Assembly: GCA_020726505.1 (NCBI GenBank) | Contig: JAHLEZ010000014.1 | Coordinates: 2,046,001 to 2,110,000 of the forward strand | DNA length: 64,000 nt | Source: Leptodontidium sp. MPI-SDFR-AT-0119 | Lineage: Eukaryota > Ascomycota > Leotiomycetes > Helotiales > Leptodontidiaceae | Direction of reading: 5' to 3' | In this document: piece after piece, positions 1 through 64,000 of the stretch | How the letters are laid out: each line of letters starts with the position of its first letter | Numbering within the stretch: the stretch's first letter is position 1 | Notes under the pieces: generated by a model | Told to the model about the DNA's origin: nothing | What the model saw: only the letters and a program-made list of their open reading frames with translations | Database searches by the model: none | Made by a program: the position numbers and the translations under genes

Positions 1-13
1 GATTTCATGCAAT

Positions 14-2502
14 ATGACAGCAGTCGCTGGGCAGCCACTGTTTCTGCCTGCGAGACGATCCCTAGCATCATCGGATGAGAACTCAAGCCCCATTGCAGAT
101 GGCACCAAGTCTGGACGCCCAAACAAATGGACAGGGACCCGGCAGCGGAAATTAGCAAGACTTTATTTGTATACCACTCTCCAGACGAAATACATTCGAC
201 AAGCTCTGAAAGAGAAGGAGCCAGAATGGATGCCCGGGTAGGATAAAGTTTTGAACTCCAAGAATTATTACTAAAGGGTCATAGTAAGGAATCTACGAAC
301 AAGACTGTCAACACGCTTTTGGACAACGACCCAAGATGGCTGAGACCAAAGACTCGCGAAGAGATGGACGAGAGAATATCTGGCTTGTCGAACCGTAAAG
401 TACAGAGGAAGCTGGGACAAAAATCTTCGAGAGAGCAGCCCGACACACTCATTGACTGCAATCATGACACGAATAAGACCGAAGGTGGAGATGCTAGAGC
501 TTCTACTCCACCAGAGGACACTTTGGGACATGCATCCAGCTCTGTCCCAGTAGCGGATCCCTTATTCGCCAGCTTCAGTGAAACACCTCTACAAGACCTT
601 TTCCAGCTCGTGCCCCAGGGTGCTTTTGGAACTGCGTTTGACCTTTTCACACCAGAATCAACAGAACCCGAATGCTCAGTGTTGGATGACCTAGAGACTC
701 CAGAGGAGCTCCTTTTTGCCTCAAGCATTCCGTCGATGCCCCTGGACCTGGAGCAAATATCTACTACCTCAGTTCGAAGGCCCGCCGAACTTTGGACCGT
801 TGATGAAGAGAGTTTGTTGTCAACAGACTTCAGCACCACTAGTCTGAAGAGACGGCTATCAAAGTGCTCAACGCTGTATCTAAAGGCTGTTGCACTGCTT
901 CTGAAAGAACATTCGTTATCAGAGGCATCCAATTCTAGATCTTCGGCTGCTCTGAGTCGGGTCCCGACATATTCGGTAACCGTTGGTGATGGATCGACCA
1001 CAGGCAAAATCACGGTTCGGCCACCATCATCACTTGTGGGTCCCCCTCGGTCGCACGCGGCAAGAGTCACCTTGCCAAATTCTTTGTTGCTGCTCGATCG
1101 GCATCTGAAGCGACAAGGTCTCTGCCTCCCTGGCTTCAAAGGCCACGATTCTGGACATTGTTGGTGTCTCGATGGGCTCGACGGAGAGCTCTGGGTTAAT
1201 AAAGCAGGAATTTTCAACCCACAGAGCAATGATCCTCCAGAGAGCTTGGATTGTCTCGATTTAGAATTCCGGGATCCTTTTGGAAACAATGTCTTGCATA
1301 TGCTTGCCGCCCGTGGTGCAGCAATGACAGTCATTATTGAGGCACTGGAAAAAGGCGTTGATGGCAATGCTAAGAACAATGCCGGTCAGACTTTCCTTCA
1401 CATGCTACCTCGCCGTCTACTGGAGACTATTGCTGGAGACTGGTACCCCTTGACGTATGTTCTACAAAAGTTCAACAGCTTCAATGTCCGGTTTCATGAT
1501 TGCGACATATTCGGCAGAAGCTTCTTCCACCTCCTCACGCGCCAAGCTCGAAAGTTGCGCCCACATGCGCTCGGGGCGCTTAGTTTCTTGAACGTCAACC
1601 TCCCGCCTACCCGTGATGCTTTCGGCTGGATCTCTACCAAGAACCCTGAACTGCAACCTGCACCAATGCAAAGTAGCATACCCAATGCACCGGGAACTCG
1701 ATCGGGATGGTCTCTCGTTGCTGGAATCATCTCTCGCAGTCCTTATATCAGAGATTCTCCACCGGTGATCTATGCTGATTCTGCAGATGGGAGCCGCCTG
1801 TACAGAATCACAGTGTCTCCTCCATCTGAACTGACATTGGCCGAAAGCGAGACGCTGATGTACATGCATGCTCGTATGCTAGAAACAGCCTGGATGGCTA
1901 TCGATGCGCCCGAGACTCAAGACATTCAAGGTCGAAATGGACTTCAGTGTGTTGCTGAAGCATTCCTCAGTCTCGATGTTCTCGAAGGGGATGCAGTACG
2001 GAATACGAACAAGCGCAAACGTGGCCAGTCTAACCCGAAGGCGCACCCCACGAAGTTGAAGCTTCGGCAGGACTTAGCACGGAAAATGATTGCAGTCGGC
2101 GTTGACGTCAATAATTATGATGTCCACGGCAACACGGTGCTGATGGCCTTTGTGGCTCATTTACCCGATGGTGAAGACGACAAAACCGTAATGGATATTC
2201 TAAACGTTCTCATCGACGGTGGATCGTTAATTGACCGACGAAATCGAAAGGGGGAAACAGCTTTGCACGTTGCAGTCCGCCTGGGTAAGAAAGTCGCCAC
2301 CAGAGTTCTACTGGCTAGGGGAGCAAATGTTCATGTTAGGGCAGCCGATGGAAAAGGTGTTTTAGCCTTGGGTGAAGCCCACTACTTCAAGGCTCGTGAC
2401 GATTCTCCTCTCTATGCATCTATCTTGGGATGCATGGCACTGTGTATCAAGTTTGGGGCTGTGGCTGCTCCGACTTTGGTCCATGAGTGGTCGACGAGGT
2501 GA
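14..2502 (+). CDS. Clr5-domain ankyrin-repeat protein
   Basis: Two exons, 14-237 and 285-2502, give 813 aa. The 47-bp intron (GTAGGA donor, ATAG acceptor, TACTAA-like branch site) restores one continuous domain: exon 1 ends in RKLARLYLYTTL..KEPEWMPG and exon 2 continues KESTNKTVNTLLDNDPRWLRP. This is the pattern of the fungal Clr5 N-terminal domain (about residues 35-110), often found at the head of ankyrin proteins and of some regulators. A long low-complexity linker follows. Ankyrin-like units are visible around FGNNVLHMLAARGA and near the C-terminus (HGNTVLMAF, GETALHVAVRLGK, ARGANVHVRA). There is no signal peptide or membrane segment, so an intracellular, possibly nuclear, role is inferred. 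The function of this family is unknown. The start ATG at 14 is the first in frame inside the window; an upstream exon beyond the edge cannot be excluded. Confidence 0.82.
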
Positions 2503-3698
2503 AACTCTACATAACGATTCTGGCGAGACGGCGGCCAACTACGGGACCAAACTGCAGCTACCCATGGCAGCGCATAGTGGAATGCAAGGGACGAGGCTCG
2601 TACATGTACTTGTACAATATGAAAGGCTTGATCGTCTATTTGAGCGCATTGAATTCGGGTAAATATACCCCGTGGCAGGGGTTTTTGTCCCCATATTCTC
2701 CTGCTGAGCGGGCTTGGAAACAAGGTTCTAAACATGGGGCGTAAATCTGCTGGCATTTCAAATTCGCGTCCTGCGAAGCGAGGTTGTAGTGGGCCGGCCC
2801 TGCTGTCTGCAGTCTCAAGAGTAATGTTTCTCAAAAACTATCGAATGATTTTCTTAAAAGCTTTGTTTACATCTCACTCATACCCAGGCTTCTCTTGAGG
2901 GATGGGCGTGCGGTTATTTCGGGGTACTGGACAAGGGAATCGCGAAAGTGAGGAAGTGAGTTGAGGGGTACTTTTCGCTTCACCCTTGCCTCGCTTTTGT
3001 TTACAGATTTAAACTTCACCAGCTCTCATAAAGTGTTTGGGGATGGATAGTAGAACTCGGCACGGTCTAAGTGGGCTCGTAAAATATGAACATGGTGACG
3101 ACGGAAATGATGCCCATGAATTCTGAGCCGAACAACGGGTTCTGGTTTTCATGGGTTGTATATTATCTCAATATCGGTCAAGGTGTTAAAGATACTTGCT
3201 TGCAAAAACGTGCACAAATGGCTGGCAGAATGCGTGAAATTTTCTTCGGATGTTCGCTATTGATTAGCCTCAATCGTCTCATGTCTCGTGTGACTCGAAA
3301 CTGAAGCATTTCATCAATCATCGGTAACTTGCATAAGTCTTCCACAGACTGCATAAGTGAGCGTGATGCACAAACGATAGTTCGGGAGCTGATGTTCAAG
3401 TACTGACATGAAGGACATGGAGAGCCGCTCAACACCTAAGAATCGAAACTCATCACTGAGCATGACTGCTTTGAGCACCGCTTCTCCAAATGGATTGGTG
3501 AGGGACTGGTTGCATCCTGCAACCAGTCCCTGGCGCAGGAAAAATGGTGGCAGGTCAGTCATTCCTCTCAGAACTCCTCCTTCTTTCCCTTTATCGTGAA
3601 ACCTAGCTTTCTGGTGCCTACATATTCTGCGGGCTCCTCAAAGACCGAGTTCTCAACCCTAGATATGCTGCAATAGTAAGCTGACTCTATTTGACCAG
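2503..3698. other. intergenic, no gene seen
   Basis: No reading frame here resembles a protein or has convincing splice signals. The notable content is a perfect 14-bp-stem hairpin at 3501-3531, listed separately, just upstream of the polyketide synthase fragment. Confidence 0.5.
3501..3531. repeat. perfect 14-bp inverted repeat (hairpin)
   Basis: The left arm 3501-3514 (AGGGACTGGTTGCA) and right arm 3518-3531 are exact reverse complements separated by a 3-base loop TCC. It lies about 170 bp upstream of the first recognisable base of the truncated polyketide synthase, near the likely deletion breakpoint. No protein context explains it. Confidence 0.8.
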
Positions 3699-5510
3699 GC
3701 GATGTCTATGTCTTCGAAGAGAACGACATCATTGGAGTTGCTGGAGGCGTGAGATTCCAGTGTGTTCCTAAAGCACTTCTGGATACTCTTCTATCGCCTG
3801 CAAAGTCTAAAGCTGCAAGTAAGTGTTGTCTGAATTCTATCATCCCCTTCGAAGTTGTTTCGGGAGCCTCGGTGCTGCTTGTGTCCCCCTTCCACATGAT
3901 TTGAATCACAATATTGACATTGGAAAACGCCGATGCTAAATACAAGCAGCCTCCGACCGCCCAGTTCCTATGCAAACATCTCAAGTCAAGCAACAGAACC
4001 TGTCCCAAACGAACTCAAAGACTCGAGCGCCTATGGGTCCAGCCAAGAGTCCCCCAGCGCGAGAGATTGAGGTTATCAAGAAGGAAAGACCGACCAGTAA
4101 CTCGCAATCCGAGTCACCCGCAATCTAGTTGCTGAGTCACTGAAAATCATCGCCGATGAAGTTGGTTGTGAGATGACCCAAACTGGCAGATCCGATCGAG
4201 CTGGATTTTTCCAGTACTGTCTTCAACGACCTGTTAACCATCGCTCATCTCAAATCACATCTGCGACAATTCGAAACTGTCTCAGAATCTCCTGCCGACT
4301 CCGGCCTATTAACACCGGATATGGTAGTGTCTGACACTAGTGATTTGGACTACTCTGATAACGAGGCAATGGTTGAGGACCTGAACGAGAAAGATGTATC
4401 TGAGGACTTGAACTTCATTTGTACCATTTGGTCAACAATTGCTGAGGAAATAGGTGTCAGCTTGAGGAGATCACAGACAATACCGACCTGGCTACAATGG
4501 GGATGGACTCGCTTATGAATTTGAGCATCTTGGGAGCGTTAAGAGAGAAGACCGGCTTGTCAATGAAACCTGATCTTTTGGTCAGCAATACATCAATCAA
4601 CATGATCGAAACATCTCTAGGCCTTGGGGAAGTCAAGGCAAGGGCTACTCCAACCTTAGACTCCTCAGCCCTCCGAACCCCAGTTCTCCTGCCAATTCCT
4701 GCCCAAAGAGCCGAAAAACAATTCTCGATATCATCATTCCCACCCGCAAGCTCCATCCTCCTTCAAGGCAATCTTAGGACGGCAAGGCATATTCTGTTCC
4801 TACTTCCGGACGGATCGGGCTCCGCAGCTTCTTACGCCCATATACCCGACATTGCTGCCTCGGAATTGCTTGTCTATGGTCTCAACTGCCCTTTCATGAA
4901 AACGCGCGAAGACTTTACGATTGGAGTACCAGCAGTCTGTCAAATCTACATGGCTGAAATTCGACGCAGACAGCCAAACGGACCGCATATGCTTGGAGGT
5001 TGGTCTGTTGGTGGTGTTCTCGCCTATGAGATGACCAGGCAGTTCATCCGGAAAGGCGAGACTGTCGAGAGACTTTCGCTCATCGATTCTCCCTGCCCGG
5101 GCAAACTCGAAGCGCCGCCTTCTTCCTTCCACCGTTTCTGTGATAGGATTGGTCTGCTCGGCAAGCCAAGATCCAAGGTCCCCAGTTGGCTACTCCCACA
5201 TTTCGCCTCTGCTGTCCGAGAATTGACAAACTATTCCGGCAGTCTGAGAGATGCAAAGGGAATTGATGTTTCTAAGATGCCGTTTACAGCGGCTATCTGG
5301 GCTAGAAATGGTATTATCCATCTTGACACTGACCCAAAGCCCGATTGGGACCCCGCCGTGCCAATGCCCAACTCATTGGATTGATTGACGCATAACAGAA
5401 CAAACTTGGGTCCGAACGGGTGGGAACAGTTGGTCGGGGCGGAGAACATCGAGTGCACTAGGACTACTTGCAATCATTCACGATAATGAGACAACCAATC
5501 GTAAGCAGTG
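3699..5510 (+). pseudogene. truncated non-reducing polyketide synthase (PT end, ACP, ACP, thioesterase)
   Basis: Only the 3' part of a non-reducing iterative PKS is present. It starts after a CAG acceptor at 3698 with DVYVFEENDIIGVAGGVRFQ, the end of the product-template domain. An intron begins near 3822. A first ACP region (LKIIADEVGCEMT, about 4140) is followed by a second ACP (GMDSLMNLSILGALREKTGL, about 4500) and a thioesterase with PDGSGSA, the nucleophile motif GGWSVGG, IDSP, and a distal NH near 5472 where the catalytic His belongs. Lesions: the first ACP has frame conflicts; one base is missing near 4463; an in-frame TGA at 5382-5384 falls where the family has Asp-Trp; another base is missing near 5475. 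The KS, AT and most of PT are absent. In such enzymes the thioesterase releases or cyclises the polyketide. Its neighbours are melanin-type enzymes, so a pentaketide-naphthol or related synthase is inferred. Confidence 0.85.
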
Positions 5511-7066
5511 ATGGATTTCTCCTCCAGGAATAATCAGCTAACATATATATATATTCAGACGGTGGAACTCGCATTATTGATGAGACAGGCTCTCAAGATC
5601 TAAACGTTGTGTACAGTATGGGTGCAGAATTCGTTTGGGGATCATAAGTACGACTAATCTAGCGCAAGTTGGTACATGGGAATTTTTGTTCTTTGCGGTT
5701 GTCTTGTGCATTATCAGCAAGCCATATCTGTTTATTTTATTTACAAGGCTTCTTGCTCAACACCCCATAATATCTAGATTGTTTTTTACTATGCTGTACA
5801 TTACGAGCGGGTTATGATAGTTAATGGAATGATGATTTGGGTTGCGTCAATTGGGATTTTGAAATCTATCTACTTCGCAGCAGAACACTTCTATACCAAA
5901 CTAGACTGGACCATGAGATATTCCCTGGACATCTCAGTAATTCTCAGAATCTCTCCAGGAATATATCGAGAACTTCCACTTAAGCTCCGGGAACAGGCTC
6001 GATAGCTTGAATTGGATATCCGGCCAAGTTTGCGATATGATTGTGACGTATTGCACCATGCTCACGACAAACCCATACGATGGATCCGAGCGATACAATG
6101 CGAATACTTGCAGTGCATATCAGCACCGCTACTTGCAGCGCTGGCCGCGTTAACCACCACAATTCTTAGTCTCAGAACAGTCGATACGCTGGACGCTGGA
6201 GTGCGAGCTGTGCACTTTACTCGTTAGCAATAGGCATTCCCCCTCCCCCCCCAAAGGGCGCGATGTACCTGAATGCGCAGCGAGTCAGCACAGTCCGTGC
6301 TGTACTTGGGTTCCACGATAGCGATCAACCTCCGAAAGACCCGTAGAGAAGCCGAGTCAGCACCGTAATGTAAGACATCGACAACACAACTTCGTAAGCG
6401 AGAATCTTGGCCGCTACGGATTTACGCCACGACAGTCCGAGGACCGGCTCCGTTGCACAGACGGGACTCCGTAGGTGTAGCCCGATATGAAAACCGCTGT
6501 AATGACGGTGAGGATCTTATTTGGTTCCTGCAGATACCAGTCCTTCTTTTGCCTAGTCTACGGGTACGTACCATGGCATGGCCTCAAAGAGAGAGGAGCC
6601 TCTCTCGGACTACCGACGGAGAGCCGGGGCGGATGGATGCGCTATTCTGGGAGGGCACTGAGGGACTAATGTAAGGGGCAGTTGCTTATTTGGGATGGCC
6701 GTGCTGGAGTATTCTCCTTTGGTGCGGTATGATGAGAATAAGGCCGATGATGTCCGAGAAACATTTTAATAGATCATGGTTTGCGTGAGGGGAGTGAATT
6801 TCAAAAATGATCAATTTCTAAAAATTAATAGATATACGAGTATTGGCTTGTAGATATGCCAGGACTTGATTAATTCAGTTAGTGAACGAATGGGACCTTG
6901 AGCGAGGTATTGGTTTCCTTGCCAAGTAGCTCTAAGGACACAATATTTCAAATTCTCAGTGACTGAAGATGCACTCACTGTGCAATCAAATCGGGAGACA
7001 TGAGCGATGCCATTGGCAAATGACAGGGATGAAAAAAAATGCAGTATATTACAACACCACACACCT
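5511..7066. other. intergenic, no gene seen
   Basis: This follows the PKS fragment and precedes the 3' end of the scytalone dehydratase gene. It holds a short TA run near 5546-5555 and a C-rich tract near 6240-6252. Short hydrophobic frames around 5635-6000 match nothing I know and lack splice or start context. Confidence 0.45.
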
Positions 7067-7822
7067 CTAAATAATCTCAACGGGCTCGACACTCTCAAGC
7101 TCACAGACAGTCACCAAAGATTCGGTCTTTAACCCAGCACCTACTTCTCTTACACAAAATTCCTCCTCATGTGCCTGAGTATAACTCCCGCTGAACACCT
7201 TCTCAAATTCATGCTCGTTCCACCTCACTGTCGGCTTCAGCCCGGCAAATTTCCACTCCCCGTCCACCTTCGTGTAGTAGTGGATATTCGTGGCATGGCT
7301 ATGGCCCTTCAGTTTGACCTCTTTCATATCCGGCCCCGTATAAACTTGATGTGCAGCGCGGATTTGGTGGTGCCCTATAACGCGTGTGTCCGAAACCCGT
7401 TCCCAGTAATGTGCTCCGAGGAGGTGTTGTGTTTTGATGCATGGGTCGCCCAGAAAATCGTCATTCGTGACCATCGCGAGAAATTCGGCTGCAGGCATCG
7501 CAGGCCAGCATTTCTTGCCAATGTCTGTGTAGTCGACGAAAAGAGAAGGGGCCAAGATACTCTCGAGCCGGTTCCAGTCCTTTGAAAGATGTTAGATCCC
7601 GCCGAGACCCGACGTATTTGAGAGACGGAGTTTACCTTCGCATCGTAACTATCCGCCCAGTTGAAGACGAGAGCCTCCAAATCGAGAAAATCTACAGGTA
7701 GTTAGATCTCTATCTGGAAGACTTGAACAGAGAAAATTACCGTCGAGAGATATCCTCTTCTTACTCTGCCACAAACCAAAATTATGTTTAGGCTCATCGA
7801 CGGCAAAAGAGAATGTAGGCAT
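7067..7822 (-). CDS. SCD1: scytalone dehydratase
   Basis: Three exons on the minus strand, 7822-7741, 7691-7636 and 7579-7067, give 216 aa; introns of 49 and 56 bp have GT-AG ends and keep frame. The protein has the family's landmark segments: FNWADSYDAKDWNRL, FVDYTDIG, DDFLGDPCIKTQH, HHQIRAAHQVY, HATNIHYY and WKFAGLKPTVRW. Scytalone dehydratase removes water from scytalone and vermelone in DHN-melanin synthesis. The active-site tyrosines (ADSY, VDY) and the two histidines (TQH, AAHQ) are kept; in my alignment the position of the Magnaporthe active-site Ser129 reads Ala (HATN against HSAN). The C-terminus runs about 35 residues beyond the Magnaporthe enzyme. It is transcribed divergently from the reductase gene at 8833. 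Start chosen at the ATG 7822-7820, just before PTFSFAVDEP. Confidence 0.9.
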
Positions 7823-8832
7823 GGCAGGCAACTTCGACGGAAACAAATATGACTGACTCTATTGTTGGATGAGGGAAACAACATGAAATAATACTCGGAG
7901 CATTCTGGTTATACATATACGGACACAGTGTACCTACGGACATTGTTGAAGTGTGGCCTGGATTGATGGGCTTTGCGGCCTGTCCCAAACACTGATCTTG
8001 TGATTGTAGCATCCCTTCAGCCAGTCCGATCAAATTTTGCCCTTCAAAGGAGAAAAGGCACAACAAAATAATTTCAAGAAGTCCTAGCTCTTTCGGACCT
8101 CTCGCAGAGGCCATACTTTGACCGAAAGGCCGAATTTTGTCCTTGGGACTGGTCTGTTGAGAGCCTTCTGCTACATGAGTGCACAGGACAAATATTTGAC
8201 CTTTGACAAAGACCGACTCCGGAGTCGATCGAGGTACAGCGATGATACTACGAAGAAACTTGCTTGGACCAACGTCATGTTGGCATGAAGCGGCTCCGTC
8301 AAGTGAATGTTTATCCAGCGACTGCCGATGCCAAGATGCCAGCCAATCAGGTGAGACCCGTGAAACAACAACAGGAAGTTCGAGTACAGTTCTGCTGAGA
8401 ACGCTATGAATTGCCTCAATCTGAAACAGGAACCCGTCTCATGCACGCAAGCATCGATCGGCAATCCGGTATGGCACCAATTTACCACCAACGTCCAGGC
8501 TAGAACTCCGGACTTCGTAGACGGATATCCGATTGTTCAGGCCGAGGTTTCGAGATACCGAAAGCTCACGTTGACTGTTGGTGTAAAGCTGTGTGCCCTT
8601 CTTGTATTTGTCCGACAGGAAAGGGATGCGTGAAATGTCCTTGCCAGTTAAAAAAAAATAAAAATAAAAGTGCGCTGCATCTCGTAGTCTTCTCGGTTCG
8701 GAGTCCGTAGATCATATAACACCAGAGAGTAGCCATCGAAAAGATATCAACACATCTTACAACGAAACATTGATTCCCAAATATAGTACTAGTCATTCAT
8801 ACTTAAATCATTCTTGACCGCCAAACGCAATC
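7823..8832. promoter_or_regulatory. divergent promoter region between SCD and reductase
   Basis: About 1 kb separates the start codons of scytalone dehydratase (minus) and the naphthol reductase (plus). The head-to-head layout suggests shared regulation. An A-rich stretch lies at about 8648-8668, upstream of the reductase start. I cannot identify a specific binding site. No coding sequence is supported here. Confidence 0.5.
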
Positions 8833-9977
8833 ATGGGTTCAATCGAAGCTTCAAACGGGGATTATCAGATCGGCTCATTGACCGGAAAGGTTGCCCTGGT
8901 CACCGGATCTGGACGAGGAATCGGACGTGGCATTGCACTAGGTCTGGCACAACGAGGAGCATCGGTTGTGGTCAACTATGCCAACACTTCGAAAGGAGCT
9001 GAAGAGCTCGTAACACAGATCGAGCAGCTGGGAAGCAAGGCAATCGCGATCAAGGCCGATGTGACCAAGGTGGCAGAAGTTGAGCGTCTCTTCAAGGAAG
9101 CCGTTGACCATGTATGTGCAAGTCCCGGAGAAATTATCTCAAATTTTTTCCAGCATTCCCGAACGGCCCAGTAGTGCTGACTTGCTTCTAGTTCGGACGA
9201 TTGGATATCGTTATGTCCAACTCGGGGACCGAGAACTTCAAACCCGCGGACAAGATCACAGAAGCAGACTATGACAAGGTCTTCAATCTCAACACCAAAG
9301 CACAGTTCTTTGTTGCACAACAAGCGTATATCCACCTGGAGAAGGGAGGACGAATCATCTTGATGTCCTCCGTCGCTGCTACTATGTCTGGTGTGCCAAA
9401 TCATGCGCTGTATGCTGGAAGCAAAGCTGCCGTGGAGGGCTTCACTAGAAGTTTCTCGGCGGACTGCGGTCCCTCGAAGGGGATCACCGTGAACGCCATT
9501 GCGCCTGGTGGTGTCAAGACTGACATGTTTGACGAGTAAGTTGCCCAAGCTGTGCACTGGCCCATGACCAGAAGCTAACAATACGGCAGGAATGCATGGC
9601 AGTAAGCAGACCCTACTTTATTTTCTCTTCAGAATGTCTCATGAGTATTTTCTCCGCGAGACATTCCTCCTGTTTGAGATGATTCGGAAAACCCGAACAA
9701 TGTCTTTGCTGACTTCCGATCTTTCAGTTATTCTCCTGGCGCTACACCAGAATCATCCCCAGAGTCCATCGAGGCAGGCATAGCAAAGATGTGCCCATTG
9801 AAGAGGGTTGCTGTCCCAGAAGATATCGCTAGGGTTGTAGCTTTCCTGGCCAGTAAAGAGAGCGAATGGATCAATGGTAAGCAAGGCTCCTGCTTCGGAC
9901 CCGACTCAAGAGAAGAGTTAACACTTCCGGCTCGCACAGGTCAAATAATAAAACTCAGCGGGGGCTCTATTGCGTAG
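8833..9977 (+). CDS. hydroxynaphthalene reductase-like SDR
   Basis: Five exons, 8833-9111, 9192-9535, 9590-9601 (a 12-nt microexon), 9728-9876 and 9940-9977, give 273 aa with consistent phases and GT-AG ends. It is a classical short-chain dehydrogenase: cofactor motif TGSGRGIG near residue 20, NSG after the fourth strand, the catalytic Ser in MSS, YAGSK carrying the catalytic Tyr and Lys, then NAIAPGGVKTDM. Order and spacing match fungal tri- and tetrahydroxynaphthalene reductases, NADPH enzymes of DHN-melanin synthesis that make scytalone and vermelone. I cannot decide between the T4HN and T3HN type from sequence alone. The divergent scytalone dehydratase neighbour supports a pigment role. 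Reduction of another polyketide naphthol or anthraquinone is an alternative. Confidence 0.9.
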
Positions 9978-11424
9978 GAGACCTGCAAGATCATTGGCGC
10001 TTTCAAAGAAGTGTCCGAGTGAGCTGGAAAGGGGGAGGTTGGTGATGCTCAAGGTTGATGTTTTGATTCACATCTCCCCAGTTTTAGCAATCCAAATAAG
10101 TAATCTTTGAAGTTCAACAACGGAGGCTAAATTAACATAATTGGGTCTCGGATATTGACCCGATCACAATTCCACCAAAGATCATCCTCAAATCCAGGTT
10201 GCACAAGATAACCCCTGGAAAAGCCAATGCACGGGCAGGGGCACGGGCACGCTTCTCGCTTAAGTAAGCAGGACAAGCAGCATGTCTCGATGGTGATCCG
10301 CTTGGTGATCAAACTTCAAACCCTCACTCCATGACTCCAGCCAGCTGCCAACATTCACTGCCCCTTTCATGATGCTCCAATCCAACCGCTGTCAAGTCCT
10401 ACTGCATTATGCCTTGTTATGAAGGATGCCATCTGATGACCTGATTTCTAGAACGGGATATCGGTTGTTCTGCGTTTGCCCATTGCATGTGGGTATCTAA
10501 CGCGTTTTGTCTCAGATCTTTGCTTTCTCTTGATCCGGCTTGATCTTCCTCCACTCACTATTTTCTGACCTGTCAGAAAAAACAGAACTTGGATCTTGGA
10601 TGAATGCGCAAGTTCAGCGCGGGGGCTAGTCAAAGCCGGGGGGAACTCTCTTTTAATTCGCCGGAGAGAATCATGACCAGGTTGTGGGGTCGATTGTGCA
10701 TTGTTTTGTTCGCGTTTGGCGATGGTCTCGAGCCCCCCGATGATACGCTGCTTTGAATGTTTTACTGTACACGCGCCACTGTACACTGCACAGTACACTA
10801 TCCTGGATGGTGGCAAAGGAGGTTGATACTCAGTTTGTTGTTCACCGTGATGCCAAATTTTCCTTACGGTACTCGTTATGACAAGTCTGATTTGATTGCA
10901 AGGATTGCTATTTCTACAATAGCATCACATGAAACATTAGCAGAGGGGAAATCATTAACTCTCTACTGTGCGACGTCGAAGTAGTCCTACTCCAAGTTAC
11001 CACTAACATATTCTCACAGTTAGCTCCCCCCCTTGACTCGGATGGAGGCAGCAACCCTGGATCGCACGAACCAACAGACACCCCATCACAATGATAGCCG
11101 TTATTGGATATCAGCCGCTTGCGCAATTATCTTACGGGTTTCATCCGGAGCACACGGATATTTCAATCCCCTCTTCTAGGTTGGAATAGGCTCCTCTCGG
11201 CACCTGTTGGCACCCACAAAACCTTGGTCGAAACAGGATCCTCCCAAGGTCCTCTGCATTGCCCGCCCTGTTGCTGTGAGAGTCCTCACACTGACAGCAA
11301 TTTTTATCCGCCTTAAGAACCCCGCCTCGCAAGGTCTTCCACTTGCATTTGAATTGCTGCAAGACACCCAATCGCAACAACTCTTCAAACAACTTACATT
11401 CTCCGAATCATATCTGGTAGAAAA
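9978..11424. other. intergenic, no gene seen
   Basis: Region between the reductase and the Zn2Cys6 gene, likely holding the reductase 3' UTR and the promoter of the regulator. Short frames on both strands look like chance. A small GGGCAC/GGGCAG direct repeat lies near 10232-10250. Confidence 0.5.
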
Positions 11425-13851
11425 ATGGTGAATACTGGGAAGCCAAGCAGGGGATGTTATATGTGTCGAGCTCGCCGTATCAAGGTATGTATATCATATA
11501 CTTCGTCTTCGTCGCTGTTACTTTGGAGTTGGACTGAATGAGATTTAGTGTGATGAAGGCAAGCCAGGATGTATGAGATGTCAGAAATCAAAGAGAATAT
11601 GTCCTGGATATCGAGATGCATTCGAGCTCAAATTGAGAGATGAAAGCAAGTCAACGAAGAAAAAGCTCAATCGCCGGGTGCACGACCAATCCAATGTCGC
11701 CGTCATCAATAATCACAACGGAGATGGGCTTCCTGAAGCTTTGGGGTCTTTCTCGGCCTCTGGTGCCGTGGTTCCACACTCAAGGCATTCTTCTTTCTCA
11801 AGTGTAGCGTCCCGTTCTCATGGCTATACGAGCGAAGTTGCCCACAGGCACCACAGCTTTACCGCCGGACATATGACAACTCCACTCTCCCAACAAGCGT
11901 CGTGCTACTTCCTAGCCAATTTCGTTCTGGTGCCAGAGGCAGGTACAATGAGAGGTTACTTGGACTTCGTGATTCCGCTTTTGAAGCAGCGAACCCCCCC
12001 TCAGTCTTTAGTGCTGGCTTTCTCAGCCGTAACTCTCGCCGCGTTGGGAACCCGACCAAACTCGAAAGCGTTACTCCCCACGGCCGATCTGTGGTATCTG
12101 AAAGCATTGAAAGAGATCAATTTGGCACTGCAAAATCCCAAAACAGCATCAACAGACTCGACGCTGGCTTCAGTTATGCTGATGGCCTCGTTCGAAGTGA
12201 GTACTCTAGTTTTATTTGTTCTCCTGGTGCTCTAGTGATAGTAATCTAGCAACTAATACCATCGCACCTGCTAACCAACCAACAGCAATTGACCCCATCC
12301 CGTATGAAAGTGGGAGGGTGGAGCTCCCATATTGACGGAGCTGTTGCTGTGATGAAATCACGTACGATGGAACAGTGGAGGACGCCAGTCGGGAAAGAGC
12401 TGTTTATTGCAGTCAGAGCTCATATGGTATGTTCTTCGCACCATTATATACCTGAAATTTGGCACTGAACATGATGCAGACTGTGCACTGCATCGCCAAC
12501 TCAAAGCCTATTAATCCTGGAGTGGACTGGATGGGCGTTATCGCCGATGACCCGATTGTTCAAACATTCGCAGCAGCAAACCTCAAGATGGCGCAACTTC
12601 GAGCTGATAATGATCTAACAACTACCTCTAAAGTTCGATCTGCAGAGAACATTGAAAAAGTCTTGAAGTTGCTTCGGCGAGCCGAATCGTTAGACAAGCA
12701 GTACATGGAATGGATCAAATCCCTCCCACCTGCGTGGCAGATCAATACTGTGGCGTGGATTGACGGCGAAGTTCCTGACCTCAGCAATTCGGTCGTTCAT
12801 CCGGGTCGGATAGATGCCTACGGCGAGCTATGGATGGCCTACAAATACAACATTGTACGAGGATGTCGCCTCTTCATCTGGACAACAATTTTGCGCTGCG
12901 TGGCCTGGCTAGGTAACATGGGCGACTACAGGCTCACGCCAGAATACACAACCGCTTCCCAGATATGCCGGTCACTCATTGAAGACATCGTGGCCAGTGT
13001 TCCATTTTTCTTCGGCTGGAACCGTGGTAGAGACCCAGCTATGGCTGATCGGTCGAATTTTGCTTGCGGCGAGCACGATCCCACCACCGTGAAGCCTCTT
13101 GCCGGAATATTTTCTATGTGGCCAATTTTTGCAGCTGCAAGCTCAGACTTTGCATCTCCCTCCCAGCGGATATTTCTGAGGGGTAGACTGAAGCACATTG
13201 CCGATATGATGGGCATCAATCAAGCTCTCATCATGTTCCAGGTATGTTCGCCTCAAAAATGGCACTGTCCACAGCTAACAAGAACAGGCCCAACTAGTAC
13301 ACCCATCCCTCTACATAGCTCGCGAGCGTATGTCTCTAGCTCCTCACCCCTGTCAATCTGAAAATGCAAAAGTCATAAGCGTCACCGGAAGTCCATCAGC
13401 AGATATCACTTTAAAGAGCTCTCCCACGTCGACCTCACCTCCAGCAGCTCAGACAAGCTCCAGACCAGAAGCTCAACTCTGGTCTCAACCAACTCCCCAC
13501 CTAGCCCAACCAGTTTCGACTTCACAAAATCAACCCTGGATACCATCACCAACTTCTGACCGGCTGTGGAGTTCCCCACCTCCACCAGATATTCCAGCTC
13601 AAGCCGGACCTACAGCACATAATCGCACCTTAAGCACATCACCTCCTGCAGATCAGCTTTGGAATGCTCCTCCTGAAAGCTCAACTTCCACCTCTGGATG
13701 GATCCCAAGAACATTTTCCGAGCCGTTCTTCATTCAAGATCCACAGTCTGCCATGCGAGCCCCCCCGATAACTTTTCAAAATCCTCCAGAATACGACCGA
13801 GACTACCGCACTTTCGAGCATGCCGGCTTCGGGGCTATTTCCAGTGCATAG
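11425..13851 (+). CDS. Zn2Cys6 fungal transcription factor
   Basis: Five exons, 11425-11484, 11549-12196, 12286-12426, 12480-13241 and 13288-13851, give 724 aa; every intron (46-89 bp) has GT-AG ends and keeps frame. The binuclear zinc cluster spans the first intron: GCYMCRARRIK then CDEGKPGCMRC..KRIC, with all six cysteines at standard spacing (residues about 11-38). A fungal-type middle region follows (SQQASCYFLANFVLVP, WWSS-like GGWSSHIDGAVAVM, AVRAHM). The C-terminus (last ~170 residues) is rich in Ser, Pro, Gln and Thr with repeated QLW or RLW tripeptides. It is probably a nuclear DNA-binding activator or repressor. Its place after the naphthol enzymes makes it a candidate pathway regulator, which is an inference from position only. 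Confidence 0.9.
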
Positions 13852-14865
13852 CCCTGTTGATGTCGTGCCGCTCCGAGCAATACATCCTTGTGTTCACATT
13901 TTGGAACTCTTTCTTTCCAAATTTCATGCCAGGTACCAAACACTCTCTATACGCCTCCAACATCTTGGTTTCAGGTACAGCATGTTATGTATTTGACTGC
14001 GGGCGAAGCGAAAATAGCATCGAAGTAGGGGTGGCAGGCGTTTGGCTGCGGAAGGGGGTGGTTTTTCCTAACCTTCTTTTTCTTCTAACGACTCATGACG
14101 TTTTTGTACTTTATGCAGCGAACGCTGGACGGTCGGTTGGTTTTCTTGACTCGTGGATATTTCTCGAATCTAAATTTATATTATATCCATTCTATCGTGA
14201 CATACCGACTATGGCTGGCGCCATTACTGAATCTTCTCCACGTTGTTAGGTGGCCATATTTGTTTGTCTTAGACTTGAATACTCGTCTTCATGTGAGTGG
14301 GTATCAGAGAATGTATGTTGCTCTTCAATAGATCATGTCTCTTAATTACATATTTGTTGATGTTGCTGCTTCAATTACAGGGAGTTTCGGTTAAGTGCGG
14401 GGTAATTTTACGCCTCTATTGACCCATGAGCGAAATTTTTACGCTAATGGTGTCTGTTGCTGACGAAGGCGTAATCAGAGTAATGGAATATCAAAGTAAA
14501 CATTCCCAATATCTAGAATTATGTTTAAGTGAATCGTTTCCTTTCAAGTGCTTAATAACTCGGACATACTTTCAGTTTTCGCTTTCATGAATCCTGGAGA
14601 GATTATCGCACCGCCACCCTTTCAAGGTAGAGACTTCGTCACCATACATGCTACTATAACTGAGGCTGACCCGAAGCCACCCTGACTTGTAAAGACCCTA
14701 ATATGAACCCGTTGCTCGTTCCCGCTCCCGGACCTTTAGCATCGTCGGCGCCTCATTCCTGTAATGGATAGGGAAGAGTCTGTAATCCAAGCTCTGAGAA
14801 ACTTTTTGCTGACTTTTGTGATATTCCACGACTGATTTAGATTAGCCGTGTAAGAATTAAAACAG
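13852..14865. other. intergenic, no gene seen
   Basis: Convergent gap between the Zn2Cys6 gene (plus) and the membrane-protein gene (minus). It should contain both 3' ends. Hydrophobic short frames around 14095-14331 have no homology that I recognise. Confidence 0.5.
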
Positions 14866-15810
14866 CTAACTATCATTACTCAACTTACTTGAAGAGACGA
14901 TAAATGAAATCGGTACCGCTGTCCAGACAAGTGCGGCGAGGATCTGTCCAAATGTCCAGTTTGAACCTCCTGGTGTTACAGCAATTGCTTGTACGTTTGC
15001 TCTCGCAGCCCACATGAAGTACAAAACGACGCAAGTGGTGGCTACGGTGCCGAGGAGAAGTAGTTCGTGGAAGTATTTCCATATATTTTGGAATCTCGTC
15101 GGCAAGCGATTAGAGACATGTTTGACGCTGAGCACAACCACCAGGAGTGGTAGAAAGCCCAGCGATATGGCCATTCCTCTGACTTTTTTGAGCTGGAATG
15201 GTCCTTCAAGGTGGGCTTGTATGCAGTGCCCATCGCTATAGTGATCCGGCCCAAAGCGGAAAAGTATTATAATAGTTGTTTCGATAAAGGCACAAAGGAG
15301 GATGGAGATGACGATAAGTAGGGCTCCTATGAATGGACTAATCCAATCTAAACTTCGCTTCATGAGTAACAGGCTCAAAACACTCAGTGTTGCGAGAAGG
15401 ATGCCATGTTCAGTCATTGCACTGTTGTAAAAGGAGTCGTTGTGCCACAATGTTGCCAGTCCAGCAATAGCGAGACACAGTTGGAAAAGAATTGCTTCGC
15501 CAATGAAGATGTCGTGAGCTTGCTTCGTTGCGTATATTAGAGATTCAAATAATAGTTGTCGTTCTTGTGGACAAGCGGCGTTTGGATTCGGCAGTTGATC
15601 GATGGTCTGCTTGACAGCCGGCTGCACGGTTTGAATGATAGAAAGACAGCGCAAAATGTAGCCAAGAACAACCAGTCCACACATTGTGCTATGAGCGACC
15701 ATAACCTAAATTCTTTCAGCCAATGTATGATAGGATGTTTGCAAACATACGCCAATGCCTGAAATATCTGTATCCACCTGAGGGGGGTTGATGGTGCAAT
15801 TATTTGCCAT
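14866..15810 (-). CDS. multi-pass membrane protein, function unknown
   Basis: Two exons on the minus strand: 15810-15751 (20 codons) and 15705-14866, joined across a 45-bp GTATGT...TTTAG intron, give 299 aa. Exon 1 ends with NPPQVDTDISGIG, a motif that starts a common family of uncharacterised fungal integral membrane proteins, so the splice is well supported. The rest holds about seven hydrophobic segments (for example MCGLVVLGYILRCL, ILFQLCLAIAGLATL, LLATLSVLSLLLM, FIGALLIVISILLCAFI, AISLGFLPLLVVVL, LLLGTVATTCVVLYFMW, ILAALVWTAVPISFIV). The short N-terminus would face outside or the lumen. No catalytic motif is visible and I assign no function. A (TA)n run at 15951-15963 lies upstream. Confidence 0.75.
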
Positions 15811-16997
15811 CTCTACCCTGTTCTCTTTAGATGAACCAAACTATGGTTGAAAGGAGGAAGTATGTAGTGTGTATTATCGTGCTAGTTTTGGCGATTTCGG
15901 GGACTTAATGTGCTGAATACGCTACTGTTTGTGGCCTGGGCAGATCTATATATATATATATATAGCAGCACCAACTTATTCCTCCGACTGACTTGTCACG
16001 TGCCAGAGTAAGAAAAAGTGGCTATATATCCCTGGATGCCTACTTGAGACATGCGTCATCATGGCGGCTTTCAGTGGCGACACGCACTTGTATTTCTGTT
16101 CTTGTTACTCGCTCACTCACGAATATGCCTAGAAGTCCGCCCTTTCATCAACAGTTCCTCAGCCTCACGGTTCCACCGTCCCGAAACTCTCAATCCTGCT
16201 ATTGCTGCTATCACGGGTGGGGGGGGCGAGGTTGTACTCCCGAGACAATCTACTAAAATCTGCGCTTATTGACCCCTTTGAAGACTCTCCCTTTCAGCGT
16301 TTCATCCTTGGTCATATGGCCTTGATCCAATCGACACGTACGTGAGCTCTCTGGTGGGTTTTCCAGCGTAGGCTGCCTATTCTCGTGCGTGAGGTAGAGC
16401 CTGCAATAGTGCAAGATATTGATGACCTCGTTGCGTTTCAGTGGCTGCCGACGAGGAGGTATGGCCCGAGCCGAGGCATCTGTCAAGAGCTTGTCAAGTG
16501 CTGGCTCAATATTTTCTTATTTTCCAAGACGAGCGGGAAGTTCGCAGAGGCTTCAGCAGCTTCTGTTCTGGCCCGATGGGCCGATTCATAGCCAGAGAGA
16601 GGTCTATATATCTGAGCACTTTCTCCCGACAAGAGGTACTTACAAATCTTCCATTTACTATATTCTACAAATTTCCTTCACCAGCATATACAGTCAGCTT
16701 CATCCCTATCTTGTCAAATACTGCATTTCCGTATTGAGTATGTTCTGGTGGATGTTGAAAGAATCCTGGCTGTTGGTTCTAAGCTTCGTTTTCGTGAGAA
16801 ATTAGTAGATGCTCAACAGTTCATTGATCATCTTCTTCCAGGCGTCGGGGTGACATTCAACCATTTCCATTCATCAACTCTCTCAAATGGTACAATTCGT
16901 ACACAGACTAAACTCAAATATCCCAGGCAGCAAGTGAAATGAAGCCTCGAATCAATCCCAGCTACCAAAACCATGTCCTAAATTTCGCTCAATCTTC
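15811..16997. other. intergenic, no gene seen
   Basis: Upstream of the membrane-protein gene. It contains a (TA)n tract at about 15951-15963 and a short G run near 16218. Small frames on the plus strand (16000-16900) have no recognisable protein features. Confidence 0.45.
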
Positions 16998-17572
16998 TTA
17001 GGATCGCATCTTCCAAGCACTTCCACGTTTGAAATAACGTGTGAGGATATGAGTGGTCGAGAATAAGATATTACTTGCAAAGAAGACAGCCAGGATAGCG
17101 ATGAAAGTGCAGAAAATGTCTTTAGGTGGGGTCCAGGATTTTCTTCAAGTGCAGAGTAAGGCTTAAATTTCGGGCGCTGGCCAGCGTGGTATTCTGGCCG
17201 TTTAAAAACACTTGTTGGGAAGCTAGCCGTCATCTTGCTACTGAATATGATCCTTGCAAAGAACATTTGAGCAAATACGAGTCCGAATCGAGGTTTTAGA
17301 AACAATCAGAGCTTGTGTAGCCGAAGTCGACCACAGAACAACTTTATGAAAGCACACGCCAAGAGGCTTCATCCGGCAGTTAGGACAAAAGAAATGTCTG
17401 TCTGAACGCGCGTCAGTATCACTCTTACGTGGAGGAAAGGGCCGACTCCAATGCCTGTGATGGCAGGGTTCGGGCTACGATCTTCATGCCGCACGGAGCT
17501 CGATTTACAATTGGCCTCCGGAAGCCAGGGATATCTTTTCGAATATTCTAATACGGACTTAGCAGTACCCAT
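16998..17572 (-). pseudogene. possible decayed relative of the ISGIG membrane-protein family
   Basis: On the minus strand a frame from 17572 reads MGTAKSVLEYSKRYPW..., then SPNPAITGIGV, which matches the NPxIxGIGV start motif of the membrane protein encoded at 15810. Its 3' end (stop at 17000-16998) reads FIAILAVFFASNILFSTTHIL, a hydrophobic segment then a basic tail. Between these the frames do not join: stops and frame changes lie near 17370 and 17230, and the middle membrane segments are missing. I read this as a remnant of a second family member. The call rests on one short motif and a hydrophobic tail, so it is tentative. Confidence 0.35.
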
Positions 17573-18269
17573 CTTTCATACCGCAAACAAAAAATCCGGA
17601 GAAGGTTTGGATGATTAAAACAAGCATACCTTTGAGGCCCAGCTCCAACTTGAAGGTTCGTTTCGAAACGGAAAGGCTGAGCGCTTGCACAGCCCTCTGC
17701 AAGACCGGGCATTATGCAGCTTGATTGTTTGAGCTTGAACTGGCTGCGAATTGCAGGGTAGAGAAGTTCTATCGGAAGTTGATCAACCTCGGCAAATCGA
17801 AACTATTGGTTTGGCTGCAGCTCAGTCGAGCTGAAATTCTCGGGCGACAGAACTTGGAATTTCCAGAGGCAACAGTAGGAGCGGAGCCTTGAGTGAATTT
17901 AATTTGGGTTCATTATGGGAGTGGGTGTGCCAGCCTATAATACTGGTTAGCACACCTGGTCGAGCACACATTACGTGCCGGCCCCGTTATGCCGGTGGAG
18001 ATTAGAGAAGCTCTCCGTTAAGTATATTTTCAAAAGAAAAGGGGCCGTCTTGCTCAGCGAAAGCCAAAAGGGCCTCATCCAACCCGTCTACCTTTTCTTT
18101 TGTTTACTTTCAACCCCTAAATGTCGCTAGGTAAACTGGCTGTGGATCAATGCGGTACAAAACCAAGCTAGAAATTAAGCTTACGAAGTTAAGTGGACGA
18201 GCCCCACGTGCTCTGACGTCTTCATCAACTTGCCCCTCTACCTATCTCGCCTTCTATTCTAAGTACCTG

Positions 18270-18597
18270 TGTGCTAGCCTAGCTAGCACGACCCCGAAAG
18301 CTCCTCTCTTCTTTTTAGCATCACCCATATTTAATTTGGTATTAGGTACGTTACAGTAAGAACTTGTAATCCAAGGCCTTATGTGCCTTGCCATAGCCCC
18401 ACCCCTCAGACCCCTCTCCGTTCCCTCAGGGTGAAGAGAGCCAGGAGGTACGAAGGTACAAAGTGCAAAAACCCATGCATTTTTCGAACCAATCAAACGC
18501 TAGCGCGAAAACGGGGCCCAACAGTAAGATATAGAAACGCATATACTGTATTTTTTGGTGTGGATGCCTCGCACCGCAGCGCTAAGCCCTCTCTTTA
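18270..18597. repeat. dispersed repeat, copy A
   Basis: Similar in order to 38210-38541. Shared blocks include TGTGCTAGCCTAG(C/T)..AGCACGA, CCCGAAAGCTCCT, a gapped middle, AACGCTAGC, AGATATAGAAA and GC(G)(C/T)TAAGCCCT. It begins with a palindrome, GTGCTAGC-CTA-GCTAGCAC. The copies differ by substitutions and small indels, so they are old. There is no coding potential; this is probably a non-autonomous element, class unknown. Confidence 0.65.
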
Positions 18598-18600
18598 GTC

Positions 18601-18744
18601 GTACGGAAGGGGGTGAAAAGTGGGTCTCGTCCACTGCCTTAGAAATTCGTGGAGAAATTCTGGAAATCTAGACAATTGATTGGAAGAATAGCCTTGCTGT
18701 TGACAAGGGAGGACGAGACCCACTTTCCACCCCCCCTTCCGTAC
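18601..18744. repeat. long terminal inverted repeat pair (foldback or MITE-like)
   Basis: Left arm 18601-18632 begins GTACGGAAGGGGGTG and ends GTGGGTCTCGTCC. Right arm 18710-18744 is its near-perfect reverse complement, differing by extra C bases in the C run and about one substitution. About 77 bp of unrelated sequence lies between. It abuts repeat copy A. A small foldback or MITE-like element is the likely explanation. Confidence 0.8.
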
Positions 18745-19916
18745 CTCCTTGCTTTCAGTAAAGCTTTATTTCCCTCTTGGCGGAATACGAAGGCGGGGCG
18801 GCATTGAAAAGCTTGAAAGCTTGGCGAGGAACACCAAAACATTTTTGCATCTTTAAAAGCGTGCATCTGAAAGAGCCTACACGTAAATTTTGATTCTCTC
18901 TTATAGAGGTTAGACTTAAGGCTCTGGACTTTGATCTTCTAAAATAACCAAGACAAATAATAATCTAATGGGGTACAATCACCATTTGAATGGGAGGTAT
19001 TACTGCGACAGAGCCTCGCTTAACCAAGCTAACGGATTTTGATGCCGCCCGCCTTCGTAAATACGCCTGATACGAAGTACGATCGCGAGATTCCTTCGCT
19101 TAGAAAGAAGATGCGACAGGTTTCAGCTACTCCTAGACGGAGTGGTTCGAGCGTTCCTGGAGGCGACAAGCGTTCTGCTGTCAAACGATGTGATGGAAGT
19201 AATAGTCTGTTCCTTTCCTGTCAACGCTCTCGCTTACAGTCTGGGAAAGTAGGTGTTACAAGAAAACAAGTTATCACAGTATTTTACAGCTTACTTTTCT
19301 GTTTCACTTGCTTTCACTGTCTGTACTTGAGTGCCCGCGAAGTTGTCACAGACGAGCGAGCGCCAGTTGTTAGATCTGGCAAAAGTACACCCTTCTTTTT
19401 CCTTCTCCATGAAATGTCCAAAGTTAACGTCTTTATGTAGACCTCCTTCAGCCACATACGGATGATGCTGTATGGCTGATAATGGCTCATTGTTCTCCAG
19501 CCTCCGGGTCGGGAAACACTTCTCCTGGCTACGGCATAAATTCGGGGTTGAATACTTACTAACTGGTCCCCGGAGCGGCTCAATCGTAGTCCCCTTTTCC
19601 AGAAAGTTAATGCATTTTCTCGTGGTCGGGGCCTTTAAGAAAGCGATGCTAATCCACTTCCATCCTTCCGACTCCCTCGAGCATCGTGTCCGGGCCGGGT
19701 GTGCTAAGCTCAATCCTCCCCCTCAATCTGAGCATGACATGCTTCGCCGTCATGTTCAGTTGCATGAGCTATTATCTGGCATTCTACTATTGTAAAAGCT
19801 TACATTAATAGATGTTTTACATGTCAATCCTGCAATATCGTGGGATGCGACTTCAAGGTGCCTTGTAAACAGAAAAGTATATATTAGGAGGAGAGTATTA
19901 TCCCTCATCTCCTCTT

Positions 19917-19945
19917 CCCCCCCCCCCCCCCCCCCCCCCCCCCCC
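19917..19945. repeat. poly-C tract (29 bases)
   Basis: An uninterrupted run of 29 C, upstream of the broken secreted-protein gene. The run length may be unreliable in the assembly. Confidence 0.9.
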
Positions 19946-20148
19946 TGGCCAGCTTTTAAAGCATTGCATCCATCTTCTACGGGCTTTCCTTTCTGTCTTT
20001 TCCCTCTCTGTCTTAGTCGAACATTACTGGCCGTTTACTTTCATTACCACCATCGACTGTTCATTTTGCCCTTCATTTCACAACCCACTACTCGCTGTTC
20101 TCTAGATATCCTCGCTTGGGGCACCCAATTTCTTTTGGTGGGTGCTCG

Positions 20149-21230
20149 ACAAGGTGGGTTGTACTACGGCAGTCCAGCTGTTACTGACAGCTGCTCACGC
20201 AGCGGTCTTGACCAGTTTTGCAATGCTGGGCAGCCTTGTCTCCCCGTGGACGTTCCCGCATGGTAAGCTTGTCCCAAATCTCGTGCTGTATTATAGAACC
20301 TACCGTGTTTGCTGCATTCAGCATCCCAAGATATTCACTCACAGGCAATTCAGGTGCGGCCTGATCGCAATCCAAAACTACAAACAACTACATGAACTCT
20401 CTCAACACAGCCATCACTTTCGCCTCTAGCATCATGTCCCTGGATATGCCCGCCATCATTAAGGATCTCTGGCCTGCCGCTAACGACAGCACCACGTCCG
20501 CCAAAGAACTAACCTCTATCATCAGCCTTGGTCTCAGCGTCATTCCCTTCACCGGCACCCTGTCTACCGTCGCCGGCGTGGCTAAGGGCGTCAACAGCTT
20601 CGTCGGTACACAGCTACAGCCAGCCACGGCCCAGATCTCTTCGTTAAATGGAGCGACCTCGCATCGAGTATCTCCACCGCCATGCAAGCTTACCAATCCG
20701 CCGTCTCAAAGTCACTCGACGATACCATCAATGCTGGACTCGACGATTCGAAAACAGGTGTAAAATCTCATGCTTTCTGGCGGTGGATTCCTAGGCGCGT
20801 CTCACACTTCACACAAACAGACATGCAATCTGAAATCACTGACAACTTGAAGCTTCGTTCCATGGCTCTCGCACTGCAAGGACTCAAAGCCTACATCTAC
20901 CGAGCCACCGGTGACTGCTTCAATGCCAACAACGACCCCTACAAATTCTGCGCCACGATCAACGGCACCAAATGGGAATACTTCTTGATGGTGGGCGACG
21001 ATTTTGCGCAAGATGTCGGGACTAAACTCTTGGGCTATGGACTCAAACCAGCCGTTTTCTTGCAGGGTCCGGCGGATTGCTTGGATAAATATGGCGTGCA
21101 GTTGTTCACGCCTCCCATGTTGACTTCGAGCGAATGTGTTTTTAATCTGCCGGTTTGTACGCCGGGTAGTACGGATAATATTGTAAAAAGTATCCATGAA
21201 ACATGCCAGAAACTAGCGCTGGATGTCTAA
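20149..21230 (+). pseudogene. frameshifted secreted cysteine-containing fungal protein (DUF7872-like)
   Basis: The order of segments matches a family of uncharacterised fungal secreted proteins that I believe is catalogued as DUF7872: DQFCNAGQPCLPVDVPAW near the start, then AIQNY..NYMNSLNTAI, FVKWSDLASSISTAMQAYQ, LRMALALQ-like helix, GDCFNANND..FCATINGT and ECVFNLPVC. Introns at 20263-20344 and 20758-20820 have good GT-AG ends and keep phase. Two single-base lesions break it: one extra A near 20382 (AIQNY to NYMN) and one missing base near 20633 (PATAQ to DLFVKW). The N-terminal signal region lacks an in-frame ATG in the visible frame, so the start is unknown. Either a young pseudogene or assembly error in a functional gene. 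Confidence 0.65.
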
Positions 21231-21462
21231 GTGTTGGGGGAGATCGCTGAGGCTTGTAAATAACAATACAATTATTTTTATAACGTGTATTAAACAGCAA
21301 TGTCCATAACTAGCTTCAATCGTGCGGGGCCAATTCTCACCTAGCCTCGCGAGTTCCTTCCAGTTTCCACCAAATATGTAAAAACACCATAAGATATTAT
21401 TATGACGCTTGCTCTAAAAAGACAGTAATCACGTGTGATAACGGCCTCACATATTAATATAT

Positions 21463-21620
21463 TGTAACGACAGGTATGCTTCGGCTAGGGCTCGGCTAAG
21501 GTCAGGGGAAACAGGTCTGACTCCCTATATATGGCTCCCTCCTGTATAGTAGCTCTATAGTCTTTGTATTCTAAGTATTAAGTCTACCTTCTACTTACTA
21601 AGTCCCCTTGTGTCGTTACA
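21463..21620. mobile_element. solo LTR (158 bp)
   Basis: The element starts TGTAACGACA and ends TGTCGTTACA, exact 10-bp terminal inverted repeats with the TG...CA ends of retrotransposon LTRs. A TATA-like CTATATATGG and a second TATAG run lie inside, as expected for an LTR promoter. No internal retrotransposon sequence or second LTR is next to it. The flanks are AT-rich (TATAT before, TTTAT after), so a target duplication cannot be proved. Confidence 0.7.
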
Positions 21621-21789
21621 TTTATAATATATAAAAATAATAAGAGCCTTTTAAAATTTATAATTAAGTAAGAAAGAATGTAAGGAAAGAAGAGCTTTAT
21701 ATTTAAAGGGAAAGCGCTATAAGCTCATTTAATCTCGGTAAATCTCGGCAAAGCCGGAATATCAGAAATAAGGCTTTAGGCGCTTTAAA

Positions 21790-21814
21790 CCCCCCCCCCC
21801 CCCCCCCCCCCCCC
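21790..21814. repeat. poly-C tract (25 bases)
   Basis: Uninterrupted run of 25 C at the edge of the AT-rich stretch that follows the solo LTR. Confidence 0.9.
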
Positions 21815-22475
21815 GCTCTTCTTGAAAAAGCTCGTCCTACCAACCTCTCGCTCTCTCACTCTTCTCTCACATTATCTCTTCTACCCCCACTACCACAAGT
21901 ATCCGCTTGACCATATATATATCGATGCCTCCTCAGTTTGCCAACCACGCGGATAATCACGACATAGTTGCATAAACCTATCCCTTCGTCCGGTGAGACA
22001 TGGATGACGTGGCCGAAGTTCTTGTGTCTCTTTGTATCTTCAACTGGAGTGGTACAGTGGCAAAATGCCAAAATGGCAGAAGTGCGCTTCATGTGGCTGT
22101 AAAGAGCTTCATCTCAAAGCCCTAGAATCTATCATTTATCATGGCCCAGCATTATCTAGTAGCTCAAGTTTGCATTATAGGAACGATCCTCAAGGGCCTA
22201 TTTCGATCGATAGACCTTCAAGCTTATATAAACACAGAATCCTGCTCCTTCTTCCAACAACACCCGCTTTTTCCTCCGCCCACTCCTCCGGTGACTCCTT
22301 TATAGGCATCCAGGATACTGGAACCGCGACTTGCAACTATTGGATAAAACGAATTGTGTAGAGGTTTAAAGATTTAATCAAACAAAAATAAGCCACGAAG
22401 AAAGGGACTACTACTTAAAATCGCACTGCATACCGCTACAACCCATAGAAAACAAAATCTCCAGCTCCTACAACC

Positions 22476-25400
22476 TCACTTAAGGATGACCACCTCCCTC
22501 GTAGGCTTCGCAGCCCACCAAGCCGACTTCTGCACCTTCCCCACGCCCAACCGACTAGCGAACTCGCCTCTTGTATCCCACTCGACAAACATGACATTAA
22601 ACAATGGCAAGCCCGAGACATCGACCCGGTCCTCATTCCCCCCAATACTGCGACTCGGATAGGAGGATAAAATCATACAGGGCAGAGGACAGGCCTTTCC
22701 GCTGATCGGTCGGGATCACCCTGCCTACAACCTCGTCTGAAGAGTCGAGGATCTCGGCTTCGGGGATGATCAGCTCTGTGTCGACGATGAGACCTTGGCC
22801 ACGTTTGGTGCTTGGTTTCCAGAGTGTTTCTTGTCGCGGTTTAGTTTGGACGCAGCCGGAAGCGTGCGACCTGCGTCTCGCAGACGAGGTGACGATTGTC
22901 GATCGGTATGTTGGCTGGGACGGAGGGAGGACCAAGATCGATAAGTGGATTTGAGATTGTGTTTGTACGGAGCCTGACTGCGTCTTCTCTAAGCCTGCGC
23001 AATGCCTCCTCATCTGCTGGGTCAAAAGCAAGGCCGAGGCCATGCCCATTCACGGGCACTAGAGACAATGGTGCTTCTTGAGCTGATCCATTCCCTAGGC
23101 CCGCCGTATTTTGAAGACCTCGCAATGTTGCTTGGGGAGGTGGTGGTCTCGAATTCCTATACCACATGACCAGTGGCTTGAAACGCTCCTCGGCAGGCTT
23201 CTTGTTGTCAGTATTGCGTGCACTGACTTTCTTAAGCGAAAGATCATCGTTCGTAGAAACCCAGAAGGGCTCTTCGAATCGAACTCCAGGTTGAGTGTAG
23301 TACTCCTTCTTTGTATCTGGGTGATAGTCTGGATCCTTGCCTATTTCCCATGCAGTCCACGACCAGCTTGGGAGATAGTCATGTGCTCGCTTCGTAAGAT
23401 GTACCCCTTTTACTGCTGGTGGGTGCCAAAGCAGAGCGAGATCAAGGAACTTCTCGGGCAGGCCATACAGAGTGTGGCCGAGTGGTACTTGGGCATGCGT
23501 ATCAGGGTCACTGAGAATGCCTCGTGGTTTGTTTGTATTTGCCATCTTCTCTAGAACATTGAGAAGCCCCATCACCGCACTGAGAGAGTCTCTCGAGTCG
23601 GTCATGTTGCGGCCTGTGTATTGCGACAGCAGATTCGCATATTCGGTGAAGAAGGGTGATCGAAGCAATACGGGCGCTCCGTCCCAAGTATGCTTGATTT
23701 TGCATACTCTACTGTCGTCAGGAAGCGACGAAACCCAAGGAATCTGAGGAGGACCACTGCCAGCATGACAGGCAGGCATGTCCTCACGTAACACGCCATG
23801 TCGGCAGTGATAGCTGACATACCCCCCATTGAAGATGAGCATCCGTTTGGAGAGAAGCTTCTCCTGCAGTGTCCACGCTCTGGTGTCCCACTTGCCGTAA
23901 GTGTTGTTGTACTTCACCGCCAGGAGGACATTGACATTTGGTCGTATTGCTCTGGCAATCTGGTTTCGTACTGGTCTGGTTGATATGCCGCATAGTCCAG
24001 CTTCGGCATCGAGCCCATCAGCCGCGATAAGCGTCACGGCCGCGTGGCCAAAGATGCTGTCCATCTGTTCGATCTGTGATGCGCGTGCATCCGGATCGTC
24101 TTCGTATCTGTCATCTTTCTGAATGATGCAGAGGCTGTCCACCCAAATGTACTGCAATCCTATCCTCCGGGTCACACCTATTGCATCTCGAATCGTCTTT
24201 GCAATTGGTGGTGATTGACCCTCTAGCTGAGAGCTGAGACTTTCCAAGTTCCGTACATGGAGATTTAGAGCTAGATTTCCTGCGGCGCCCCAGACGTACG
24301 ATAGCGCAGCATATTTCGGTTTGGCTTGCTTCCTCAGGTTGGCCATGTCTATTTGAACAATTCTCATTGTATAAACGTCAATCAGTCGGAAGTGAGGTCC
24401 AGATGGAGGCTGAAGTTCATTCCACCAGCTTGGCTCATCACAATCTTGGCCATGGTGTTCCAGACAATTATCGAGCCACCTTTTGCAGTCTCCCTCGATA
24501 TCGATATCTTGCTGAAGTAGCTTCCCATACTGGAGGCCTCCATTAATATTCCGATAACTGGAGGCGATACGGAGATTGAAAGTGCTGAGACGAGAAAGTG
24601 GCGCTCTGGGTGCATTGCCGTAGCCCCAAACATCGATGTTGAGCAATCCTGCATCTTTATCACTTGCGTTATGGATAATGATGGAGACAGCAACTGGCAA
24701 CTTTGCGTCCAGATTCGCAACAAACGAAGTGACAGTTGGGATTATGGTGCCAACCGTCGCCATAATTTGCAATCGTTGTTTATCTGTTTCATTCCAAATC
24801 CCAGCAGTGAGACCGGCTGCGGCAGCGAGGGAGGCACCCTGAGCAATGTCATTGGGGTCCACCTGCTCGGCAGAAGTGATTCCTCCAACCACAACCTCCC
24901 CGCCTTGGAGTTTCTGCTCTAGGTCGACGTTGTCGCGGCTTCGTCCGAAAGGGTAGGGAGGCTTGTGAATGGGTATGTGCTGAAGCCAATCGAGGCCCTC
25001 CGCCCACTCTCTGAAATTGCTGCTAACAAGCTCGGGGGGGAGGTAGTCTTTCACAGCTGGGTGCTCGAATGGGTCGTGCTCTGCGATAGCATCAAAGATC
25101 AAGCTGCAGAAGTTACAGGTTCCCTTTCTTTTCTTCCGCAGAATGCGGTCTAAGAAGATGAGCTTGTGGGAGAGTTGTCCATCTCCCCCCTGCTCTCCCA
25201 AAGTGATGTTGTTGCGGGAGTCGAACTGCTCGAAGTCAATCTTTGAGCACGCAGTACACAAGCCTTCCTTCCTCTCCCGCTTCTGAGTGTCGACTATGGT
25301 GATATCCCCTCCAAGCAAACTTCCCTCAATCTCCAAATTGCTGAGGTTCGTCACGGTACGCAGTGACTTGGGCAGTCTGAGCTTCTGTTCAGGCTCGGCC

Positions 25401-25876
25401 TTCCCTGGAGGGCTTGTCACCGAGGCGGAATCCGCTGATCCCCATTTTCCAAACGGGAACAGACTACCAGCTTTCGTCCTGCCACCTAGTGTGGGTCGTT
25501 TGAACTGTGTAGACTCGGCGGGTGGCGTAGGCAAAGCACTTAGGGTCTCATCGAGAGGGGTGGCAGACTTTTCAAAAAAGGGCAAGGATGACCCGTTTGG
25601 GCTGTGATACCCTGAGTCTAACGGGGGCGCTGATGATACTGGTGTTTGAGAAATGTTGGCGGTGATAGTAGGGTCACATGCTGGCACTTCTGAAGGTGGT
25701 CGAGAAGAGCATACGTTGGATGCTTGAGGAGTTTCTGGAGCAGGCGTATGGTGGCCTTCAGTCTTTACTGCGTCAGGCTTCTTGCTTCCAGCCTTACCGG
25801 AGCCACCAATCTGCGGAAAGGAGATCCTGTCTCCCATCTGTTGATGGAGGGACGAGAGTTTGAATCTGGAATTCAT
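22476..25876 (-). pseudogene. HET-domain (heterokaryon incompatibility) protein, 3' end frameshifted
   Basis: A single long frame runs from the ATG at 25876 to a stop at 22841 (1011 aa). The HET domain lies around residues 520-630: KYAALSYVWGAAGN, IRDAIGVTRRIGLQYIWVDSLCI, and AAVTLIAADGLDAEAGLCG. Downstream come RAWTLQEKLLSKRMLIF, RDSLSAVMGLLNVLEK and WSWTAWEIG, all usual. The N-terminal ~300 residues are Ser/Pro/Thr-rich. The family's C-terminus is still present but in other frames: KPRQETLWKPSTKRGQG through ILLSESQYWG, then NEDRVDVSGLPLFNVMFVEW to a stop at 22476. The joins need a small deletion near 22845 and removal of one G from a six-G run near 22640. HET proteins trigger cell death or growth arrest on contact with non-self. 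The HET core is intact, so a protein lacking ~115 C-terminal residues could still be made. Marked broken because of the two frame changes. Confidence 0.85.
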
Positions 25877-28800
25877 GATTTCGTTGGTTCGGTCCTGAAG
25901 TGGAATCAAAGTACAAGATGGGGTCAACCGAAGTAGAAAATCAAAACGTAGTGAACATCAAGTTCACTTTAGCATGACCTTTTTATACACAACATCAGGT
26001 GCGATCATGGATTCATATGCGTTTTCTCTGGTGGCATAAAACCACCTTCACAAGGAGGATCATAGCTGAAGGAACCACAGAGAATTAGCCACGGCGCGTA
26101 TGCAGGGGAAGGAGCGCCGGGATCTGGGCTGAGTGTGTATGGCTGACTTTGAAAAAAAAACAGCACTGCATGGAATTATGACCGTTGTGTTGCATAGTTT
26201 CTGAAGATTTGGATTGGTCAAGTCCTTGTGAAGGAGGATGGTAACTGGTAGCAGCTACGTCCAATGAACATAATTCTTGCTGGAATTTCAAGCCATAAGG
26301 ATTCAGGGAGGATAAAATTAACTTGACAAGGCGGCAGCCTCCCATAACAAAGAACGTATCAGCCTAAGTCGGCCTCCTCCTCAGCGGCATGATTAAGTGC
26401 CGCTTTTAAATGCATTCTGGAAGGTTGCTCTGCTATTTAGTATTACTTCCTCGTACAGCAGTCGCCGTCTGGTAGCACTAAGTTATTTGGTGTTCCGAGA
26501 GAACTGTTAAAACTGGTAATTCTCAGTAGCACCCCAAGCCATAATTATAACGGTAGTTGTGGATATATCTCGTAGACCTTCAAGATCAAAGACTTGTAGT
26601 AAAATAAGTAAAAGCGGCATAAAGGCTGGCGTTGGGGGCTGAGTCGATGGTTGGTGGAAATCCCTTGCAAGGCTGGAAGGCTGGCAATGATGGTTGCAAC
26701 CTCAAACTTCAGCAGGCACATTATTCCTCCGAACTGCCAAGTAATTGGCCGATTGCACTCGGCAGATCCCGTGCTTATAGCATGTCTCCCTTTTCCACGC
26801 AGTCCATAATTGCCTAGTGCAACGTAATCATGCAACGTAATCACGGTATTTTATATTGTACGTACCTACGTGACTTGTTCTGTTGAAGAAATAATCAAAA
26901 CCAGGAAAATTGAAATGCTAAGGTGCCAAGCCGATTTGTAATAGCAACTTGTATGGTCAATAATTGGTCCACAAGAAGAAAGAACAAAGAAATCGAGAGG
27001 GCTGGTGCCCAAGTCTTCGGCGAGGGAAGAATGAAGCTGCCTACAATTGTTGTACAGGTCGTCCCATGGAGCTTCCCGTTTAGAAGTCGGATTGCCCATG
27101 TACGGAGTCCTGTTGGTCCGAAGCCTGTTGTGAACACCACTTTTTTGTATGTGATGATGTCTTGTACAGGTGCTTTACAGGAGCTTGTTAGCTGCTTTTG
27201 GATCTTTTCTATATATGAAAATTGAGGATCATATAAGAATATAAGAGATGAGTACTTATAATAACCTCATTCCTAAATATTGACTTTATACTTCTCATTT
27301 CGAGAGATAGAAAAATAACAACCAGGAACATGGAAATGTTTAGAACCACCGAGAGATAGTTGGTGGGATCTGGATCGATGGTTTCTGGATGGCCATGGCC
27401 CTGCTACTTTCTCATCTTCCTGCGAAAAAGTGTCATTTTCGTCGACTTGACTTCGAGCATCAGAGCCTGGCCACAAAGTGTAGTCTGCCATCGTAAATGC
27501 AAAACGTGAAGGTACCTTCAATGTTCGTAAAGAAAATCAGTGATTGAAAGATACAGTCTAGTTTGCTAGAGATTGTGTGAGATGAGTTGCAAATCATCTA
27601 TCGCAAGAAAAATATCATGAGAGGAGGACTGATAGCAAATAATCCACGTCAAGGCTTTGGGTCGGCCCCCAGAGTTCAAGAACCTGACTCTCAGTAAGAT
27701 CAGGAACTTAAAGTACGAGATTGTGCTGACTACCCATTTTTCTTTCTTCACTTTCAGTCGAAGGCGCCGCTGAAACACTATCCTCACAGGGATTTATGCA
27801 TTTGAAATACACCGGTGGTAAGCTTTATTACATCAACTACAGTATCCACTCACCAAAATCGCGCGGTGCAGCAAAATAAAGTTATTGTCAATTTCCTAGC
27901 TAAGACAAAGATTTGATAAACTAACTAGCTTAAAGTAGACTTTAAAGTCGACGTGGTCGTAGCTTTCGAAAGGCCCGCTGCCAATTTCTCCCTTACGACT
28001 CCTTTTCCTGGTTTATCAGCCCTGTCAAAGGTATCCATTTGAGGTACTCAGACGTGGAGCCGTGCGATTCAGTGAGTGGATACGGCATCTTTGGGTCTTC
28101 AGCGGGCTTAAGAAGAGTTAAATCTCGGTATTCAGTCTGGCTTAGCTAGCAGGATAATAAACTCACAATCTTATTGTTAGTAAGCCCTGAACATCGCTGG
28201 TCATATTGAGAAATTGATTAAAGGCTCGAGGAAAGAGAGTAGTTTGAGTAGCTCTCTCAGAACTTTAAAGATGATTTTACATGTGAGAAATAGAGAGCAT
28301 GATTCTCAAGTCTCTTTAAAGAATTTATCTCGAGGCTTTCGAAGGCTAGCAAATCTGCCTGCTTTGAGTCAGCTCGAATTCTAAGTCTTATGTGTGGGTA
28401 CCTCCTTTGAGAGGCGCATAGTATTTCAATCGTGAAAATCCTTGTCTACAAGGTACTTCAAAAAAAAGTTTTCCAGCTCTCGTATCCAAGTTGAATACTC
28501 GCGTGGCTCCACGTCAATGCATTTAGAAAGGTAAGGGTTGACGAAGCCAACGAGTCAGTCAGATCGGCCGTTGTATCTCGTTCCCTTGAAAGTCATCCAT
28601 CGCAACTCCACTCTCAGCAGTTGAGTTCAAAGTCTAGAAATTCAAATTTGTTGCACTTACAATCTGTCAAAAGCTCTGCCTACACCTACCATTGAGCTCT
28701 GGCTTCCAGATGCAGACCCACGCGGTTCTTTATGTGGAAACGGTGCTTTTCTTCCTGTTATTTCTAATCACCGCTATTACCGAAACGAGTTTCCAGCTGT

Positions 28801-29675
28801 TACGAACTCATAAGCACACATACTGTAGTCATCAGAAGAATCTTCCAAGTTCAGTCTTGACTCTTGAGTCATGTTGGAAGTATGTCAATCAACTACTGTT
28901 CGCTACCCACTTCAATAAAACACAAGGGGTTTTGCTCTCACATTCAATCGTTACATCAGAATACCGCCCACAAAAAAGTCCAAGCCTAACTATTGAAATG
29001 CAAGACATGAGTTTGTGATAGTCTACTTCATCCCATGTGACTTCACAAATCTAAGATCGATTTAAGCTTAGAATTTAAACCAAAGATATGATTTTGCACA
29101 AGACATTTTACCTACTTCTGTCCGACCAGCTGATGTCACTAGTCTCAAGATTTCTTGGTGCACTTACTTTGTGTGACAGCATAAAAACCTTGCCTTGCAG
29201 TAAAGTTTATTTTAGACTTCAGCTTTGAACTTAATCGAGACGGATCAAGGTTTCAGGAATTCGGCCATACTCAGTCTAGTTACCATAACGTTGTATAGCC
29301 GATAGCCTTTTACCTTCAAACATGTGAAGCAAATCTCAATGGATTCTGCGAAGATTCCGTTCGGCATGTTCTGTCGTTGCTAACATACCTTTTGAGTTGA
29401 ATTCAAGCTTGCAGAAATGCAAGACTCGTCCGAAAATGTCTATTATCTTTCTCACCAAAGGGATTCGGAGCTTGAGATCCTCTGTCAGGAGACTTTACCC
29501 GAATTTGCGTAGAATGTGAGAATGAAAAAGGGTTGGTAGGTGTATAAAGACAGACAGAAACCGCACCTATGATCAGATTCTCATCATCGGCACTAGATCA
29601 TATTCCAATTCACTGTGATTCACTTTGATACCAATTACACCAAATCCCTCAAGCAATTCGCTATGCCTCACAAAC
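25877..29675. other. long gene-free stretch (3.8 kb)
   Basis: The first part is the probable promoter of the HET gene. Beyond it I see only short frames without domain features on either strand. Weakly protein-like frames around 26866-27225 do not give a recognisable product. The rest is moderately AT-rich, and the last part should hold the promoter of the repeat-peptide gene at 29676. Confidence 0.5.
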
Positions 29676-30085
29676 ATGAAGTTCTCCGCCACTCTCCTCG
29701 CTGTCATTCTCAGCATGACTGTTACCGCTTCTCTTCTCCCCGCCGATGCAAGCCCCCCACCCCCTCTCCTCCCTTCTAGTCATCTTGAAATTCCTCTCAT
29801 CTTTCCAAGTTTTGAAATTTTGCACATACGATCCTCTCGTCACCGCCAGATATTGAGCGACACTGACAATCAACATAGTCGCCAACTGTTGACACCCAGC
29901 AGAGCGTGAATCAAGCTGTCTGGAATGTCTTCAAGGAGAAACGCAATGAGCCGATTACAGTCGATTCCCAAGAGAGTGGCAATCAAGCTGTGTGGAACGT
30001 CTTCAAAGACAAACGCGACGAGCCAATAACAGTGGACTCCCAGGAGAGCGGCAGCCAAGCTGTCTGGAATTTGTTCAAAGCATAG
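29676..30085 (+). CDS. secreted kexin-processed repeat-peptide precursor
   Basis: Exon 1 (29676-29747) encodes a signal peptide, MKFSATLLAVILSMTVTA, then SLLPAD. A GC-AG intron (29748-29878, donor GAT|GCAAGC, branch CTGAC, acceptor CATAG) joins exon 2 (29879-30085); total 92 aa. Exon 2 holds three repeats: residues 25-46, 47-70 and 71-92. Repeats 2 and 3 begin (N/D)EPITVDSQESG; all three contain QAVWN(V/L)FK; repeats 1 and 2 end EKR and DKR. Lys-Arg is the cleavage site of the Golgi kexin protease, so secretion and cutting into short peptides ending at the AVWNVFK core is likely. There are no cysteines. Fungal precursors of this design include alpha-type pheromones, dikaritin RiPPs and surface-active repellents. 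This core is not one I recognise, and no UstYa (DUF3328) gene is seen nearby. Exon 1 alone reading on would lose the repeats, and a GC donor is used elsewhere in this window (58305). Confidence 0.8.
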
Positions 30086-30817
30086 CTTTGGCCGTCTGAG
30101 GCCTTGATCATTTACATATCGATAGATATCAAGGAGACTGTCAGTTTCGACTTTCAGTGGATATATTTCTGTAATCAAGATACTTTGATGAAGAGGAAGT
30201 AGCTGGATGACACAAATATTACTGTAAAGTCTAGACTATTAACGAATGTGATTAGGCGGGCGTGCCTTTGCAGTTTAGAAATATACACGTGTTGGCTTGT
30301 TATGGAATGCTTCCGGAGATTTTATTATCTTGTGCATTGGGAATCTGAAGGGTGGGGAATAACATGAATAGGCAGGCGAGAGTAGCAGCTAATGACACGA
30401 CATATCTTTGGTCTAACACTGTTGTAGCCAGGTCGATGTAAATAGAGAACAAAGCGAGATTTTAAGCGAGATTCCGAACATCAAAAATGTCAGATCCGGA
30501 CGAAGTCATGTGGTTCTTTGAGGGCTACACACCTGCACCTTCGACGTTCAACAGGAGAAAGCTTTAAAGGGCTCAATGTCTTTGTTGTTTTAAGCTCAGT
30601 TCCTTAATTGGGTCGGTTCCCTTCTGCCCATGCATTCGAGAGCGAACCTCACCAAGAAGTCCTCACTTACTCCGTTTCCTCACTTTCATACTTTTCATAA
30701 TCTTATCCAAACCGCCAAGACTCGACAAGAGTTCAACCGTCAACCAATCGTGATCAGTCAACAACTAAATCGGCCCCTCAAAATAAATCACCTCCTACCC
30801 CTCACACAAACACAACA
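30086..30817. other. intergenic, no gene seen
   Basis: Between the repeat-peptide gene and the phosphoesterase remnant; it should contain the 3' UTR of the former. No coding features. Confidence 0.5.
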
Positions 30818-31790
30818 ATGACCTCCCCAACCCCGATCCCAATCCCAGTCAAGTTCCAGCTCCTCTCCGACCTATACTTCGAGAACCCGCACTCAACCCA
30901 CCCCCCTACCCCCGAATACAACACCTACGTCTTCGACGCCCGTGCCCCCTACCTCATCCTAGCAGGCGACATCGGCTCTCTGGTGCAAGAATCAACACGT
31001 GCTCAATTCCGCAACTTGGCTTGTAGGTGTATGTGCTCGTTTCAAGAAAGTGATTTATGTGACTGGGGATGGGGAGTTTAAACTGTCCTCTAAACAAGCA
31101 GGAGAGGACTATGAGGAGGAAGATAACAAGGATGAGAAATATGACGAAGGGGATCAGAACAAAGAGAGAATCAACATTGGATACGCGATGAGAGTTTGTA
31201 AGAAGTTGGGCAGAGGATAAGGAAATGCACGGGAGATTGGTGGTGCTGGATCATCAGGTTTTGGATTTGGAGGTTGAGGGCGAGGGGAGGGAGGTGGTAG
31301 GAAGGAAATTATCACGATTGTTGGAACGACGCTCTGGACAGAGATCCCTCCTAGCCAGCCTACTGCTTGGGAAATTGATGGGATTTTCTCTTCGAATAAC
31401 ACCGTGATACATAACATCTGGCACAGGATGGCGGTTTTACTTCCTCCGTCGTGCGGTCAGGACTGTTCGGGAAGAGGATCCGAGAAGACGGATTTTGGTC
31501 GTGAGTCATCATGCGCCGATGCTAGGTCGTGCTGGTAACGAGAGTGATATCCCGGCTTTGGTTCAAAATAAGAGGAATTATGAGGATGTTTAGGGTGCGT
31601 ATGAAAATGATCTTCTAGGTGGTGAGGGTGTGTACTTAGGCTTGGGAAGGGTGTTGTGTGGGTTCATGGACATACGCATCGCTCTGGAGAGAGGAGTCAG
31701 GATGAGGTTAGGGTTATCTCGAATCAGAGAAGTGGAAATTTGGGGGTGGATGTCACGGGGTTTAAGCAGGATTTTACTTTTACTATGTGA
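30818..31790 (+). pseudogene. decayed calcineurin-like metallophosphoesterase
   Basis: The ATG at 30818 opens a frame with VKFQLLSDLYFENP (family metal site normally D-x-H) and RAPYLILAGDIG (GDIG motif). The frame is then lost near 31025: CARFKKVIYVTGDGEFKL continues in another frame, with GDGEF where the family has the metal-binding GNHE. Further on, ILVVSHHAPML (HHxP motif, about 31495) and VWVHGHTHRSG (HGHTH, about 31660) appear, followed by VRVISNQRSG and a stop at 31788. At least one in-frame stop (TAG near 31591) and several frame changes intervene. Loss of two metal ligands plus the stops show it is non-functional. The family hydrolyses phosphoesters with two metal ions. Confidence 0.85.
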
Positions 31791-33014
31791 CTGTGGGCTG
31801 TTAGGGATTAGTGAGTTACGGTGGGTGAACGAAGGTTATTTATTTTGTTTGAAATTTTCATAAGAGGTGAAAATCGCTAAGCAAGAGAGATCCAACTATT
31901 TCTATATTCTTTAACAGGCTAGATACACAATATAGAAAGATCGTTTGTGATTTAGGTTGCCGATTTCGAGAATTTTTTTCTGAGATTACACAGTAGAAGT
32001 TGAGAGGTGGCGCCAGACAACGCCACCGCCCGGAAGTTGAAACTTCCCCAGGCGGAGTCTTGTTGACGTGCATGAAGTCGCGGATACAGTATTCTTCTGC
32101 ACTGACAATGCCAATACCAGCCCGCTAGGTATCTTTATGACAACTTTAGAAGATGTGCGATATTTCCTGGCCGGAAAGAGACCCTTTGTTGCAACGAAAG
32201 TCCAAATTAGCTTCTTTGTAATCGAGTATCTTTGTGATTTTCCAGCCTTCAACTGAGATAAGAACGAAACGAACCTAAGAGCTCCAACTCGACCACAGAC
32301 GACTCACCAACTCCAGTATTTACTACGTTTCAATCTCGCTAATATTCGAGAAAGAAAAAACAATACGTTCTGGACGACTATTCCAGATCAGAAGCAGACC
32401 GGACCAGGCAATCGTAAACAACAAGGAAGATGCCATTTACTTCCGCTACCCCTCGCCCACCCGAAGCGTCAAAACACAAATCTACTCGGTCCTCCACCTC
32501 GGAATGGGCGGACCTAAACACCAATCCACATTCAGCACGCACAACGTGTTTGAAGCTACAAAATATTGTGCATTGGCAGCAACACCTGAGCAAGTCGAAT
32601 GAAAAGGATCCTTCCTCACCAAGGAATTTTATAAAAGAAAAGAAGAAGAAAATCGTGGCATAATGGTGATGCTACGCAAAGAAATCAAGTGGTTTGCATA
32701 CAAATTCAACCATCAGTCCGCAGTCTCATCACTTTCTACTTCCTGTTGACTTACTTGTCTTGGAAAGGCTGGGCGTCACATAAGGAGCATTTTATGCAAA
32801 GGAGAAGGACTAATTATGTATGAATAGCAAGCATTAAGCGATGTAAGAGCGACAGTTATTGCAAAGTTAAATTTTTGATGGGTTAGTTTCGTATTTAACT
32901 TGCGCTAACAAAGGAAGGCGTAGGAAACCAAGCGCCACAAGCCGAGACCAGGCTTGAACACTCAGACAATGAATACCATGGTGATGATCCGCATCGCCAT
33001 ATTTGGACATGGCC
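31791..33014. other. intergenic, no gene seen
   Basis: Convergent gap between the phosphoesterase remnant and the cysteine-repeat gene. Short frames (for example 31986-32252 minus, 32430-32663 plus) have no domain features. Confidence 0.5.
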
Positions 33015-35006
33015 CTATATGGAGGAGGACTGCAAACCTGCTGACCCCTTGGCTGGGCAGAACTCAAACTCCATACATTCATCCGAGGCTAGAGCGCAGT
33101 GCTCTCCATTGAATCGCTGTCCAGGGGGGCAGAGTGGCGTGTCCCCCACGCACTCCTTAGAGGCAGCATGCCACTGAGTCCCCGGCTCGCAGGCAGGATC
33201 GATCTCCGCGACACACCTCCTGCCGTTGTACCTGAGGCCTGCACGACAATCCGGGGTATGCTCGGAGGCGCATTCGGTGCCATCAAAGTACGTTTCCGGC
33301 CCGCATCGAGGCTCGCCTCCAACACAAGCGGTTCCGTTGAAGCTAGTTCCGGGACCACAACCGGGCCGGACTTCGGAGACGCACTCGCCGTGGCGAAGCG
33401 AATAGCCGGGCTCGCAGCTCTGCCCTTCCTGGCTCACACACTCTCCAGCTGTCCACTTGTGTCCCGGAGGACAACCTGGATGTTCCAGCGTGACGCACTG
33501 GGTGCCGTCAAAGGTGAGGCCTTTACCACAATCCGGCGGCCCAGTAACACATGCGTTGCCTACCATCACAGACTTGGGCGGGCACTGGGGTCTCTTGTTG
33601 GTCATGCAGGTCCCATTAGTCGGCAGGCTGCCGGCAGGGCACTCGGGCGGGCTTTCAGATACACAGCGGTGGCCATCGAAGGTGGTATCCTTAGCACAAC
33701 TAGGGCGGCCAATCGTTAGGCACTCCTCGCCGTTGAAGTAGGAGCCCTTAGCACAATAGGGTCGCTTGGCCACGCAATTGGTGCCGTCGAAGCGGGAGTC
33801 CTCTTCGCAGACCGGGCCATCCAAGCCGACACAATGGTCCCCTTCGAGCTTCGTGTTCTCGGCACAGACAGCAGCCTCCGTCGTCACGCAATCGCCACCC
33901 TTCAGTTTCGCGTCTGGAGGGCAAACAGGACGTTCGGTCGAGGAGCAAACTGTCCCATCCCGTGTCGAGTCGGGAGGGCAAGCCGGCGGGTCTTGCGACA
34001 CACACCGGGCTCCATCGCGCTTAAAGGTCGGCGGGCATGTTGGGGGCTTCACAGCCTGTTTCTCACATCGTGTCCCAACCTTGATCAGGGGAGGTGGGCA
34101 GTCGCCCTCACCCACATCAATGGCGCACACTTCTCCATCCCAGGCCATGCTTGGTGGGCAGCAGCGCGCGGTGTTGCTCGATCGGTCGAGAGACAGAGTC
34201 GTGCCGGGATCACAGGATGGGCCCGTCGTTGAGTAGCATTTGCCGTTGTCGAACTCCTCGTTCTCTGGGCAGGACGGGTTCTCTGTCAAGATGCAGGTTT
34301 TGGTCTTAGGGTTGAAGACCGTCGGGTCCAGGCATGAGGGGCCATTTTCGTACACACAGTTTTCCTCTTGGAGGCTGGTCCCCTCAGGACACACGGGGCC
34401 CTGTTGAGATACACACCGTTTAACGTGCGAGTCGAAGCGGCTTCCCTGGGCGCAGCTAGGTGGCTGCTTATCGATGCACATGCCATTGTGGAGGGTAGTG
34501 TCGTCCGGGCACAGTGGTCCAGTGTTGCTCACACAATCTTTGCCATTGAATCGATCATCGTCGGGACACAGGGGCTGTTGGGTAGAGACACAGACATTGC
34601 CTTCGACCTTGAACCCCGAGGGGCATGACGGTAGTGTCTTGGAGACGCAAGCTTTGCCCTGAAGCTCAGTTGGGGGAGGACAGGTGGGAGCCTCCTCAGT
34701 GATACAGACTTTGCCGTTGAATTCCTCTCCGCCGGGACAGCTGGGCTTGGTCGTGGAAACGCACTTGTTGTCCTTGAAGAAGGTGTTTTCGGGGCATTTG
34801 GGGACACCTAGCACACAAGACTCGCCGTCAAAAAGCGTGCCCTCGGGACAGCATTTGATTTGACCTGAGGAGGGATGGGTCAAGGGTTTGATGTGATCAA
34901 GATTATACTTGGGTCGGACGGAGGTAGAGAGAATGTTTTGGTCTGCCTGACAGAGAGCAGAAACAAGAGCGGCAATGAAAGTCCTCTGTAGGTTGAGTTT
35001 CACCAT
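33015..35006 (-). CDS. secreted protein of ~30 two-cysteine tandem repeats
   Basis: One uninterrupted frame of 663 aa from the ATG at 35006. It begins with a signal peptide (LQRTFIAALVSALCQA) and a short linker. From about residue 50 to the end I count some 30 repeats of 18-22 aa with the pattern C-P-x-G-(4)-F-x-G-x-x-C-V-S-x-x-x-P: two cysteines per repeat about 11 residues apart. Examples: SCPSGFKVEGNVCVSTQQP, YCAKGSYFNGEECLTIGRP, GCGPGTSFNGTACVGGEP. Repeats are diverged from each other, so the array is old and under constraint rather than recently expanded. Disulfides within each repeat would give a rigid rod, suggesting a cell-wall or matrix protein or adhesin. No known named family comes to mind; function unknown. 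The antisense frames across it are by-products of its base composition. Confidence 0.85.
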   Translation of the reverse strand: MVKLNLQRTFIAALVSALCQADQNILSTSVRPKYNLDHIKPLTHPSSGQIKCCPEGTLFDGESCVLGVPKCPENTFFKDNKCVSTTKPSCPGGEEFNGKVCITEEAPTCPPPTELQGKACVSKTLPSCPSGFKVEGNVCVSTQQPLCPDDDRFNGKDCVSNTGPLCPDDTTLHNGMCIDKQPPSCAQGSRFDSHVKRCVSQQGPVCPEGTSLQEENCVYENGPSCLDPTVFNPKTKTCILTENPSCPENEEFDNGKCYSTTGPSCDPGTTLSLDRSSNTARCCPPSMAWDGEVCAIDVGEGDCPPPLIKVGTRCEKQAVKPPTCPPTFKRDGARCVSQDPPACPPDSTRDGTVCSSTERPVCPPDAKLKGGDCVTTEAAVCAENTKLEGDHCVGLDGPVCEEDSRFDGTNCVAKRPYCAKGSYFNGEECLTIGRPSCAKDTTFDGHRCVSESPPECPAGSLPTNGTCMTNKRPQCPPKSVMVGNACVTGPPDCGKGLTFDGTQCVTLEHPGCPPGHKWTAGECVSQEGQSCEPGYSLRHGECVSEVRPGCGPGTSFNGTACVGGEPRCGPETYFDGTECASEHTPDCRAGLRYNGRRCVAEIDPACEPGTQWHAASKECVGDTPLCPPGQRFNGEHCALASDECMEFEFCPAKGSAGLQSSSI

Positions 35007-36661
35007 TGTGAATAACAGTGAGATGATAGATCTGAGAATGATGAGAGTGAAGGGGTTTCCACTGGGTTGTTATATAGTCTCAAGGAAAAAGGTATCACCT
35101 CGAGAAAGTTCAAAGCTCGGCTCATAGGTACCAATCCAGCAGAGCAGGTGTAATTGACCAACCGAAAGCGGAAGAAGAGAAGGGGCATCACTCAGTCTAG
35201 AAGATGCGCAGGATGATTGTCAGAATATCTCGAGATTTGATGCTAGAGAAACTACTAACACCCCTCTATCACATTTAAAAGCTTGGCTTGATCCACCATT
35301 TTTTTATGGTGCAGTTGAAAGTCGATCGGCACAAGCCAGCCGCACACCCTGCATATCTGTGGCTCTCTGCTGTCAGCTGAAACTATAAGGTTTGAATCTC
35401 GATGTGAGTCGGAAGTAGCCACTAAGCTGCCTAGTTACCCGCGATCGGCAGATGCGGGAGTAGCCATTTAGCTAGTTACTCGACGATCATCACCGGGAAC
35501 GGGACGGGAGTGATCATAAGCTAGTTTCTCGATGATCAGCAAACTGCTCTGTGCATGGTTCGGTCGCCGAGGACTCGGACTGTTCGCGTCACTAATTGCC
35601 GAAGCGCATACTGCTTCTGCTATGCTGCAGCTTTACTTTGAAAATTTTCAACGAATTAGGAGCTAGTATGGTACATGCTGGAGGAGTTGTCATCGACGAT
35701 TCAAGACAAACGTGATAATATATGCTCGTCTACTAAGGACTGGCAAGTGTATTAGTATTATTTATTTGAATTGACAGATAAGTATACTACCAAGTTCACA
35801 AGTGATCAGAAAACTGCCATCATAGAAAAGTTCGAAAGACTACCAGAACCATAATACAATGCCACTTCTGATGGCTAAATTTGAGAGAATTGGCGCAGTC
35901 CAAGCTTGCTGCATCAGAACTAAAAGGGCTCAAGCTGCATGCTCGCAGAGTTGGATCACCTGCTCAGCAACTTCTCATGATTCAACCGCCAAAGAAAACT
36001 CTATATCTATTAGTGACGAGTTACTAACAAGCTCGTAAGCTACCACACCGCTCGCAAAGCGGCTGGGATCACTCATAGACGTGGAAAACACAAAAGTTAG
36101 CGTTATGGGTCCCCAGACATATTGACTTCAACTCCATTGTCGATCTTCAATATGCCCGAGATCGTGAGATGAGGGGTAGTAAAACTTGATGAATAGAAGA
36201 CATTGTCAGGCGTCGTCATCTTTGGACTCGTGATTTTTAGACACTGAGATTACGACTGTTGAATCTTGAATGAGAGAAGATCTTCAGATCTAGCAAGTAT
36301 TAGGAAGTCACAATGTCTTGCTTCTTCTTTCTTGAGGCTTCAAAATCGGAAGCGGTTTCCTGATCTGCACTCCGCATGGCTGCCGTGTCAATTGATGGAA
36401 ATATATCTTGGCGAAACGAGCAATGCCGTCTCTTTGTTACTGGTTGGCAAGGAAAATCAAACTGCAACCGCAAACCGCTGGCAGCATCTATTGTCACTTA
36501 GTCAGTTCGGAACTTCAGAATCAAGAACATAGTCGATTGGCTTGCTAAGTAGTGTATTCTCCGCGAGACATACTTTTCCTCAACAATCCTACTTATAACT
36601 CTTTCCCACCCCTTGATCCACCTAACTATCAACATCAAATTCTCTTTCACCTCATACCATC
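35007..36661. other. intergenic, no gene seen
   Basis: Shared upstream region of two divergent secreted-protein genes (33015-35006 minus, 36662 plus). It includes a degenerate tandem repeat near 35415-35550. A TATA-like TATATAG lies at about 35071, upstream of the minus gene. Confidence 0.5.
35415..35550. repeat. degenerate tandem repeat, about three units of 46-50 bp
   Basis: Units share (G)AGT(A/G)(G/A)(C/T)CA..TAAGCT(A/G)..CTAGTT(A/T)C(C/T)CG(A/C)(C/G)GATC. They start near 35415, 35461 and 35511. Divergence is high, so the boundaries are approximate. Confidence 0.45.
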
Positions 36662-38129
36662 ATGCATTTCACATTGAATCTCCTGGTTGCCCTCTTAGGG
36701 GTAGGCACCACCGCGTCCGCGACATGCTTCACCACATCAGGCCCGGCAAGCTTCAAAGCCTGTTGTCCGACACCTCAAAGCAGTGGCAAGGGCACCATCT
36801 CGGGCGTCGTGTTCAAGTATACCTGCGGCCAGTTTTTCAACGGCGGGGAATCTACCATTAGCGCCTCCAGCGTAAAGGAATGCGCTGAAGAGTGCCAGAA
36901 GGCCACCCACTGCAATTCTGCTTCTTGGAGCGCTAAGCAAAATGCAGCTTGCTGGGAGAGAAGTACCCAGCACCAATGAAGTTGGGCTCTTGGTTAACGC
37001 TCCAGAAAACTACCGAGGAGCCTGATCCAGAGCAGGATTGCAAAGAGCTGGTTGATGCTGCCAAGCGGGAAGCTGAATCCAAATGTACGACTGAGAAAGA
37101 TCGGCTCCAGAGAGAAGGGGAAACACAATGCCGAACGGAGAAAGATATAGCTCTCACCAACGCCGATGCTCAGTGCCAGAGGGACAAAGACACAACTCTC
37201 ACCAACGTCAATGCTCAATGCCAGAAAGACAAAGACGCAGCTCTCGCAAATGCCAATTCTCAATGCGCAGCTGAGAAAGATAAGCTACGTGCAGACGCTG
37301 ATACAAATGCCCAGAAAGCTCAGTCCCAATGCACCACAGAGAAGGATCAACTCCGGCAACAAGCAGATTCTGCACGAACGCAGTGCCAGAGCGAGAAAGA
37401 CGCCGCTCTGACAAACGCCAATTCCCAATGCGCAGTCGAGAAGGACCAACTCCGGCAACAAGCAGATACTGCGCGAACGCAGTGCCAGAGCGAGAAGGAC
37501 GCTGCTCTGACGAACTCCAATTCCCAGTGCACTGCCGAGAAGGATCAACTGCGCCAGCAGCTGGCCGATGCCGCACGCCAACGCGATACGGAAAGAGACG
37601 GTCTCCAGAAGCAGTTGAAAGATGCCCAAGATAAAGCGGGAGCAGGTGGTGGCACTGGTGGAGGATTTACCGACTCGGCATCAGCCCAGGACGGTGCATG
37701 CATAAACAACAGCTGGAGCAGTTTGTGTAGTGGGGGCTGCGGGCATGATACCTTTACCGTCGGAGGCGTTGAGTTCAAGAGGAAGTGTAACGTGTCGACG
37801 GGAGGCGGAAGGGAAGAGCAATGGCTGCATCGCTCGTCTGTCATGGACTGTGTGAGGGAATGTGCGGGGATCAAAGCCTGTCTTGGAGTCGGATGGATTG
37901 CCTTGCAAGGTGTCAATGGGGTAAGTGAAATTGAAAATACAGAAATCCGAATCCAAATACCTCTCTTGATGAGTCTGAGGAAGTAGCTAACGGTACTCGC
38001 GAAATAGCATTGTCATGCACATATGACCGTCAGTGGAAGTCTCAGGACTGCTCCTTCTAGGGGCCATCCTCTTCATGAACATCACCTTATCTACGCCCCG
38101 AGCAGGGCCAATGTGTGGTAGGGTAGCTG
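36662..38129 (+). pseudogene. secreted PAN/Apple-like, coiled-coil protein with one frameshift
   Basis: The ATG at 36662 opens with a signal peptide (LNLLVALLGVGTTASA), then a PAN/Apple-like unit: FKYTCGQFFNGG..SVKECAEECQ..HCNSASWS..ACWE. The frame ends at a TGA at 36977, but the coding sense continues one frame over from about 36955 (EKYPAPMKLGSWLTLQK), so one G appears to be missing near 36958. Next come about 200 residues of charged coiled coil with a Cys at 15- or 18-residue intervals (motifs QC-x-x-EKD and QC-x-x-DKD), a Gly-rich hinge, and a second PAN-like unit (GVEFKRKCNV..SVMDCVRECAGIKACLGVGW). A GTAAGT donor at 37921 and an AAATAG acceptor near 38007 suggest a last exon, with its end uncertain. 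It is probably an extracellular, carbohydrate- or protein-binding fibrous protein. Either recent pseudogene or a single assembly error. Confidence 0.7.
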
Positions 38130-38209
38130 GGAAGGTTAAGTGGGTTTCTGTGGGATGGGAACCAGCGGTATAACGTGTATACCTCGAGTTCAGCGCCCCT
38201 ACCAATCTG

Positions 38210-38541
38210 TGTGCTAGCCTAGCCAGCACGAACCCGAAAGCTCCTATCTTCAGCATCAATACACTTCCCAATCTAATAGTACCTCAAGCATTAGGCATTT
38301 GCGTGCTTTTTTGAGGGAGGCCCTAACCACCCCGTACGATGATCTAATTGGTCCCCGTTAAATCGAAGTCCATAGCCCCGTCATGTAGCCACTAGCTGAT
38401 AACAATCATTATAAAAAGTCCTTAATATGTAGACTTACGAGTGCTAATTGAACGCTAGCTTGAGGCGCCCTTAGAGGGAGATATAGAAAATAGATACAAA
38501 TTTTGGTGCACTGTCTCGCGGCGGCGTTAAGCCCTAAAATT
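38210..38541. repeat. dispersed repeat, copy B
   Basis: Second copy of the repeat at 18270-18597, in the same orientation. It shares TGTGCTAGCCTAG(C)CAGCACGA, CCCGAAAGCTCCTA, AACGCTAGCTTGA, GAGATATAGAAAATA, TTTTGGTG and GTTAAGCCCT. It sits between the coiled-coil gene and the kinase remnant. Non-coding. Confidence 0.65.
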
Positions 38542-38833
38542 CTGCGTCAAAGAGGGGAACTAGACGTAACATTGCAGTTGACTTATGTACCTCCTCCTGT
38601 TTCAATATTGTTAGTGGTCATGTACAACAGATGCTTGACTGGGAGAGTCTGACCTAGTATATTCAAGGTTGGCAAAGCAAGGCGTTTTGGGGATTTGCTC
38701 AATCCTTACAACCCGAACGATAAGAGTAGTCCCTTTGGGCCTTTGCTTCCCAGAGCTTCTGTAAACATGTCCTCGGATCCTCCAGGGCTTCTTATCTTTG
38801 TAACAGCTCAAACCCCCAAGTGCCCATTTGGAA

Positions 38834-40204
38834 TCATCGGATACCAGATCCTGAGAGAGCGTCCTGGTTTCCATACTCGGCGGCAGCTTTCTGGAGGGCC
38901 TTATATTCGGGTGATTGAAGAGCTTGCAGAGCCGAAGGTCTGTTCGTCGGGTTAGGGACGGCCAAAAGGCGTATAACGTCTAGCACTGCCTTCGGGATGC
39001 CGACGTCCATAGCCAGATCGGCCCACACTTCAAATGAAGGAATCTGCAAAAGTAATTCGTCCGAATTCTCTTCTGCCTGTGTTTTCGTAAGGTTTTGGGC
39101 TAACTTGAAATAGGCTTGTAAGGTCTTATCGACGTCAGAAGGAGGAGGAATTGAGTTACAGGATGGATCGAAGAGGAGTATAATCTTCGCTAGGCACCAT
39201 GCCATTGAGTGAATAAGCGTCTTGCCGATGTTGTCGGCATTGCTTAGGATATTGGGATCAAACCGTTGTAATATCTTCCTTCGTTAATTGGGGTAAGAAT
39301 GAGAGGCCGGTAACTAACCATAGCAGCAATGGACCATACATCGGCTTTATGGAAGCAGCTCACCCTTGTCCAGACCTCAGGAGCACGAAATGCTTCGGGC
39401 TGAACCCAGCGTGGATTGCCACCCTCTGGTCCCGCTAGAGAAAATTAGCTTAATCCAACTCTGCGATGTGTGCTTCGTAGTACCTAGCCCCAGGTCTCCA
39501 ACCTTGACTGTAGACAGCCCGTCAACGCTAGATATAAGAACATTCGCGGGTTTCAAGTCTGCTCAGCTTAGTGAATGGCGATAGAACTCTACAAGAGCGA
39601 ATGACATACCTGAATATACAAGGTGCTCTTTTTCTAGCTCGGCAAATGCTTCTAAGCATACCTTGACAATATTTGCGATTAATGCAGGATCCTTCATGTG
39701 TTCCTCGAAAGGAACCTCCGCTAGAGTCGTATCCATTCATTCAAAGGCTAAACAGAAGGGCTTTTGAGCCGTCCAACCTATAGGGCCGTTGATAATGTCA
39801 CACAACTTTCGAAAGTTCTTAGACGATGCGATTGAAGGCTTCTTGTAATAATTATATTCCTTTACGAGGCAGTCCACCTGAGTCTGATTTTCAAGATTGG
39901 CGCCTTTCACAACAGCCCTGGTAGGAGAATGGGTATAGCGCCCTACATGAAACTGAGTTGTAGACGTACCATCGATTTTTTGGAAGAAGAGATTGAACGC
40001 CAGGCAAGACCTCGGCCTTGAACACAGGGCCAAAGACAGTCTTATCGCCAAGTTTTTCAACCAAACGAAATGAGTATTTGCTCCCATGAAGAGTAGCCCC
40101 AAGACGCAAAGCCATGTCTTCAATGGAAATGCGGTATGTGAGTGATGTCTGGAATCGAAGACGATGTTCTCTTCTGCACCACTAAGCTTGAAGGGCACTA
40201 ATCT
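38834..40204 (-). pseudogene. decayed protein-kinase-like gene
   Basis: Read from 40204 downwards: FKLSGAEENIVFDSRHH, then (other frame) ISIEDMALRLGATLHGSKYSFRLVEKLG..VFGPVFKAEV (glycine-loop region), AVVKG..QVDCLVKEYNYYKKPSIASS, PFCLAFE, then a TGA where the family has Trp (39737-39739), MDTTLAEVPFEEHM, and after an intron YSDLKPANVLISS (catalytic loop) and VKVGDLGL (DLG metal site), then APEVWTR, ADVWSIAAM and a C-terminal lobe ending at 38834. Several splice sites are still good, but at least two frameshifts (about 40150 and 39960) and the nonsense codon break it. It belongs to the fungal Ser/Thr kinase-like proteins with DLKPAN loops. Repeat copy B lies just downstream. Confidence 0.8.
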
Positions 40205-42841
40205 ATATTAGGTACTGTACATAAAACACACATCCTTTCGGTGTTTCCAATGCCTCCCGTTTTCGCCTACCTACACCACGCACAAGGGAGAACGACGGGA
40301 TCTAGGACAAAGGCAAGTATTCCATTGTAAAGTCTTAGGAATTGGAGAGTCAAGATTATCATAGATGGGTAAGGTAGGCTCTCGTAAATTACCTACCCAA
40401 GAAAGCCCTCCCTCCATGTGATTTAAAGATACCCACAAATCTCGGCTGACATACCCGATCCTTGCAAAGTACCTGGGTACTGTACTGTGCCTTACCAGTT
40501 CCCACTTGGCAGCATAGCACAGCACAGCACCTCACCACACATCACATCACGGCAGTTACAGTCCCATTGGCAGGTGGGTGCTGCATCATGGGAAAGAAAC
40601 AGCAGCAATTAGTTACAGCAAATCATGAGACCACAGCACCACCACCAGTCGCAGTACTGTACCGCTCGGCACATTCGGAACCAGCCAAATAAGTGTATGG
40701 GTTAGGAGAATTGTTGATTGGTGCAACGGCACCCAGGTAGCGAGATACCTGACTTACCGTTGTTGCTGGCAGCCAGCTGCACCGAACCGAACCTGGGCCT
40801 TGATGGCAGCTCTGCGCTGCGCCTCCACGACAAGAGGAGAATGGCGGATGGATGCACGCATGCGGTGTTATCGATCATCAAGACAAGAGCCAGAGCTAGA
40901 GCTACGGCGGTAGTGTTTACTATTTAGGAAGTTTACGAAGTTTTGACGTTGGGATGGGGTGGGGGGAGGGTGGGAATGAAATAGGCAGATGGATTCTCTG
41001 GGAGGGGATTCGATGATAGTGAGTGAGGAGAGGAGAGGAGATTTTGGTGGTGGCGGGTTGAGTGTGAGGGAATGGGATGGTGATGGAGATGAGATGAGCC
41101 TGTGGATCTGCCAGTGCCAGTGCCAGTGAGGCCAGGTGCTCAGTAGGTGCGAGTAGGAAGTGCCAATGCTTGAAGGAATGCTTGGCAAGGCTGAGTGAGC
41201 CTTTTGGGTCTTTCCTTTCCTTGGGTGCTTTCCTCGGCGGCATGGTGTGAGTGAGGGATGCGATTTGTTGTTGATTTTGTTGATGTGGGAAGTCAGATGA
41301 GGCAGAATAAGGGATCGAGTACGAAATGCTAGGTACGGAGGTGGTGAGTGACATGTTGCCATCCGTATTGACGAGTTAGGCAGCCTTCTAGAAGGATAGA
41401 AGGGTTGTGGCTAAGGCGGCACGGTCATGAGATGCGTGCTAAGTGTCGGATTAGGATATCCTGAGCTAAGCTAAGCCGGCTTGGAGATGGTCCGAGGGAG
41501 AGAGATGTTTGTTTGATTCCATATCATATCGTATCTGTCTGAATCTGTATGGTGGCATGTTGAGGTATCCCATCGGCTCACTGCCTCACTATGAGGCATT
41601 AAGGTACTGAATTGATTTCGTACTGAATTGATTGCTGCCTGGACGGCAATGAAGGAAGGTTCTTTCCGGCTGCGACTATACAATCATCTTTCTCTCTGTT
41701 GTATCGCCTTCTTCATACAACACGATGATGATAATAATCCCGCCCGTATGGATAAGCGGCAGTGTAGTAGCCTCACGCCTCTCTCTCGAGTAAGACGTAA
41801 AGAATCGGCAGACTGGCACGGTCCAGCAAATAATGATGTCTTCCCAGGATAATCGTCGGACCAAACAGCCAGAAACAGCTCGGGCTCGAAAGATGCCACA
41901 GGGGTTGTGCGCCTGGCGAGGGGATCTAGTGCAATGCTAAGCTTTTGTGGATGCGCTGCAAGTGGTCTGGTACGGGGTGTCTGGCTGGTCGCAATGGGGG
42001 GGTCCTAGTCCAGTTGAACAGGCGGTGCAGCGCGCTTCAGTTAGAAAGAGGCATTTTACGAAATAATGAGGAGCTGGCTGGGCTCTCTGTTACGATCGTG
42101 AGGCAATTCCAAATTGTTGGCTGTGGAAGTGAGGGAATATGCGGGCCAATGATATGCTTACACAAGCACTTTTAACTATCGAGGGCTTAGAGATTCTTAG
42201 GTAGCAGCTTTTTGTCCTTGGAGAGAAGTCTTGGGTGGGCGAGCTTGGAGCTTGGACTCAGACGGAGACCACCAAAATCTACAGGGTGCAGAAGTGGGAG
42301 GGTGTGATGAAAACAGAGGGAGAAGATAACGAAAAGTTTCAGCGTCATCTCGAAACATGTGTAAAACACATTAAAAAAACACATCATTGCAGAGGAACTT
42401 CTGTTTTCGATTTGATCTCAAGTCCTCAAATAACCATAGATTGCATCTTGTAACTGATCTATTGTTTCTATTCCTTCTCAGCAGTCTGCCTCTCTGCCCC
42501 TCAATCCATCACATCCACCAAGTGTTTTTTCTCGCTCGCAGGTCAGGTCAGGTCAGGTCATCCCCCCTGCCTCCTTCCTCGCATTCCCGTCTCGATCCGC
42601 ACTTCTGTTTTCCCCGCATCGACATAGCCCCGTCCTAGCGTCAACGCTAAAAGAGCACCCCTGTCACACTCTGTCTGCTTGGCTCATCTGATACTTAAAC
42701 TCGAGCTCCTCCCCGTGCGACAAACAACATTCCACTACACTTCACCTACCTCACTTCATTCAACCTCACCTCCTCACACCCTCCTCGACGCGTCTCTATT
42801 GATTCTTTCGTCGCATACATACGCACATTTATTCACATACG
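40205..42841. other. long intergenic/upstream region of the stomatin gene
   Basis: No gene is firmly supported. It holds a purine-rich stretch at 40960-41110, GCCAGT repeats near 41111-41128 and a (GGTCA)4 run at 42541-42560. A minus-strand frame from about 41242 (MPPRKAPKERKDPKG) has a plausible start but low-complexity remainder. The last ~300 bp before 42842 are pyrimidine-rich, as is usual for a highly expressed fungal promoter or 5' UTR. Confidence 0.45.
42541..42560. repeat. (GGTCA)4 tandem repeat
   Basis: Four exact copies of a pentamer about 280 bp upstream of the stomatin start codon. Whether it binds a regulator is unknown. Confidence 0.8.
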
Positions 42842-44021
42842 ATGGCCTCAAGCATGGACACCGGCAGCGTTGCCAAAGATGACGTTCGAAAGCCAACCGA
42901 GCAAGGTTCATCGTCAACAAACGGCGTGGGGTTTCGCCCATCGAATACCCCTGGTCGCAGCGATAACCCTCTGATCACTGTCGAGCCACCAAAGAGAGAA
43001 GATCTCCAGCCATCCTATGCGCAGACTCTTGCTGGTGAAAGCGATCAGGGAAACCATGGCTGGTATGGCAGCATGATCAACACACTAGGTTCTTGCATTG
43101 GAACTATGGGTGCTATTCCCTGCTGCATCATCTGTCCCAACCCTTACAAGCCCGTCTCGCAGGGTAATGTTGGTCTGGTCACCAAGTTTGGTCGTTTCTA
43201 TCGTGCAGTCGATCCAGGTCTCGTCAAGATCAACCCTCTCTCCGAGCGTCTCATCCAGGTCGATGTCAAGATCCAGATTGTTGGTATGTATCAGTTCCCC
43301 AATATCACATTTTCAATGGCTAATTCCATCTGCAGAGGTTCCAAAGCAAGTCTGCATGACCAAGGACAACGTCACTCTCCACTTGACTTCCGTTATTTAC
43401 TACCACATCACTTCCCCACACAAGGCAGCTTTCGGTATCTCGAACGTCCGTCAAGCTCTGGTCGAACGCACACAAACCACACTTCGTCATGTTGTCGGTG
43501 CCCGAGTCCTCCAAGATGTTATTGAGCGCCGCGAGGAGGTCGCTCAATCCATTGGAGAGATTATTGAGGATGTTGCTTCAGGATGGGGTGTCCAAGTCGA
43601 GAGCATGCTCATCAAGGATATCATCTTCAGCAACGAACTCCAAGACTCTCTCTCCATGGCTGCACAATCCAAGCGTATCGGAGAATCCAAGGTCATCGCA
43701 GCTCGCGCCGAAGTCGAGTCCGCTAAGCTCATGCGTCAAGCTGCCGATATTCTATCTTCCGCTCCAGCTATGCAAATCAGGTATCTCGAGGCTATGCAAG
43801 CCATGGCAAAGAGCGCCAACTCCAAGGTCATCTTCTTACCAGGAGCTTCGAACGTGGGAACATCAATGGCCATGGCATCTGCCTACGGCGAAGGACCAGA
43901 GCACAACGGTGGTGGCAGCGGCATACCCGCAACCCAGAAGTTCGATAACTCGAACGATTTTGGAGGTCAGGACTCCGGTTTCCAACGGGCTATCAACGCC
44001 CATGTCATCGAGAACATCTAA
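42842..44021 (+). CDS. stomatin-family (SPFH/Band 7) membrane protein
   Basis: Exons 42842-43283 and 43336-44021, with a 52-bp GT-AG intron and matching phase, encode 375 aa. The order is: a disordered N-terminus (~95 residues), a short hydrophobic Cys-rich hairpin (GAIPCCIICPNPYKPV), the SPFH domain (GNVGLVTKFGRFYRAVDPGLVKINPLSERLIQVDVKIQI, EVPKQVCMTKDNVTLHLTSVIYYHI, HVVGARVLQDVIERREEVAQSI), and a helical oligomerisation region (IGESKVIAARAEVESAKLMRQAADIL). Stomatins form membrane-anchored scaffolds that organise lipid microdomains and regulate channels; fungal members act in polarised growth. The intact frames and clean intron indicate a working gene. It is isolated from clusters here. Confidence 0.93.
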
Positions 44022-45248
44022 GTTGGCAAGACCGTGCTGATGACTTTGGTGTCTTTTGTAGCCTGGTCTACAAAATAGGTGTTCGCATCTACTTCAGCAG
44101 TGAGTGGCATTGCCTGCTTACTTTGTTCGCCGTCAACAAAACAAAACACACACCACTTGTTCACTGTACTTTTATAATATCCTGCCGTTGTTATACTTGC
44201 CTTTGTTATTTTGATGATTACGATGATAGGATGGCAGAGCTCGGGTTATGAAAACAAGAAAGGGGTGCCGTCAGGCGTGGTGGAGAGGAATGGCAAGAGC
44301 CTGATAATGATATGATGGATGGGATGGGATGGAACGTGCAGTGTGCTTTTCTCGTTGGTTTTTTGGCAGGATACCCCGGTCGTTTACACATGGTACCCTT
44401 TTTGTTAGTTTAGTTAACTCAATGATACCATTTCTCCTTCTCTACATCAGGCTTATCGTCTCTTCAATTTCCTTTCATAACTACTAGCAATCAATATATC
44501 TGCCGTGGTCCTGGAGTGGGAAATATAAGAAAGCCAGCGTCCTCCTGCCATTACCACATGAGTTCACGCGTGGATAGGATCTCCCAGTCTAAATTCCTAT
44601 TCCAATCAGTCAGTCTACTTGAAGCTGCAACGAAGTGAGAAAGAGAGGGAGGGGGCTATGGAATCCTTCAGTTTTATTATAGCATATTCCACATAAGCGC
44701 TATTCTTCTTAAAAAAAAATAATTAAACATGGATTTCCCCTTTACATTTGATGATTTGTCACTGAGTGGGTGGGTGGGTGTGCCATGGTACTCATAAATG
44801 AACCAAACCCCCAACCCCCCCCCCCCCCCCCCCCCAGCCTCGCAACTTTTAGAAGCCAGTCCTAGCAAAAAAGTACCTCACCTTGAGTAGCTTTTCTGCT
44901 CTGTCCGAAATACGAAACTTAAATGATGCTAATACATACCTCTGTACTAAAATTAAAAACTTAAATAAAAACGGTTGAAGTGATCGATTCAGCCTGCTTA
45001 CATCAAACGAGTGCATGCAAGGCGAGGCTGACAGTGAGCCTTGTGCGAAAACCATCGCGTGGTTCCCAAGGTCGACGTTCAATCCAATCCATCACCATCA
45101 CCACAAAAATACACACGGCTTCAGGCAACAACCATTACCTCACCTCACCCAAGCCATCTACCGAACCAAAGAGAACAGATTTCGTTTTCCGTTGTCAAGT
45201 TTTTGTCTTTATAAATCCGCATACCCAAACCCGCAAGAGACCACGTCG
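44022..45248. other. intergenic with poly-C tract
   Basis: 3' flank of the stomatin gene and upstream region of the next gene. It contains a 21-C tract at 44815-44835. No coding sequence is supported. Confidence 0.5.
44815..44835. repeat. poly-C tract (21 bases)
   Basis: Uninterrupted run of 21 C; third such tract in the window. Confidence 0.9.
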
Positions 45249-45753
45249 ATGCACGCCCTCCGCCAACTCCATATCTTCACACGCCGCGCTCCCGTTCTCT
45301 TTACAACACGACTCGAAGCTCGAGTGCGCTATCGTGCGCCTCTCGCTTTTAATATGTCCTCCTCTTCGGGTTTCTCATTCAACGAGTTACAGCACTACCC
45401 CCTCTGAGGAGATACCATCCTCCTCCTCAACCACCTCAACCCCCCTCCTCAGACCCAACCTCAACCACCAACCCAATCCCAAACCCCTCGCCCTCCCAGA
45501 AGCACCTCACAACCCCTCAACAACAACAACACAACTCGACATCTCAAGCGGCAGCACATCCGTGAAACTCGACCACCTCGGACCCATGGTTGTCAATGTG
45601 GACGGCACGCTGAGCCGCATCTCGAATTGGGATGCGATGGCGGATGTCGAGAGGGAGAATACGTTGAGGGTTATTGGGAGGAGGAATAAGGCTCGGTTGG
45701 AGGTTTTGAAGGGGAAAGAGGGGGAGAGGGGGGAGAAAAAAGGTGATGAATGA
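45249..45753 (+). CDS. small, probably mitochondrial conserved fungal protein
   Basis: The ATG at 45249 opens MHALRQLHIFTRRAPVLFTTRLEAR, an Arg-rich, acid-free presequence typical of mitochondrial import. The conserved C-terminal part lies in another frame: VKLDHLGPMVVNVDGTLSRISNWDAMADVERENTLRVIGRRNKARLEVLKG, a motif set of a small conserved fungal family of unknown function (G-P-x-V-V-N-x-D-G-T-x-S-R-I-x-N-W). An intron 45324-45408 (weak GTGCGC donor, CTGAG acceptor, 85 bp) would join them in phase; a frameshift is the alternative. The linker is rich in Pro, Ser and Thr. Start and splice are uncertain; the C-terminal identification is firmer. Confidence 0.55.
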
Positions 45754-47382
45754 GAAAAAAAGGGAGGAATGGGTTAGTTGTGTGGGGTGGTGGTGGGGGG
45801 ATTAGGGGAAGGGTTGGGGTTGGGGTTAGGAGAGGAGATGAAATAGGACGGATGGAAGGGGAGAAGGGAGGGGAGGGAAATCCCTGGTACTGAGAGTACG
45901 TGAGTGTGGGAGGGGGGAGCGGGAGAGGGATATACCTAGGCAAGGTACAGTACCAGGTGGACACTATAGTTCGATGACGAAAATTTGGGGGAGGCTTGAT
46001 ATGGTTGTTCGATCGAAGTACAGCACCTCCGGATATCCGACCACAACGATGCCACAGTATAAAGGAATGATCAATAAACACCAGGATTAAGACGAAGATG
46101 GAGAAGGAAGGAGATGAATATCGAACTAGTTAATCGGATGGAGCAGACACCAAGATGGGAGCTGGATGCTCGCTCGTGTAAGGAATTATTGTACTGTATC
46201 GTGCCAGTGCTTCAGGTTGATTTTGGCAATTGTCTACGCGTTAACACGATAAACAAGCTTTTTGCCTTCTGAATCCCATGGATTTGTTCAGACTCGCGAT
46301 TCTGTATTATTGTTTGTTTGGATCCATTAAGTCCCTACCGTTGTGCTATTCTTGACATATGAGTTTTGCTTTTCGCTACAATAATTAGTAGCTGGGTACT
46401 TATCCAGGTCGGGGGCTCCCTGTAGAGGCCATCTCCCTGGTGAGTAAATTAGCTTCCTGGTGCAAGTACTATTGTTTGTTTTATCAAATGTTGGTTTATT
46501 TCTCGATTTAGCCCACGTGAGATTGGGAGAAAAAAGTCTCTGGGGACTCTTGTACTGGCTGCATTGGTATATATGGTACATTTAAGACTCCATGTCTACT
46601 CTTTCTCGGTGCCGACTTTCCTGTTGTTCATTTTTGGTGGTTGATTTGATAATAACTATATTTCATTCTTCTCTTCTTAATATGTCACTAGTGTATCGGC
46701 AGCAAAGCCTTGCTTCAGAAATCAAAACTTCCCCTCCAAATTCGTCTGTATGTTGTGGTACAGTACCTACCTAACTAGTGCACAGCTCGCTATCAAACCC
46801 TATGCAAACAAAGAAAGAAGGCATGAAAATCGGTGTTAAATCTCCCAACTTCTTGGGTTTGTAACTTCAAGTGTTAATTGGGAAGATCACGGTCTTATAG
46901 GGCTCTGTATGTTGATTTAGGCTCCATCAACATTTCGACGAGATATGTGAGGTTTGAGGCGATCGAATGAATTTGGTACTCCTCTGCTGTCATACAGGTC
47001 ATACAGTACCTTAGTTGTGCGCAGACTCGCGTGAAAGTCCAAGTCCTCGGCCTCCCCACCTTCTCCTTCAGGTTAGAATCACCACTCCCAAGAGACCACC
47101 CCCGCCTTCAGCAGAGCGTACACAGGATCTTCCTTGATTTTTTATAAACTTCTATAAGTAAGGTCGTGGTCCTTTCACTAGGTGGCATTCTTGACATTGG
47201 AAACAGATGGTTGAGAGGAATTACAGATTTCCTTGTCTCTGCTGTCAACGTTTTGATTGTTTTTCTTGATCTTGGCTGAGGCGGGAGGGAGCACGAACTG
47301 TATATCTAAATTCCAATTCCACTTCTATACTATATTCTTACTTTCGATTTCCCAGTTCCTTGGAAAGCAGAAGAGAATCGCG
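45754..47382. other. intergenic, no gene seen
   Basis: It starts with a very G-rich stretch (45770-45950) containing GGGGTT repeats at 45811-45827. The Pro-rich minus-strand frame over it is a by-product of that composition. Nothing else is recognised. Confidence 0.5.
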
Positions 47383-48570
47383 ATGCGGATTTCGAGATTA
47401 GTCGCGGCTTTCTCTCTCCTCCAAGCAGCTATGGCTCAAGATTCCCAACAGTCCCATTCAGATCGTTAGCCTCATCAACCCTCTCTGGTGAGACAGCCTT
47501 CTCTCTGCCTCACTTCCATATACACTTCAGTACCTTCAAACATATCTCCTCTAATATAATCAGGGCGCTCCCCAACAGCGAGAACTCCACAAACGATCTC
47601 GGAGCTTCAGTCATCAACGTCGTATGTTCCCTCGCCAATTCCTAATCCAAATTCAAAACATCTCTAAGTGAGAGTAAATGTTAGCTGATATGGATATGAC
47701 AGGACTCAACCGCAACTACCTACGCTGTGAGCTGTGATGCCACAGCAGAATTAGTACACGACTCTACACCAATCAGTTGTATATGGGAGACAGTCGGACG
47801 GCAAATCTTCACGCAGTAGAAATCGAGTTTGCATTTCACTCTTAGTAAAACTGGATTTAATGTTATGGCGTAAGTTCTCTTCTCCTCTACTCTCTCCGTT
47901 TCCACTTCTCTACCTTCCCACATTCCTCTCTTCATTCTACCCCGATTCCCCTTTCAAAATATATCAATCACTGGCAATCCATGTTAATCCATATCCACTC
48001 CGACTAGATATTACAAAGGCGGATACACTTTCCCCTCACCCCTCACCCTAATAATCACAGGTACATTCTCCCTCAGCATCGCCGCGGGCCCAGTCACTAG
48101 AGCTGGAGAAACCATCCCCGCACAGACAAGAACTGCTCTGCAGATGGGCACGATGGAGGCGACTTGGTATCCTGTTCCTGTCACGGCTGGAGAGGAGAAG
48201 TTGTTTGCTGCGTGGAGTTCATTGACGATGGAAAGGTCGAGTTCAACGGCGACTTTCTGTTTTGACTTCGACTGCTGGTGAAGGTCAAGGTACAGAGACA
48301 GGTGTGAGCTCTGGCTTGGGAAGCGGAAGTGAAAGTGATAGTGGGATGTCGAGTACTGACACTGACACTGATACTGCTTCGTTGCCGATGGTTACGTCGA
48401 TGGTAATCTTACCTACTCGTACGGACTCAGTAACTGGGGGAGGAAGTGCCGCTCCAACGAGTCTGAGCACGAGTTTGAGTTTGAGTAGTGCTGCTGCGAA
48501 GAAGACTGCTGAGAAAGTTGGGTGGGTTGGAGATATGGTCGGTGGAGTTTTAGGTGTGTTTATTTTGTGA
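47383..48570 (+). pseudogene. broken first copy of a tandem GPI-anchored-like secreted protein pair
   Basis: The ATG at 47383 starts a signal peptide (MRISRLVAAFSLLQAAMA). After QDSQQSHS the frame hits a TAG (47467), but one base over the sense continues IVSLINPLW, then across a GT-AG intron (47488 to about 47564) ALPNSENSTNDLGASVIN, and, after another intron, DSTATTYAVSCDATAELVHD. Each block matches the intact neighbour at 49463. A further in-frame stop lies near 47817. Later exons give GTFSLSIAAGPVTRAGETI, MGTMEATWYPVPVTAGEEKL, a stop at about 48279 in one frame, and a Ser/Gly/Thr-rich tail ending in a hydrophobic VGDMVGGVLGVFIL as in GPI-signal peptides. Two or three frame lesions imply decay of one duplicate. 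Confidence 0.75.
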
Positions 48571-49462
48571 GTCCAGGTCGGCAGCGTGCCCGAGTCGTCG
48601 TCCAGTTAGTTCTGCTCATGCCTCGCTTGGTTCTCCCCTTGTTCAGCGATCTCAAAATTGGGTTATCCACTATCAAGGAAAGAGGATTTGTTATTTCGTC
48701 AGATAGCCCTGTGGGGGAGAGACACCTTGGAAGACCATCGAATATAAGGAGCAGAAGGACTCGTTGACTGGCCAGAGATCCGAAGTATTTGGACTGCGCC
48801 GTCACGTGTGTAAACAGTTGGCTGCTCCCCGTCCCATGCCTATCTCGGGGCATACGACATTCAATTGTATCGATGGTGCAAGTGCAACTTCATTGGCATC
48901 CTGTCATTAGCTCAGTCATCCGCATGTCGCATCAGTTCATCCCTATCAGCAACGAGATTTCACAAATCCTATTTCATCACGTGGACTTCTCAGCCCACCT
49001 GCACGTCTCCAGTCCCAACCTCGGCACCACACATAGATACACATCCATCTGATGACAACAAACACAGAGCATGGAATGACCAAAAGTACCAACGATGTTT
49101 CAGCTGGACAAGTATCTTTCGAAAAGCACACCTTCCGAATACAGCCTAGTGCGTCACAATTTGTGCTTCGCTCCGCCACAATAACCACCCGCGGAAGCGA
49201 AAGGGGCATTGCTTGTGTTGCTTGAAGTAAGATACGACGAAGCTTGTCTCTTTTCGTGGCAGATATCGATCGGAGATTATTGCGGATGATTGAGGCTGTA
49301 CTAAAGGATAGTTGGATGTTGATGTGTTGTCTGGGTATACCTTCGTCTAATTTCCTCTTGAAGTTGAGAATTGCGCTCTAACTTGCACCTTCATTGCTTA
49401 TCTTATACTTTTCAAGATTGAGAAATTTGCTTTTTTAAGTTTCCAGAGATACATAACGCAAG
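48571..49462. other. intergenic between tandem duplicates
   Basis: No gene is supported. It should contain the promoter of the intact copy at 49463. Confidence 0.5.
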
Positions 49463-50340
49463 ATGGTCTCGTCATCTGTCATCGCTACTGTCGTCTCAGT
49501 CGCTTCCGTCGCGGCTCTCACCAACTCCTCATCCAAAGTCCTCAATATCATCAACCCGCTCTTTGCTCTACCAAGTGGGAAGAATAGCACCGGGCCACTC
49601 GGGGCTTCCATTGTCGGCGTAGTACGTGACATTTTACATTCACCCTTTACCTCTCCAACCAGAAATATATATTGTATTTGTACCCAACAGGCAGACTTAT
49701 ACTTACTCTTCACAGGATGCCACAGCAACCACCTATCTGATAGGATGCAATGGACTATACAGCCACACAAAAAACTGCGGCTGGAGTACAGCTCCCCCGA
49801 ATTTGGTCACGCAAGGCTCTACAAGCGAACACTTCTCATACACAGACAGTAACGAATTTGGAGAGTCATTGTACCTAACCCCCCTCCTACAATCTTCCTC
49901 GGTCGTACCACACATTTGCTAATCGTGATGCGTCAACTAGAACTTTCACAGGTGACTACACGTATGCATCGACCCTTGCACCAATTGCGACGGGTACCTT
50001 CAGCGTAGGCGACGTTCGGATCAGCTACGAGGAGCAAACCACCACGACGAATTATGTCTCGAGTACTTTCTCGGAGGCTACTACCGAGACGAGCGCTACG
50101 TGGTATGTGATTCCTATCACTGCTGGATTGGAGAAATTGGATCAGGCTACGACTACGACTGGTAGTGTGGGTGCGCAGAGTACTGCTACGAGTATAAGTG
50201 GTTCGGGGAGCGCTTCGAGAGCAGGTGGAGTACCAACTACGGCTAGTAGTGCAGCTGGTGGTGAGAGAATGGGCGGGAGGGCTGGTGTTGTGGCGGGTGT
50301 GGTTGGCGGAGTTGGAGTCATCGGTGGGCTGTTGTTGTAA
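49463..50340 (+). CDS. GPI-anchored-like secreted protein, intact copy
   Basis: Exons 49463-49621, 49716-49848 and 49952-50340 give 226 aa with GT-AG introns of 94 and 103 bp and matching phases. N-terminal signal peptide: MVSSSVIATVVSVASVAALT. The mature part begins INPLFALPSGKNSTGPLGASIVGV, then DATATTYLIGCNGLYSHTKNCGW, later YASTLAPIATGTFSVGDVRI and ATWYVIPITAGLEKL. A Ser/Thr/Gly/Ala-rich stalk is followed by a C-terminal hydrophobic stretch (GVVAGVVGGVGVIGGLLL) as in GPI-anchor signals. It is therefore probably a small glycosylphosphatidylinositol-anchored wall or membrane protein. Function unknown. The block order is the same as in the broken copy 1 kb upstream, so they are tandem duplicates. 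Confidence 0.82.
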
Positions 50341-51098
50341 ACAATGAATGAGTGGAGGGTGGTGACTTTCATCTATTTCTTAGCCAGTCAGCTACTCGCC
50401 CAATTCAATTTCAGAGAGCGTATTTCTGGGAACATTGCGGTATGTTTGTAACGTTGTGCCTCGCTCTAACATCTGTCCTCCTCGACGAACAAAACAAACA
50501 AACCTTGGCACTACCGACCTCGATTCAATAAGCGAGAAGCCCCTTTTTCCTTTCAGAGGTACCTAGAGGCAACCTTAATATACCAAGCGGACATAAATGC
50601 AAAACCTACGTCACCAAGCGGATCACCAAGTGGAGAACGATATTCGGCGTAGGTTTCTCTCCCCGAGAGCCGCATCGCTGAATCGGAACTTTCGAAGATA
50701 GTGGGGCGGCCCAAGGCCGCCGTGCAATCCCGAAAGTGGGTGGGCCGCTGACAGAAAACTAAGACGGCAAAACTCGCACTGCTGGAGAATCTCGTTAACC
50801 GTTGGTGCCGCACCCACCACACACCCCCCCCTGGTAAGGTGGTGTTTGGTGTGTGGTAGGGGGAGTGCGGGAGTGCGGCACCGACGATTATGTTCCATAA
50901 ACTGGTTCGTATTTAATATCTCTGCGGCGCTGCTCATCCCTAGATCTGGCTACGACCTGTAATCAAGCTTCGCGGCAGGATACTGGCAGTCCCTTAGGAG
51001 TTAAGGCAAGGTGAAGTGAGCATTTACCGAGGCGAACGCCACTTCTCATTGGCTGGTACAAACCCTTTAAACAGTCATCTTCGGGTTACATAATCGCG
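50341..51098. other. intergenic with dense inverted repeats
   Basis: Holds a cluster of palindromes (about 50690-50882, listed separately) between the GPI-like gene and SNG1. No coding sequence. Confidence 0.55.
50690..50882. repeat. clustered inverted repeats (foldback-like)
   Basis: ACTTTCG near 50690 pairs with CGAAAGT near 50732 around the palindrome GGCGGC-CCAAG-GCCGCC. Then GGTGCCGCAC (50804-50813) pairs exactly with GTGCGGCACC (50873-50882), with CACCACACACC pairing to GGTGTGTGG inside. This looks like a foldback or MITE-type element, or a structured regulatory region. Confidence 0.7.
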
Positions 51099-52796
51099 AT
51101 GCATTCACCTACTGCAACTCAACGTCAACCCCAAACTCAAACGGGTGAGACGGGCTCTCCATCTGGAATATCAACCTCCTCGAATCCAGAAAACAAACCT
51201 CATGTTCAACCCCGCGAGACTGGCCTCGTGAAGCACGAAATGTTGCTCAACCTCCACCCCACGAGGTTCTACCCCAAGGCGAACCAGAGGCGCGTTCATG
51301 GCAACAACAAGGACGTGCAGCCTATCCGTCGGAACTTTTTAAAAGCCGCTGGGATCAACTTTCTGCTTCTGCAGCTCCTTTTCCTGGCGCTTTTTATGTA
51401 TATCTTCGGAGCTCTGTATCAGCAAACAGACAGGATCCACTCTCTCGACATCCTGTTCGTGGATTATGATGGGGGAAGTGTTGGACAGGCTGTCAGGGAT
51501 GCTTATGGCTCGTTGAAAGGCAAAGGCTTTCCTGCACTAAAAGAACGTCCTGCAAGTCAAGTCGAAGTTGGGAGTTTGAGAGAGGAAGTCTGCCAGACGC
51601 GGTATTGGGCTGCTTTCTACACTTCTCCCGGAGCCTCCGCAAGACTTGAATCTGCTTTGGGAGGCACAGGTGCAACGAGTTATAACCGCTCGGATGTGAT
51701 CACTTATGTCTGGAATGAGGCGCGGTATCCGGCAGTTGTCGATTCGGCGATCTCAGCGAACCTTAAGAGACTGTCGGATGCTGCTCGTGTCATCTATGCG
51801 ACGAATGGTACCTTCAGTTCGGTGGATTCGACGAACTCGGATGCTGTGGCTGCCTTCGCGAATCCTTGGACCCTTGAGGATATCAACATTCAGTCGACAT
51901 CACAGGGATCACGTTTGATCTACAACACGCTTGTGATCATCCTGATCTTGATCCAAGAGTTCTTCTACCTAGGTACGATCAACGGATTGTATGCCCAGTT
52001 CAAGATCTACAATCTACTCTACCCCCACAGAATCGTCGCCTACCGATACTGCATATCTATGGCATACACGCTCATCGGCTCTCTATGCGTCGCTGGATCA
52101 ATCTGGGCTTTCCGGGCAGGCTGGGATGTGAACGGTAACCAACTAGTTCTGACATGGATGATTCTCTGGCTTTTCGCCCATCTGAACTTCCTCGCCCTCG
52201 ATCTCTTTACCGTCTGGTTAGCAGTCCAATACGTACCAATGGCCCTAATCGCATGGGTTGTTCTCAACGTCACATCGATTCTCCTCCCCTTCGAGCTATC
52301 AAACGGCTTCTATCGATGGGCGTACGCCATGCCAGCCCATGAAGTCTACCAAGTATTGCTCGACATCTGGTCACGCGGCTGCAATCCTCAGCTGCACTAC
52401 GCCCTCCCAATTCTGTTTGCATGGGAAATTCTCGGTCTGGTATTCAGCGCCATGGGTGTCTACAGACGGTGTCACTACGCCATGGTAGCCGAAGATGCCC
52501 AAGCAGCAGCTCTCCGCGAGAAAGCCGACGCGGCGCTTGCATACGAGAAGAAGCATGACCAGGAGAGGGACGAGGCTTTGGAAACGAGACGGAGCTTGGA
52601 GGCTGTACAGGAGGAAGATAGTGTTGAGGAGGTGGCGAGGGCGGAGCGCATGCAAACTTCAGAGCGCGAGAAGCTCGAGGAAGCTATTAGAGATGAAGAG
52701 GATAATTTGAGGAGGGAGCAGACTAGGGCGAGCAAGACGTGTAATTTTGGGCCGTCGTTTGGATTCAGCTCGTATGGAAATCCGGAGGATGAGTAA
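51099..52796 (+). CDS. SNG1: SNG1-family membrane protein (DUF3533)
   Basis: One intron-free frame of 565 aa. After a disordered N-terminus there is a transmembrane segment (INFLLLQLLFLALFMYIFGALY), then a long extracytoplasmic domain with DILFVDYDGGSVGQAVRDAY and TRYWAAFYTSPGAS, both typical of the DUF3533/SNG1 family. Five or so further hydrophobic segments follow (LVIILILIQEFFYLGTI, ISMAYTLIGSLCVAGSIW, LTWMILWLFAHLNFLAL, MALIAWVVLNVTSILLPFEL, LPILFAWEILGLVFSAMGVY), with FELSNGFYRWAYAMPAHE between them. A charged, Glu-rich coiled-coil tail ends it. Yeast SNG1 confers resistance to nitrosoguanidine and is linked to plasma-membrane lipid asymmetry. The role here is inferred from family membership. 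Confidence 0.9.
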   Translation: MHSPTATQRQPQTQTGETGSPSGISTSSNPENKPHVQPRETGLVKHEMLLNLHPTRFYPKANQRRVHGNNKDVQPIRRNFLKAAGINFLLLQLLFLALFMYIFGALYQQTDRIHSLDILFVDYDGGSVGQAVRDAYGSLKGKGFPALKERPASQVEVGSLREEVCQTRYWAAFYTSPGASARLESALGGTGATSYNRSDVITYVWNEARYPAVVDSAISANLKRLSDAARVIYATNGTFSSVDSTNSDAVAAFANPWTLEDINIQSTSQGSRLIYNTLVIILILIQEFFYLGTINGLYAQFKIYNLLYPHRIVAYRYCISMAYTLIGSLCVAGSIWAFRAGWDVNGNQLVLTWMILWLFAHLNFLALDLFTVWLAVQYVPMALIAWVVLNVTSILLPFELSNGFYRWAYAMPAHEVYQVLLDIWSRGCNPQLHYALPILFAWEILGLVFSAMGVYRRCHYAMVAEDAQAAALREKADAALAYEKKHDQERDEALETRRSLEAVQEEDSVEEVARAERMQTSEREKLEEAIRDEEDNLRREQTRASKTCNFGPSFGFSSYGNPEDE

Positions 52797-53244
52797 GGTA
52801 GATCTGTCTGATGGCTCTAAAAATTGTGCATTTACTTCTCTGAATTCTTCACTTTAGTTTCTTCCATATGAAATAAGGAGTATCGATTTCCATGCCGCTT
52901 CGACCTTTGATAGCAGGAAGTGCTCGGCTCTTAGTTTCAGGGCGCAGGACGCCGCAAATACAGCGCCTAGGTCGCTAAATTCTGAGGGTCTGCGCTGGAA
53001 TATTACCCCGCCGCGATGGTGCAGGCACCTAAAATAGCCTAGTCTGCAGCAACTCATCTCACACTTGATATTTGTCAAGAACCTCGTTCTCCTCTCCAAC
53101 TTCACATACTGTATGTATCTTGGTAATACTATCACGTGTTCTACCATACTCAAAGGAAATATTATCCACTGTATAGCTACATTCTATCATAGTTGACCCC
53201 CCTTACCATCTGTGAACAAATCGTATGATAACCAATAAATCAGA
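52797..53244. other. intergenic, no gene seen
   Basis: Between SNG1 and the C2H2 regulator; should hold the 3' UTR of one and the promoter of the other. Confidence 0.5.
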
Positions 53245-55835
53245 ATGGATTCTCCAACACGAAATACCAAGCAACGGCACTATTGCGACCATGAAGGTTG
53301 TAACAAATCTTACATACGGGTAGAACATCTAAATCGCCATCGCCTCACTCGTAAGCATCAAGTCTATTTCGTACTAATCTCCTAATCCCGCGCTGTGACT
53401 GACACCTTTCAAGACCAAGAACGTGCCTTCGCATGTTATATCTGCAAGAAGCCCTTTACACGCAAGTGAGTCTCATCTCTACCAGATACTTCACTCTCTT
53501 CATTGAACGAGGTGTTCTAATCAAATACGTACATGAAGCGATCTTCTACAAGCCCATCTCCGTCGACACGACGAACCTAGTTTTGTGACCGTAGACACGC
53601 AGCAGGAAACCACCCCTCCTTCAGAAGAGCCTCTTGTAGAACCGAGAAAACGTACGAAACCCGGCTGGGATTCCAGTGCTCGTCCTTTCGCTCCTCCTGG
53701 AGAGATAGATTTTGGCTCTGTGCCTATTCAGCAGCCTCGATCGGTTTCCGGTATCACGATATCTCATCCAAACGTGAGGTCTGAACCTGCGGGGTTTCCG
53801 TTGGAGAGAGTCATCTTTGGAGCGCCTGCTGGAGACCCATCTTTGCTTCAAGAGGAGATGCAGGTGGTATGTGGATTTGTCTAGTCTCTATTTTCTACTT
53901 CAGGTTAACACTTTTTTAGGATCCGAAACTACAAGTTCTTGAGCATGATATTGACAGCCTCGATGCGAGACTAGCGATTTCTGATGATTGCTACCAAAGT
54001 CTACTAGTGGAACTTCCTGTAAGCTCCACCATTTCAATCCCAATGCTTGCATGTACAATTACCGTCAAGAGCGACTTGCTGAAATTGGTTGTACAGGAAC
54101 TCACAACTTTACTGACCGGCGATAAGAGCTCACTACAGAAGCTTTTCTTCGCTGGTTTCGATTATCTAGAATCCGTCATGCCGCTCTTCCATCGGCCAAC
54201 ATTTGATGTCTCCTCTGAGTTGAAGCTAGTCATCCTTGCAGTTTGCAGTCTGGGTGGTATCTTGAATCTTAGTGCCGATGCCCGGGACCTTGGCTTGATC
54301 GTCTACAATCATATACGAGGCGGTTTCTACCCTGTATGTACGACACTCATACATGTGGAACTATCTGACAAAACCAAGGCAGCTAGAGACGGAGAATATG
54401 ATTGGTTGATTGCGCATGTCCCGGCTGTGTAAGTCCTCACAAATCAGTTTGACAACGCCCAGCAAAGACAGACTCTGGCAGATTAGCTGACAGAGCCCCA
54501 GTCTCATAATAGAACATATTAGCTACTACGGGCTAGCATATCAAGATCACGGACTGGCGAATGTTACTCATGGGATGATGATAGCGGTAAGCCCAGGGAA
54601 CCGAACTTGTGTAAAACTTTCATTTAGCTGACTAAAAATGCTCATTCCATAGGTATACACGCAAAGTAGCTTCCTGTCACAAAAGCCGTGCAATCTGGAC
54701 AGTAGGATTGGAACTTTGGATGAATTATGGAAGTATTGGATTGCGACAGAGTCGAACATAAGGTAAGACATTAAACGACCGGTTTGGAATCTAATACTGA
54801 AGTGCCAGACATGCATACAGTATTTTCACAGCCGACATAAAAAGCTCCATACATTTCATGCGACCTCCCCTCTTATCAAGGAATATTCTAGACCTCCCAC
54901 TTCCTTGCCTCTCACGAATTTGGCAGGCCACAACAGCAGTCGAGTGGGAAAACGAGATGGTGCGATACAAATCGTCATCGAAGCACTCAGCCCCCCTCAA
55001 ACTCAGATCCTTGATGGAAATATTCCTTGGACATAGTCATCCAGGTCCTGAATACAATAATTACTTTGAAGATCCTGTCATATTGGACATCTTGATCCAC
55101 GCAATTGGCTCTGAGATCTTGGATCTAGGCCATGCGGCTCCCTCAGCATCTTCGAAAGCTATAGATCTTCTCAGGAGGTCCGATCTGGTGAATGGTCTAG
55201 CACGGTGGAAAAGCTACTTTGATCAGCTAGACCTCGAAACCCGAGAAACCGATATCGCGGTATCCATTCAGGTCACGTACCACCTAGCGAGTATCTTCCT
55301 TCAAGAAGAGGTCTCGGCTTTGATTGCAGGGTTTGAATGTAGCGGTTTCGAAGGCAGGACGTTGTGTATCCCATCGAATGAAAACGATGATGGAAGTGGC
55401 AAGCGTGGCCAGGTTAAGGTGGGCAAGGATGCATGTGTTCATGCTGTGAACATCACCAATCTCTACCTGAGGAAGAGGTCCCCGAACAAGACTCGATCAT
55501 TCTACGAGAATCGCACGGCTGTTATTGCCTGTTTAGTTCTCACGACCTACATGGCCAATCTGAAGCAGCCACTGGTATCGGAAGGAAATCAAATGTCAAA
55601 ACCTGGAATCACGGATAGAAATACGGCGCAATTGCTCGACTTCCTAGACGAACGAGCTAGCCAGACTTCTATTGCGAACTCCCGGCATTTCGAAGCCGCG
55701 ATAGCAACAGCTACTGAGCTGGTGAAGGCAATAAGAGATCAAGTCTCTCTGGATCCGGGTGAAATATGTTTGTTTCTCTACCCTGCAGCTTACCCTCATA
55801 CTAATGTTTCCTGTAGCTCAAAACTCTTGCAATAG
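53245..55835 (+). CDS. C2H2 zinc-finger fungal transcription factor
   Basis: Nine exons: 53245-53350, 53414-53465, 53539-53866, 53920-54018, 54097-54333, 54379-54428, 54502-54586, 54653-54762, 54809-55835. All eight introns have GT-AG ends and phases agree, giving 697 aa. Two C2H2 fingers: CDHEGCNKSYIRVEHLNRHRLTH and CYICKKPFTRNDLLQAHLRRH, the second split by introns 1 and 2. The middle region (FFAGFDYLESVMPLFHRPTFD, LVILAVCSLGGIL, ELWKYWIATESNIRHAYSIF, FMRPPLLS) matches the fungal-specific regulator domain found with such fingers. The acceptor of exon 5 could instead be near 54069, adding SDLLKLVVQ, which fits the domain well. Nuclear DNA-binding regulator; target unknown. The last residues may be altered by a further short intron after 55769. 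Confidence 0.88.
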
Positions 55836-56667
55836 AATAGATGATCTCTTGCGAAAACTGTCTTAATGCCGGGGCCAAAGAGCAAGAATATGCGAATTTC
55901 GGCGAGGGCTCCGTACCAATGACCTAGTCATAGGGCCATCATTCTTGTATCTTCAGAGGAAGTGGCTGAGAGCATGAGAAAAGCTTCGCTTCCTGGGCTC
56001 CCATGTGAAGAACTCTGACTACGAGTTCGAGACAAGTATTTGAGGGCATGACGGGAGAGGAATAGATGAGCAGCATCAAATCACCGAATTGGTCCGAGCG
56101 AGAGTCAGCTCGGTGGACTTTCCTATGCGATGTGTGAAAGGGCACATGGTCTCGAAGGTTAAGATCAGAAGATACTTGTTGAGTGGTACCTAGAGATTTG
56201 GCTTAGCCACAGGAGATTTGTAAATGATTATGATTTTCGAATAGGAGGACATTTCCGATCATCTTCTGAGTATATACCTACAGAAATTCAGTTTCGTTTC
56301 CATATTATAATACAAGGTTGATCAGGCCTTACGCAAATTCGCTCCCCCTTTGCATGAGGATGAAACTCTGAGGTAGGACAATTGCTTTAGGGCAAATCGA
56401 GGATTGGGAACTTGTTTCAAAGAAGCTTCGCCATGCCCAATAAAACTCGGTAGAATTAACCTGACATCCAAAGACTCAATCGATTGTTTCGAGGTGAGAC
56501 TTAAGTCGACCTCTTTAAGTCGTAGCAAGGCAGTGAATTGGATGATCGACACAATAACATCATGTCCAAGTGGTGCATTGGAATGTAAATTTAAAGCTCT
56601 CAACGAATTGGCATCAAATGGATTCAGATCCAAGAATTGTAAGATTAGAAAGCGCGTTTTCGTCCAC
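55836..56667. other. intergenic, no gene seen
   Basis: Convergent gap between the C2H2 regulator and the small membrane-protein gene. No coding sequence is supported. Confidence 0.5.
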
Positions 56668-57198
56668 CTAACAAGTCGCCGATCTCCTAGTAAGTCCAAC
56701 TCTCTCCCCCCTCTTTCCAACTATAACTCTCTCCAACCCCAATCCCCAATTTCCCCTCCCTCCATCCTCTCCATTCCATGTCCATCCCCCCCTACCCTCC
56801 TCTCTCTCCATCTCCCTCCTCAACCCCTCAACCACCTCCCCAACATGCTCCAACGTCCCCAACCCCTCCCTCTCATACACCCCCCTAACCTCCTCACATG
56901 CCCCCAACTTAACCACCGTCCTCAAATCTACCACAAGTTTCTTAAACGCGGTATTATACTCCATCAGTGGCGTCGAGCGCAGCGGTTTTTGTTTCGGGCA
57001 AACGCGTCGGAGGTTTGGTGTTAGAAGGTATAGACCGTAGATGAGGAGGGTGAAAGCTAGGAGGAAAGTGAGGGAGGTTGTTATGGGGTGGGTGAGGATG
57101 TGGGATAGTGTGGTTGTGAGTGTGCAGGTTGCTGGGGTGGAGGTTTGGTGAGGAGGACATGCGCTGCATGCGTTTGCTGGAGGTGGGATTTGTGACAT
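56668..57198 (-). CDS. small single-pass membrane protein, function unknown
   Basis: 176 aa without introns from the ATG at 57198. Pro/Thr/Ser/Cys-rich N-terminus (~35 residues), one transmembrane segment (LTFLLAFTLLIYGLYLL) at about residues 43-59, then a basic patch and a cytoplasmic tail with helical charged stretches (CEEVRGVYEREGLGTLEHVGEVVEGLRREMEREEG). No signal for secretion beyond the membrane anchor. I recognise no family. The tail's regular charge pattern and the start context support a real gene. Confidence 0.6.
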   Translation of the reverse strand: MSQIPPPANACSACPPHQTSTPATCTLTTTLSHILTHPITTSLTFLLAFTLLIYGLYLLTPNLRRVCPKQKPLRSTPLMEYNTAFKKLVVDLRTVVKLGACEEVRGVYEREGLGTLEHVGEVVEGLRREMEREEGRGGWTWNGEDGGRGNWGLGLERVIVGKRGERVGLTRRSATC

Positions 57199-57657
57199 TT
57201 TGGTGGTGGGTTTGTGCAGCAGCGGTTTTTGATTTCGTTTCGGTTGCTTGAAGGAGCTCAGGTGAGATGAGATTGCGATATGTGTAATGAAGTGATTTGT
57301 AGTTGTGGAATTGGTACCGTGAGATTGGAAGACGCAGATCGAGATTTTGCTTTTTAATTCTGTGAGTGAGTATTTAATTGATCTTCTCTTTGGAACGATA
57401 ATTATATGAGTATTATTATAGTGCCGAAATGCGGCCCCATTGACACTGTAAAACTAATTTACTATTGTCGTCTGTTTTCTCCGTAACAATACCTAGGTAG
57501 TTAGCCAAGTAGGCATTTAAGCGATGCTGGATTAGTGCCCGCCCTCGACCACGGAAAGGCATCCTAAGTAGCGAAGGTGAAATCAGTGGGATATTTAAAG
57601 CTTGTATGCGCTAGCTAAAAGTCGTTATAATTGAGTTCGTTCATAATCTACCTCAAT
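57199..57657. other. intergenic, no gene seen
   Basis: Upstream of the small membrane-protein gene and downstream of the dienelactone hydrolase gene. No coding features. Confidence 0.5.
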
Positions 57658-58985
57658 TCAGCAGATATCCTCGATTTTCTGCTCAACTCCGTCATGAGCG
57701 CCGAGATCCAACTTCAGCGTCCGTCCGAAGAGCTCGAGCAAGATCTCGAAGCAGATCTTGGTGATTGCTGGATCGTATCGACCTTTAGAAAGTTCGTCTC
57801 GAATGAACGCATCTAATCCTGGTTAACTCTCATGTTCTAACACTGGACCAGTTTTGTTAGGAAAAGTGTGTGAGAAAAAAAAAACATACGTTGAGCACCA
57901 GCAACCTCATACCAACTGAAGATGATACCCTTCTCTCTCAAAGTCTTTCTGATGAGATCCCGGCCCTCGGGTGGTACGTGGTTGTCCAAAGTTCCGTGGA
58001 TCATGGCTAGCTCGGCTTTGATCTCGCTTGCTCGTGCTAGACTGTCATCTTTCATTCCAGCTCCAAGAGTTGCGCTGTGCAAGTCTGTAGCGAAATATGT
58101 GACTGCAGCCGAGATTCGAGGGTCAAGTGCACAGCGAAAGGCTAAGTGACCTCCTAGGCACATGCCTGTTGAACCGATGCGGCCGTTGCAGGTCTTGAGG
58201 GAGAGGAGGTAGTCGATGGAGAGTGTTGCGTCTTCATCGTAGCCTGCTAGTGTCTGGATTGGTGTGAGCGAATGATGCAGGATCTATTGTTGAAAATGGA
58301 CTTGCCTTCTTGATTTTATATTCATTGCCAGCGTCTGTTCCGGGGACGTCATAAGCCAATGGCTCAGGTCCTGTGAACTCGTGGTATGAAGAAGGTGCTG
58401 CGACGATGTAGCCTTGACCGGCAATCTGGCGAGCGAATCTTGCAACAGGACCGGTGACTGAAATTGAGTTAGACTATAGATTTGGCGGGAGAAGGGATCT
58501 GGGACAGTTGATCGTTGAAACTCATGACAATTGTCTGAGCTTAGGATCTCTATAATATAGTTGAAATGGGTTTGGAGAGGATAATTGGATCGGAATTTAT
58601 TGCCCTTGAGAGCCCAAAGATCTCAAACTTCGACAACCCTTGGACATATCCATGTCGCCGGTTACCCCGCGGTGGGCTTGACATCGTATGATCCTCGAGT
58701 TCAAGAAAGCAAATAATCAGACAAATAGACATGGACCTACCTTGGTAAATCTCACTGAAAAGAACAACTCCAGGGAAACGCCTATAGAAGGTCAGTCAAT
58801 ATCCAAGAAAGCAGTAAAGATACATACGCATTAGGATAGTTCGGGATGGTGGGGTGGAACAGGAAAATCCCTTGACTTCATCAGCCTTGCCCTCTCAAGA
58901 CATCTCAGAACACCAACATACTCATAGAGCCATCCTTGCCATCCGCCTTGGTCACCACATCTTTGTGAGTCTCCTTGATCAACAT
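57658..58985 (-). CDS. dienelactone hydrolase-family protein
   Basis: Six exons on the minus strand: 58985-58922, 58870-58828, 58781-58741, 58457-58306, 58253-57890 and 57812-57658, with consistent phases, giving 272 aa. Intron 4 (58305-58254) is GC-AG (AAG|GCAAGT). Intron 3 is long (283 bp). The alpha/beta-hydrolase order is clear: LFHPTIPNYPNARFPGVVLFSEIYQ, then ARQIAGQGYIVAAPSSYHEFTGPEPL, the nucleophile elbow GMCLGGHLAFR (Cys, as in dienelactone hydrolases), AAVTYFATDLHS, HGTLDNHVPPEGRDLIR (acid region), and HAFIRDELSKGRYDPA with the catalytic His. Such enzymes open dienelactones in aromatic breakdown; many fungal members have unknown substrates. Cytosolic; no signal peptide. Confidence 0.92.
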
Positions 58986-59722
58986 TTTGAGTGTATTATT
59001 TTGCTTCTCGGTTCTTTGGATTGAACGTTGAGTCGACTTGTTATCTAGATGTGAGGACAGCCTTGGCGGGGTAGTTGCTTAATAAGAGTGAGGCTAGGCT
59101 TGAAAGGGGAAAAGAAAAGTGCCAGTCTTGATTCTGGGGGGCTTCACTGGGATTCTGTCCAATCAGCTGAAAAGTGTCGAGTTGAATGTTCATATGATAA
59201 AACAGATGAGGCTGAACTCTGGATGTCTGGAGACATAGAAATGGTGACAAGGTAACCTGTACATGTCATTCTTTGGACTGGTTAAATTGGTCTATTTCAG
59301 CAAGAGGATTAGAGGAGAAGATAACTTCAGAAGTCCGAGTTAGAGGTAATCCTCTTCCATCGAGCACACGGAAGCTGTTATTCTGACCTTCCTGGAATTT
59401 AAAATACTCATCTGAGAAGACATTCCGTTGGCTCTTCTGAACAGCACCTCCAGAATCTCAAAATTATATATTTAACACGTGACTCTTAGATTTTTTTTAT
59501 CAGGGTGATTTAAGTTCAGGGCAGCTGCATATTTCTGAATAAGTTCAGTCAGTGAATTATGTTCGAACTTATAGATATATAGCTAAATGAACTACAAAAC
59601 CAAGATCGACATGTTGTGCTGCTGACATTACGCACAGCTCCAATGAAGGTTGGGCCGCGACGACGGCCGGTTGTCCCGAAATGTTTTATTTTCCGCCATG
59701 CCATGCCCAGCTCCTCTCTTCG
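58986..59722. other. intergenic, no gene seen
   Basis: Promoter side of the dienelactone hydrolase gene, ending at the Crypton's left direct repeat. No coding sequence is supported. Confidence 0.5.
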
Positions 59723-62700
59723 CGATAAGCAGAACTTATCGTTAGTGCGTTTGGCGGGGCGGTTACGCGAAATCGTATGCGATTACCTAAGTCCTGTTAA
59801 TAAGTGCGCCGCGCCTTCGAGGGGCCGCATCTCGAGCACCGCCGGCTTAAATTTTATAACAAAGGTACCGTTAGAACCGCGCGCGCGCGGCCGTCAAAAT
59901 GGGCCTATAGGCGAGCGATTTGGACAGGTAGTTGCCGAGATATTAAGAGGTAAAAGTCACGTGATATCAAGGGAGGTACAAGACCGAGGACACTCGCGAC
60001 ACGCAATATAAGGGTCTATAAAAGAGGTAGATTTTAAGTAAAAGGAAGTCCTAGCTAGCTACTATAGCCTTTTCGTTAACTGCTTACCGCGCGAAGCGCC
60101 GCCCCGCCGCCCCCAGAGCCCCCCGCGGCCTCGCCTACTTTGTTTACCCTGCCCCCTCCCCTTCCCTCGCAGGCTCGGGCCCTCCTGGCCCTCCTGGCGG
60201 CGCTGGCGGCGCTGGCGGCGCTGGCGTAACTCGTCCACGAGCTAGTTCAGGCTCTGACCGGCGCGCAACTGCTCGAGCTCGTCGACGGCCTCCTCCTCGG
60301 TCCTCCCCCGCGCTATACGGGCGCGGACCGCGTCCCAGATAACCTTGCGCCGACAGAACTGGACCTTGATTGTATTCCCTAGCCGCTAGCGGCTCCCCCA
60401 GCGCTCTTCGAGCTCCCTGATCGCCACTTAGCCCGGTAGCCCGTCTCGCTACTCTCGCCAGGCGTCCTTGACTGTAAAGACTCGAGCTAGGGCTGTCACG
60501 GCTAGTAAGCCTGGCTCGATGAGAGGCGCGAAAGGGAGAGGCGTAGGCGTAGGCGTCGAAACGGGCGCTGTTACCGTGTCCGCTATTAATATCCCCGGCC
60601 CTGTGCCTAAGTAGCTCGTGACTAAGGTTATTGTCGTAGTAATTGGGACTTGGCCTTGTACGAGGGCATCGAGGCTACTTTACAAAGCCTGTAGTCGGTT
60701 CTCGAGCCGGCCCTCGAGCCGGCCGACGAGCCGCTGCGTGCTCTGGAGGATCGCCTCGCGCGCGCTCTCGAGGACACTACTCAGCTCGGGCAGCGCGCGC
60801 TCGAGGAGTAGGCTCCGTGGCTCGCTCGGCCCTGTAGCGTCGGCCTGGACGAGTAAGGCGAACTCGTCCTAATCTGGCCCGTAGAAAGGGGCGTAAGCGA
60901 AAAACGGCAGCGCGGGATAGCGAGGCTGTAAGACAGCGAGGTCTTGCAAGAGGACGACGCGGAGGCGCCGTAGGAGCTTAAGGAACCCGTCGCTAGTGAG
61001 GTCATCTTCGTCGAGGCCGCCTTGCGCCTAGGTACACCGGCGCGCGCGCGCCTCAAAGCGGGCCTCCCACTCCTCGAGCCAGGGCCAGAGCTGCTTCTGG
61101 AGGGCGTACGGCGGCTCGTGGGCAGCACGCGCGAGGAAGTAGTCGCTAGTAGACGTTGAAAAGCCGGCGACGATACACATAAACTGCCGCGGTAAGTGTG
61201 TAAGGTAAGCCTGGCAAAGGACGCTCTAGTTCCAGCGGCCAGCTTGCGAGATCTGCGCGAGCGAGCTGCCGTACGTTTCTGCGCTCTGCGCGCCTACACG
61301 CCGCGGCAGGTGCGTCTTCTTTGTCGAGACGACCCCGGCTGCGCCAAAGACACGCCACGTCTCTTGAAGCTGCGTCGGGTACGAGAGCTCTTGCTCACGG
61401 TCCTGGCCAACGAGTACTTTGATTCGGTACTAGTCGCTCCGCTGGCGGAAAGACGGCGGCGCCTCGCTAGCGATATGCTAGCGCTAGAAAAGGAGCTGTG
61501 CGAGGGCGCCCTGCGTACAGAATAACGGGTCCTTGTGTCGAAGGGAGCCCATGAACTCCTTCTTCGCTGTCTTATTTAGCTTGCCGTCTCGCAAGAGAGT
61601 AACGAGGCAGCTACACGGCGTCGGGCCCTCTGTTAGCGGGTAATCGAGCAGAGAGAGGTCTGCTAGCTCCATCTTCCGCCGGTTTTCGCCACGCAAGAGG
61701 TAGTAATGCCCGAGGAGCAAGTCGAGCCTCGTTCGCAAGTTCTGCGGCATAAGCGCGGCTCCAGAGAGCAAGACGTCTTGAATCCGCAGCCACTCTTCGG
61801 GCGAGTAGCCGGCCTAGATCCCGTCATTGCCTCGGTCCTTAAAGGTCTCCCGATCAAGCTTGCCACGCTGGCGCGCCCGCTGCTCGAGGAAGCCCCGGAC
61901 AGCCGCACCGCGAGGGTTCTCGGTATTGTGGCTACCGTGAGCGACCTGTAATCGCCAGAGCTCGATTACAGTAGCAATATACGCGTCAACTGTCCCTTTC
62001 GTAAGTAACGAGCCCTCGCCGCTACTACTACTGCTGCCTCTACTACTGCTATCGCCAGTCGTACCCGGCTCTCGAGCGAAGGCCTCCGGGACCACGTAGC
62101 CCTCGCGGTCCTCCGCCAGCAGCTCTGCGATCTCCGCGAGCGGGACCTCGAGGGTCTGGGCGAGGCTCTTAGCCTCGAGCAGCGCTGCCGCCTCCTAGTC
62201 ATAGTCACCCGCCCCCTTCCTCTTCTGCTGCTTCTTCGTCGACGGCTTGCCGGCTGGCTTGACGCGCCGGAGGAGGACGTCCTCCTTTAGCCAGGCGGCT
62301 AGTTTGTCTGGGGTCACGAGCTCGCCGTCTAGCCAAGTATAGAACGAGCCGTCCTGCGCGAGCCGCGGCTTGCTGCACTAGTTCTAAAGAGCGGCTCTGT
62401 TAGCTAGCTAGCCACACATATATACACACGAGGGGGAGGGAGGGGGACGTGCCTTCCACTCCTGCTGCTTCGATCGGTAGCTGCGTGCCGTATTGTCCGG
62501 CTGCTCGTCCTTCTTCGCCTTCAGGCCAGCGCGGCGGGCCTCCTGCGCGCGCGTCGTCGCGGCGGCGTACGAATCGTCCATGGCTATCGTCCGTCTCTGT
62601 CTCGGGGTGCGGTGGTTTGGCAGTTTGTTGACACACGGGGACGCGAGGGGGAGAGGTGATAAGTAGCACGCGCAGTCCCCGCGCCGCTTCTCATAAGGCG

Positions 62701-62816
62701 CGCACGCGATTTCACGGCGCGCCGCCCGCGGCCGGTAAGCAGGTCACGGGACCCAAGCGAGGGGGGCGCGCGGTGTCGCGGGTTGCGGCGCAACTGCGCG
62801 GGCCCCCGATAAGCAG
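59723..62816. mobile_element. Crypton element (GC-rich), bounded by 10-bp direct repeats
   Basis: The sequence CGATAAGCAG occurs at 59723-59732 and at 62807-62816, flanking the GC-rich block that carries the Crypton recombinase remnant on the minus strand. Cryptons move through a tyrosine recombinase and are found between short direct repeats rather than inverted repeats. The block contrasts sharply in base composition with both neighbours. The boundaries are inferred from the direct repeat alone. Confidence 0.6.
60080..62581 (-). pseudogene. RIP-damaged Crypton tyrosine recombinase
   Basis: From the ATG at 62581: MDDSYAAATTRAQEARRAGLKAKKDEQPDNTARSYRSKQQEW in sense (position-wise), an intron-like gap near 62450-62390, LVTPDKLAAWLKEDVLLRRV, TVDAYIATVIELWRLQVAHG, ENPRGAAVRGFLEQRARQRGK, AGYSPEEWLRIQ, LRTRLDLLLGHYYLLRGENRR, then THLPRRVGAQSAE, ISQAGRWN and SVLCQAYLTHLPRQFM, where HLPR, RW and Y fit the tyrosine-recombinase residues. 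The tail has RKVIWDAVRARIARGRTEEEA and LRAGQSLNQLVDELRQ. All in-frame stops I could check are TAG at sites expected to be Trp or Gln (for example minus-strand TAG at 61478-61480, 61484-61486, 61430-61432 and 61814-61816). Each is explained by CpA to TpA change, the RIP signature. The element cannot make the enzyme. Confidence 0.85.
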
Positions 62817-63084
62817 CAGCACCACCACCACACCAAAACGCAGTCCAACTTCAACACCTTCCTTTCCAGCTGCCTTCTTCCCGATTCACCCCATTCTTGC
62901 CTTGTAATCTTTTCGAAATTCTGACTTCTTTCACCTTTTCACGACCATCGCAGGAAGTTATCTCGATTCCCGACCAAAGACAAATCAGGAGCTCCAGAAT
63001 AGTTCAAATTTCGAGTACGGAAAGACTCGCACGCGACAGCATCAGACATCTGCGAAGCACACACGATAAGCGATCGAGAAGGAG
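62817..63084 (+). promoter_or_regulatory. upstream region and 5' leader of PIS1
   Basis: The pyrimidine- and CA-rich stretch between the Crypton's right repeat and the PIS1 start codon looks like a fungal promoter-proximal leader. The insertion has left only about 270 bp of native upstream sequence. Confidence 0.4.
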
Positions 63085-64000
63085 ATGTCGAGCGTGAGAA
63101 CTAGAAGGCAGGCCGCTGCTGTTTCTACACCTTCAACTCCAACACCAGCTCCCAGGGACGAACAGGTCGTCATGAACGGGAACGGGTCAGCTCACGCGTC
63201 AGCAAAGGAGGATCACCCCTATGAAAATGTTTTCCTCTTCTGGCCGAATGTGATTGGTAGGTTGTGTTCTGTGGGATTTGGAGATTCCATCTGACGTTTT
63301 GTAGGCTATGTACGGATTGTTCTGGCCTTTGCGTCATTATATTATATGCCACTTCACCCTCGAACCTGCACCCTTCTCTATAGCGTCTCCTGCCTCCTTG
63401 ATGCCCTCGATGGATATGCCGCGCGATACTTTGAACAGTCTACAAAGTTTGGAGCTGTGTTGGATATGGTGACTGATCGCTGCACCACTGCGTGTCTGCT
63501 GGTCTTCCTTTCCTCAGCTTGGCCAAGATGGGCTCTCCTATTCCAAGGACTGATCTCGTTGGATCTCGCAAGTCACTACATCCATATGTATGCGACTTTG
63601 AGTATGGGAGGATCGGATACCAGCCATAAGAAGGTCGATAAGAGCAGGAGCTTCATCTTGAACTTGTATTATACGAACAAGGTATGTTTATCCCTCCCCT
63701 GTCGCTGAGATGCAGCAAGGATACTGACAGGTGCTCAGACGGTCCTCTTCCTCTTCTGCATGTTCAACGAGGTCTTCTTCATTGCCCTATACCTCCTATC
63801 CTTCTCCTCGCCCCTTCTTTCGCCATCCCTCCTCCAAGTCACGAACAATGGCACCGGAGCAGCTGCTTCTCTCCAACCCGGCAACCCATCCAACCCTTCT
63901 GCATCCTTCCTCTTTGCCAATCCCAACAGTGCCGGCGCATTGGAGTTGGCGCGGGCGAACAAGATGGACTCGTTCTGGCCCTGGGTCATTGCTGGTGTCA
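63085..64000 (+). CDS. PIS1: CDP-diacylglycerol-inositol 3-phosphatidyltransferase (partial, runs off the end)
   Basis: Exons 63085-63256, 63305-63681 and 63739 to the window end; introns of 48 and 57 bp have GT-AG ends and correct phase. The N-terminus is short and disordered, then VFLFWPNVIGYVRIVLAFASLYYM and the CDP-alcohol phosphotransferase motif DALDGYAARYFEQSTKFGAVLDMVTDR, with all Asp, Gly and Ala-Arg positions present (DGxxAR(8)GxxxDxxxD). Membrane segments follow (TTACLLVFLSSAW, LLFQGLISLDLASHYIHMYATL, VLFLFCMFNEVFFIALYLL). The SHYIHMYATL and GSDTSHK segments are typical of phosphatidylinositol synthase. It joins inositol to CDP-diacylglycerol in the ER; essential in yeast. The 3' end lies beyond the window. 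Confidence 0.93.

Follow-up and report, generated by a model that had tools for sequence, protein, structure and literature searches.

A predicted secreted three-unit repeat precursor, probably a small KEX2-processed repeat protein, in Leptodontidium sp. MPI-SDFR-AT-0119

KEX2-processed repeat proteins and related precursors

KEX2-processed repeat proteins (KEPs), named as a class in 2019 (PMC6339444), combine a leader with tandem near-identical units and dibasic sites at the unit junctions; surveys have collected 1193 (PMC6339444) and 7878 (PMC7329392) of them, and the role of most KEP peptides is unknown (PMC9769878). Units of 9–24 aa form the most abundant class in most Dikarya (PMC6339444). 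Linear KEP peptides have been detected for Coprinopsis cinerea, whose kep knock-outs are described as having no visible phenotype (PMC9769878). A leader, repeats and Kex2 sites are also the common features of the ascomycete alpha-pheromone precursors, and a leader followed by Kex2-flanked repeats is found in the dikaritin precursors (ustiloxin, phomopsin and asperipin).

The precursor described here is encoded at positions 29676 to 30085 of the window, that is, the whole stretch of 64,000 nucleotides analysed, which lies on contig C6 of a genome of 76.97 Mb in 69 contigs. It is most likely a small KEP. The leader, the tandem units and the dibasic junction sites of the class are all present, the units of 22–24 aa lie within the 9–24 aa class, and, where the units of KEPs are tandem, near-identical and set apart by KR, RR or KK, the precursor has three units with KR at both junctions.

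Two sites and three units are nevertheless few for a KEP. The 2019 pipeline keeps only proteins that cutting at KR/RR would split into four or more fragments (PMC6339444), and the two KR sites of the precursor would give three fragments, below a filter that is one survey's guard against false positives and not a feature of the class, and that, as its authors point out, omits some pheromone precursors (PMC6339444). For the 2020 pipeline, which admits a protein only if three or more repeats, each 8 aa or longer, stand in tandem between Kex2 sites (PMC7329392), the precursor is a borderline case, having three repeats of 22–24 aa with no site before the first or after the third, and its Cadophora homologue has only two. 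None of the KEP motifs DADAATXYV[A/V]D, YVW[G/A][G/S], SPPHKT, QKLKVD and XSDW, as named in PMC6339444, occurs in the precursor, and the STE13-type XA/XP residues that follow Lys-Arg in many pheromone-type KEPs are replaced by NE and DE.

Gene model, splice joint and repeat units

The 92-residue product is obtained in the ORF/splice analysis by joining two exons over a predicted 131-nt GC-AG intron. Exon 1 (29676..29747, + strand) contains the start codon and the hydrophobic leader MKFSATLLAVILSMTVTASLLPAD, which was recognised by frame analysis and hydropathy and is common to the homologues. A signal peptide is predicted at residues ~1–18 (29676–29729, + strand) from hydropathy alone, which peaks at 2.35 over residues 6–18, with V-T-A preceding S19; in the surveys, signal peptides were called with SignalP (PMC6339444, PMC7329392), whereas the present leader was judged from hydropathy. 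Pattern matching also revealed a promoter-like TATAAA box at 29543..29548 (+ strand), 133 nt upstream of the ATG, which may serve as such. Another ATG, in a different frame, lies at 29663, 13 nt before that of the precursor, and its frame (29663–29779, + strand) overlaps the start codon; translation of the precursor could be lowered by it, or the transcript may start elsewhere.

The predicted intron (29748..29878, + strand) runs from GCAAGC to ATAG, and CTGAC at 29863..29867 (+ strand), whose A precedes the last intron base by 12 nt, is branch-site-like by the fungal branch consensus. Many alternative formal donor/acceptor pairs also preserve the frame around the joint, and the pair 29747|29879 is preferred because the Cadophora protein model runs through the identical joint (LPTD|ST in the window and LPAD|SP in Cadophora). 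Against this pair speaks the deposited Leptodontidium model, which is without the 9 residues preceding the joint and corresponds to the window model using a GT donor at 29721; we infer that this gap results from the gene caller avoiding the GC donor, GC-AG being a rare type that accounts for 1.0% of annotated fungal introns (PMC7072748). The gene boundaries and exon ends given in the first-pass annotation (29676, 29747, 29879 and 30085) held when the sequence was rechecked.

Exon 2 (29879..30085, + strand; frame analysis) comprises three units and the stop codon. Unit 1, SPTVDTQQSVNQAVWNVFKEKR (22 aa; 29879..29944, + strand), ends with Lys-Arg site 1 (residues 45–46; 29939..29944, + strand), and unit 2, NEPITVDSQESGNQAVWNVFKDKR (24 aa; 29945..30016, + strand), ends with Lys-Arg site 2 (residues 69–70; 30011..30016, + strand); both units were delimited by frame analysis and both sites, at which cleavage would take place, by pattern match. 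Unit 3, DEPITVDSQESGSQAVWNLFKA (22 aa; 30017..30082, + strand), is followed by the stop codon at 30083–30085 without a Lys-Arg in between. The unit lengths, the Lys-Arg junctions (EKR and DKR) and the lack of Cys thus agree with what had been noted before, and neither Cys nor Tyr occurs in any of the three proteins (the precursor and its two homologues). At the DNA level, the same region consists of three in-register copies of a 72-nt direct repeat (Tandem Repeats Finder score 234); identity to the first copy is 76% for the second and 63% for the third, whose counted extent passes the stop codon.

Homologues and constraint between the units

Protein searches covering about 5.8 billion proteins returned two homologues among 17 candidates for the single protein and the same two among 798 candidates scored for a profile of the three proteins, a count that rests on annotated proteins, whereas short genes often escape annotation. 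An artificial long repeat query, aimed at proteins of ~119–378 aa, gave none at E <= 10 among the 7993 candidates listed. The first homologue, P0001 (DL95DRAFT_452212, Leptodontidium sp. 2 PMI_412), has three units and two Lys-Arg sites and is 95% identical over the aligned residues; the second, P0002 (IFR05_005592, Cadophora sp. M221; Helotiales, Ploettnerulaceae), has two units and one Lys-Arg site and is 84% identical over the aligned residues. Both are annotated as "hypothetical protein" with no function named. Leader, units and Lys-Arg junctions follow the same layout in the window protein, P0001 and P0002, so the repeats and the sites are retained in both homologues, while the number of units varies (three versus two).

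The QAVWN-x-FK motif is present in all eight units of the three proteins, in which 10 of 18 columns (V, Q, S, Q, A, V, W, N, F, K) are invariant, and Lys-Arg stands at every unit junction of these proteins and nowhere else in them. The units of the window protein and P0001 match by position, with the signatures TQQSV-E, SQESGN-D and SQESGS-A in order, which indicates that the three-unit array is older than the split of these two fungi and that the arrays have not been homogenised since they parted.

Comparison of the units within the window gene shows constraint at the protein level. The units differ from one another at 12–13 of 54 nucleotide sites, mostly at third codon positions (10, 7 and 9). 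In the coding frame, this amounts to 4 of 18 residues between units 1 and 2, 6 of 18 between units 1 and 3, and 3 of 18 between units 2 and 3, and in the two non-coding frames the units differ at 9–10 of 18 residues. Under random placement of the nucleotide differences, the mean residue changes for the same pairs were 8.0 (P 0.003), 8.7 (P 0.038) and 7.5 (P 0.0008), respectively; the three comparisons share units, so these P values are not independent. The NG86 dS was undefined through saturation for units 1–2 and 2–3 and was 1.31 for units 1–3, with dN of 0.10, 0.10 and 0.17, respectively, which bears out the first-pass claim that the reading frame is kept while synonymous sites differ. Synonymous saturation, small protein change and frame specificity together indicate that the units are old and have been maintained for what they encode. 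A chance or decayed repeat that is no gene at all could be imagined from the shortness of the locus and its rare splice type, but this frame-specific constraint and the layout shared by two deposited protein models make such an explanation very improbable.

The gene appears to be alone in its genome, as a translated search returned just the gene itself (one candidate scored). A degenerate AVWN(x)FK DNA pattern allowing one mismatch occurred at seven places in the genome, three being the gene's own units and four being mismatched, versus four for the reversed-pattern control; none of the four mismatched places showed a repeated unit when read in frame, one of them being SVWNFFK inside an unrelated long frame on the precursor's own contig. 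Pfam gave only weak matches to the precursor, below the curated cut-offs and to unrelated families (the best, SelP_N, E 0.0024, is taken as chance), and the NCBIfam models, which are prokaryotic, and the solved structures gave no match. A literature search for "VWNVFK" found no paper in the collection covered, and one on Helotiales KEX2 matched PMC6339444 alone. The "undescribed peptide system" of the first-pass annotation is not supported as a new kind of system, the KEP class having been described already, but within the reach of our searches the peptide family itself is undescribed. A small private family of this sort would be ordinary for the class, since 2560 of the 7878 surveyed KEPs are without any homologue (PMC7329392). 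At the same time, the finding of only two homologues, in fungi that are related to judge from the Cadophora lineage, does not support a broad role.

Proposed processing and role

The precursor is predicted, with somewhat better than even confidence, to be a secreted KEP that is cut by kexin into three near-identical linear peptides of 20–26 residues, likely acting as an extracellular signal outside mating. Splicing of 29747 to 29879 would give the precursor with its leader, through which it would enter the secretory pathway; the kexin of this genome would then cut it after Lys-Arg, and a Kex1-type carboxypeptidase would trim the Lys-Arg. A kexin gene is indeed present, with a P-domain match on contig C5 and an open frame most like a solved kexin (E 4e-57). 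Together with the three units, Lys-Arg at both junctions and two homologues of the same layout, it supports, at the sequence level, the first-pass reading of a Kex2-processed repeat precursor. The released peptides would be approximately SLLPADSPTVDTQQSVNQAVWNVFKE, NEPITVDSQESGNQAVWNVFKD and DEPITVDSQESGSQAVWNLFKA, with monoisotopic masses of 2872.42, 2476.15 and 2420.15 Da if unmodified, the first of these applying to unit 1 with the leader removed after residue 18. The earlier expectation of peptides ending in AVWNVFK has to be corrected, as removal of Lys-Arg would leave FKE, FKD and FKA ends instead of FK. The conserved C-terminal half of the unit, QAVWN-x-FK, may be the active part that a receptor or other target recognises, with the acidic N-terminal half as a possible spacer. 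At pH 7, the net charge of units 2 and 3 is ~-3, and a cationic membrane-lytic peptide is disfavoured on this account.

Processing as such could be doubted, and the product could instead be a small secreted repeat protein, uncut or incidentally cut, that acts on the surface of the cell or in the apoplast of the host and in which Lys-Arg is merely part of a charged linker. The presence of just two Lys-Arg sites agrees with this, as does the AlphaFold2 model of exon 2 from three sequences, which places helices at residues 7–21, 34–45 and 58–67, that is, one short helix per unit with charged linkers between, although this is a weak prediction (mean pLDDT 52, pTM 0.29) that deserves little weight. 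Such an uncut protein is nonetheless unlikely, given that Lys-Arg falls exactly at each junction of all three proteins and is absent elsewhere in them.

A linear product is preferred over a cyclic one because the precursor has no Tyr and no Cys, and no UstYa gene lies on its contig. The lack of Tyr and of a UstYa gene on the contig also separates it from the dikaritin precursors; if the present gene belonged among them, its cores would have to be cyclised by UstYa enzymes from other genomic loci. The genome does contain 70 UstYa matches, and Trp could conceivably be the cross-linked residue, but contig C6 carries none of these matches, whereas UstYa (DUF3328) genes accompanying KEP genes are on average 3.09 genes away (PMC7329392). 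The units are without Tyr, a criterion that is not absolute, as UstYa-linked KEP types without Tyr exist (PMC7329392), and the Pfam scan of 20 window frames, selected from the 74 that reach 120 aa or more, matched no P450, methyltransferase or tyrosinase. A RiPP precursor of the dikaritin type is accordingly improbable, and a clustered one is not supported, with no UstYa match on C6 and no RiPP tailoring enzyme in the frames scanned.

Pfam families were matched in 12 of these 20 frames, none being a RiPP tailoring enzyme, and the domains include scytalone dehydratase, HET and a fungal transcription factor, which mark the content of the window as fungal, as does the origin of the precursor's homologues. 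Among the frames nearest to the precursor are a HET-domain gene (22841–25957, - strand; Pfam) and a frame without an assigned family in the frame scan, starting near 30818. Farther away, the phosphopantetheine-thioesterase end of a polyketide synthase (4446–5384, + strand) adjoins a scytalone dehydratase (7067–7591, - strand) in what looks like part of a DHN-melanin locus, with a fungal transcription factor frame at 11549–12235. Two other repeat-bearing frames, both with no Pfam match, were seen in the window: a 684-residue frame at 33015–35069 (- strand) with many Cys-bearing, CPxGxxFxGxxCV-like repeats, and a frame at 36937–37986 (+ strand) in which charged repeats, 45 and 99 nt long and in tandem, have one Cys per unit. 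The G+C content is 0.62 and 0.57 in 60001–64000, compared with 0.43–0.53 in the remaining window.

The similarity of leader, repeats and Lys-Arg spacing could also suggest an alpha-type mating pheromone precursor. However, the genome has a separate precursor of that type on contig C7 (162722–163015), found by a relaxed pattern search, with five CGHPGQPC units, PEPEA spacers and KR sites, which makes it unlikely that the present gene encodes the alpha pheromone. The relaxed pattern gave 16 matches versus six for its reversed control, and the five-fold C7 cluster alone among the 16 was read as a precursor; the strict W-C pattern gave no match in the genome. A Trp before the first Cys is expected in an alpha pheromone, and the C7 units are without it. 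Two conserved Cys are the form expected of a Leotiomycete alpha pheromone (PMC6339444), and the present precursor, having no Cys and no XA/XP spacers (NE and DE follow KR), differs from ascomycete alpha-pheromone precursors in both respects. The scan for a pheromone receptor located STE2 on another contig, C3, and not on C6. A mating pheromone is thus hardly to be expected here, and the first-pass remark that the core is unlike alpha pheromone is borne out by the lack of Cys and the separate CGHPGQPC precursor.

For the favoured reading of a kexin-cut KEP, a non-mating signalling role is suggested by elimination alone. More specifically, and only tentatively, the gene, single copy and separate from that of the alpha pheromone, may encode a lineage-restricted non-mating peptide hormone in fungi of the Cadophora/Leptodontidium type, with two or three linear copies of ESGNQAVWNVFK released and sensed by cells. 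It might then stand for two- and three-unit KEPs, some with non-canonical introns truncated by gene callers, that four-fragment surveys leave out. The case also shows that annotation can miss or truncate few-unit precursors that contain a GC-AG intron. The gene is small and single copy, with a constrained C-terminal half, no Tyr or Cys and no gene cluster, so that its role is directly testable with a synthetic peptide and a deletion.
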